From Thermoplasmatota archaeon (GTDB taxonomy: Archaea > Thermoplasmatota > Thermoplasmata > Thermoplasmatales > Thermoplasmataceae): 37,442 bases of DNA. Under the pieces are notes generated by a model. That model was given only the letters and a program-made list of their open reading frames with translations. It was not told the origin of the DNA and searched no databases. The translations under genes and the position numbers were made by a program. Positions 1-37,442 of this stretch are shown one piece after another; position 1 is the stretch's first letter; every line of letters starts with the position of its first letter. The stretch is taken from assembly GCA_023488885.1 (NCBI GenBank), contig JAMDDH010000065.1, forward strand, positions 1-37,442, given 5' to 3'.

Positions 1-308
1 GATCTCCAATATATGCCGCAGCAAAGTATGGGGTGATCGGGCTTACAAAATCATACGCTCTTGCACTTGCACCCTATGTCAGGGTTAATGCAGTAGCTCC
101 AGGTTACATGGACACACCTTCTCTGAGGGCCAGACAGGACTGGACTGAAGACCGCAGAAGGTTTCTTGTAAATCAAACACCACTGAAAGCAATAGGAAAT
201 CCAGACAATATCGCACACATAGTCACTTTTCTTGCTTCTCAGGACTCATTCCATATGACCGGGAATACCGTGATATGTGATGGTGGTTTCAGCATGATAG
301 GGGCTTGA
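1..308 (+). CDS. Short-chain dehydrogenase/reductase, C-terminal part (5' end outside window)
   Basis: Open in frame from base 3 to the TGA at 306-308; the start lies before the window. The first residues visible read SPIYAAAKYGVIGLTKSYA, which contains the SDR catalytic YxxxK (Tyr at bases 12-14, Lys at 24-26) followed by the usual helix. Further on are NAVAPGYMDTP (the NxxxPGxxxT motif of classical SDRs) and a C-terminal DGGFSMIGA, typical of the tetramer-forming end. It is therefore the last ~100 residues of a classical NAD(P)-dependent SDR. An in-frame GTG at 33 is not the start because the active-site motif lies before it. The cofactor-binding half is missing, so substrate and cofactor preference cannot be judged. 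It ends about 40 bases before the M20-family gene on the same strand and may share its transcript. Confidence 0.9.
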   Translation, partial: SPIYAAAKYGVIGLTKSYALALAPYVRVNAVAPGYMDTPSLRARQDWTEDRRRFLVNQTPLKAIGNPDNIAHIVTFLASQDSFHMTGNTVICDGGFSMIGA

Positions 309-347
309 TTTCATCATTTACAACTTTTATTTCAAAATGAAGAAATT

Positions 348-1655
348 TTGCGCGAACAGTTGGTGATACTATTGAATAAAGATGTTTCTAAAAAAAATCC
401 TATTGAGAATATAGACGTGAATGAGCTTAGAGATCTTGTAGTTGAATTGGTAAATATTCCCAGCCCTACGGGTAGCGAACAGAAGATGGGTGAGTTCGTC
501 TCTCAAAAATTGAAGGAACTTGGAATGGAAGTTATATGGCAGGAAGTCGAAGAAGGAAGACCTAATGTAATAGGAATATACAGAGGCGATGGAACCGGTC
601 CAACACTTGAGTTCGATGGTCACCTTGACGTATCTTTTAGTGGAACCGAAGATTTTATGATGGGCGGGGCTTCATCATCTGCAGCTACGGTCCGGAATGT
701 GGACGGCGAGGACTGGATTTTTGGAGTTGGCAGTTTTAACATGAAAGGTGCGCTTGCTGCCTATATCATTGCAGCAAAGGCAATTATTAAATCCGGCATG
801 AAATTGAAAGGAGATCTCGTTATTTCAGCTACCTGCGGTGAAATAGAGGAAACGCAGGTTGACGAGTTCTCTGGAAAACAATACCGGGGATACGGAAGTG
901 GTGCCAGATATGCAACTTCACATGGGATATTACCTGACTATGCGATTCTTGGAGAACCGACAGGTCTAAAAATTATGCTGGGGCATTTCGGGTCTTTCTG
1001 GGTAAAACTGACTGCGAAAGGTGGTACGGTCGTTCACACCGCTTGGTCAAGGGACGTCACCAACAAGATAGAGCAATTTACAAAAGTCATTGATCGGGTG
1101 AAGCAATGGAAAAAATCCTTTGAGGAACGTACAAATTATAAAGGATACAAAGGAATTGTAAACATAGCCGCGATCAAGGGAGGAAGGCCTTGGAAAGGCT
1201 CAAGAACTCCAGATTCGGTATCATTGTATCTTGACATAAGGTATCCACCTGACTGGACAACTTTACAAGTAAAACAGGAAATTGACAACCTGGTAATAGA
1301 TATGAACAAGGAAGATCATGATCTTCACCTTGAATCAGAGCCATATTCTGTTAATCCTCCAACCGAAATTTCAGAGGATGAGGAGATCGTAGCTTCAATA
1401 AAGAAATGGCATAAGGAAGTTTTAGGAAAGATACCTGAAAATACCTATGAACTATGGTATTCTAATGCACCCAGCTTTAATGCGCTTGGTGCAAAGGCAG
1501 TGAATTATGGGCCATCAGGATTGAAGAGATTGAAAGGCCTGACACTATCGGATAAGGACCGGGAATATATCAATCTCGACGATCTCTACAACTGCACAAA
1601 GATTTACACCCTTATCATCGCAGACATATGTTCAAGGGACCGTAGCAATTTATAA
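348..1655 (+). CDS. M20-family amidohydrolase/peptidase homologue with altered metal site
   Basis: 435 residues from a TTG at 348; TTG 372 and GTG 417 are in-frame alternatives and the conserved fold begins near residue 28 (ELRDLVVELVNIPSPTGSE), so the true start may be any of these. Family features: GHLDV with metal ligand His92, acidic stretch CGEIEET at 163-169, GEPTG with Glu203, and dimer-domain His230. M20 enzymes (ArgE, DapE, CPG2, N-carbamoyl hydrolases) cut amide bonds with a two-zinc centre. Two ligands are changed here: the bridging Asp of the usual DMKG is Asn131 (SFNMKG), and the final metal His, aligned through the SDKxEY segment of CPG2, is Leu400. Either it binds one metal or it has another role. 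The substrate is unknown; an N-acyl or N-carbamoyl intermediate would suit the surrounding genes. Confidence 0.85.
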   Translation: MREQLVILLNKDVSKKNPIENIDVNELRDLVVELVNIPSPTGSEQKMGEFVSQKLKELGMEVIWQEVEEGRPNVIGIYRGDGTGPTLEFDGHLDVSFSGTEDFMMGGASSSAATVRNVDGEDWIFGVGSFNMKGALAAYIIAAKAIIKSGMKLKGDLVISATCGEIEETQVDEFSGKQYRGYGSGARYATSHGILPDYAILGEPTGLKIMLGHFGSFWVKLTAKGGTVVHTAWSRDVTNKIEQFTKVIDRVKQWKKSFEERTNYKGYKGIVNIAAIKGGRPWKGSRTPDSVSLYLDIRYPPDWTTLQVKQEIDNLVIDMNKEDHDLHLESEPYSVNPPTEISEDEEIVASIKKWHKEVLGKIPENTYELWYSNAPSFNALGAKAVNYGPSGLKRLKGLTLSDKDREYINLDDLYNCTKIYTLIIADICSRDRSNL

Positions 1656-1685
1656 AGTTATTTTATAATCAATTTCATCGGGGAT

Positions 1686-1704
1686 TGATTTTTTATTTTT
1701 TTCT
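1686..1704 (+). terminator. T-rich terminator after the M20-family gene
   Basis: A run of nearly pure T on the + strand lies about 35-50 bases after the stop codon at 1655. Archaeal RNA polymerase terminates at such T-tracts without needing a hairpin. The remaining 1705-1910 is AT-rich, non-coding and separates two convergent genes. Confidence 0.5.
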
Positions 1705-1910
1705 ATGATTTCATTTCATAACCAATATACAAACATTCTTCAGAGGGTCAAAATCTATCTCCGTCGATGATGGATTGGTTAATCACCTATTGAAGTGGGA
1801 ATGGAGCCAATTTTCCTATCCTTTTTTATAAAGGATGTATGCTGGTTTTGAAAACACTGTTTTTCTAAATCAAGGGTAATGTAAATTTAACAAGAAAATT
1901 TTATTTTAAA

Positions 1911-2945
1911 TTAGGCGTTCTTAACGCCAGTCCTCATCAGCCCAATTCCCTCAATCTCACATTCAAGCACATCCTTATCCTTGAGGAAGAAAGGCGTTGG
2001 ATCAGGTTTTCTGAATGCGGCCACTCCAGAAATTGTTCCAGTGGAGATCATATCGCCTGGATTGAGCGTCACCCATGAATACTTTGAGACAATCTTTTCT
2101 ATCTTTACACTAAGCTTACTTGTAGAACCCTGCTGACGCGGATCTCCGTTAACTCTCAACTCCATTGTAAGTTTGTGTGGATCCTTAACATATTTGTATG
2201 GGACAAGAACGGGTCCCAGCGGAGCAAACGTGTCAAGATTCTTTGCTATGTTTAACAGGCCGTTTTTCATCTCCTCTCTCTGAAGGTCTCTTGCAGTGAT
2301 ATCGTTGAAAACTGTAAAACCGAAGATCCCTTTCTTGGCATCTTCCTCGTCCACATTCTTCATTTTTTTTCCAATTATAATTGCGAGTTCCAGTTCGTGG
2401 TCTAACTGATTTGTGAAGTCTGGTTTTTCGACAATGTCATCATGGCCAATAACCGAATCGGGATTCTTCAGGAATGATATCCATTCAGGTATAGGGAATG
2501 GCCAATCTGCTGCAGACCCTTCTTTTGCGTGTTCCCTGAAGTTGCCGGCAGTATGTATGATCTTGTTTGGCCTCAACGGTGCCCTGATTTTCACCTCATC
2601 CAACTTATGAACAAAGTCACTCTCCTTTCTCAGCTTCTCCATTTCATCACCATTTAATCTGGAGAAATGTTTGAAGACCTCGTCAAGGTGGGACATCGAG
2701 TGGTTTCCACCTTGTATGAGGGCATGCATTTCAGTTGGAGCATGAAAATTAGAATACTCAGTATTTCGTAGCTCCTGGTCTCCATAACTTGAGGTGTAGT
2801 ACCTGCTTGAAGAGTTCAGATCGATGACATAGTCTCCGATAACAAATGCAGTTCTAGAAACATTGAGCCTTGGAAGCGAATAAGTAGCCAATTTCATAAT
2901 CGCCGAATCCTTCGGAGTAAACTTACCATAAATCGAGGTAGCCAT
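1911..2945 (-). CDS. Fumarylacetoacetate hydrolase (FAH) family protein
   Basis: 344 residues if started at 2945; Met17 (base 2897, MKLATYSLPR) is where most homologues begin, so the first 16 residues may be a spurious extension. FAH-fold signatures appear in order: HTAGNFREHAKEG at 131-143 (His139, Glu142 of the catalytic dyad), FLKNPDSVIG at 158-167, LDHELELAIIIGK at 181-193 and FNDITARDLQ at 213-222. The divalent-metal ligands Glu184, Glu186 and Asp215 are all present, so it should be active. The family hydrolyses C-C bonds of acylpyruvates and fumarylacetoacetate, or acts as 2-oxo-hept-3-ene-1,7-dioate or 2-keto-4-pentenoate hydratase/decarboxylase; sequence alone does not separate these. 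It is monocistronic, divergent from CoxL1 and convergent with the M20-family gene. A role in ring-cleavage product hydrolysis is inferred from the neighbours. Confidence 0.9.
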   Translation of the reverse strand: MATSIYGKFTPKDSAIMKLATYSLPRLNVSRTAFVIGDYVIDLNSSSRYYTSSYGDQELRNTEYSNFHAPTEMHALIQGGNHSMSHLDEVFKHFSRLNGDEMEKLRKESDFVHKLDEVKIRAPLRPNKIIHTAGNFREHAKEGSAADWPFPIPEWISFLKNPDSVIGHDDIVEKPDFTNQLDHELELAIIIGKKMKNVDEEDAKKGIFGFTVFNDITARDLQREEMKNGLLNIAKNLDTFAPLGPVLVPYKYVKDPHKLTMELRVNGDPRQQGSTSKLSVKIEKIVSKYSWVTLNPGDMISTGTISGVAAFRKPDPTPFFLKDKDVLECEIEGIGLMRTGVKNA

Positions 2946-3147
2946 AGAAATCTGGCGTAATATTATTTAGATCCTTTTAAGTTTTTTGTAATTAAATGAA
3001 AGATTATGTTGTTAAAGTTTAACCATTACCTCTGAAAAATTGGATTTATTTATCTATTCAGCTGAACGATCTACAATTTAATAATCACTATACGTTAGGT
3101 TAGATCAATTTAGAAAAAATTAAAAAAGATAAAGGCAATAATACGGA

Positions 3148-3153
3148 AGAGGT
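3148..3153 (+). promoter_or_regulatory. Shine-Dalgarno AGAGGT for CoxL1
   Basis: AGAGGT sits 6 bases before the ATG at 3160 and fixes that start. Upstream, ATTTATTTAT at 3044-3053 and AATTTAATAA near 3075-3084 are both possible TATA boxes, so unlike most single genes here this message has a real leader. The 214-base gap 2946-3159 also holds the divergent promoter of the FAH gene. Confidence 0.6.
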
Positions 3154-3159
3154 CAGATT

Positions 3160-5559
3160 ATGAAAGCGGTTACAGAGATCGAGCAACGGAATCCAGAACA
3201 AGAAACGGTAAAGAAATACATTGGTTCCAGTGTAAAACGTAAACATTCGTACGAATTACTTCAGGGAAAAGGGAGCTATACGGATGACGTGGAACTTCAA
3301 ACTAAGCTTTATCATGTGAGTTTTGTGAGGTCTCCATACGCGCACGCCAAGATATTGAAAATAGATTCGTCAGCCGCATTGAGAATGGATGGCGTTCTGG
3401 CTGTATTTACCGCGCATGATTTTGACGGAATTAACCTGGGTTACTGGATGCATCTACCGGGACTCAAGGAACCTGTAAGAAGGCCTTTGGCAGTTGACAA
3501 GGTAATGTACAATGGAGAACCAGTCGTTGCAATAGTTGCAGAGGATCAGTATATCGCAGAGGATGCTGCTGAACTTGTTGAAGTGGAGTATGAAGTACTT
3601 AAACCACTTCTAAATCCATTTGAAGCCCTTGAGCAGAAAGAGAGGAAAGTGTTTGATGATATGGAAGATAACATACTGTTCAGAGACAGTTATAAATCCA
3701 ATCCTGACCTCGATAGAATTATTGACGAGTGCCCTGTAATCATAGAGGAAACCTTCACAAATGGAAGAACTTCTGTTATTACCCTTGAAACGAGAGTCCA
3801 GATGGCATCTTTCAATGGTGATACCATGGGCGTCTGGAGCAGTACTCAGTTTCCCCATGTTTTGAGAACATATATCTCTGAAACACTTCACTATCCAGAA
3901 AATAAGATCCGCGTTTATGCCCTTGATGTTGGCGGCGGATTTGGACCCAAGTCTTCTGTATACAGCGATGAGGTCGCGGTTTACGCGATAGCGTTTAAAA
4001 TGAAAATTGCGGTAAAATGGGTTGAAACCAGAACTGAACATCTTCTGGTCACTGGGCACGAAAGAGATCAGATACACTCTGTTAGGGCTGGATTTGAAAA
4101 GAATGGCAAAATTGTGGCTCTTTACGACAAGATTGTAGCCGATGTTGGTGCAGGAACCACCTTCTGGGCGGAGGTTCAACCTGCAATGGTTGCGTCCGTT
4201 TCCGTGCCAGGACCGTATAAGTTCTCGCATTACGGGTTTGACGTTTTCGGAGTTACGACAAACAAGGCACCGTGGTCCCCGAATATTGGGTTTGGAAGAC
4301 CAATAGCAGCGCTTGTCATGGAAAGAATAATGGAAATGGCAGCAAAAAGGATTGGCATGGACCCGGCTGAAATTAGAAGAATGAACCTTGTAAGAAAACA
4401 GGATTTCCCTTACAAAAGCCCGGCACGTGTTGTGTACGACAGTGGAGATTACGTGGCCGGACTTGACAGGATACTTGAGTTGATGAAATACAATGAGCTC
4501 GTAAAGCTCAGAAACAACTCCAGAAAAGATGGTAAATATTACGGAATAGGCTTATCAGTGTATTCAGAGTACACTGCACCCTCGTCTTGGAGGCTTCAGA
4601 AAATACTTGGATGGGACGTTGGTGGCTACGAGAAGGCAACTATACGCCTGACGCCAAGTGGGAAAATCAATATTTATCTTGGTGTAAAAGACAGTGGGCA
4701 GGGGCATGAGACCGTTTTTGCCCAAGTAGCAGCGGACAATCTAGGCATGAATATCGATGATATTTACGTCAACGAAGGCGATACTGACAGAGATCCATAC
4801 GGATTCGGGAGCTGGGCCAGCCGATCTACTGTAACTGCTGGAAATGCTGTTTTGCTGGCTGCTTCAAAATTGAAGAAGAGAATAATCAAGATAGGTGCTT
4901 ATCTAATCGGATCAGACGAGGAACATGTTGACATTAAAAATGGAGTAGTGTATGATCAGTTCGACCCTGAGAAAAAGATTGGAGTTGAGGAAATTGCTAT
5001 GGTAGCATATAGAAAATCATCCAGCTTACCAAAGGGAGAAGAGCCTGAGCTAGAAGCCTCTGCGGTCTATGAACCTCCTACGGACACGACGATTGTAAGT
5101 TATGCGTGGCATGGGGTATTTCTTGAGGCGGATATAGAAACGGGGCAGATGAAATTACTGAAGTATTTCGTAGTAGACGATGCTGGTGTTATAATAAACC
5201 CAGCTAGTGCAGAAGGACAGATACACGGTTCTACAATAGCACACGGAATGCAGCAGACTTTTGAGGAACTGAAATACAATGAAGACGGAGTTCTTCTAAC
5301 TACCTCTTTTTGGGACTACGTTCCAATATCTGCCAAGGATGTTCCGGATACTTTCACGATAGATACCCTTGAAAGTCCATCTGATACACCAGGCGGTTAT
5401 AAGGGAATGGGCGAAGGTGGAGCCATTGGTTTCCCACCTGTGCTGGCAAACGCAATATCCGATGCGCTTTCGCCATTTGGGGTTGAAGTGAAGAAAATTC
5501 CACTCTTGTGGGAAGATGTCTGGAAACTCTACATTGAAGGGAGGAGCAAGGTCAAATAA
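3160..5559 (+). CDS. Molybdenum hydroxylase large subunit (CoxL/xanthine dehydrogenase family), CoxL1
   Basis: 799 residues, the normal length for a separate molybdopterin subunit. The N-terminal a/b-hammerhead domain (about 20-160) is followed by the cofactor domains: DVGGGFGPKSS at 256-266 (GGGFGxK cofactor loop), ERI..AKRIGMDPAEIRRMNL at 388-410, SGQGHETVFAQ at 512-522, and GYKGMGEGGAIG near the end with Glu752 as the catalytic base. The enzyme hydroxylates an aldehyde or an aromatic/heterocyclic carbon with water. The loop that reads AYRGAGR in form II enzymes, or VAYRCSFR in true CO dehydrogenase, is NIGFGRP here (375-381), so it is not CO dehydrogenase and its pocket is unusual. It needs FAD and 2Fe-2S partner subunits; the only ones in the window are 28 kb away at 33.5-34.9 kb. 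It is a standalone gene convergent with the DRE-TIM gene. Confidence 0.92.
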   Translation: MKAVTEIEQRNPEQETVKKYIGSSVKRKHSYELLQGKGSYTDDVELQTKLYHVSFVRSPYAHAKILKIDSSAALRMDGVLAVFTAHDFDGINLGYWMHLPGLKEPVRRPLAVDKVMYNGEPVVAIVAEDQYIAEDAAELVEVEYEVLKPLLNPFEALEQKERKVFDDMEDNILFRDSYKSNPDLDRIIDECPVIIEETFTNGRTSVITLETRVQMASFNGDTMGVWSSTQFPHVLRTYISETLHYPENKIRVYALDVGGGFGPKSSVYSDEVAVYAIAFKMKIAVKWVETRTEHLLVTGHERDQIHSVRAGFEKNGKIVALYDKIVADVGAGTTFWAEVQPAMVASVSVPGPYKFSHYGFDVFGVTTNKAPWSPNIGFGRPIAALVMERIMEMAAKRIGMDPAEIRRMNLVRKQDFPYKSPARVVYDSGDYVAGLDRILELMKYNELVKLRNNSRKDGKYYGIGLSVYSEYTAPSSWRLQKILGWDVGGYEKATIRLTPSGKINIYLGVKDSGQGHETVFAQVAADNLGMNIDDIYVNEGDTDRDPYGFGSWASRSTVTAGNAVLLAASKLKKRIIKIGAYLIGSDEEHVDIKNGVVYDQFDPEKKIGVEEIAMVAYRKSSSLPKGEEPELEASAVYEPPTDTTIVSYAWHGVFLEADIETGQMKLLKYFVVDDAGVIINPASAEGQIHGSTIAHGMQQTFEELKYNEDGVLLTTSFWDYVPISAKDVPDTFTIDTLESPSDTPGGYKGMGEGGAIGFPPVLANAISDALSPFGVEVKKIPLLWEDVWKLYIEGRSKVK

Positions 5560-5566
5560 AAAATTA

Positions 5567-5574
5567 TTTTTTTT
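5567..5574 (+). terminator. T8 terminator after CoxL1
   Basis: A run of eight T starts 7 bases after the CoxL1 stop, in a convergent gap of only 20 bases. Its complement lies inside the 3' end region of the opposing gene. Confidence 0.55.
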
Positions 5575-5579
5575 GGAAA

Positions 5580-6797
5580 TTAGTGCAAAACGCTCTTGGC
5601 TATTTCCTTAAAATCATTATCATTTACAGCCTTCTTTTCTGCCTGGGACTTTGCCTTAACCTTGTTCATTATTGATTCGAGTTGTTCTTCAGTGACAGTC
5701 TCCTTCCAGAGATTCAATTCCTTCAATTTGAATTCTATCGAGCCTTTTCCGCTCTTTTTCCCAACCACTACTTCATGTTTATTTCCTACAAGCTCAGGAA
5801 GCACAGGTTCAGAGCCAAGATTATACTTTGCCCATCCAGCCACAGATATACCGCTTTCCCTCGCAAATGCCCTGGTTCCAACGAACGGTTTATTGCTTGG
5901 GAGGATGAAGCTGGATCTCTCCTCGACCAGTCTTGAAATTTCGAAAAGTTTTTCAGTTTTTATGCCGGTGTCTACCCCGTAGAGGTATTTTAGGCCCATA
6001 TGTATTTCATCTAGAGCGGCGTTCCCGGTTCTTTCCCCTATCCCATTAACAGCCACATGTATGGTTGTTGCCCCATGTGCCATTGCTGCGAATGATGAGG
6101 CTGCGGCCAGACCAAAGTCATTATGTGTGTGTACCTCAAGTGGTTTCTTTGTCACTTCCTTGGTTTTTTCTGTTAAATAAGACATACCTTCATATGAAAT
6201 GCATCCGAAAGTGTCCACAATAGTCAAAGAATCAACCTTAGTAGCGGAGACAGCCTTGGCAAAATTCAAAAAATCCTGAAGTTCGGCTCTTGTAGTATCT
6301 ACCCCAAATGATGACACAAAGAGGCCATAAGATTTGGCGTGATCAATCATCTGAACGGTAAGATCAAGTGCTTTCTCCATGGACCATCCAAGCTGCTTTC
6401 TTTTTGGAACTCCCAGAGGAGTTTCCAGTACTATTCCATCAACGTCTGTTTGAGCCGATTCGTCAATGTCACCTTTTATGAGCCTGGAGAGTGTGAATAT
6501 TTTTGATTTCAGCCCCTCAGAAGTGATGGCTTTTATGGCTGCTTTCTCTTCTTGTGAAATAACTGGCATTCCAACTTCTATCCGATGAACTCCGGCATTG
6601 CTGAGTGCCCTTGTAATGGCGAGCTTATCATCCTTATTGAAAACTATACCAGGTGTCTGTTCTCCGTCCCTCAGTGTCACATCGTGAATCTGTACTGATT
6701 TTGGGATATTGAGCTTGGCATCCTTAATTCCAGGTGAGTTGAATGGGCTAACCCACCATTTTTCACCCTTATATTGATCAAAATTATCTCCAGTCAT
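5580..6797 (-). CDS. DRE-TIM metallolyase: isopropylmalate/homocitrate/citramalate synthase-like
   Basis: 405 residues. The barrel carries HDVTLRDGEQTPG (38-50) with Asp39, Arg43, Asp44 and Glu46 of the DRE motif, HTHNDFGLA (223-231) with metal ligands His223 and His225 plus Asn226, and NGIGERTGNA (251-260). These define the acyl-CoA:2-oxo-acid condensing or cleaving branch. The C-terminal LeuA regulatory domain of isopropylmalate synthase (~500 residues or more) is absent, so the length fits homocitrate synthase/NifV-like or other non-allosteric members. It may run in the synthetic or the lyase direction. It is the last of four leftward genes (9.7-5.6 kb), with a 211-base gap upstream that has its own candidate operator, so it may be expressed separately. 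Leucine or lysine biosynthesis partners are not nearby, which favours a catabolic or specialised role. Confidence 0.88.
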   Translation of the reverse strand: MTGDNFDQYKGEKWWVSPFNSPGIKDAKLNIPKSVQIHDVTLRDGEQTPGIVFNKDDKLAITRALSNAGVHRIEVGMPVISQEEKAAIKAITSEGLKSKIFTLSRLIKGDIDESAQTDVDGIVLETPLGVPKRKQLGWSMEKALDLTVQMIDHAKSYGLFVSSFGVDTTRAELQDFLNFAKAVSATKVDSLTIVDTFGCISYEGMSYLTEKTKEVTKKPLEVHTHNDFGLAAASSFAAMAHGATTIHVAVNGIGERTGNAALDEIHMGLKYLYGVDTGIKTEKLFEISRLVEERSSFILPSNKPFVGTRAFARESGISVAGWAKYNLGSEPVLPELVGNKHEVVVGKKSGKGSIEFKLKELNLWKETVTEEQLESIMNKVKAKSQAEKKAVNDNDFKEIAKSVLH

Positions 6798-6852
6798 TCT
6801 GCCACGGTCAACTATAGCGGCATTATTGGTATTAATTTTTGTGCCTTTTCTG

Positions 6853-6889
6853 TTTTGTGAGAAATAAAAAATAACACTTGTTCACAAAA
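6853..6889. promoter_or_regulatory. Inverted repeat TTTTGTGA / TCACAAAA upstream of the DRE-TIM gene
   Basis: Perfect 8-base arms at 6853-6860 and 6882-6889 separated by 21 AT-rich bases, 55-90 bases before the start at 6797. A further copy of TTGTGAAAA lies near 6946-6954 on the + strand. The placement fits a dimeric regulator site, but this is inference only. Confidence 0.35.
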
Positions 6890-7008
6890 TCATATGCATA
6901 TTCGTTCCATTCTCTATTTTATTGTACCTATTGTGTATCATTGTGTTGTGAAAATTACATAAGATTAAGATATGTTGAGTAAAGAGAAATACCGACAGTT
7001 TATTCAGA

Positions 7009-7830
7009 TCAGGCAATAGCGATTGGTCTGACCAGAGACGCTTCCCCTCCCTTTATTTTCAACGGAGAAACTATTACTGTAGATAGGTATTTTCTGTCCT
7101 TTGAAAGTTCCTCAAGCTTGAGACTCTTCATGAGGAATCTTCCGTTGTCAGTAAGAATTATATTGTGAACCTCAAACGGAGTGGGTACACCTGCAGCCAG
7201 ATTGTCCACGCCAACAAGTTTTACACCCTTGTCCACCAACCATTTAGCGGCTGATGCTCCCAGGCCCGCAAATTTATGCAGATACGCATCACTATCTGTT
7301 TCAAAGAATCTTGAATAACCCGTTCTTACCATTACACAATCACCGGAATTTATTGTAAGTTCTTCTTTACTGAGTGCCAGTTCAAGGTCCTGGGGGGTTA
7401 TCTCATATCTCTCTGGAAGGATATCGAGATTTTTGGACGCTGGAATGTCCAGAAGAATGCCTCTGAGAACAAGTGGCGGTATTTTATCCACGCTCATCAG
7501 CGGTTCTGGGAGGTTCCTGTAACCATCGTCCTGCTCGTATTTTGTTATATCCCGCCCAAGAACTTTCAACGAACGTGACATGTGAATTGGGAGATCAAAA
7601 TGAGTCCCGGAATGCATCGATGTACTGACGTAGCCTATGGAATCAGCAAATCCAGGTGCGATTTTCTCAAAGAGGTCCTTTGTATGTTCATGATACCTGT
7701 AAAGGAAAAACATGAACGGTGGATCGGCTGGATGAACGGGCATCCCTTTCCAGTAAGGTTGTCCTAGATCATATACCTTAGAATCAGACAACAACTTCAG
7801 CATCTGTTCAGCAACTTGCTTATTCGCCAT
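7009..7830 (-). CDS. Cyclase family protein (PF04199, kynurenine formamidase-like metal hydrolase)
   Basis: 273 residues. The diagnostic HxGTHxDxPxH metal motif is complete: HSGTHFDLPIH at 73-83. The N-terminus DLGQPYWKGMPVHPADPP (21-38) is the usual family opening, and NSGDCVMVRTGYSRFF further on matches the second conserved block. Known members are Mn/Zn-dependent amide or lactone hydrolases (kynurenine formamidase, isatin hydrolase, KynB-like) and so-called polyketide cyclases. In this setting hydrolysis of an N-formyl, cyclic amide or lactone intermediate is the plausible role. It lies 81 bases after the HpaI-type aldolase gene on the same strand; AT-rich TAAATAATA at 7836-7844 and TTTAAGAAT at 7853-7861 could be its own promoter, so it may be transcribed alone or read through. 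Confidence 0.88.
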   Translation of the reverse strand: MANKQVAEQMLKLLSDSKVYDLGQPYWKGMPVHPADPPFMFFLYRYHEHTKDLFEKIAPGFADSIGYVSTSMHSGTHFDLPIHMSRSLKVLGRDITKYEQDDGYRNLPEPLMSVDKIPPLVLRGILLDIPASKNLDILPERYEITPQDLELALSKEELTINSGDCVMVRTGYSRFFETDSDAYLHKFAGLGASAAKWLVDKGVKLVGVDNLAAGVPTPFEVHNIILTDNGRFLMKSLKLEELSKDRKYLSTVIVSPLKIKGGEASLVRPIAIA

Positions 7831-7911
7831 CAGGCTAAATAATACTTAGATGTTTAAGAATTTATAGCATAATTGCGCCCCATTGGAGAGGAGGGACTAT
7901 AGGTAATAAAA

Positions 7912-8667
7912 CTAAGAATCCTTCAGGGCTTCAAGTGCTAATTTTCCTCCGCTGTGAAGGAAGAAATCATCAGACCCGATAGCCATTATCCTGAATCCCA
8001 TCCTCAATAGGTCGCCTGCCCTTTTAGATGAAAAAGCAAGAGTTCCACCCGGGATGTCCGACTTTTCAGCTGTTTTTAACAACTTTTTCATTATTTCATT
8101 AACTACAGGAGAATCCGGCTGTCCAAGATAACCTAACGACGCTGCCAGATCATTTGGGCCAACAAACCATGCATCGACGGCGCCAGTCGTTATTATTTCC
8201 TCAAAATTATTTACAGCCTCTTTGGTTTCTATCTGAACCATTACCAAGGTTTCATCATTGGAAGTTGACAAGTAATCGTCATGTTTTGTGTAGTAAGATG
8301 AGGCCCTTCTGGCACCGGTCCCTCTTATTCCAATTGGTGGATACTTGGAGTATGACACCGCTTTCTTGGCGTCTTCTCTGCTATTTACCATTGGGACCAT
8401 GATGCCATGCCCACCAGTATCCAGTGCCTGTTTAATATATACAATCTCGTTGGTTGGGACCCTAACTATGGGTGTCACGTGGTCTTTGGTTGTCTGGAGA
8501 AGTTGCTGGAGTTGAGCAACGGTTATCGGACCATGCTCCATGTCATACAGAAACCAGTCAAAGTCAAGAAGTGAAAGTATCTCCGTTACTTCAGGACTCG
8601 CTATGGTTATCCAAGACCCAAGCACCTTCTTACCTTGTTTCAATTTTTCTTTCATTATATTATGCAT
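7912..8667 (-). CDS. HpcH/HpaI-family class II aldolase
   Basis: 251 residues, standard length. Catalytic and metal residues are visible: YDMEHGP with His45, IVRVP with Arg69, QIETKEA with metal Glu147, and GPNDLAASLG with metal Asp173. These match HpaI (4-hydroxy-2-oxoheptane-1,6-dioate aldolase) and GarL (2-keto-3-deoxyglucarate aldolase), which split 4-hydroxy-2-oxoacids into pyruvate and an aldehyde. Two starts are possible, Met1 at 8667 or Met5 at 8655; the conserved part begins KEKLKQGKKVLGSW. It sits between a 2-hydroxyacid dehydrogenase (68 bases upstream) and the cyclase gene, all leftward. Together with the FAH hydrolase at 1.9 kb this supplies two C-C cleaving enzymes of the kind that end meta-cleavage pathways. 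Confidence 0.92.
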   Translation of the reverse strand: MHNIMKEKLKQGKKVLGSWITIASPEVTEILSLLDFDWFLYDMEHGPITVAQLQQLLQTTKDHVTPIVRVPTNEIVYIKQALDTGGHGIMVPMVNSREDAKKAVSYSKYPPIGIRGTGARRASSYYTKHDDYLSTSNDETLVMVQIETKEAVNNFEEIITTGAVDAWFVGPNDLAASLGYLGQPDSPVVNEIMKKLLKTAEKSDIPGGTLAFSSKRAGDLLRMGFRIMAIGSDDFFLHSGGKLALEALKDS

Positions 8668-8735
8668 TTTGACACAAACCCATTACTTTTCGTAATTTTG
8701 ATTTTTGTTAAATTATTATCCCCGGTTTCCCCAAA

Positions 8736-9731
8736 TTAAGCAGTTTTTTGAAACCACTTTGAACGAGTTACGGCTCCCATGTTGATCACATTACTTGGAA
8801 GTTTTTTCTCAATAAAGGAAACTGCAGTTTCCGCAACCTTTGTCCTTAGGTCAATCATAGATTCTTCAGAGTACCAACCTATATGTGGTGTGAAAATCAC
8901 ATTATCCATTTCAGAGAACTTAGATCGAGATTCCGGCTCTTTTTCAAGAACATCCAAAGCAGCAGATGATATTTTTCCGCTCTTAAGCCCTTCAATCAAA
9001 GCATCTTCGTCTACAATTGGACCCCTTGACGCATTGACGAATACACAACCTTTCATCATTGAAACTTCTTTCCTGCTTATGATATGATACGTTTCCTTTG
9101 TAAGTGGTGTGTGAACACTGATTACATCCGACGATGATGTTAACTCCTCCAAAGAGACTTTCTTCACTCCCAAGGTAGCGCATTGTTCCTCCCCTACAAA
9201 TGGATCATACACTTGGACTACCATGCCAAATCCCTTCATCCTAGAAGCGACCATTTTGGCGATTCGCCCAAAGCCAACAAGACCTAGGGTTTTTCCGTTA
9301 ATTGGGTATATCGGTCTTCCTATTTTCCAGTTCCATACACCGTTTGTGATGGAATTGTTATAATAGCTAATTTTTCTCCATGAAGATAAAATTAAGGCTG
9401 ACGTATGCTCAGCCACCTCATCCTGGCCATACTGAGGTATGTTTGCCACCACCACGCCGTGCTCTGTTGCCGATGGTATATCCACATTATCATATCCAGT
9501 TCCATACCTGACCACCCCTATTAGATCAGGAAGGGCCGAGAAAACTTTCTCATTAATCGGAGCAACCAGATTTAGTAAAATATTCGCATCGGCACATTCT
9601 TTGATGATCTCGTTGTCAGATTTTAATGAAAGGCTCTTTATTGAAGCCGGATGATTTTTCATAAGTTGACTCTCTATGTCTATGTCATCGTAAGGTGTGT
9701 CAGTTATGTAAATTCTTAACGGGCGTTCCAT
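8736..9731 (-). CDS. D-isomer-specific 2-hydroxyacid dehydrogenase
   Basis: 331 residues. The Rossmann loop is GLVGFGRIAKMVASRMKGFG (GxGxxA at 153-158), with the Asp ending the next strand at VYDPF, which indicates NAD rather than NADP. The catalytic triad is present: Arg236 in NASRGPIVDE, a Glu in DVLEKEPE (259-266), and His283 in TPHIGW. The family reduces 2-oxoacids to D-2-hydroxyacids or the reverse (phosphoglycerate, hydroxypyruvate/glyoxylate and D-lactate dehydrogenases). There is no ACT domain, so it is not a regulated serine-pathway SerA. It heads the four-gene leftward run. TATA-like ATTTAAATATTTATTT at 9751-9766 lies about 27 bases before the ATG, which indicates a leaderless message and confirms the start. 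Confidence 0.92.
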   Translation of the reverse strand: MERPLRIYITDTPYDDIDIESQLMKNHPASIKSLSLKSDNEIIKECADANILLNLVAPINEKVFSALPDLIGVVRYGTGYDNVDIPSATEHGVVVANIPQYGQDEVAEHTSALILSSWRKISYYNNSITNGVWNWKIGRPIYPINGKTLGLVGFGRIAKMVASRMKGFGMVVQVYDPFVGEEQCATLGVKKVSLEELTSSSDVISVHTPLTKETYHIISRKEVSMMKGCVFVNASRGPIVDEDALIEGLKSGKISSAALDVLEKEPESRSKFSEMDNVIFTPHIGWYSEESMIDLRTKVAETAVSFIEKKLPSNVINMGAVTRSKWFQKTA

Positions 9732-9750
9732 TTATTACCATGGCACCATA

Positions 9751-9766
9751 ATTTAAATATTTATTT
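9751..9766 (-). promoter_or_regulatory. TATA box of the leftward 9.7-7.0 kb run
   Basis: A 16-base all-AT tract is centred about 27 bases upstream of the start at 9731, the archaeal TATA position for a leaderless transcript. Confidence 0.55.
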
Positions 9767-9803
9767 ATCCGAAAATGTCAGAAGAAGTTCAGTTTTATCT
9801 CCA

Positions 9804-9823
9804 TATAACATGATAATGTTATA
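9804..9823. promoter_or_regulatory. 8-base-arm inverted repeat (TATAACAT/ATGTTATA) in divergent promoter
   Basis: Perfect arms at 9804-9811 and 9816-9823 around GATA form a 20-base near-palindrome in the 155-base gap between the 2-hydroxyacid dehydrogenase and the first amidohydrolase. It is suited to a dimeric regulator controlling both directions. No regulator gene was recognised in the window. Confidence 0.4.
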
Positions 9824-9886
9824 ATAATGGAACTAAACCTATGAAGTAACAAGAAAAAAGAAATAGTTGATACCACTCATTACAAA

Positions 9887-11182
9887 GTGAACATAATCTT
9901 GTATAATGGAACTTTAGTGGATGTGAAAAGGAAACAGCTCATCCCGAATTCAAGCGTAACAATCCGCGGCGAAAAGATCGAACAGATATTCCCCAGTGGG
10001 GAAAATTTACCGGAGGATTATGAAAAAAAGATTGACTGCACCGGGAAATTCATACTGCCAGGCCTGTCAGACATGCATATACATCTGCGTTCCTCACTTT
10101 TCCAGGGACCGACCTCTGACACACCGAACAGAGCTATTACGAATGGCGGTCAGATAGATGATATTCTTGTCTCAAGGCTCCACAGCTACCTCTACTGTGG
10201 CGTTACAAGTATTTACGACGCAGGAAACTTCGAGAACGTGATCTTTAAATTGAGGGACATGGAACGGAAAGGTGAGATAACAAGCCCCAGAATTTTCTGC
10301 ACCGGAAATCTCCTAACCTGCCCTGAAGGGCATGGATCGTATGTAGGACTTGAGATATCTTCTCTGCCACAAGACGACGAAAAAATTAAGAGATTCCTAT
10401 CAAGGAAACCGGATTTAGCAAAGATAACTTATGATGAACATAACTGGGGAATACGCCCTCTTATTCCTATACTTGAGAGAGAAACCCTCGGATCTATCAT
10501 TAGAAGATGTCATGACAACTGTTTGAGGGTAACGGTGCACGTATCGAATGAATACAGGGCTAGAGAGGCTATATATGCGGGTGCTGATGCGTTAGCCCAT
10601 CCAGTCATACAATCACCTATGACCCAAGAATTTGCGTGGCTTTTAAGTGAAAAAAAGATTCCAACTGTTACAACTCTGCAAATAGGTGAAGGTTATTCTC
10701 GCTTGGCTGAGACTCCAGAATACCTCAAGGAAGGATTCTACAGGGACTGTATAGAGGAGACGGAGAGGGAACGTTTGATGACAATTGAATGCAAGAAACA
10801 GAGAGAGAATATATGGGCAGCTTGGATGAAAATAATGACTCCTGTAGCGCAAAAAAATTTGTTTATGCTCAGTGAAGCAGGTGGAATCATCGTGACAGGA
10901 ACAGACGGTACTACAGGTCCAGATTTGCACCGAGAGTTAGAACTACTGCAGGAAGCCGGGTTGCCCCCTCTGGAAATAATTAAGGCCACAACTTACAATA
11001 GCGCTATTTTTCTGAATATTGAGAGTGTACTCGGTTCGGTGGAACCCGGTAAATTTGCTGATCTGGTAGTAGTTGATCAGGACCCCTCTGTGGACGTGAA
11101 AAATCTCAGTTACATATCAACTGTGATCAAAGATGGAATCATAATAAACAGAAATAATCTTAAATTGCCAGTTAATAGTTAA
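9887..11182 (+). CDS. Amidohydrolase (imidazolonepropionase/prolidase-type), first copy
   Basis: 431 residues from a GTG start; the N-terminus NIILYNGTLVDVK is the usual first strand of the amidohydrolase beta-sandwich, so the start is credible. All metal ligands are present: HIH (His64, His66), carboxylated-lysine candidate Lys169 in DLAKITYDE, His208 in TVHVS, His228 in LAHPV, and Asp330 in VTGTDGT. The C-terminal GSVEPGKFADLVVVDQDP closes the sandwich. The binuclear subtype with Lys is typical of Xaa-Pro dipeptidase, dihydroorotase- or hydantoinase-like enzymes that open cyclic or linear amides. It is only distantly similar to the second copy at 12.7 kb, so these are not recent duplicates. 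An MFS transporter follows after 190 bases. A hydrolytic role on an imported N-containing compound is inferred. Confidence 0.88.
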   Translation: MNIILYNGTLVDVKRKQLIPNSSVTIRGEKIEQIFPSGENLPEDYEKKIDCTGKFILPGLSDMHIHLRSSLFQGPTSDTPNRAITNGGQIDDILVSRLHSYLYCGVTSIYDAGNFENVIFKLRDMERKGEITSPRIFCTGNLLTCPEGHGSYVGLEISSLPQDDEKIKRFLSRKPDLAKITYDEHNWGIRPLIPILERETLGSIIRRCHDNCLRVTVHVSNEYRAREAIYAGADALAHPVIQSPMTQEFAWLLSEKKIPTVTTLQIGEGYSRLAETPEYLKEGFYRDCIEETERERLMTIECKKQRENIWAAWMKIMTPVAQKNLFMLSEAGGIIVTGTDGTTGPDLHRELELLQEAGLPPLEIIKATTYNSAIFLNIESVLGSVEPGKFADLVVVDQDPSVDVKNLSYISTVIKDGIIINRNNLKLPVNS

Positions 11183-11223
11183 TATTCTAACATTACCTTG
11201 CTTTGGCCATTATTAGAATCAAC

Positions 11224-11259
11224 ATAAATAAACAATTTTCATCATTTTAGTTTATTTAT
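11224..11259. promoter_or_regulatory. 10-base-arm inverted repeat between amidohydrolase and MFS genes
   Basis: ATAAATAAAC at 11224-11233 pairs perfectly with GTTTATTTAT at 11250-11259 across 16 bases. It could be a weak terminator for the amidohydrolase or an operator 110-150 bases before the transporter. Its all-AT arms favour a protein site over a stable RNA hairpin. Confidence 0.35.
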
Positions 11260-11341
11260 TGCACTACTTTCAACAATCAGTTATATATTTAAGACATCTC
11301 TTCAAAAAAACATTTCAATAAATAACTTTATGTAAGAAATA

Positions 11342-11349
11342 ATTATATA
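11342..11349 (+). promoter_or_regulatory. TATA box of MFS transporter 1
   Basis: ATTATATA is centred about 26 bases before the ATG at 11372; the message is probably leaderless, which fixes the start. A second AT box (TTATATATTT near 11281-11290) lies farther upstream. Confidence 0.5.
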
Positions 11350-11371
11350 CTTCAAATAACATAGCATATTC

Positions 11372-12607
11372 ATGGTTGGTCAAGCTAACAAACCTACAGT
11401 CAGACAATTGGCACAAAGCAGCAGACTTTGGTTCTTTTTGATTGCCCTCGTGATGATTTATCCGGTATTTCTTCAGAACTTCGATTCTGAGGTATACTCA
11501 TTTGGTGCACGATTTATAATTAATAAAATAAGTGCATCAACCTTATATATAGGGCTTACTGCAACAGGATATGTGGCCGGTATCACTGTTTTCAGTCTTT
11601 TTGGAGGTTACCTGTTTGACAAGATCTCTCCAAAGGGTGCAGTATTAACGGGACTGACCATTTTCAGTGTATTTTCTGCCTTGAGCGGGCAGGCATCCAG
11701 CGCTCTTGAATTAGTAATTTTTAGGATTCTCGACGGGATTGGAGTTTCAATTTTCCAAGTTTCAATAGCATCCTACCTTGGAGATTTGTTTCCAGTAACA
11801 AGGGGAAGAATGCTATCTCTCTACATTCTACTAGGTGGACTTGGCCTTTTTGCAGGCCCTTTCTTGGTCGAACCATTCACTGGCAATATTCAAATCCCTT
11901 TTGCTATGGCAGGAATACTCGGGTTTATAGGAGTATTGTTGTTTCTATTAGTGATACCAAACAAATTCAGGGAAGATGCTGATCTCGAGACACACAAATT
12001 CTCCCTGGCCGCTCTCAAGGAAAGGAATGTATTACTGGCCAGTATATCTGTTATTTTCTTTGGAGTTGCGCTATTCGCGGAAGTCAGTTATATGCCGGTT
12101 TACGTTAGTACCATACTGAACTTCACGACATTTGAATCAACATTCTCTATTTCCGCATTCGGCCTGGGTGCGTTTTTCCTTGCCATACCATTCGGATTTC
12201 TTAGTGACAAGATAGGACGGAAACCGTTGCTGATTCTCTTCGCCTCTATTCAGATCATGGCTGGTTTGGTACTTTTTGGCACACGTCCGGATTTCGCTGT
12301 TACTACTATAATGAATTTCCTGTATGGGGCAGGATGGGGTATATATTTCATGAACTTGGTAGCAATAGTACAGGACTCCGTACCAGAAAGTATGGTTGGC
12401 ATTTCAGTAGGCCTCATCTACACTACGTTTAATATTGGAGCTATTTTCGGTGGACCATTGATGGGCAGTTTGATCTCTATCAGCTGGACACTGGCAGGCC
12501 TCGTCTCGATTGCTGGTGTTTCGGTGCTTACTCTGGTGTTTATCCTACCGATGAACAGAAGCAGATTCAAACAAATTGCTCAGGCAGAGCAGGCAACAGG
12601 CAAGTAG
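11372..12607 (+). CDS. MFS transporter 1
   Basis: 411 residues, about 12 hydrophobic segments. The loop 2-3 motif is degenerate (GGYLFDKISPKGA, near 80) but the matching loop 8-9 motif is textbook: GFLSDKIGRKPL (near 285). The central cytoplasmic loop (KFREDADLETHKF) is short. The substrate cannot be read from sequence. It lies between two amidohydrolase genes, one upstream on the same strand and one convergent downstream, which suggests import of their substrate or export of the product. It belongs to the drug/metabolite-type MFS rather than the sugar-porter type, as no PESPR motif is present. Confidence 0.9.
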   Translation: MVGQANKPTVRQLAQSSRLWFFLIALVMIYPVFLQNFDSEVYSFGARFIINKISASTLYIGLTATGYVAGITVFSLFGGYLFDKISPKGAVLTGLTIFSVFSALSGQASSALELVIFRILDGIGVSIFQVSIASYLGDLFPVTRGRMLSLYILLGGLGLFAGPFLVEPFTGNIQIPFAMAGILGFIGVLLFLLVIPNKFREDADLETHKFSLAALKERNVLLASISVIFFGVALFAEVSYMPVYVSTILNFTTFESTFSISAFGLGAFFLAIPFGFLSDKIGRKPLLILFASIQIMAGLVLFGTRPDFAVTTIMNFLYGAGWGIYFMNLVAIVQDSVPESMVGISVGLIYTTFNIGAIFGGPLMGSLISISWTLAGLVSIAGVSVLTLVFILPMNRSRFKQIAQAEQATGK

Positions 12608-12643
12608 ATATCCACTTTAGAAACATGGGATACATTAAGTATC

Positions 12644-12661
12644 TCTTTATTTTTTATTCTT
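12644..12661 (+). terminator. T-rich terminator after MFS transporter 1
   Basis: A T-dense tract about 40 bases past the stop at 12607, within the 84-base convergent gap before the second amidohydrolase. Confidence 0.45.
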
Positions 12662-12691
12662 AATGTGGGTTGTGCCTTTTGGGTACTGCAA

Positions 12692-13939
12692 CTAAAGCTC
12701 GTTTTTAATTATTTTTCCTCCCTTAACAACAAACTTTATGTTTTCAGGAGTTTTCAAGCACCCAATATCAGAAAGCGGGTCTCCTTTAACAACGATGAGA
12801 TCAGCGAACGCACCTTTGGTTATGGTTCCCAGAATATTTTTCTTGCCGAGTGCCTCAGCAGCAATGCCAGTAGCAGAATACAACGCTTCCGACGGTGTCA
12901 ACCCTCCAGAATCTACCAGCATTTCAAACTCGTTTGCATTTGAACCATGGTAATTAAAAGGAGTTCCTGCATCCGTTCCAAAGCCGATTTTCACACCCAT
13001 ATCATGAGCTAAATTTACACTTGACCTATGCGCGTCAATCGCGATCTCAGTTTTCTCTATCGCCCAGTCCGGCACTCCATTGCCTCTCCCGTTCTTAGCG
13101 GTCATAACTGGGGAAATCATAGTGGGAACTATGGTACATCCTCTCTCAATTATCAAACCGCATGCTTCCCTGTCCAGATATAGGGCATGTTCAATCGTAT
13201 CTATTCCCGATATAACTGAATTCTTTATTCCTGTATTCGACTGAGCGTGGGCAGCAACTTTTCTCTCCTTTGAATGAGCCTCTATAACAGCAGTGGATAT
13301 CTCCTCCAGGGAGAATTGAGAATGTTTGGGACTGTCCTGTGGAGACATCCCTCCACCGGAACATGTCATTTTTATGAAATCAACGCCATTCTTAACCTGT
13401 TCCCTGACTGCCTTCCTCACCTCATCTGCTCCGTCACAGATTCTTCCCCTAAGAAAAGGAGTGTCTGCATGGCCTCCCGTTTCCGTGAGAATTTTCCCAG
13501 CAGCAAAGATTCTTGGGCCCTCAACCAGCCCATTATTAATAGAATCTCTCAATGCAACTGTCTGATAACCTGATGACCCAGCATCACGCAGGGTAGTAAA
13601 TCCAGCATCCAGGGATCTCTTGGCGTTGGCGTACGCCTTCATGGTTTCATAGTTGGGACTCTCCAGAATTTTTCTGGTAAAATCTGCTTCACCACTCATG
13701 CATAGATGGACATGCAGGTCAATTAGGCCAGGCATTACGTAATAATTCTCCAGATCTATTTCTTCGCGTATATCCGAATTAGTACCAAGGGGAATCTGCC
13801 CAGGGTGAATCTGTTCAAACTTTCCTCCTTTAATTATAATAGAGGATTTGTCAACAAACCCATTAACTCCAGTTCCCAGAAATGCTGGACCAGTTTTCAA
13901 CAAAATACTGTCTTGGGCGCTTAACAATTTCCTTTCCAT
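12692..13939 (-). CDS. Amidohydrolase (Xaa-Pro dipeptidase/imidazolonepropionase-type), second copy
   Basis: 415 residues with a complete metal site: DLHVHL (His76, His78), Lys180 in DFIKMTCSGGG as the carboxylated lysine, His221 in VAAHAQS, His241 in IEHALYLD and Asp313 in GFGTDAGTP. The DFIKMxxSGG and HAQ blocks are closest to the prolidase-like subgroup that was first found among archaeal and soil enzymes acting on N-acyl or dipeptide amides. A C-terminal KGAFADLIVVKGDPL matches the family. TATA-like TTAAATATAT (13965-13974) about 30 bases before the ATG supports this start. It is divergent from the aminotransferase gene, sharing a 190-base promoter region. Substrate unknown. Confidence 0.9.
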   Translation of the reverse strand: MERKLLSAQDSILLKTGPAFLGTGVNGFVDKSSIIIKGGKFEQIHPGQIPLGTNSDIREEIDLENYYVMPGLIDLHVHLCMSGEADFTRKILESPNYETMKAYANAKRSLDAGFTTLRDAGSSGYQTVALRDSINNGLVEGPRIFAAGKILTETGGHADTPFLRGRICDGADEVRKAVREQVKNGVDFIKMTCSGGGMSPQDSPKHSQFSLEEISTAVIEAHSKERKVAAHAQSNTGIKNSVISGIDTIEHALYLDREACGLIIERGCTIVPTMISPVMTAKNGRGNGVPDWAIEKTEIAIDAHRSSVNLAHDMGVKIGFGTDAGTPFNYHGSNANEFEMLVDSGGLTPSEALYSATGIAAEALGKKNILGTITKGAFADLIVVKGDPLSDIGCLKTPENIKFVVKGGKIIKNEL

Positions 13940-13964
13940 AAAAGAATTGTTAGAGTATCGGGTA

Positions 13965-13974
13965 TTAAATATAT
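13965..13974 (-). promoter_or_regulatory. TATA box of the second amidohydrolase
   Basis: TTAAATATAT is centred about 30 bases before the leftward start at 13939. Confidence 0.5.
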
Positions 13975-14097
13975 TTCTCCGCTACACCTAGGAAGAGAGC
14001 TTCTCGCAGGGTGGAATGTTTACAAATTACAGACTTTCCAATCGCAATGCGATCTATATTCCAATTCATGAGATTTAATGTCCATAAACGAATGAGA

Positions 14098-14106
14098 TTT
14101 ATTAAA
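14098..14106 (+). promoter_or_regulatory. TATA box of the aminotransferase
   Basis: TTTATTAAA is centred about 28 bases before ATG 14130 and supports a leaderless start there. A weaker box (TTTTAAATAG, 14152-14161) would instead serve the in-frame ATG at 14178, so the start remains slightly open. Confidence 0.45.
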
Positions 14107-14129
14107 TCAGTTCGTTTTTTGAATACTTT

Positions 14130-15317
14130 ATGCCAATTCATATTCACATTTTAAATAGTTACAAAACATCCAAGCATATGGCACTCGAAGAGCTTGTGGG
14201 CTCTGCATCTTTGGAAATCCTCGATTTAGTACTCAAGAAAGTATCTGCAGGAGAAAATGTCATATCATTAGCTATCGGAGAGCCGGTTTTTGACACTCCT
14301 AAAGAAATAAACGACGCTGCTATAGATGGAATAAATTCAGGAATGACCCATTATATTTCGTCCTACGGATCTCCTGAGTTTAGAGAAGCAGTTGTTTCAA
14401 AGGTGCGTAGGAAAAACAACATCAAGTGTTATTCTGACAACACAATTTTTATTTCAAGCAAGATGTCCATCTACGCCTCCTTTGTAGCAATTTACTCGGC
14501 CAGGGATGATGAGGTCCTCGTCCCAAACCCCGGATATTTCTATGCTGAGCCGGCTATTCTTGCAGGTCTTACACCTGTCTCGTATCACTTGAACAGTGAT
14601 TATTCCCTGAATATTGATTTGATCAGGGAGAAAATTAGCAAGAAAACCAAAGCAATAGTAATAAACACTCCAGCTAATCCAACAGGGCGTATTTATTCTG
14701 AACGTGATCTAAAAGAATTGTATTCTTTGTGTCTTGAAAGAAAAATCAAGATCCTGAGTGATGAGGCTTATGAAGACCTTGTATACGAGAAAAAGCATTT
14801 TTCAATAGCTTCGCTCGAAAGTGAACCAAACATTGTAATCAGTATATTCACTCTTTCAAAAAGCTACTCAATGACAGGATGGAGAGCCGGATATATTGTA
14901 GCAGAGAAAAAGTTCATAGACCGTCTTGCAAAATTTATGGAGCACGCCTTCACATGCTTCCCGCCGTTCATACAGCACGCTTCGGCAGTCGCACTGACAA
15001 AATGCGATCGACAGGTCCAGGAATTCAAGAAAGCGTTCACAGAGAGAAGAGATTACGCTGTTAAACGCCTTAATGAGATACCACAGTTTACAGTTAATAA
15101 TGTTGAAGGCGCATTTTACATTTTTCCCAAGTATTCCCTGAATATCTCGTCCAGGAAGCTGTGCGATAAGATCCTCAACGAAAAGAATGTAGCCATTCTT
15201 CCGGGAAATGCTTTTGGAACGCTAGGTGAAGGACATGTGAGATTTTCGTATTCCGGCTCAATGGATACACTTGAGGAAGGTATGGATAGAATTGCTGAAT
15301 TTTTCAAAAGTTTGTGA
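14130..15317 (+). CDS. PLP-dependent aminotransferase, class I/II (fold type I)
   Basis: 395 residues. Signatures: NTPANPTGRIYS with Asn183, LSDEAYEDLVYE with Asp211, and TLSKSYSMTGWRAGYIVAEK with the Schiff-base Lys244. A C-terminal HVRFSYSGS carries the Arg that binds the substrate carboxylate. This is the aspartate/aromatic/alanine aminotransferase subgroup Ig that is common in archaea; donor and acceptor cannot be told. The segment preceding the cofactor phosphate site reads SSKMSIYASF instead of the usual GxxxA/G-type turn, a mild deviation. Met17 at 14178 (MALEELVGSAS) is an alternative start because the first 16 residues are not conserved in character. It probably shifts nitrogen from an intermediate of this catabolic region. 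The oxygenase-SDR operon follows after 121 bases. Confidence 0.9.
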   Translation: MPIHIHILNSYKTSKHMALEELVGSASLEILDLVLKKVSAGENVISLAIGEPVFDTPKEINDAAIDGINSGMTHYISSYGSPEFREAVVSKVRRKNNIKCYSDNTIFISSKMSIYASFVAIYSARDDEVLVPNPGYFYAEPAILAGLTPVSYHLNSDYSLNIDLIREKISKKTKAIVINTPANPTGRIYSERDLKELYSLCLERKIKILSDEAYEDLVYEKKHFSIASLESEPNIVISIFTLSKSYSMTGWRAGYIVAEKKFIDRLAKFMEHAFTCFPPFIQHASAVALTKCDRQVQEFKKAFTERRDYAVKRLNEIPQFTVNNVEGAFYIFPKYSLNISSRKLCDKILNEKNVAILPGNAFGTLGEGHVRFSYSGSMDTLEEGMDRIAEFFKSL

Positions 15318-15342
15318 ATATTTTAATCTTTTTGACAATTTC

Positions 15343-15356
15343 CCGAATATATTCGG
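15343..15356. promoter_or_regulatory. 14-base perfect palindrome CCGAATATATTCGG
   Basis: A perfect palindrome in the 121-base gap between the aminotransferase stop and the oxygenase start. It is centred about 90 bases before the ATG at 15439, upstream of the AT-rich AAATAAAATACTTATAG (about 15391-15407) that could be the TATA box. The GC ends and AT centre look like a helix-turn-helix operator. Confidence 0.4.
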
Positions 15357-15427
15357 TAGCGAGCCATCATCATAAAATTTTGTTAGAGTACCAAATAAAA
15401 TACTTATAGCAGAATGTCTATTAATTT

Positions 15428-15433
15428 GGAGAT
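15428..15433 (+). promoter_or_regulatory. Shine-Dalgarno GGAGAT for the PqqC-like gene
   Basis: GGAGAT ends 5 bases before ATG 15439, which fixes the start. Confidence 0.6.
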
Positions 15434-15438
15434 AACAC

Positions 15439-16254
15439 ATGAATCAAAAACATACCTACGATTTGGACAGGAAGAAACCCTATACTCCACAGGAATTCGT
15501 TGAGCTACTTGGCAAAATAGCCGAGGAGACTTGGGCAGGAGTACATCACCCACTGGTCCAGAAATTTCTCAAAGGCGAGCTTACCAGGGAACAGATGAAA
15601 GCCTGGGCTATACAGGAATATTGGTTTTATAAGGGCCCATCATACTGGTCTGCGGCTGAGGCTGCCAACGCTCCAACGCTGGAAGATCAGCAGATACTCA
15701 TGGATCCTCTTGTTACAGAAATGGGTACGGGCAACAAGGAATCTCACGTCGATCTTTATTTAAAATACTGTAACGCACTTGGCGTGACGAAAGAGGAAAT
15801 ATTCTCTACCCCACTACTTCCAGCCACCGTTACTGCCATAAGTGAGTTTTACAATATCTGCAAATATTTGCCACTGCCTGAGGCGATATCTGCTGAGAAA
15901 ATTGCCGGAGAAAACGTGAATAAAATAAGACACGAACTGTACGTAAAAGCCTACAAGAAATACTACAGCTGGATCCCTGAAGAATCCCTTAGATTCCACA
16001 TAGAGCACGTTACTGAGGATGTAGGGCACACACAGATCGGAGAGTATCTCGTCAAAAAATATGCCACTTCCAAGGAAGCGCAAAACAGGATGTGGGAGGC
16101 GGAGGTTCGTTTTCTATCTCTTCAATGGGTTCTGTACGATGGCATATATCAGGCAGTAGTCAATAAAGACAATCCGCCTATGTTTAATGTAAGTCGCTTC
16201 TATCCCCTGCCATACTACGATATGAACGACATTCCCGTCCCAGAATTTGATTAG
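15439..16254 (+). CDS. PqqC/TenA/CADD-like haem-oxygenase-fold oxidase (putative non-haem diiron)
   Basis: 271 residues, predicted all-helical. The opening ETWAGVHHPLVQKFLKGELT and AIQEYWFYKGPSYW blocks, LVTEMGTGNKESHVDLY (Glu94, His103) and the HIEHVTEDVGHTQIGEYL block (187-204) place it in the PqqC/TenA superfamily. The last block has His190-x3-Asp194-x2-His197, the same spacing as His174/Asp178/His181 of chlamydial CADD, so a dinuclear metal site is likely. Known relatives are PqqC (cofactor-less oxidase), CADD/para-aminobenzoate synthase, UndA and SznF-type N-oxygenases, and TenA thiaminase. No other pqq gene is in the window, so PQQ synthesis is unlikely. It is followed 42 bases later by an SDR on the same strand. 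Oxygen-dependent attack on an amine or acid intermediate is the inference. Confidence 0.8.
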   Translation: MNQKHTYDLDRKKPYTPQEFVELLGKIAEETWAGVHHPLVQKFLKGELTREQMKAWAIQEYWFYKGPSYWSAAEAANAPTLEDQQILMDPLVTEMGTGNKESHVDLYLKYCNALGVTKEEIFSTPLLPATVTAISEFYNICKYLPLPEAISAEKIAGENVNKIRHELYVKAYKKYYSWIPEESLRFHIEHVTEDVGHTQIGEYLVKKYATSKEAQNRMWEAEVRFLSLQWVLYDGIYQAVVNKDNPPMFNVSRFYPLPYYDMNDIPVPEFD

Positions 16255-16296
16255 TCAGGTATCTACGCAAACCATTTTTGTAAATAGGTGATAAAA

Positions 16297-17082
16297 ATGA
16301 CTGAGAAAGGATCAAGACTTGAAGGGAAAGTTGCAATTGTCACAGGGGGCAGTTCCGGAATAGGAAGGGGTGTGGCACTATCGCTGGCTGGACAAGGTGC
16401 AGCAGTTGTCGTTGGAGATATTATAAAAGCTCCTCGCGAAGGCGGCAGGGACACAGTATCTGAAATACAGGCATCTGGCGGAAAGGGACTGTTTATCGAA
16501 ACTGATGTTGCACAGGAGAGATCGATTGTGAATCTCGTCGATAGCGCTGTTAAGCATTTTGGAAAACTGGATATCATGGTTAACAATGCCGGGATAAATA
16601 TAATAAAAACAGTTCATGAATTGACCGGAGAGGAATTTGCGAGAATTATGGATATAAACGTAAAGGGGGTTTTTCTGGGCTGTAAATATGCCTTAGAGCA
16701 CATGACTAAGCAAAATAGTGGAAAAATAATCAATATGGCTTCCAATTTTTCGTTCACAGCACTCGGGAACATATGCGCATATGTAACATCAAAGGCTGCA
16801 GTACTGGGTATGACAAAGGCTCTTGCAATAGAATTCGCACCTCTCGGAATAAACGTCAATGCGATTTGCCCGGGAGCAACTAAAACAGAGTTTACCAGGC
16901 CATTCTGGGGTAATACATCCGGTATGGAAGAGCTTGAAAAAAGGACCCCGCTGAGGAAGAATGGAGAGTTTATGGTTTCTCCATCGGATATAGGTAAAAC
17001 AGCAGTATTCCTAGCTTCTGATGATTCTGACATGATGACAGGTACGAGCATTCTGGTTGATGGTGGCTGGAATGCTTGGTAA
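16297..17082 (+). CDS. Short-chain dehydrogenase/reductase, second (complete)
   Basis: 261 residues from ATG 16297, which has AGGTGA at 16286-16291 as its ribosome site; the in-frame GTG at 16288 overlaps that site and is unlikely to be the start. Motifs in this numbering: VTGGSSGIGRG (cofactor loop, about 15-25), an Asp ending strand 2 (VVVGDI, Asp41, favouring NAD+), NNAGIN, catalytic Ser149 in NMASNFS, Tyr162 and Lys166 in YVTSKAAVLG, then NAICPGATKTEF and a C-terminal DGGWNAW. It is a classical SDR of the FabG/glucose-dehydrogenase type, catalysing alcohol/ketone interconversion. It is co-transcribed with the PqqC-like gene, so it probably acts on the product or substrate of that oxidase. 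Confidence 0.93.
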   Translation: MTEKGSRLEGKVAIVTGGSSGIGRGVALSLAGQGAAVVVGDIIKAPREGGRDTVSEIQASGGKGLFIETDVAQERSIVNLVDSAVKHFGKLDIMVNNAGINIIKTVHELTGEEFARIMDINVKGVFLGCKYALEHMTKQNSGKIINMASNFSFTALGNICAYVTSKAAVLGMTKALAIEFAPLGINVNAICPGATKTEFTRPFWGNTSGMEELEKRTPLRKNGEFMVSPSDIGKTAVFLASDDSDMMTGTSILVDGGWNAW

Positions 17083-17406
17083 GCATTTTTTCTGAAATGA
17101 GCGTGAAAAACACTCCTGGAGGGAGTAACCAACTCTCTGTTCTTGCTTGTGTGCATCAATAAACATTGGCTCCAAGACAATAGAGTTTTTAATTCATGGG
17201 GTTCAAGGATCACAATTCATCGTATGAAGAGATATGATTCCTATCTACCCATCTTAAATCAGAAGTCCTAATCCTTTGAAGATACTCAGGATCTCGCTTA
17301 ATCAACAGACAGAAATAAGTTTAACGAACATTAAAGCGGTATCTGGAACAAACATGGAATTTCTATAAAATAATTGTTAAAAAATGTTAAGGACCCGCTG
17401 AATGTC
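17083..17406. other. Convergent intergenic region
   Basis: 324 bases between convergent SDR and MFS2 genes. No gene with support was found. A short hairpin ACTCC-TGGAG-GGAGT lies near 17113-17127, just past the SDR stop, and could help termination. The stretch 17300-17390 is AT-rich with poly-A/T patches that may terminate the MFS2 message on the minus strand. Confidence 0.5.
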
Positions 17407-18777
17407 TCAGCTAAGCCCAAATTCCTTCTCCCTAAGCTCCTTTTCCTTTCTCAGAGTATCAACATCAACAAGAGAATGCCCTACAGTATACTCTTTCTGG
17501 AAAATCCATACCACAAAGATTATCAGGACAATGAAAGTTATAACTCCCCATGCTGCTGGCAAACCATATAAGGGAGCTAATCCGCCGAGTATTAATGGAA
17601 GCAGGAAGGCACCGCCACCCGTTCCAAATCCTTCAAAATACCCTGATGCTGCTCCAACCAACTGAACGCCGTATCTGTCGGCTAAAAGTGCGAATATCGG
17701 GCCGGCAATCAGAAATGGAAGTCCTGTTGCGATTGTAACAATCCAGACGAAAGCTACGGGAACAGGGTGATAAATAGTTATTAACACCACGCCAAGCAGT
17801 GATATAAATCCTCCACCCATTCCTATCTTTATGTAAATAACCCTCTTTCTGGTCTTGTCGCTCAAATAACCGAATATGAGTATCAGGACGCCTTGTACTG
17901 TGCCCCACACGGTTCCGAGAAGCTCTGCCTGCTGAATGGAAAAATTCTCGAATCCAGCAACCTGAAATATCCAGAACCCTGAGATGACATTGGCTCCTCC
18001 AATAACAACCAGACCGGCAAGTATTGAAAGTACCATCCACCTGTATTTAAAAAGCCCTTTGCTCACATTTAGAAATCCCAGTCCTTTCACCGGGGGGACG
18101 TCTCCCCAGTCTATGTGGGGAAGGTTAACAAGTGGGCCATAAGGTTTCGCGAGGAAAAATGTCAAAATGCCAACAATTATTCCTATTATTCCAATGATCT
18201 CAGCCCACGCAGCCCAGCCAAGAGTTAAGGACACTATCGCTCCGGCAATAAAGTCAACAGAAATAGCCCAACTGTATATGGCAATGAATATGCCAAGATA
18301 CTTTGATCGTTTCTCGATTGGAAACCACAATTGTACGGTCTTGACAAGACCTGACCATGCCGCTCCGTTAAAAACACCCTCTACCACTCTTATTAACACC
18401 ATTTCATCAAAATTTTTGACGTATGGAAAAAAGAATGTGGATATGCCCGCTATGATCAAACCAACAGTAACAATTCTATATGGCCAGTACAGATCATTGA
18501 GATAACCCCACAAAAAGTTAGTTACAATGAATGCAGCGCCGAATGTCGCAATGAGTACGCCTATCTGTAATGATCCGAATCCATACTGGGCTACTATGAA
18601 CTGATCCGAGGTAGGGAACCAGTACCAGATGGCCGCATAGGTGAACGAACCCAATATGCTCCACACAAGAACCAAGCGTTGCTGTCTCTTCAGCCTCTGT
18701 TTTTCATCATCTGTCAATTGCACGAACGCTTTTATTGGTACGTTGGGCCAGATTACAAAAGGATCTCCTTTTTTCAT
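17407..18777 (-). CDS. MFS transporter 2
   Basis: 456 residues with about 12 membrane helices. A roughly 40-residue hydrophilic N-terminus contains DDEKQRLKRQQRL; the cytoplasmic loop motif after helix 2 is weak (GYLNDLYWPYRI), the one in the second half is clearer (GYLSDKTRKRVI), and the C-terminal tail (TLRKEKELREKEFGL) is charged. It resembles the sugar-phosphate/anion-cation symporter group of MFS (glycerol-3-phosphate, hexuronate or oxalate-formate type), which take up organic anions. The substrate is unresolved. AAATATATAAAC at 18806-18817 is an appropriate TATA box for the start at 18777. With MFS3 it flanks a 613-base gap, the two genes being divergent. Confidence 0.88.
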   Translation of the reverse strand: MKKGDPFVIWPNVPIKAFVQLTDDEKQRLKRQQRLVLVWSILGSFTYAAIWYWFPTSDQFIVAQYGFGSLQIGVLIATFGAAFIVTNFLWGYLNDLYWPYRIVTVGLIIAGISTFFFPYVKNFDEMVLIRVVEGVFNGAAWSGLVKTVQLWFPIEKRSKYLGIFIAIYSWAISVDFIAGAIVSLTLGWAAWAEIIGIIGIIVGILTFFLAKPYGPLVNLPHIDWGDVPPVKGLGFLNVSKGLFKYRWMVLSILAGLVVIGGANVISGFWIFQVAGFENFSIQQAELLGTVWGTVQGVLILIFGYLSDKTRKRVIYIKIGMGGGFISLLGVVLITIYHPVPVAFVWIVTIATGLPFLIAGPIFALLADRYGVQLVGAASGYFEGFGTGGGAFLLPLILGGLAPLYGLPAAWGVITFIVLIIFVVWIFQKEYTVGHSLVDVDTLRKEKELREKEFGLS

Positions 18778-18805
18778 TTATCTTCGAAAAAATATTACTT
18801 ACTAG

Positions 18806-18817
18806 AAATATATAAAC
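18806..18817 (-). promoter_or_regulatory. TATA box of MFS transporter 2
   Basis: AAATATATAAAC is centred about 34 bases upstream of the leftward ATG at 18777, allowing a very short leader. Confidence 0.5.
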
Positions 18818-19342
18818 ATTGCCACACTAATTCATTCACATTGATTTAAATATTAATGATAATACTCTGAGAACCATAAAGAATTCTTGAATTGTGCAGA
18901 AACATGGAAAAATAATTCCTCAGGTACATAAATTTTCGGCACTTTCCTATTTTATGTGCGTTAATTCTGCTTAAAAGAGATCGTGCCACCTCACTCTGTT
19001 ACCTGACAGGATTTCCACCATTGCTGGAGATTTATTTCTCCTGATTTCTGACCAGCAACTCTTCGTTGGCGTATTCAGATTGTTCAGCAAGATATCTCAA
19101 CAATCTGCCAATGGTATCACTGTGATGGTAGGTGGTCTTTTCCCTCCCCCCTCTGATAATATCTGCAGGAACTTGTTCTGGCAGGTCACATGAATCTCGC
19201 TTCGTAGTCTTGTCATACACTAATGATGCACCCGTGTATGTTAGACATCTATGTTAAGACACATCCGTATTTTGTATTTTTAAGTTGACGGCAGTTTTCA
19301 CATAGAATATGTGGTAATGAATTCAAATATAAAGATTTGCAA

Positions 19343-19354
19343 ATATTTATAAAC
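19343..19354 (+). promoter_or_regulatory. TATA box and ribosome site of MFS transporter 3
   Basis: ATATTTATAAAC lies about 42 bases before ATG 19391, leaving a leader of roughly 15 bases that holds GAGG at 19382-19385 as ribosome site. A second AT box at 19368-19377 is too close to serve. Confidence 0.45.
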
Positions 19355-19390
19355 TGGTAGTCGTAGCATTTATAATACGAAGAGGAAAAT

Positions 19391-20746
19391 ATGGTAGAAG
19401 CACATGAGTATCAGGTGAGTGCCAGACTGGAACGCTTTACAACTTGGCCTTGGTCGTACACCGTTCTTGTCGTTGTTGGAGCAGCATATTTTTTCGGACT
19501 TTTTGATGTGTTGACAATAGGAGTCGCTGCTCCCGCTATAGGTACACAGTTAGGAGTTGCGCCACAGAATGTAGCAGGTATCGGAACAGTGATTTCTCTA
19601 ATTGGATACACCATCGGAGCATTTCTTTTTTCGCACATTTCCGATACAATGGGAAGAAAGAGGGGGTTAATGGTGTCCCTCATCGCATACTCAGTAGGAT
19701 CTTTATTGACTGCTACTGCTACAACGGTAACTCAGGTATACATATGGAGATTCGTAACAGGTATAGGAATAGGGGCTGACCTTGCAATAGCAGCATCTTT
19801 CCTTAGCGAACTCGCTCCACACAACATAAGGGGAAAATTCCAGAGCCTGGGTACTTTCTTCGGCTTTGTCGGTGCAGGAGTGGGGCCGCTTATTGGATTT
19901 CTTATAATTCCGGCCTGGGATTTCGGATGGAGGATCTTCTTTATAATCGGTTCGCTTGGTGGAATCTTTGTCATATTTATCAGAAGAAATATGCCTGAAA
20001 GCCCTAGATGGCTTGTGAGCAAAGGGAGAGACAAGGAAGCTTCCGATTTGCTTGATTCAGTAGAAAAAGACTATAAACAGAGGCACGGGAATCTCCCGCC
20101 AGTGAATCCGACCAAGGGAGAGATAGTAGTCAGTGAGACAAAGATACCTTTGCTTCAATTGTTCAGCAAGAAACACGGTCTGAGGCTGATCCTTGTTCTT
20201 GCCGTATTCTTGCTTTACTACTTTTACACATACCCATTCCTTGCCCTTACCACTTCGTTGCTCTATGCATCAGGGTACACAATAATAACGAGTTTGTTAG
20301 TTGTTGGCTTTGGCAGTCTTGGGTATGCCATAGGTTCTTTTTCTGCATTCCTGTTTTCAGAGCGTATTGAGAGAAAGTATCTAATTTCGATTCTTTTCGT
20401 AGCGCAAGGGCTCTCGATGTTTGGATTGGCGATAAGACTGAACATTGCTGAGATACTGATATCCGACTTCGCAGGCGCGCTAACAAATACTTTCCTGGCA
20501 ACTACGCTATACGTCTATGCGGCTGAGAATTTTCCAACAAGAGCAAGAAGCAACGGTGTTGCTGCAACGGATGGTCTCGGTCATCTGGCACCGGTATTTT
20601 CTATTCCTATTGCACTAGCCGTGTTCATGAGCAGCGGGTTCTTTAACACCTATTTGATGCTCGGCATAGTTGCAATAATCGGAGGAATGGTTGTTCTTCT
20701 TGGAATAAGAACAACGGGAAAGAAACTGGAAGATATATCGGAATGA
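19391..20746 (+). CDS. MFS transporter 3, metabolite:H+ symporter (sugar-porter type)
   Basis: 451 residues, 12 predicted helices. Diagnostic blocks of the SP/aromatic-acid symporter group are intact: SHISDTMGRKRGLM (loop 2-3), YIWRFVTGIGIGADLA, FLSELAPHNIRGKFQSL (loop 4-5), and MPESPRWLVSKGRDKEA after helix 6, followed by a hydrophilic central loop of about 50 residues. An Asp in the first helix (FFGLFDVLTIG) is typical of aromatic-acid:H+ symporters such as PcaK and BenK, where it is needed for proton coupling. Import of an aromatic or organic acid is therefore a fair inference that suits the nearby hydroxylases and CoA ligase. It is monocistronic, with a hairpin terminator 33 bases downstream. 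Confidence 0.9.
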   Translation: MVEAHEYQVSARLERFTTWPWSYTVLVVVGAAYFFGLFDVLTIGVAAPAIGTQLGVAPQNVAGIGTVISLIGYTIGAFLFSHISDTMGRKRGLMVSLIAYSVGSLLTATATTVTQVYIWRFVTGIGIGADLAIAASFLSELAPHNIRGKFQSLGTFFGFVGAGVGPLIGFLIIPAWDFGWRIFFIIGSLGGIFVIFIRRNMPESPRWLVSKGRDKEASDLLDSVEKDYKQRHGNLPPVNPTKGEIVVSETKIPLLQLFSKKHGLRLILVLAVFLLYYFYTYPFLALTTSLLYASGYTIITSLLVVGFGSLGYAIGSFSAFLFSERIERKYLISILFVAQGLSMFGLAIRLNIAEILISDFAGALTNTFLATTLYVYAAENFPTRARSNGVAATDGLGHLAPVFSIPIALAVFMSSGFFNTYLMLGIVAIIGGMVVLLGIRTTGKKLEDISE

Positions 20747-20778
20747 TTTGAACCGGAGAAAACCTAAACTCTTGAGAG

Positions 20779-20803
20779 GAGCAGTAATCCTTTGAAACTG
20801 CTC
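20779..20803 (+). terminator. Hairpin terminator after MFS transporter 3
   Basis: GAGCAGT (20779-20785) pairs perfectly with ACTGCTC (20797-20803) over an 11-base loop, followed by an AT-rich tract. It lies in the 263-base convergent gap before the acyl-CoA dehydrogenase gene; the remainder of that gap shows nothing recognisable. Confidence 0.45.
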
Positions 20804-21009
20804 AAATTTATATTTTATCACATCTTGTTAACTCAGTTTCTGGAAGCCTTTGAGTAAGCGATATTTACCCGAATCTATAGGCTTCAGGCACTGGTACAAT
20901 TCTCATCTCACCATTGGGAAAGCTGAGTTCTTTGTGAGTGTAACATATGGTTTTGAAAAAGTGAAATGGACTCCGCAGAGAGATTAGATTTCTATCGATT
21001 CCCATAAGC

Positions 21010-22152
21010 TTAAAATGACGGTGGCAGACCCAGAGAATGCCTTGCTATTAAGGACAGTGTCATCTGTTCCGGCACTGGTCCGACTCTGAAAAGCCTCAGA
21101 TTCCTCCAATGGAGTTCAATACCCATATCAACAGAGAACGCCATGCCGCCAAAGACCTGCATTGAGTGATCTGCCAGTGCACAGGCTGAGCTTGCAGAAA
21201 GGTATGCAGCTGCATTTGCTTCAAACATTCCATCCTCACCGGCATCGCGTTTTCTGGCAGCTTCTTCAATCATGCGCCAGCTCGCTTCAAGCATTATTTT
21301 CCCATGCGCGAGTGGAAACTGTATAGACTGGTTTGCTCCCAATTGCTTTCCGAAGAGTGTTCTGTCTTTTGCATACTGTGTCGCACTGTTCAGCACTAAC
21401 TCGCCAGTGCCGAGAGAAATGGAGGCCGTGGAAAGCCTCTCAAGGTTAAGTATGCCTGTAAGGGCGCGCCAGCCTTCTCCCTCCTCACCCAGTATATCAT
21501 CTTCCGAAATTGTTACATTATCAAAGAATACTTCGCATGATCCGAGAGATCTGAGAGCAATATCATCGATTCTGGATGTAGTGATACCACTGTGCTCTTT
21601 TGGGTTGATGGCAAAAAGAGTCATGCCTTTTGTGCTTCTGGTCTTCTCCTTTGTGGTCTTTGCGAGAACCAGCATGAGATCGGAGATGTGCGCCATTGTT
21701 ATCCATATCTTTCTTCCCGAAAGTATGAATTCCCCGTTTGAGCGATCCGCACGAGTTGAAATATTCAATGTATCAGTTCCGGCATTGGGTTCAGTAATTG
21801 CGATCGAAGATATCACTTCATTTCTAGCTATCCTGGGAAGAAGTTTTTCTTTCTGCTTTTCGGATCCCAGTGAAGATATGGAAAATGCGCCGAATACATT
21901 ATGAGCCATGATCAAATCACCAGCCGCAACACCGTGTAAGGAAGACGTGTGGCGCACGATCTTTACATAATCAGAAACAGACAGTCCGCTCCCACCATAT
22001 TCTTCGGGCAGCAGTAATGTGGTAAGGCCCAGATTTCTTATTACTTCAAGGAATTCGCCTGGAAACTCGGCCTTCTTATCCTTCTCCACCCAGTAATGAG
22101 TATCAAATTTCCCTGTTCCTTGATTTATGTAGCTGATAATAGTATCTAACAT
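21010..22152 (-). CDS. Acyl-CoA dehydrogenase family protein 1
   Basis: 380 residues from ATG 22152, which lies 13 bases past the CoxL2 stop; an in-frame TTG at 22203 would overlap CoxL2 by 38 bases and encodes an Arg-rich unconserved stretch, so I prefer the ATG. FAD-dependent flavoprotein that oxidises an acyl-CoA to the enoyl-CoA. Family blocks: LLPEEYGGSGLS (48-59), SIAITEPNAGTDTL (116-129), SGRKIWITMA, RTLFGKQLGANQSIQFPLA (264-282), FGGMAFSVD. The C-terminal catalytic Glu (xxEGT in medium-chain enzymes) is missing: the segment reads FRVGPVPEQ with Val357. Glu238 in ILNLERL occupies the place used as base by isovaleryl-CoA dehydrogenase, so it may take over. Probably translated with CoxL2. 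Confidence 0.88.
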   Translation of the reverse strand: MLDTIISYINQGTGKFDTHYWVEKDKKAEFPGEFLEVIRNLGLTTLLLPEEYGGSGLSVSDYVKIVRHTSSLHGVAAGDLIMAHNVFGAFSISSLGSEKQKEKLLPRIARNEVISSIAITEPNAGTDTLNISTRADRSNGEFILSGRKIWITMAHISDLMLVLAKTTKEKTRSTKGMTLFAINPKEHSGITTSRIDDIALRSLGSCEVFFDNVTISEDDILGEEGEGWRALTGILNLERLSTASISLGTGELVLNSATQYAKDRTLFGKQLGANQSIQFPLAHGKIMLEASWRMIEEAARKRDAGEDGMFEANAAAYLSASSACALADHSMQVFGGMAFSVDMGIELHWRNLRLFRVGPVPEQMTLSLIARHSLGLPPSF

Positions 22153-22165
22153 GCAACGTCCCCAT

Positions 22166-24526
22166 TCATTTCTTTCTCTTGGTTTGCGCCGCGCTCTTCC
22201 CAATCTCTTTCAGAACTCTTTCACTCCACAGAGGTAGCTGATTCAGCCTTGCTCCGGTCGCATCGAATACTGCATTATTTATAGCTCCTGAGACGGTTAT
22301 TATTCCCATTTCAGCGATTCCCTTAGCACCGAAGGGACCCTCATGACTCCTGGATTCAATAAATTCCACCTGTATTTCCGGTACCTCGGTTATTCCCGGG
22401 ACTTCATAATCAGAAAATCCGGTGTTCACAACCTCACCGTGCTGAAGGGCAAGCTCCTCAAATAATGTATGCCCTATTGCCTGGATTGCACCGCCAATTA
22501 TCTGGCCCCTGGCACCACTGGGATTTATTATGGTACCACAATCATTCACAATTACGAGCTTCAATGGTCTTACAGTGCCTGTTTCAGTATCGACCTCAAC
22601 CAGTGCTGCAGTAGCGCCTGTAACATAGTCCGAAGAAATATTTCCCTTGTTTGTCTTCGGGTCCGCCATTTCAGTATCCGGATCAAAATAGTAGTAACTG
22701 AAATATGTTTTTCCGCCCTTACTGAAATGCATCTTCCTGATAAATTTTCCAAGGTCTAAGAAAATGGAAGAATCTGACAGGGACTTTATGATTCCATCTT
22801 CTATTACTAAGTCCTGAACGTCAGTCTTGAAAAACATGGCAGCATCCGCAATAATCTCAGCCTTGAGCTTTCCGGCGGCTCTCTGGGCTGCTCCTCCGTT
22901 TACGAAAGTGCCTCTACTTGCATGGGTTGCAGTATCCCATGGCCTGAATTCAGAGTCTCCTTTGTATACAACATTTACCTTGCTAAGTGGGACTCCAATT
23001 TCCGAAGCCACGATCTGGGAAAGCGACTGTATTGAACCCTGGCCCAGTTCACTTATTCCAGTAAAAAGAGTAATGTTCGCATAGTCGTCCATTTTCACAA
23101 CGGCTCCGCTCCCATCTGTGTGATATACTCTTGCTCCTCCGCCAACGTGGATCAATCCTGCAAAGCCAATGCCTAGTTTTTTTGATCCATGGTTTACCAC
23201 CATATGGGGGCCTTTCCAGCCTATGGCCTTAGCTGCCTTTTCCAGAGCACTCTTAAGATTTGAGTTTCTGATGAACATTCCCTGTGGGGTTAAATAATCG
23301 CCCTGATGTGAGTTGATAAGCCTGAATTTAAGTGGATCCATGCCTAATTCATCCGCCAGCATGTCCAGGTGAGATTCCAGTGCAAAGTCCATTTGCGGAT
23401 TCCCGGCCCCCCTCATATTTATAGTATAAATGTTATTTGTATATACTGCCTTAGCGTCAAACCTCACATTAGAAACCTTATAGAGGCCTGTAACTGTTGA
23501 AGCCATCACTCTTGCATCAAATGCTCCCCACGAAACATACGCTCCTGTATCCAGTACTGCATGTACGTCTCTTGCCAGCATCTTTCCATCCCTGTCGACT
23601 CCGCTTTTTATCTTTATCTTGACAGGCTGTCTTGTTGGCGAGAATTTGAAATCTTCTGTACGGTTTAACAATATCTTGACCGGTCTTCCGGTTTTGAGTG
23701 CCAGAGCAGCAGTGATGACCTCAAATGGATACAGTGCCATACCTCTGCCAAATGTTCCGCCTATGTAAGGTTGAACTATCCTGATCTTTGAAGGATCATA
23801 ATTAAGCGCCTCTGCAAGCTCTCTTTTTAGCTGGAAAGGCTGCTGTGTATTTGAAATCAGGACAAGATTTCTTGATTCATCGAAGGTTGCAACCGCACCT
23901 AAAGTTCCCAGAGGGGCAAACGCGACTCGAGGAATGTCAAATTCATCTTCTCTGATAAGGTAACTCTGCCTGAAACCCTCATCAATTGATCCTGATTCAA
24001 CATTAAAATTAATCTTTACCACATTGCTGCCGGTCTCATCGTGAACAAGAGGTGCGCCATTTCTCAAAGCCTGTTCCGTATCAAATACACCATCTATCCG
24101 CTCGTAGTCTATTTCCACATCTTCCTGTACATCTTTTGCAACCCTTTCCAGATCGGTTGTAGCAACTGCCAGGATCTCATCGCCGATTGATCTTATTTTC
24201 GGATATTTCAGCGGAGGATTGTCTTTTAAGGGACCTATATTGCTGAACCCTGCGTCTTTGCCAGTAATTATCGCTTTTACATGATCTCTCCTGAAAAGTT
24301 TCTCATAATCCAGTCTCTTGATAATACCATGAGAGATCGGGCTTCTCATTATGTAAGCATATAACATACCTGGAAGTTCAACATCATTTATGTACTCCGC
24401 AAAACCCCTGACCTTATCATAACCGTCAAATGTTCTTGGTACAGGAGTTCCAATATATTTCCCATCTTCTCTTGCGAAGGTGATATATTGCAGATTCTCC
24501 GTACGATTCTCAGCCGCTCTAGACAT
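22166..24526 (-). CDS. Molybdenum hydroxylase large subunit (CoxL/xanthine dehydrogenase family), CoxL2
   Basis: 786 residues. Cofactor motifs: YIGGTFGRGMALY at 244-256, INMRGAGNPQ at 359-368 (form II-like RGAG loop, conserved), ELGQGSIQSLSQ (GQG loop), and GPFGAKGIAEMG with the catalytic Glu739. It hydroxylates an aldehyde, purine-like or other heterocyclic carbon, or a CoA-linked aromatic. It is clearly divergent from CoxL1 (different cofactor loops, different ends), so the two are not a recent duplication and probably have different substrates. It lies in a leftward run between the OCD-family gene and acyl-CoA dehydrogenase 1, suggesting its substrate or product is a CoA ester or feeds one. 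TATA-like TATTTATTTTTA at 24551-24562 supports the start. FAD and FeS subunits must come from CoxM/CoxS at 33.5-34.9 kb or from elsewhere. Confidence 0.92.
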   Translation of the reverse strand: MSRAAENRTENLQYITFAREDGKYIGTPVPRTFDGYDKVRGFAEYINDVELPGMLYAYIMRSPISHGIIKRLDYEKLFRRDHVKAIITGKDAGFSNIGPLKDNPPLKYPKIRSIGDEILAVATTDLERVAKDVQEDVEIDYERIDGVFDTEQALRNGAPLVHDETGSNVVKINFNVESGSIDEGFRQSYLIREDEFDIPRVAFAPLGTLGAVATFDESRNLVLISNTQQPFQLKRELAEALNYDPSKIRIVQPYIGGTFGRGMALYPFEVITAALALKTGRPVKILLNRTEDFKFSPTRQPVKIKIKSGVDRDGKMLARDVHAVLDTGAYVSWGAFDARVMASTVTGLYKVSNVRFDAKAVYTNNIYTINMRGAGNPQMDFALESHLDMLADELGMDPLKFRLINSHQGDYLTPQGMFIRNSNLKSALEKAAKAIGWKGPHMVVNHGSKKLGIGFAGLIHVGGGARVYHTDGSGAVVKMDDYANITLFTGISELGQGSIQSLSQIVASEIGVPLSKVNVVYKGDSEFRPWDTATHASRGTFVNGGAAQRAAGKLKAEIIADAAMFFKTDVQDLVIEDGIIKSLSDSSIFLDLGKFIRKMHFSKGGKTYFSYYYFDPDTEMADPKTNKGNISSDYVTGATAALVEVDTETGTVRPLKLVIVNDCGTIINPSGARGQIIGGAIQAIGHTLFEELALQHGEVVNTGFSDYEVPGITEVPEIQVEFIESRSHEGPFGAKGIAEMGIITVSGAINNAVFDATGARLNQLPLWSERVLKEIGKSAAQTKRKK

Positions 24527-24550
24527 TCAATAAAGCTAGCATTGGAACGG

Positions 24551-24562
24551 TATTTATTTTTA
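24551..24562 (-). promoter_or_regulatory. TATA box of CoxL2
   Basis: TATTTATTTTTA is centred about 30 bases before the leftward ATG at 24526, so CoxL2 and acyl-CoA dehydrogenase 1 probably have their own promoter rather than relying on read-through. Confidence 0.5.
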
Positions 24563-24655
24563 TCGGTGCCAAAAATTCATAGATACCATAAATCAAAATT
24601 ATCTGGCACGCGGGAAAGTAGCGCGGAAAAATTGTTGGTGATTAACGATCCAGAA

Positions 24656-25633
24656 TTACATATCCAGTTCAACATACTTTTTATTGAACACGGCCTTTTC
24701 GTATATGTACTTCGCAGATATGACGTCCAGAGTTGCATATCCAACGGACTTGAACAAGGTAATGTCATTCTCTTTCCTTGGAATTTCAACTTTCTTTGAC
24801 AATATATCTTCCAGTTCCACCAAGTTTTCTAATTTCAGAACACCATCATCTACTGCACCCATTATGTCTCCTGCCTCTTTGAGAACAAATTCCGTTTTGT
24901 CAAGAATAACATGATTCGCCCTTTCAATGGTAGTAAGATCGAGTTCCTTCCGATTAGGAAGTGTTCCAATACTTGAAATATGACAGCCCTCCTTTATGTG
25001 GTTGCCATCAATCACGGGAACTTCTGAGTCCGTTGCAACTATGAGAATATCTGAGCGATCCACTACCTGATTTGCGTTTCCAGCATCGTATGAGTCGACA
25101 CCAAGCTTCCTGATCCTGTCTACGAAATCTTTCCTATGGACGGGATCTCTACTGAATACCACTACTTTTTCCAATTTTCTGGGCACGAGCATCGCTCTTG
25201 TCAAAAAGAAGGCCTCAAGCCCTGATCCTATGACCCCAAGGGTAGTGGCATCAGCACGGGATACGTATTTTGCGCACAACCCAGCCAGAGCCCCTGTCCT
25301 TAGCGCTGTTACATAATTTGAGTCCAGAATCGCGAGAATTTCACCAGTGGTGGCTTTTGCCAGCATGGTCAAACCAGTTGACTTAGGAAGCGAAATTTTC
25401 TGGTTTTTCTTGTACTCGGATACCAACTTCACCAGAAATACATCTCTGGTAAAGTCTACAGCAGGCATGGAAAGCCACACTGATGTTGATTCCTCAATTG
25501 TAATTACCTGCCTCATGGGAAGTATGTATTCTGTTTTTCTTATCAGATCTCTCTCCAGATAGTTCATGAACTCTCCCATGTCGGAGACAGAATCTGATGC
25601 TTTGAAATTTATGAATTTCACCAGCCGAATCAC
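24656..25633 (-). CDS. Ornithine cyclodeaminase/mu-crystallin family protein (probable imine reductase or amino-acid dehydrogenase)
   Basis: 325 residues. Substrate-site Lys69 (FLVKL) and Arg112 (TALRTGALAG) and the dinucleotide loop GVIGSGLEA (133-141) are present, so it is a NAD(P)-binding OCD-family enzyme. The Asp that is essential in true ornithine cyclodeaminase (GxDxxGKxEL block, Asp228 in the Pseudomonas enzyme) is absent: the block reads SIGTLPNRKELDL (220-232). That resembles the mu-crystallin/ketimine reductase and alanine dehydrogenase branches more than cyclodeaminase. A likely role is interconversion of an amine with a keto or cyclic imine. Its ATG overlaps the stop of acyl-CoA dehydrogenase 2 by 4 bases, so the two are translationally coupled and presumably in one pathway. 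Confidence 0.85.
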   Translation of the reverse strand: MIRLVKFINFKASDSVSDMGEFMNYLERDLIRKTEYILPMRQVITIEESTSVWLSMPAVDFTRDVFLVKLVSEYKKNQKISLPKSTGLTMLAKATTGEILAILDSNYVTALRTGALAGLCAKYVSRADATTLGVIGSGLEAFFLTRAMLVPRKLEKVVVFSRDPVHRKDFVDRIRKLGVDSYDAGNANQVVDRSDILIVATDSEVPVIDGNHIKEGCHISSIGTLPNRKELDLTTIERANHVILDKTEFVLKEAGDIMGAVDDGVLKLENLVELEDILSKKVEIPRKENDITLFKSVGYATLDVISAKYIYEKAVFNKKYVELDM

Positions 25634-26766
25634 TCCCTCACTCCGGGAAGACCCAGGGTTTTTTCCGCTATACTTACAAGTGCGAGCTGTTCAGAAATTG
25701 GGCCCATTCTGTAGTATCGTATGTCACGGAACAGTTTCTCTACCATTCCCGACAGGTAGCCGCTTGCACCAAGTGTCTGCAATGAAGCATCAATCGCTGA
25801 GGAAGAAGCTCTAACTGCGTGATAATAAACACCCATGGGAAGATCGCGATTACTTTCTATCCCACCGCCATCAACCATTCTAGCACTGTGCTCCAGATAA
25901 GCCCTAGAAGCTGAAAGCTCCACATATGCTTTTGAGAGGGGAAACTGGATTCCCTGGTTTGCTCCTATCTCTCTCCCGAAAACAACTCTTTTTCTAGCAT
26001 AATCCAATGCTCTCGATAAAGCCATGTTACCCATGCCAATGAACATTGCACTCAACGCAAGCCTGTCAGCGGCAAAGGTCTTGGATAACATTGACCAGGC
26101 TCTGTCAGGCTCTCCTAGAATCGATTCCCTGTCTATTATTATTCTGTCAAATGAAATAGAATAAAGGGGAAGAAAGTTCAATCCCATTTTCTTAAGTTCT
26201 TTGAATTTTATTCTATCTGGCTGCTTGCGTGTGATGACAAAAACGGTAAGGCCGTGGCTCTTTTTCTCTCCTGAGTCTGAAGTCCTGGCTGCCACCATCA
26301 GATAATCAGCATTTTTGCCATTTGTAACACAATACTTTTCACCACTTATTTCGTAGTCCCCATTCTCAGCTGGTGTTGCCCTGGTTCTTATGCTGAGGGC
26401 ATCAGCGCCTGATTGTTCTTCGGCCAGTGCAAGATTCACCTTGGATTTGCCAGTCATTACTTCAGGCAGGAAAGACTTCAGCTTCTGTGTTCCATAATCG
26501 TCGAATAGCTTTGCAGAAAGATTCTGTGCAACAAAATAATAAGTCAAAGTGCCTACTTTTGAGCTCATGTCCAGAATGTTCTTAACAAACTCTGTGAAGC
26601 TGATGCCAGAACCTCCGTTTTTCTTTGACACCAGAAGGCCAAATTTGCTTCGCTCTCCGAGAGATTGCCAGAATTTTTCGGGAAATTCCTCCTTTTCAGA
26701 GACATCCGTATAATAGTCCTCGTCAAATTCTGATGTGAATTCTCCTAACCAATCCTTTCCATACAT
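25630..26766 (-). CDS. Acyl-CoA dehydrogenase family protein 2
   Basis: 378 residues. Family blocks: GGSGISFTEF (51-60), NLALAEEQSGADALSI (111-126; the usual TEPxAGSD motif is altered to AEEQSGAD), SGEKYCVTNG, RVVFGREIGANQGIQFPLSKA (260-280), TLGASGYLSG. Like its neighbour at 21.0 kb it lacks the C-terminal catalytic Glu: YYRMGPISEQ, Met354 in its place. The alternative isovaleryl-type base position is Asp234 (FAADRLAL), not Glu. Activity as a standard dehydrogenase is therefore uncertain; some ACAD-fold members are oxygenases, hydroxylases or other. GGGGAGAT (complement of 26774-26781) 7 bases upstream fixes the ATG. Stop and the OCD-family start overlap by 4 bases. It differs from copy 1 throughout, so the duplication is old. 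Confidence 0.86.
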   Translation of the reverse strand: MYGKDWLGEFTSEFDEDYYTDVSEKEEFPEKFWQSLGERSKFGLLVSKKNGGSGISFTEFVKNILDMSSKVGTLTYYFVAQNLSAKLFDDYGTQKLKSFLPEVMTGKSKVNLALAEEQSGADALSIRTRATPAENGDYEISGEKYCVTNGKNADYLMVAARTSDSGEKKSHGLTVFVITRKQPDRIKFKELKKMGLNFLPLYSISFDRIIIDRESILGEPDRAWSMLSKTFAADRLALSAMFIGMGNMALSRALDYARKRVVFGREIGANQGIQFPLSKAYVELSASRAYLEHSARMVDGGGIESNRDLPMGVYYHAVRASSSAIDASLQTLGASGYLSGMVEKLFRDIRYYRMGPISEQLALVSIAEKTLGLPGVRE

Positions 26767-26771
26767 AATCC

Positions 26772-26816
26772 TTATCTCCCCTTCCTACGTCCAAAGTAGT
26801 TAACCAAACTCCCCAT
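26772..26816 (-). other. Possible 14-codon upstream ORF before acyl-CoA dehydrogenase 2
   Basis: On the minus strand GAGGAGG (complement of 26821-26827) stands 4 bases before an ATG at 26816 that reads MGSLVNYFGRRKGR and stops 5 bases before the dehydrogenase ATG. The ribosome site is the best-looking one in the window yet serves no long gene. It may be a coupling or leader ORF, or the remains of a gene 5' end; it is short enough to be chance. Confidence 0.25.
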
Positions 26817-26941
26817 TCATCCTCCTCATAAACCAGCAAAGAACATGTATCAGGAGAATGAAGCAATTAATGCCGCTGCAGGAAAGCAAGATTCAACAAA
26901 CCTTTCCACACAACATCAACAGCAACGGGGCTCTTTGCTTC

Positions 26942-27712
26942 TCACCTTCCCTTATAGTTTGCCTTACGCTTTTCCAGGAAGGCTTTCACTCCCTCTTTGA
27001 GGTCTTCCGTATAGAACAGGGATGAGTTTTCTTTCAGTTGATATTCCATGCCTTCATCAATGCTCATCTCAGAGCCGTTGTTTACAACGGCTTTTATAGC
27101 TCCCACGGCCATTGGTGCTTTTTCAGCAAGGGCAGAGCTTATTTCTTCCACCTTTTTCATTAGCTCTTCCGGATTCTCTACCCGGTTGACAAGGCCAAGT
27201 GACAGCGCAATATCAGCAGTCATCCATTCACCCAGTAATGCAATCTCCTTGGCCTTAAGTTTTCCAACAGCTCTCGGCAATCTAACAAGTATTCCTGCAC
27301 CAGGGCTGATTGCAACATTCACTTCAGGCAAACCAAATTTTGCCTTGCTTGAGGCTACAACAATATCTGCCGCCTGAATAATCTCCAGATTGCAGTGTCC
27401 GTTTACAGCAGCTATTATTGGCTTCCTAACATGCTCCATCAGCCTGAATAGGTCTATGACCTTCCTGTTGAATCTTTCTATTCCCTTTGCATCGAAAGCA
27501 AGAAATTCCTGCAGATCTCCACCGACTGAGAAGGCTCTACCCTTGCCTGTAATAATTATTACTTTTGTGTTGTCATCATATTTAGAATCGTTAAGGAAAT
27601 CGGTTAATTCATCAACCAGTGCTTCATTCCAGGAATTCAGGCTGTCCGGTCTGTTAAAATATACTGTGGCAACAGCATTGTTTCTGGAAATCTCTATGTT
27701 TTTGTAATCCAT
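26942..27712 (-). CDS. Enoyl-CoA hydratase/isomerase (crotonase) family protein
   Basis: 256 residues from ATG 27712, which has AGAGGA about 8 bases upstream; a longer reading from 27787 adds 25 unconserved residues and is rejected. Crotonase blocks: GKGRAFSVGGDL (56-67), AAVNGHCNLE (101-110), FGLPEVNVAISPGAG (126-140), LVRLPRAVG. Both catalytic glutamates of hydratases are kept, Glu110 and Glu130, with the same 20-residue spacing as Glu144/Glu164 in rat enoyl-CoA hydratase. However the loop before Glu110 is three residues shorter: the usual NGxALGGGxE is NGHCNLE, so the glycine that gives an oxyanion-hole NH is lost. Function may be hydratase, isomerase, lyase or hydrolase. It is the first gene of the leftward run leading to acyl-CoA dehydrogenase 2, 175 bases on. 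Confidence 0.86.
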   Translation of the reverse strand: MDYKNIEISRNNAVATVYFNRPDSLNSWNEALVDELTDFLNDSKYDDNTKVIIITGKGRAFSVGGDLQEFLAFDAKGIERFNRKVIDLFRLMEHVRKPIIAAVNGHCNLEIIQAADIVVASSKAKFGLPEVNVAISPGAGILVRLPRAVGKLKAKEIALLGEWMTADIALSLGLVNRVENPEELMKKVEEISSALAEKAPMAVGAIKAVVNNGSEMSIDEGMEYQLKENSSLFYTEDLKEGVKAFLEKRKANYKGR

Positions 27713-27844
27713 AAAATATCCTCTTTTTGCAATACATAGTTGAAGTATTAAGATTTGTTGCCATAAATTTTGAAATATGCCTGGCATTCTTTGTTCTGTT
27801 CCAGTGATAAATCGCGCTGTTTCTCGCAGTGGTGAAACGAGAGA

Positions 27845-27864
27845 ACATTTATAGGTGATTCACC
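27845..27864 (+). promoter_or_regulatory. TATA box and GGTGA-T-TCACC palindrome before ACD alpha
   Basis: ACATTTATA (27845-27853) is centred about 27 bases before ATG 27876, indicating a leaderless message. Immediately after it GGTGATTCACC (27854-27864) is a perfect palindrome about one central base, placed between TATA box and start site where a bound repressor would block transcription. Read alone, GGTGAT resembles a ribosome site but is 16 bases from the ATG, too far. Confidence 0.45.
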
Positions 27865-27875
27865 GTTGATATTTT

Positions 27876-29267
27876 ATGCTCAATGATCTCTTTGACCCAA
27901 AGGCTGTTGCCATAATTGGAGCGTCTCAGGATCCTACGAAAATAGGGAATGCAGTCTTGAGAAACATGATAGATTCAGGCTATGGTGGAAAGATTATCCC
28001 GATTAATCCATCAAGCCCCGAAGTAATGGGCCTTAAATGCCATCCATCCATAGACGATCTTGAGTCTGTGCCCGATCTCGCAGTCATAGCTCTTCCTGCT
28101 AACCGCGTCTATGACGCTCTGGGCGCTTGTGTCAAAAAGGGAGTTAATTACGTGATCGTAATTGCCGGTGGTTTTTCTGAGCTTGGAAAAGAAGGCAAAG
28201 AGAGGGAGCAGCAGATGAAGAATCTTATAACAAATACACCTACAAGGATAATTGGTCCGAATACTCTTGGAGTGTATTTCCCTCATTCAGGAGTGAATAC
28301 ATCACTCACTTCCAGAGGAATGATATCATTCCTTCCGAAAGGAAATATCGCATTTGTGTCTCAGAGTGGGGCCCTTGGGCTTCTCACCATGGATGCAGTG
28401 TCTGAATATAATGTCGGAATTTCAGCATTCCTCAATCTTGGAAACAGAATAGATTTGAATGAGGTAGAACTTCTTGATTATTTTGCTTCCGATAAGAACA
28501 CCAAAAGCATTGTATTGTATCTGGAAAGTGTGCCGAAAGGCAGAGAGTTTTTTGACAAGGTAAAACTGGTAAGCCCGAAAAAACCAGTCATTATCCTGAA
28601 ATCCGGAAGAACTCAGGAATCCGCTATTGCAGCATCCCTACATACTGGGGCAATGGCATCAAATGATGCAATTGTTGACGGCGCAATTTCCCAATCAGGG
28701 GCGGTAAGGGCTTTCGATGAAACTGAGATGATGGATTACAGCAGAGTCTTGGCATATTCCAGTAAACTTAGAGGGGACAGAATTGCAATACTTACAACAG
28801 CGGGAGGAGTGGGAGTCATAACTGCAGATTATGTCTCTTCCAGCATTAATGGTGTAGGATTGAAAATGGCGAAGTTTTCAGACGAGACCAAATCTAAGAT
28901 TAGAGAAGTTATTGTCCCTTTTGCCTCAGCGAATAACCCGATTGATCTGACTGCAGATGGAAGCATATCGGACTTTGACAAGGTTATAGGCATTCTTGAA
29001 AATGATGAAAATGTTGATGGGATTATAGCATACCCATTGCCTCAAACTCCAAGAATGGGTGTAGGAGTTGTGGAGGTTATAGATAAGTACAAGAACGAAA
29101 AGAAACCGATTGTCGTGGGGGTTCTCGGGTCCCAGATAGCCAAAGATTTGATAGTTGAATTTGAGAAGAGAAAAATCCCAGCTTATCCATCCGTGCATAG
29201 AACTGTGAAAGCGGTCAAAGCTTTGCGTGTTTACAGTGCATATGTTGAAAGGAGGGAAAGTCAGTGA
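27876..29267 (+). CDS. ADP-forming acyl-CoA synthetase, alpha subunit (CoA-binding and phospho-His domains)
   Basis: 463 residues, the size of the Pyrococcus ACD1 alpha subunit. The N-terminal CoA-binding Rossmann domain (1-125) opens with DPKAVAIIGASQDPTKIGNA; a succinyl-CoA-synthetase-like domain follows with NIAFVSQSGALGLLTMDA (157-174), and SLHTGAMASNDA carries His256, at essentially the position of the phosphorylated His257 in the Pyrococcus enzyme. The complex converts acyl-CoA + ADP + Pi to acid + CoA + ATP, the standard archaeal way to make ATP from acyl-CoA. The beta subunit gene follows with a 4-base overlap. No third domain is fused, so this is the split form. The acyl group is unknown; acetyl-, branched or aryl-CoA forms all exist. 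Confidence 0.93.
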   Translation: MLNDLFDPKAVAIIGASQDPTKIGNAVLRNMIDSGYGGKIIPINPSSPEVMGLKCHPSIDDLESVPDLAVIALPANRVYDALGACVKKGVNYVIVIAGGFSELGKEGKEREQQMKNLITNTPTRIIGPNTLGVYFPHSGVNTSLTSRGMISFLPKGNIAFVSQSGALGLLTMDAVSEYNVGISAFLNLGNRIDLNEVELLDYFASDKNTKSIVLYLESVPKGREFFDKVKLVSPKKPVIILKSGRTQESAIAASLHTGAMASNDAIVDGAISQSGAVRAFDETEMMDYSRVLAYSSKLRGDRIAILTTAGGVGVITADYVSSSINGVGLKMAKFSDETKSKIREVIVPFASANNPIDLTADGSISDFDKVIGILENDENVDGIIAYPLPQTPRMGVGVVEVIDKYKNEKKPIVVGVLGSQIAKDLIVEFEKRKIPAYPSVHRTVKAVKALRVYSAYVERRESQ

Positions 29268-29929
29268 ATGCTGATGAAGCCCGCAAGCTAATAGAAAGTG
29301 GAAGGGTGGATGAACGTACCCTGAAGGACATTCTGTCATTTTATGGAATTTCTGTTCCAAAAGGTGTGACGGTAAAGAATATTCCGGACAGCTTGGATCT
29401 GCACTATCCAGTGGTTCTGAAAGTTTCAGACCCTGAGATTCTGCACAAGACTGAAGCTGGAGGTGTCAAAACAGGAATTGGGGATTACAGCCAACTAAGA
29501 ATAGAGTTTGAGAAGATGTTCAGGAAATTTCCCGGCAAGAATTTCCTGATAGAGGAAATGATCAGCTCAGGCGTTGAAATAATAATTGGCGCAATTGACG
29601 ATGAAAGCTTTGGGCAAGTAATTATGCTTGGCATGGGAGGAATATACACAGAACTCTACAAGGACGTGGTATTCAGGCTCCTACCCATTGACAGGAACGA
29701 TGCGGAGGACATGATAAACAGCGTTGGTGTCAGAAAATTTGTTGAAGGATTCAGGAATATCAGAGTTTCCGGAGATGAACTCATCCGCCTTCTTCTGAAA
29801 ATTTCAGATTTCGTTACAGCAATAGGATCTAATGTAAAACAGCTGGACCTCAATCCGGTAATATTGGGCAATGACTCAGCCGTGGTGTTAGATGCCAAGC
29901 TAATCCAAAACCCGCCAAATAAATTATAA
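29264..29929 (+). CDS. ADP-forming acyl-CoA synthetase, beta subunit (ATP-grasp domain)
   Basis: 221 residues from a GTG that overlaps the alpha stop by 4 bases (GTGA), so synthesis is coupled. ATP-grasp features: YPVVLKVSDPEILHKTEAGGV (48-68) with His61, the counterpart of the beta-subunit His71 that relays phosphate in Pyrococcus ACD1, then FLIEEMISSGVEIIIG and FGQVIMLGMGGIYTEL for nucleotide binding, and QLDLNPVIL near the end with the metal-binding Asp/Asn. The length is close to the usual ~230. It completes the two-subunit enzyme that would recover ATP from the CoA esters produced by the flanking acyl-CoA genes. It ends 22 bases from the convergent thiolase-fold gene. Confidence 0.93.
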   Translation: MNADEARKLIESGRVDERTLKDILSFYGISVPKGVTVKNIPDSLDLHYPVVLKVSDPEILHKTEAGGVKTGIGDYSQLRIEFEKMFRKFPGKNFLIEEMISSGVEIIIGAIDDESFGQVIMLGMGGIYTELYKDVVFRLLPIDRNDAEDMINSVGVRKFVEGFRNIRVSGDELIRLLLKISDFVTAIGSNVKQLDLNPVILGNDSAVVLDAKLIQNPPNKL

Positions 29930-29951
29930 CGGGTCTCCCTGCCCATTTCCG

Positions 29952-31154
29952 TCAGTAGTTAGATAGAGCCATTACTCCCTTGTTGAGAAGGTTTCCGTTG
30001 TAACCAAGTCCGCCCAAACCTGTAACAAGGCCCATTTTACAGTCCTTTACCTGGCGGCCGCTTGCTTCACCTCTCAATTGCTGGATTGCCTCTGTGAAAA
30101 GCGAGAAACCTCCTGCAGTACCGGCCTGGCCACCTGATAGTTGCCCTCCGCCAGTGTTCACTGGAAGGACTCCGTTATAGGAGATATCGTTATTTTCAAT
30201 GAAGTGTCCCCCTTTCCCTGGCTTTGCAAAACCCAGAGCTTCCAGCTGCATTAACACGATTATGGTAAAGTCGTCGTATAGCTGGAGAAAATCAACATCT
30301 TTTCTAGATGCGCCGCTTTCCTCGAGTACCTTGTCTGTTGCAGCACCCATCTTCAAATCCGTTATGTCTCTGAGATCATTTTCTGCATCTGTATTCAAGG
30401 CTGTTTCGAAACTCTTGATGTATACGGGTCGATCTGTAATCTTCTTGGCGTGTTCCTCACTCGAAAGCATGATTGCGTAGGCTCCATTAATCGGTATGAC
30501 TGCATCCATCACCCTCATTGGAGAAGCAATTACTGGAGATTTCATATATTCATCAATGGTGAGGGGCTTACGCAGATAGGCGTTTGGGTTGAGCATGGCA
30601 TGTTTTCTGGATGTAATTGCGATGTTTGCCAACTGCTCCTCATTAGTACCATACTGGTTCATATGTCTCCTCATGATGAACGCCCCCTCACTTAGCGGGC
30701 CAACCATTCCTATTGGCATTTCGTAATTAATTTCATATCTCCAGGTACGCTCAGGCCTGAAGCGAGATTGCATAGGTGCGGGCATCATGGGGGTATCTGC
30801 GCCTATAAGGATAAAGTGGTCCAGTTTTCCTGAGGCTATGGAAAGATATCCCTGAACCATTGAAAAAAAGGCTGCAGCGCCACCGTGATCAGAAACAAAT
30901 GTTAGAGAAGGAGAGAGACCTAAGTTAGCTATTACTTCAGAAGACCATATCATGGCGTGCGGCCACATGGGCCTGTTCAACCCTATTCCATATTTCATTG
31001 AGTTGAGATTTTTTTTAGAGATCCCCACAGCATCCAGAAGTTTATTCAGCGCAAAAGCTTGGTATTGTTCGGTAGTGTACACCTCTTCACCCTTGTCTTT
31101 CCTGGCTCGAGATGGTTTCATTATGGAGTAACCCGATACTGCAACTTTTCTCAT
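29952..31154 (-). CDS. Thiolase-superfamily protein lacking thiolase catalytic residues (SCP-x/Ltp-like, possible aldolase)
   Basis: 400 residues with the thiolase fold pattern of the SCP-x/lipid-transfer-protein subgroup. The nucleophile loop reads TFVSDHGGAAAFF (85-97), with Ser/Asp/His where thiolases have the reactive Cys; the GHP motif is LSGGQAG (329-335), no His; the second Cys loop CxGGG is TGLGGLG (368-374). The usual NEAFA is YDDFT with Tyr283. The only Cys I find is Cys362. It therefore cannot do ordinary thiolysis. Ltp2 of steroid-degrading actinobacteria, which also has a repurposed thiolase site and needs a DUF35 partner, is a retro-aldolase; BbsB, also DUF35-partnered, is a real thiolase. 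A DUF35 protein is encoded two genes upstream, so an aldolase-like complex is the best guess. Confidence 0.85.
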   Translation of the reverse strand: MRKVAVSGYSIMKPSRARKDKGEEVYTTEQYQAFALNKLLDAVGISKKNLNSMKYGIGLNRPMWPHAMIWSSEVIANLGLSPSLTFVSDHGGAAAFFSMVQGYLSIASGKLDHFILIGADTPMMPAPMQSRFRPERTWRYEINYEMPIGMVGPLSEGAFIMRRHMNQYGTNEEQLANIAITSRKHAMLNPNAYLRKPLTIDEYMKSPVIASPMRVMDAVIPINGAYAIMLSSEEHAKKITDRPVYIKSFETALNTDAENDLRDITDLKMGAATDKVLEESGASRKDVDFLQLYDDFTIIVLMQLEALGFAKPGKGGHFIENNDISYNGVLPVNTGGGQLSGGQAGTAGGFSLFTEAIQQLRGEASGRQVKDCKMGLVTGLGGLGYNGNLLNKGVMALSNY

Positions 31155-31279
31155 AATATAATGCAGAGAATTATAAAACTCTTAAATCTTGTTGTCGAAA
31201 ACTTTCCATTGCAGTGCATTACTAATTCTTGCAGCAGCATTGTGTTAGATTTGTTATCCGAGTCATGCCATAAAATCTC

Positions 31280-32758
31280 TCATTCTCTACTCGCGTTTTC
31301 TTGCTCTAGAACTCTGTGCAGTATTTTACCTATGGATGATTTCGGAAGCTCAGAGCGGAATTCTATGATTCTCGGAACTTTGTATGCAGAAAGTCTGGCC
31401 CTGCAGAACGCAACAATATCAGTCTTCGTTATTTCACATTTGGAAACGATGAATGCTTTTACTGTTTCTCCATAAATAGGATCATTTATGCCAATTACTG
31501 CGGTCTCCCTAACACATTCGTGCTCCATTATCGTATTTTCCACTTCTGTTCTCCAAATTTTATATCCACCTGAAATTATAACATCCTTCGCCCGTCCTAA
31601 CAAGTAGATGCCATCTTCTCCTACATATCCAGTATCTCCAGTAAGGAGGTAGCCCCCAGATGTAAATACCTCTAGATTCTTTTCCTCGTTCCGCCAGTAT
31701 CCCGACATCACCTGAGGACCTTTAACCGCTAACATTCCAATTGATGAAGCTGGAAGTATATTCCCTTCGCCGTCCACTGTAACAATCTCGGTTCCCGGTA
31801 GAGGCTTGCCCACATAATTTTCCTTGAATTTCCCGGGTGGAGCCACAGAAAGTTGTGGAGAAGCTTCTGTCAGACCCCAACCCACAACAATGGTTTTTCC
31901 GGTCATAGCCCTGAATTCATTGGCCACATTCTCATGTATCTTGTCCCCTGATAAGAAGAATATTCTCACTGAGGAGAGGTCCCTGTTCCTGAGATCAGTA
32001 GATTTTACAAGACTGCTGTATACCGTTGGGACTCCAATAACCACTGATACTTTCTGCTGTTCTATTATGTCCAGGAGAACCGTGGGGTCGAATTTACTCA
32101 TAATTATAGTCTTTCCGGCATTGTAAAGTGATGTATTCATACTGCAATTCATACCACCACTGTGTGTCATGGGAAGAAACTGTACAAATGTCTCCTTTCC
32201 ATATTTAAGACCCAACATTCCGCTCAGACCTGACAGCATATGCATGACATTCCTGTGGCTAAGCGGAACTCCTTTAGAGAACCCTGTCGTCCCTCCGGTA
32301 AAGAAAATAACTGCGGTGTCTTCCGGTTTGATTTCCGGAGGTTTAAATCCATCAGAACTACCATAAAAATCGGGGCCTCGACTTACTATAATTGTTTCTT
32401 TGCAAGAATTGGATGCAGAATCTCTCTTGATTTCGTCAACAAATTGGATGGAAGCTTGTGTGTTATCGGAAATGTAATCCAATTCTCTCTTGCTTGATCT
32501 GAAATCGACCGGCACCACAATGCCGCCGGCTCTCAGAACAGCATAGAATGCTACCACAAATTTCCAGTTGTTAGGGAGATAGAGGATAACTCTCTCCCTT
32601 TTTTGAATACTATACTCGTGGACGAGGTAAGATGCCAGATTTGTGATCTTTTCTCCTAACTGCCCGTAAGTAAAACTGTAACCTCCATCAATTATACACG
32701 TCGAGTTTTTGTCTCCATGGCCTATTATCTCATGTAACAGTTCTGGACCGGGCAACAT
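31280..32758 (-). CDS. AMP-forming acyl-CoA synthetase/ligase
   Basis: 492 residues, complete ANL-superfamily enzyme. Motifs: FTGGTTGFSKG (153-163, ATP phosphate loop), VVGWGLTEASP (291-301), TGDTGYVGEDG (383-393 region), GRAKDVIISGGYK (the hinge and A8 loop), and the adenylation Lys478 in PKSSIGKILHR. It activates a carboxylic acid with ATP to the acyl-adenylate and then the CoA ester. Which acid (fatty, aryl or a ring-cleavage product) cannot be read. It lies between the DUF35 gene (92 bases upstream) and the thiolase-fold gene (125 bases downstream), all leftward, so it probably makes the CoA ester that the thiolase-DUF35 pair uses. Confidence 0.92.
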   Translation of the reverse strand: MLPGPELLHEIIGHGDKNSTCIIDGGYSFTYGQLGEKITNLASYLVHEYSIQKRERVILYLPNNWKFVVAFYAVLRAGGIVVPVDFRSSKRELDYISDNTQASIQFVDEIKRDSASNSCKETIIVSRGPDFYGSSDGFKPPEIKPEDTAVIFFTGGTTGFSKGVPLSHRNVMHMLSGLSGMLGLKYGKETFVQFLPMTHSGGMNCSMNTSLYNAGKTIIMSKFDPTVLLDIIEQQKVSVVIGVPTVYSSLVKSTDLRNRDLSSVRIFFLSGDKIHENVANEFRAMTGKTIVVGWGLTEASPQLSVAPPGKFKENYVGKPLPGTEIVTVDGEGNILPASSIGMLAVKGPQVMSGYWRNEEKNLEVFTSGGYLLTGDTGYVGEDGIYLLGRAKDVIISGGYKIWRTEVENTIMEHECVRETAVIGINDPIYGETVKAFIVSKCEITKTDIVAFCRARLSAYKVPRIIEFRSELPKSSIGKILHRVLEQENASRE

Positions 32759-32850
32759 TTACTTTACACCCAGTATGTATTTAACAACTTCTATGGTTCC
32801 ACGCCTGCTTACACAGAAAATGATAAGGGTTGTTACGTACGTTTTTGTAT

Positions 32851-33261
32851 CTAAAGCAATTTGAATTCTGGAAGCCCTATTTCTTCGGACACGGTCCTGA
32901 AAACAACTCTCACTGGGTCCCCTATCTTGACATTTTTACCATTTTCAGAAAGAATCCTGCTGTACAATCTGATTCCTTCCTTGAGTTCGACTGACGCTAT
33001 GACATAAGGCACCTCCTTCTCGAATTCCTTGGAGTTCATAATGACCCGGTTTATTTCAGTGAATGAGTAGACTTTTCCTTCTCCGGAACTTTTTACCCAT
33101 TCGAGATCAACAGAATAACACTTTACACAAATTGCCTTTGGATAAAACTGAGTGTTCCCACATTTTATGCACTTCTGTATCAGAAGCTTATCTTCACTTA
33201 ATCCTTTAAAAAACTGAGAATTTATAGGATCAATTTCCGGCAGAGGCTTATCATTCTGCAT
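32851..33261 (-). CDS. DUF35 zinc-ribbon/OB-fold acyl-CoA-associated protein
   Basis: 136 residues, normal for the family. The N-terminal helix (NSQFFKGLSEDKLLIQKC) leads into a rubredoxin-like zinc ribbon with Cys31, Cys34, Cys45 and Cys48 (CIKCG then CVKCYS), followed by an OB-fold (GEGKVYSFTEINRVI to the end). All four zinc ligands are present. Such proteins bind thiolase-fold enzymes and contribute to the active complex: archaeal HMG-CoA synthase/acetoacetyl-CoA thiolase, Ltp2-ChsH2 aldolase and BbsAB thiolase. The non-canonical thiolase-fold protein two genes on is the obvious partner. TTCTTAATAACATTTT (33281-33296) about 25-30 bases upstream is a possible TATA box. Confidence 0.92.
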   Translation of the reverse strand: MQNDKPLPEIDPINSQFFKGLSEDKLLIQKCIKCGNTQFYPKAICVKCYSVDLEWVKSSGEGKVYSFTEINRVIMNSKEFEKEVPYVIASVELKEGIRLYSRILSENGKNVKIGDPVRVVFRTVSEEIGLPEFKLL

Positions 33262-33526
33262 ACTATGAATAAGCCAGCCTTTCTTAATAACATTTTCTTT
33301 AAATGTGACAATTTAACAGGAACTTTCAGTAAAATAAGGAACCAGGTGTTGAACATTCATTTATTCACCGGCTTAAGTTACTACTGTCCGTGGGCACTCC
33401 AAACTCCATTACCCATTCTTTAATTTCTCATCGGGGAAGTCCATGTATCCCACCTCTGAAGAATGTAGGGTTTACTGTTTTCCCAGAATCCCTAACTCTT
33501 CCATAAATGGTTGGCGAACCAAAAAG

Positions 33527-34045
33527 TTATGGTTTGAGATCGAGAATCTCTTCCAGTCTCTTCTTGGCGGCATCGTATATAGGTACGTATCCAGTACATC
33601 TGCATATATGTCCTGCGAGTCCATCCTTTATGTAATCGCCCATGTTTCCACTGTACAGTTTGTCAATAATATCCGGTTCTTTCTTTAGTTCAAACTCCAT
33701 GGCTTTTACCGCCATAATGAATCCGGGTGTACAGTAACCGCACTGAAAGGCCCATTCGTTCATGAACTCGTATTGAATTTTGTCCAGTTCTTTTGTCGTG
33801 CCCAGGCCATCCACGGTAAAGACTTCTTTCCCCTCAACCTTCATTGCCGGATACATGCAGGAATATATGTTCTCCGAATTAACTATAACTGTGCATGCCC
33901 CGCATCCCTCCGCCTCGCATCCCTGCTTCACTCCTTTCTTCCCCAGCTTTTTTCTCAAAATATCAAGCAGAGTGTCACCAATGTTAGCTTCAACAGAAAT
34001 GGTTTCTCCGTTTAGGGTGAATATCAAATCTCTCTTATCTGCCAT
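33527..34045 (-). CDS. Molybdenum hydroxylase small 2Fe-2S subunit (CoxS)
   Basis: 172 residues from ATG 34045; an in-frame TTG at 34054 is an alternative. Both clusters are complete: a plant-type [2Fe-2S] site with Cys43, Cys48, Cys51 and Cys63 (GCEAEGCGACTV), and the helical-domain site with Cys102, Cys105, Cys138 and Cys140 (QCGYCTPG and HICRCTGY). It passes electrons from the molybdenum centre to FAD. Its start lies 11 bases inside the end of CoxM, so the two are coupled. It is the only CoxS in the window, whereas two different CoxL genes are present, so it may serve either or both. The 265 bases downstream (33262-33526) contain no gene that I can support. Confidence 0.95.
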   Translation of the reverse strand: MADKRDLIFTLNGETISVEANIGDTLLDILRKKLGKKGVKQGCEAEGCGACTVIVNSENIYSCMYPAMKVEGKEVFTVDGLGTTKELDKIQYEFMNEWAFQCGYCTPGFIMAVKAMEFELKKEPDIIDKLYSGNMGDYIKDGLAGHICRCTGYVPIYDAAKKRLEEILDLKP

Positions 34046-34907
34046 AATTTTCAACCCCCATCAATTCCGTAATACCTCTCCTGAACAGAGTTCCCAGCAA
34101 TTTTTTCCTGTAATCAGACGATGACTTGTGGTCTGTGTAAAATTTTATATTCTCATTCTTTAATATCATTTCAACTCCCTTTTCAACAAGTTCGGCTTCA
34201 AAGTGTTTTCTTTTCAATTCATCTTCAATCTCGTTGAGCCGTATTGGATGTGAATCGAGAGCTCCCCCCCCTACTGAAATTCCAATGTCTTCCAGATAGT
34301 TATCTTTAACATTCACTGCAAGAGCCATGCTCACATCACTGAAACCGTGTTTTGTGTAACTGAATTTTAGATAGGTTGATTTGTTGTAAGACGAAACAGG
34401 AATTTCAACAGATTCTATTATAGATCCCTTCGGTATGTTTGGACTGAACATGTTGGAATACATTTCGGACATTCTTACATTATTTGTTTCCTCACCATCT
34501 GTAATGTTTACAGATCCTCTCAAGGCCAGCAAACAGACGGACAGATCGAATGCTGGAAACGCAGTAAATACCTGACCTCCAACAGTTCCCACATTTCTTA
34601 CTTCTTTTGGGATCGATAAGACGGCCTGATCAATCATGTCGATCTTTGTTATGCACTTCCCGACATCGCTCAGTTTTGTCATCGCACCAACTTTAACTGA
34701 TCCCACGTTTTCTTTCACGTACGAAAGATTAAGTTTCTCAAGGTTTACCACGGATTCCACATTGCTCATTATCCCTTTATTTGAGAAGATATATATGCCA
34801 GTCCCACCAGCAATAGGCATTGAGTTTTCCTCCGATCCTAGAATCTCACACGCTTCTTTGATAGAGGTAGGAATATGGTAACTTTTCAACTCTAGTTTAT
34901 AGGGCAT
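34035..34907 (-). CDS. Molybdenum hydroxylase FAD-binding medium subunit (CoxM)
   Basis: 290 residues from ATG 34907 (MPYKLELKSYHIPTSIKEAC). The longer reading from 34976 adds 23 residues and runs across a clear TATA box, so it is rejected. FAD signatures of the CO dehydrogenase flavoprotein family: PIAGGTGIYIF (31-41) for the pyrophosphate and RNVGTVGGQVFTAFPAFDLS (104-123) for the second FAD loop. The ISVGGGALDSHPIRL segment matches the C-terminal domain. It accepts electrons from CoxS and delivers them to an external acceptor or oxygen. The order CoxM-CoxS without CoxL is unusual: the catalytic subunits lie 9 kb (CoxL2) and 29 kb (CoxL1) away. Confidence 0.93.
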   Translation of the reverse strand: MPYKLELKSYHIPTSIKEACEILGSEENSMPIAGGTGIYIFSNKGIMSNVESVVNLEKLNLSYVKENVGSVKVGAMTKLSDVGKCITKIDMIDQAVLSIPKEVRNVGTVGGQVFTAFPAFDLSVCLLALRGSVNITDGEETNNVRMSEMYSNMFSPNIPKGSIIESVEIPVSSYNKSTYLKFSYTKHGFSDVSMALAVNVKDNYLEDIGISVGGGALDSHPIRLNEIEDELKRKHFEAELVEKGVEMILKNENIKFYTDHKSSSDYRKKLLGTLFRRGITELMGVENYGR

Positions 34908-34928
34908 ACTGTTATGCAAGAACAGAGA

Positions 34929-34941
34929 CTTATTATTTTTT
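34929..34941 (-). promoter_or_regulatory. TATA box of the CoxM-CoxS unit
   Basis: An AT run (TTATTATTTTTT within 34929-34941) is centred about 27 bases before ATG 34907, as expected for a leaderless archaeal message. Confidence 0.5.
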
Positions 34942-35093
34942 TCTACCACAGTGTGACGAAAGCAGTAATTCCTCATTAACTCACTATTCTACTGCCATTG
35001 TTCCTCTTCACTCCGTTGACTTATTTGATTTACTGGGCATTTCATGAATAATTGGACGGAGAGAGGCATAGAAAATACGGCATCAAAATCCTG

Positions 35094-35318
35094 CTAGATT
35101 TTGATTGATTCAACCCATGTTTTCAAATCCTTCTCAGCCAAATTATCTTTCGTTTCCAGAGTAGACTTCCTTTTCCTGTCTTTCCATATGATTGGTTCGC
35201 ATGGATTCAGTCTTACGAGTCTTCTCGCGTTATCCCTCTCCTCTTTCGTAATAGATGTGAATTCCTTCGGAAAATCAATCTTTGAAAGAACCGCCGTAAG
35301 GGTACCATACGTTGCCAT
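35094..35318 (-). CDS. Small hypothetical protein
   Basis: 74 residues, basic and hydrophilic (KDRKRKSTLETKDN near the middle), no membrane segment and no motif I recognise. It begins 4 bases after the stop that ends the PIN-like remnant on the same strand, so it may once have been its operon partner or be the displaced end of the same locus. No convincing ribosome site. It could be a real small gene or a degraded one. Confidence 0.35.
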   Translation of the reverse strand: MATYGTLTAVLSKIDFPKEFTSITKEERDNARRLVRLNPCEPIIWKDRKRKSTLETKDNLAEKDLKTWVESIKI

Positions 35319-35321
35319 TAT

Positions 35322-35482
35322 CTACTTAAACGGATTTACCACAACTATCTCCGGAATCTTGGCAAAGTCTTCTCATTTTCCGTTACAATTCTTGATGGGT
35401 CATACGCCTTCATGGTTTTGGAAGCGAGAACCTCCGAGGATATGATTCCAACATTGGAAATATTTATTTCTAATTCTTTCAT
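35322..35482 (-). pseudogene. Frameshifted remnant resembling the C-terminus of a VapC/PIN-domain toxin
   Basis: Reading leftward from ATG 35482 gives about 33 codons ending SRIVTENEK, then an early stop in that frame. Skipping one base at about 35370 gives DFAKIPEIVVVNPFK and a stop at 35322. The joined reading (IVTENEKDFAKIPEIVVVNP) resembles the last strand and tail of PIN toxins, where an IVTxxxKDFxxI..I.VINP pattern is common. The rest of the PIN domain, including its acidic nuclease residues, is missing. I read it as a dead VapC-like gene with a one-base loss. The call rests on a short match and is moderate at best. Confidence 0.4.
35458..35469 (+). promoter_or_regulatory. TATA box of hicBA
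   Basis: AAATATTTATTT is centred about 28 bases before the GTG at 35492, giving a leaderless message. It lies inside the sequence of the PIN-like remnant on the opposite strand. Confidence 0.5.
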
Positions 35483-35491
35483 AAGTTAACA

Positions 35492-35701
35492 GTGAAATAC
35501 ACAGTTATCCTGGAGCCTCAGAAAGAAGGAGGGTTTACAGTTACTGTCCCTGCACTTCCTGGATGCATCTCCGAGGGTGAAACCGTGGACGAGGTGATAA
35601 AGAACATCAAAGATGCAATTACAGGTTACATTGTGAGCCTGAGGAAGCACGGAGAACCAACCCCTGTAGAAATGTCAGTGGAAGTGCCTATAGATGCCTA
35701 A
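35492..35701 (+). CDS. hicB: HicB-type antitoxin
   Basis: 69 residues from a GTG start. The whole protein is the HicB partial RNase H-like fold: MKYTVILEPQKEGGFTVTVP, then PALPGCISEGETVDEVIKNI and a helix with DAITGYIVSLRKHGEP, ending with PVEMSVEVPIDA. No C-terminal DNA-binding domain is attached, so it is the short form. It neutralises HicA and usually regulates the pair. The antitoxin is encoded first and overlaps hicA by 8 bases, an order often seen in archaea and cyanobacteria. Confidence 0.92.
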   Translation: MKYTVILEPQKEGGFTVTVPALPGCISEGETVDEVIKNIKDAITGYIVSLRKHGEPTPVEMSVEVPIDA

Positions 35702-35918
35702 ACTGCCAACACTCTCTGGCATTAAAGTTGTGAAGGTACTAACCAGATCTGGTTTTTCTATTGACCAACAGATAAGAAGCCACATAATATTGCGCCATGA
35801 AGGCAGCCCGGTCCGAACAGTATCCGTTCCCAAACATAAGGAGCTGAAAACCGGAACTCTAAAAGGTATAATCAAGCAATCAGGCCTCACCGTTGAGGAG
35901 TTTGTTGAGTTGCTTTAA
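35694..35918 (+). CDS. hicA: HicA-type mRNA interferase toxin
   Basis: 74 residues; dsRBD-like small toxin. It has the typical opening LPTLSGIKVVKVLTRSGFS, the catalytic-histidine block RSHIILRHEG (His30) and the closing HKELKTGTLKGIIKQSGLTVEEFVELL. HicA cleaves mRNA when not bound by HicB. The active-site His and full length are present, so the pair looks functional. Its stop lies 2 bases from the end of a transposase remnant, marking the left edge of a degenerate mobile-element zone. Confidence 0.92.
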   Translation: MPKLPTLSGIKVVKVLTRSGFSIDQQIRSHIILRHEGSPVRTVSVPKHKELKTGTLKGIIKQSGLTVEEFVELL

Positions 35919-35919
35919 T

Positions 35920-36230
35920 TCACCGCTTTTGGATAATTTCATTCTGGATCAATGCATCTCCATTGTCCTGAATCTCAGCGTCTTTGGGTTATCCTTTTCA
36001 GGAATGATGCATTTCAGCCCGAGGCTGTCGATCTTCATCATAACTCTCGCATCCATGTATTCCCGATCAATCAGCACAGCGGCGATCCTGACACTAGGCT
36101 CCATTGCATGCTCTAGAATGGATTCAAGCTTCCCTGCATTATCGATGCCGTTTAGTTGATTCTTATTTATTACAAATATCGTGAATCTCCCTCTTTTCTT
36201 TACGGATTCAGCTGTTGCAAAACTGTATAG
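35920..36230 (-). pseudogene. Degenerate DDE transposase fragment
   Basis: Leftward reading from about 36230 gives YSFATAESVKKRGRFTIF..., then RIAAVLIDREYMDARVMMKI and LGLKCIIPEKDNPKTLRF before a stop at 35949. Stepping one base near 35975 continues with DNGDALIQNEIIQKR to a stop at 35920. The LIDREYMDARVM block followed by a GLKCIIP strand resembles the second catalytic Asp region of IS4/ISH3-like transposases (VDRxFxxxxVI then IxP). Both the N-terminus with the first Asp and the C-terminus with the Glu are missing. It is a dead fragment; the exact IS family is not certain. Confidence 0.6.
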
Positions 36231-36846
36231 TTAAGTTTTTTGTTAACGATATTGATCACCGTTTCCCGATAATATTAACATTCCACGCACTGTAGCGGCT
36301 GACGGAATCCTTATATTCACTGAAATCATGGATATTTGCGAACTTTTCTGCATAACTGCATAAGTCCAATGGACGAAGGTGCATGAAAGCGATGAACGAA
36401 GATGAGATCTCTCCCGCAAGGAGTGTTTTGATATGTGTATGGGGTTGGCGACCTGCCGTAAAACACAGGCAAAACAGGTCATGCTTGTTCGGGATCGGCT
36501 GAAAAGTGATCGTAGAACTGGGGAAACGCAATCCCTGAACCGAAAGGAGACGGGATAGAGGCTCTTGGGTTGGAGCCACGGAGTTTAAGCATCAGACAGA
36601 TGATAACTTCCAAAGGTGTCTGTTAACATGTTTAACGGAAATCATAACCTGCCTTATTCATGCCCAAGATGAAAAGACAAAAAGCTGATGATGTTGGCAG
36701 TAAAGACCAAAGTCAGTATTTTACAATCCACAATGTTCACCATATCTGTACATCATACTATACAATGCTAAGTTCTCAAAGGATTACGGGTTAGAAGTAT
36801 ATTGAAACTTGAGGAAGTTACACAGGTTGTTTGGGTTTTAATTTCA
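36231..36846. other. Gene-poor region with an unexplained GC-richer block (36360-36600)
   Basis: No gene I can support. 36360-36600 is richer in GC than its surroundings and open frames there break repeatedly. On the + strand broken frames read NEDEISPARSV, then, after stops and shifts, VELGKRNP and RRRDRGSWVGATEFK, the look of a decayed coding sequence, possibly the 3' end of an insertion-sequence gene. A small hairpin GGCTC (36560-36564)/GAGCC (36573-36577) is in it. Alternatively it could be a structured RNA. 36600-36846 is AT-rich with nothing recognisable. Confidence 0.35.
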
Positions 36847-37194
36847 TTATTCTTGGTTCGAGAAGGCTTGTGGGTCAAAAACCGTCTGAATTGAGGTAAT
36901 TTTACCGTCTAAGACATGATACCAGGAACACATGAACACTTTCGCTGATGGCGTCACCAGATCATAAAACAGGCACACATCGTCCCCGTCTGCAAAGGTT
37001 TTCTTCAACTCGTATTTTCCGTGATACTGCCGCAACATTTTGATGAACTCACTGGATTTGCTGAATGTTTCACCTGCCGGGCCTTTAATCCTGACACTGT
37101 TGTTCAGGTATTTTCCAGCTGCGTCATACTCTTCTTTATCGAGTGCCTTAATGTAAGAAAGCACAACATCGGTTGCATCACTATTGGTTTTCAT
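36847..37194 (-). CDS. SnoaL-like (NTF2-fold) protein
   Basis: 115 residues with the pattern of the NTF2/SnoaL cone: N-terminal helix DVVLSYIKALDKEEYDAAGKY, a strand with NNSVRIKGPAGETF, helix KSSEFIKMLRQYHG, and strands KKTFADGDDVCLFYDLV, VFMCSWYHVLDGKITSIQTV, FDPQAF. Members are small pocket proteins: ketosteroid isomerases, polyketide cyclases, hydrolases or pure binding proteins; no catalytic residue can be assigned. It stands alone between decayed sequence and the window end, with AT-rich sequence upstream. Confidence 0.8.
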   Translation of the reverse strand: MKTNSDATDVVLSYIKALDKEEYDAAGKYLNNSVRIKGPAGETFSKSSEFIKMLRQYHGKYELKKTFADGDDVCLFYDLVTPSAKVFMCSWYHVLDGKITSIQTVFDPQAFSNQE

Positions 37195-37349
37195 GCTCTC
37201 ATAATCTGAGCTTAGACCTATATGTGTTTCCCTCAGGTGGTGAGGAATTACGACAGCCTTAAGAGCGTTCTATAATTTGATGTGCCGCCGGTAAATGTAT
37301 CGATCCAGTTGGAGTAATCAATCCATGAAAGAACCTGATAACAAGGGGG

Positions 37350-37442
37350 ATGAGGAAAGGACCTGTGGTCATAGCGGTTTTCGGGATAGCGGATGGACAG
37401 GTTATTGCCCTTAAATGGGCTATGAGGCAATTATCTTCCTAG
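37350..37442 (+). other. 30-codon open frame ending at the window edge
   Basis: From ATG 37350, immediately preceded by AAGGGGG, the frame reads MRKGPVVIAVFGIADG and ends QLSS with the stop at the last bases of the window. It has a hydrophobic stretch but no recognisable family. It may be a decayed gene piece. The remaining 37195-37349 shows nothing. Confidence 0.2.

Follow-up and report, generated by a model that had tools for sequence, protein, structure and literature searches.

The window analysed here, 37,442 nucleotides of contig JAMDDH010000065.1 from a Thermoplasmatota archaeon, encodes a thiolase-fold protein that, together with its DUF35 partner, is predicted to be a CoA-ester retro-aldolase, an archaeal member of the YDD clade, which is sister to the bile-acid aldolase Sal. 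We put the probability of this reading at about two in three. The enzyme would probably cleave a 3-hydroxyacyl-CoA, releasing an aldehyde or ketone and an acyl-CoA, in place of ordinary beta-oxidation; such an aldehyde-splitting chain cleavage is probable because the thiolase machinery has been lost, the protein belongs to the sister group of the steroid side-chain aldolases and an Asp stands for a Cys. As a guess, the substrate is a bulky or aromatic acid.

A thiolase fold lacking the thiolase residues

The open reading frames of the thiolase-fold protein, the AMP-forming ligase and the DUF35 protein (Table 1) are all intact and match PF22691, AMP-binding and zf-ChsH2/OB_ChsH2_C, respectively, each well over the cut-off (129 bits against 28 for the PF22691 C-terminal domain). 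Alignment with thiolases of the same family places Gly92 at the position of the nucleophilic Cys and Gln343 at that of the GHP His, and Tyr293 of the YDDF motif stands for the His of the thiolase HDxF motif; the three residues of DUF35-type thiolases such as BbsAB and the archaeal acetoacetyl-CoA thiolase are thus absent. The set of key residues comprises Gly92, Tyr293-Asp294-Asp295-Phe296, Gln338, Gln343 and Gly382. The preliminary description had reported the replacement of the nucleophilic Cys and the GHP His, and no intact Cys/His pair is found; the residue it called Gln333 is Gln343, its numbering being ten too low. A placement of the thiolase Cys on Ser88, obtained by anchoring on GGAA, was dropped, as end-to-end helix alignment and the Sal paper give Gly92. 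The Cys of the CxGGG motif is indeed replaced as well, but its loss is not diagnostic because BbsB and Cys-bearing archaeal thiolases of the PF22691 family also lack it; it was therefore rejected as evidence.

The zinc-ribbon Cys residues of the DUF35 protein are arranged as C31-x2-C34-x10-C45-x2-C48, and in this genome a DUF35 gene adjoins or lies near each of the four genes for PF22691 proteins. Structures of the aldolase and the DUF35 protein were modelled as separate single chains. The best PDB match of the aldolase model (pLDDT 88) is CtSal (9myr_A, TM 0.82), and that of the DUF35 model is CtShy-DUF35 (9myr_B, TM 0.86), followed by ChsH2. A low-confidence loop in the aldolase model (residues 132-150) lies at the site of the disordered loop over the open pocket in Sal and Ltp2.

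The YDD clade and its relation to known systems

All 13 full-length proteins with a YDD[F/Y] motif in the tree form one clade (bootstrap/SH-aLRT 100/99, and 100/98 without the motif columns), four of them archaeal and nine proteobacterial. This clade is the fully supported sister of the Sal clade, and the window protein falls in it, outside the Sal clade proper and apart from the HDxF thiolases. The DUF35-dependent CoA-ester aldolase suggested in the preliminary description, as opposed to a thiolase, is hence supported by the phylogeny, as it is by the conserved residues (Tyr293, Gln338, Gln343, Gly92 and Gly382), the structure matches and the gene neighbourhood. The protein is no archaeal speciality, since most known relatives are proteobacterial and several are located on catabolic plasmids. 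The scan of genome contigs used the pattern Q[LI]YD[DC][FY]TI, which favours D and C at the variable position; in a plasmid search free of this bias, the members that were read belonged to the YDD, YDC, YDS and YDA types. Viral contigs searched for the aldolase gave no match.

Every YDD protein, whether archaeal or proteobacterial, carries Tyr293, Gln338 and Gln343 (CtSal Tyr302, Gln347 and Gln352), and Gly stands for the thiolase Cys. Position 295 is Asp in 13/13 YDD proteins and Cys in 12/12 proteins of the Sal clade. Along with Asp295, the residues Asp120, Tyr203, Asp217, Asn254 and Tyr385 are fixed in all YDD members, whereas Sal proteins have them rarely or never. Judged by the alignment, the unusual residue is Asp295 of Y-D-D-F, not Gln343, which cannot mark a third type of enzyme because Sal has the equivalent Gln352. 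The earlier argument for a third type from the Gln at the GHP His position was consequently wrong in its reason, although a third type seems to exist by virtue of Asp295 and the five other clade-fixed residues. We tentatively propose, at somewhat less than even odds, that the DUF35-dependent CoA-ester aldolases include a third catalytic type (Tyr plus Asp, compared with Tyr plus Cys in Sal and Tyr plus Tyr in Ltp2) that is common to archaea and proteobacteria. In archaea, aldolysis followed by aldehyde oxidation by a Mo-enzyme would then take over from the dehydrogenase and thiolase steps of beta-oxidation.

The closest characterized system is the bile-acid side-chain aldolase Sal-Shy DUF35 of Comamonas testosteroni (PDB 9MYR), in which Tyr302 is the catalytic base, Cys304 the general acid, Gln347 and Gln352 lie near the catalytic residue and the oxyanion hole consists of the Gln161 side chain and the Gly391 amide (PMC12329534). 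It shares with the window the thiolase fold, the DUF35 partner, the Gly for Cys, the catalytic Tyr (302/293), both Gln residues (347/338 and 352/343) and the disordered pocket loop. In contrast, the essential Cys304 (YDCY) corresponds to Asp295 (YDDF). Since mutation of Cys304 to Ala, Ser or His abolishes activity (PMC12329534), Asp at this position is no neutral substitution, and the chemistry may differ. Of the oxyanion hole, Gly391 is kept as Gly382, but Gln161 is replaced by Pro153; this change, Tyr165 to Gly157 and Arg216 to Pro207 count against the aldolase reading. Furthermore, the window DUF35 is a separate protein whose ribbon is of C4 type, whereas that of CtShy is fused to a MaoC hydratase and has a C3H1 ribbon, and the hydratase linked in the window is of crotonase type rather than MaoC type. 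More distant in the tree, Ltp2-ChsH2(DUF35) of Thermomonospora curvata (PDB 6OK1) likewise combines a thiolase fold with a DUF35 partner and a YDxF motif with a catalytic Tyr, but its motif is YDHF and its second catalytic residue Tyr344, as against YDDF and Gln343.

Two plasmid-borne systems are also similar. For the ibuprofen genes ipfABDEF, the IpfDE step has been described as a retro-aldolase (PMC9195938). As in the window, the genes of IpfD-IpfE (pIBU218), which act on ibuprofen-CoA dihydrodiol, lie together as CoA ligase, thiolase-fold and OB-fold genes, the nucleophilic Cys is missing and an upstream enzyme installs a beta-hydroxyl; however, IpfD has YDAF and GGHLSGFYLQG and forms a long branch that belongs to neither the YDD nor the Sal clade, and IpfE has lost the zinc Cys residues. 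The thiolase family protein of pJP4 (Cupriavidus pinatubonensis JMP134, NZ_AY365053), with YDDF and GGQLSAGQ, belongs to the same clade as the window protein. Its genes are ordered ligase, aldolase-like protein and OB-fold protein, the last without the zinc Cys set of the window DUF35, and they adjoin a ring-hydroxylating dioxygenase gene and tfdA, where the window has acyl-CoA dehydrogenases instead. A literature search on the pJP4 ligase-thiolase genes and the CP009479 genome gave nothing useful. The benzoylsuccinyl-CoA thiolase BbsAB (PDB 7PXP) shares the fold and the DUF35 partner, but in BbsB the nucleophilic Cys, HDAF and GHP are all retained.

Gene neighbourhood and predicted reaction

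Table 1. Features of the window around the thiolase-fold gene; G013, L045, L046 and G412 denote loci of relatives.
Feature	Coordinates	Strand	Remarks
Acyl-CoA dehydrogenase 2 of pair	21010..22203	-	
Molybdenum hydroxylase/aldehyde oxidoreductase, large subunit	22166..24526	-	related gene adjoins aldolase in L046
Ornithine cyclodeaminase/mu-crystallin family protein	24656..25633	-	syntenic in G013
Acyl-CoA dehydrogenase 1 of pair	25630..26766	-	
Crotonase-type enoyl-CoA hydratase	26942..27787	-	also linked in G013, L045, L046
ADP-forming acyl-CoA synthetase-like subunit alpha	27876..29267	+	opposite strand; synteny with G013 conserved
ADP-forming acyl-CoA synthetase-like subunit beta	29264..29929	+	opposite strand; synteny with G013 conserved
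Thiolase-fold aldolase-like protein (PF22691), 400 aa	29952..31154	-	
AMP-forming acyl-CoA ligase, 492 aa	31280..32758	-	between DUF35 and aldolase genes
DUF35 partner (zf-ChsH2 + OB_ChsH2_C), 136 aa	32851..33261	-	four-Cys zinc ribbon
Molybdenum hydroxylase, 2Fe-2S subunit	33527..34054	-	also adjoins DUF35 in G412
Molybdenum hydroxylase, FAD subunit	34035..34976	-	also adjoins DUF35 in G412

The four-Cys DUF35 gene and the AMP-forming ligase lie upstream of the aldolase on the same strand, as first described, and the order aldolase-ligase-DUF35 is repeated in two further genera of this archaeal family, whose aldolases are 78% and 64% identical. Because this order recurs and the aldolase gene is under strong constraint between genera (pN 0.15 against a saturated pS of 0.83), the arrangement is not due to chance. 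The ligase gene is thus linked in three genera of the family and also adjoins several bacterial relatives (pJP4, pDB1, Labrenzia and Paracoccus), but none turned up close to the aldolase at the two remaining archaeal loci, L045 and L046. Cluster and window have similar GC contents (0.432 and 0.424), and Rfam and tRNA scans of the window returned nothing.

The neighbours of YDD genes are of kinds that install a beta-hydroxyl on an acyl-CoA, namely acyl-CoA dehydrogenases and a hydratase in the archaeal loci, while pJP4, Labrenzia and Paracoccus have a ring-hydroxylating dioxygenase. The acyl-CoA dehydrogenase pair lies near the aldolase in every archaeal locus that is long enough (G013, L045 and L046). 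On an Ochrobactrum plasmid, too, an ornithine cyclodeaminase/mu-crystallin gene has a YDDY aldolase and DUF35 as neighbours.

From these data we infer a pathway in which the ligase would activate a carboxylic acid to the acyl-CoA, the acyl-CoA dehydrogenases and the hydratase would convert it to the 3-hydroxyacyl-CoA, and the aldolase would split the C2-C3 bond, giving an aldehyde or ketone and acetyl- or propionyl-CoA. Tyr293 would serve as the base that removes the 3-hydroxyl proton, Asp295, held by Gln338 and Gln343, would be the acid that protonates the enolate, and DUF35 would complete the substrate cleft. The linked Mo-dependent oxidoreductase, whose large subunit is a candidate oxidase for the aldehyde product, could carry out the aldehyde oxidation, although it may have a different substrate; the Bosea and NH9 homologs have aldehyde dehydrogenase genes nearby. 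The acyl-CoA product could be used by the ADP-forming acyl-CoA synthetase to regain ATP. An SDR gene at 16288-17082, with a close relative in the G412 cluster, could in principle oxidize the 3-hydroxyacyl-CoA and counts against the aldolase path.

Alternative readings and implications

Another C-C bond chemistry, the hydrolytic or decarboxylative cleavage of a 3-oxoacyl-CoA with Asp295 as the base activating water or substrate, is an unlikely alternative. A carboxylate is a better candidate than Cys for water activation, the six YDD-fixed positions suggest that the function has shifted, malonyl-CoA is slowly decarboxylated by the related TbSLP (PMC12329534) and SDRs occur near some YDD members. 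On the other hand, no 3HCDH-type 3-hydroxyacyl-CoA dehydrogenase was found in the YDD clusters examined (the genome has three full-length matches, none on the window's contig), the Tyr that serves Sal and Ltp2 as aldolase base is invariant (Tyr293), and the dioxygenase-linked members would presumably offer a beta-hydroxy rather than a beta-keto substrate.

Aldol reactions being reversible, the same enzyme might instead join an acyl-CoA enolate and an aldehyde, a direction made very improbable by the catabolic neighbourhood of ligase, acyl-CoA dehydrogenases, hydratase, ADP-forming acyl-CoA synthetase and oxidoreductases. The loss of every classical thiolase residue could likewise point to an inert scaffold for the ligase or hydratase, but the strong purifying selection and the invariance of Tyr293, Asp295, Gln338 and Gln343 from archaea to proteobacteria leave little room for it. 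An ordinary DUF35-type thiolase (acetyl-CoA acetyltransferase) is the least credible, as the best NCBIfam matches, though named acetyl-CoA acetyltransferase or lipid-transfer protein, are all far under their cut-offs (at best 222 of 421 bits), and the missing catalytic residues and the tree position also speak against it.

If the retro-aldolase reading is true, archaea would gain a CoA-dependent route of aldolytic chain shortening, of which a text search within open-access papers found no archaeal example. The YDD clade also lends itself to testing, on natural variants, how the thiolase fold was rebuilt for retro-aldol chemistry, in that Cys304 of Sal tolerates no Ser, Ala or His, yet the sister clade has Asp. 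In the public records read, YDD proteins carry thiolase or acetyl-CoA acetyltransferase labels. Pathway predictions that assign them the thiolase step are wrong if they are aldolases, and the candidates for mislabelling include the protein encoded next to tfdA on pJP4, the classic 2,4-D plasmid.

Fold and active site of the aldolase-like protein

Single-chain predictions reached a pLDDT of 88 for the aldolase-like protein and 92.7 for its DUF35 partner. The top PDB matches of the two models belong to one and the same complex, that of the Comamonas testosteroni bile-acid side-chain aldolase Sal with Shy(DUF35) (9myr_A, TM 0.82; 9myr_B, TM 0.86). As judged from these models, the monomer fold by itself does not discriminate between aldolase and thiolase because thiolases match just as highly.

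To locate the active-site residues, the protein was aligned with Sal, with the steroid aldolase Ltp2 and with thiolases of its own family. The position of the thiolase nucleophile Cys is occupied by Gly92, that of the HDxF His by Tyr293 and that of the GHP His by Gln343, which bears out the preliminary description in its claim that the nucleophile and the GHP His are replaced. The CxGGG Cys, likewise described as lost, is indeed absent, but its loss is uninformative since the true DUF35-type thiolase BbsB and Cys-bearing archaeal thiolases of the family lack it too.

In Sal, Tyr302 acts as base and Cys304, flanked by Gln347 and Gln352, as acid, while Gln161 and Gly391 form the oxyanion hole; no activity is detectable once Cys304 is replaced by Ala, Ser or His (PMC12329534). 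The window protein shares with Sal the Tyr (293), both Gln (338 and 343) and the Gly (382), whereas it carries Asp295 for Cys304 and Pro153 for Gln161. Given the inactivity of the Cys304 variants, Asp295 represents either another solution to Sal-type chemistry or the mark of a different chemistry.

Phylogenetic position of the YDD clade

In a maximum-likelihood tree of 50 full-length proteins, all 13 YDD[FY] proteins form a single clade (support 100/99), sister to the Sal clade (support of the union 100/99); both values become 100/98 when the tree is rerun without four motif blocks. The Sal side also takes in a long branch made up of two archaeal YDSF proteins. Ltp2, IpfD, the YDCF+HP type and the YDSF/YDAF+HP types fall outside the union, and the HDxF thiolases lie far from both clades. 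Six positions are fixed in the YDD clade and absent or nearly absent in Sal (Asp120, Tyr203, Asp217, Asn254, Asp295 and Tyr385).

The archaeal members are the window protein, its counterpart in G013 (another genus of the family), and proteins of Nitrososphaerales archaeon L045 (47%) and archaeon Maxine3 L046 (44%). The nine bacterial members are all proteobacterial, with sources including pJP4, pENH92 (Cupriavidus necator NH9) and Bosea, Sphingobium, Ochrobactrum and Sulfitobacter plasmids. At the third position of the motif, the pattern used for searching genome contigs was biased to D or C but the plasmid search was unbiased; five more plasmid proteins examined later, close relatives of the Sulfitobacter type, are also YDDY.

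DUF35-dependent thiolase-fold CoA aldolases are an already known kind of enzyme. The clade is not Ltp2, which lies outside the YDD+Sal union, nor is it Sal, from which it is set apart by its general acid, its oxyanion residue and its separate place on the tree. A text search of the open-access literature found no reports on it.

Judged by sequence, Cys loss in this archaeal group extends beyond the YDD protein. The window genome's other DUF35-paired thiolase-like proteins (L161, G000:C10; L162, G000:C36; L163, G000:C22) have Thr or Gly at the nucleophile position and two relatives in the order (L026, L030) have Ser; by alignment, all five retain HDx and a GHP-like motif. Another type, YDCF with TTHGGLLSxxHPG, retains the His without the nucleophile Cys and occurs in betaproteobacteria and one Rhizobiales genome, with acyl-CoA dehydrogenase and hydratase genes beside several of its loci.

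DUF35 partner and gene cluster

Close to every YDD gene of the tree with an annotated neighbourhood, a protein or domain of DUF35 or OB-fold type is encoded, the match in Limnohabitans (L072) being weak and its assignment tentative. A free-standing partner gene is present in the archaea, pENH92, Bosea, Ochrobactrum, Sphingobium and pJP4. The partner forms one polypeptide with a short-chain dehydrogenase in Sulfitobacter, Labrenzia and Paracoccus, paralleling Shy, whose DUF35 is fused to a MaoC hydratase; this fusion adds a third kind to those of ChsH2 and Shy. The C4 ribbon carried by the window DUF35 is partly or wholly lost in the partners of pJP4, Bosea, Sphingobium and Ochrobactrum. The window genome encodes four PF22691 proteins, each with a DUF35 gene nearby.

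Locations of the features discussed
Feature	Location	Strand	Remark
DUF35 gene	window 33261 to 32851	minus	Pfam zf-ChsH2 + OB_ChsH2_C
AMP-forming ligase gene	window 32758 to 31280	minus	Pfam AMP-binding
Thiolase-fold protein gene	window 31154 to 29952	minus	Pfam PF22691 Thiolase_C_1
DUF35-short-chain dehydrogenase fusions	L138 3214-4452; L146 6053-7309; L153 4541-5785		adjoin YDDY aldolase-like proteins
YDCF/TTHGGLLSxxHPG loci	L055, L058, L060-L063, L094, L116, L123
pJP4 gene group after tfdA	L133 7361-11584
Ornithine cyclodeaminase/mu-crystallin family gene	window 24656-25633; L136 9480-10421
Second molybdenum hydroxylase large subunit	window 3160-5559	plus	no small/FAD subunit adjoining
Molybdenum hydroxylase S and M subunits	window 33527-34976
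HicB antitoxin and HicA toxin genes	window 35474-35918	plus	8-base overlap

The three window genes are co-oriented, with intergenic gaps of 92 and 125 bases. The aldolase-ligase-DUF35 order recurs in G013 (CP009479.1, uncultured archaeon; aldolase identity 78%) and, interrupted by a contig end, in G412, a further genus of the family (64%). G013 keeps the window order from the molybdenum subunit through DUF35, and all nine gene pairs compared between the two are under purifying selection. Among the 77 genomes of the archaeal family just 3 contain the window-type aldolase gene, and no further close copy was found among 400 genomes of the class searched, which suggests a patchy, possibly transferred trait.

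Neighbourhoods and proposed function

In the window, G013, L045 and L046, the archaeal aldolase is accompanied by a pair of acyl-CoA dehydrogenases and by a hydratase of crotonase type. Molybdenum hydroxylase genes are often nearby as well, for the large subunit in the window, G013 and L046 and for small subunits in the window and G412. Bacterial neighbourhoods are of two types, with acyl-CoA dehydrogenase plus hydratase in NH9, Bosea and Sphingobium and with ligase plus ring-hydroxylating dioxygenase in pJP4, pDB1, Labrenzia and Paracoccus; both types can yield an acyl-CoA hydroxylated at the beta carbon. The latter layout matches that of the ibuprofen genes, whose IpfDE is described as a retro-aldolase releasing propionyl-CoA and 4-isobutylcatechol (PMC9195938). 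The aldolase neighbourhoods examined yielded no 3HCDH-type 3-hydroxyacyl-CoA dehydrogenase, and the window genome's three full-length copies all lie on other contigs; this absence is suggestive rather than decisive because SDR genes near some members could serve instead.

To the fold, lost thiolase residues, tree position, fixed residues and recurrent neighbours established here we add a proposed mechanism, in which the aldolase-DUF35 pair would cleave a 3-hydroxyacyl-CoA. Tyr293 would accept the hydroxyl proton of the substrate, and Asp295, hydrogen-bonded to Gln338 and Gln343, would protonate the enolate. The linked molybdenum enzyme could oxidize the released aldehyde, with an ADP-forming acyl-CoA synthetase taking up the acyl-CoA product. 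Because indolepyruvate oxidoreductase genes adjoin the cluster in G412 and aminotransferase genes occur near L045 and within the window, an acid derived from an aromatic amino acid is one tentative candidate for the substrate.

On pJP4, tfdA is immediately followed by unassigned genes for a ligase, an aldolase-like protein, an OB-fold protein and a ring-hydroxylating dioxygenase, which occur on pDB1 (L148) as well; the group looks like an aryl-acid side-chain removal module akin to ipf. An ornithine cyclodeaminase/mu-crystallin family gene is found together with the YDD aldolase in the archaea and on an Ochrobactrum plasmid. The window holds a second molybdenum hydroxylase large subunit and a single set of S and M subunits, so this one set may serve both large subunits. 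Just past the molybdenum subunit genes lies a HicBA toxin-antitoxin pair.
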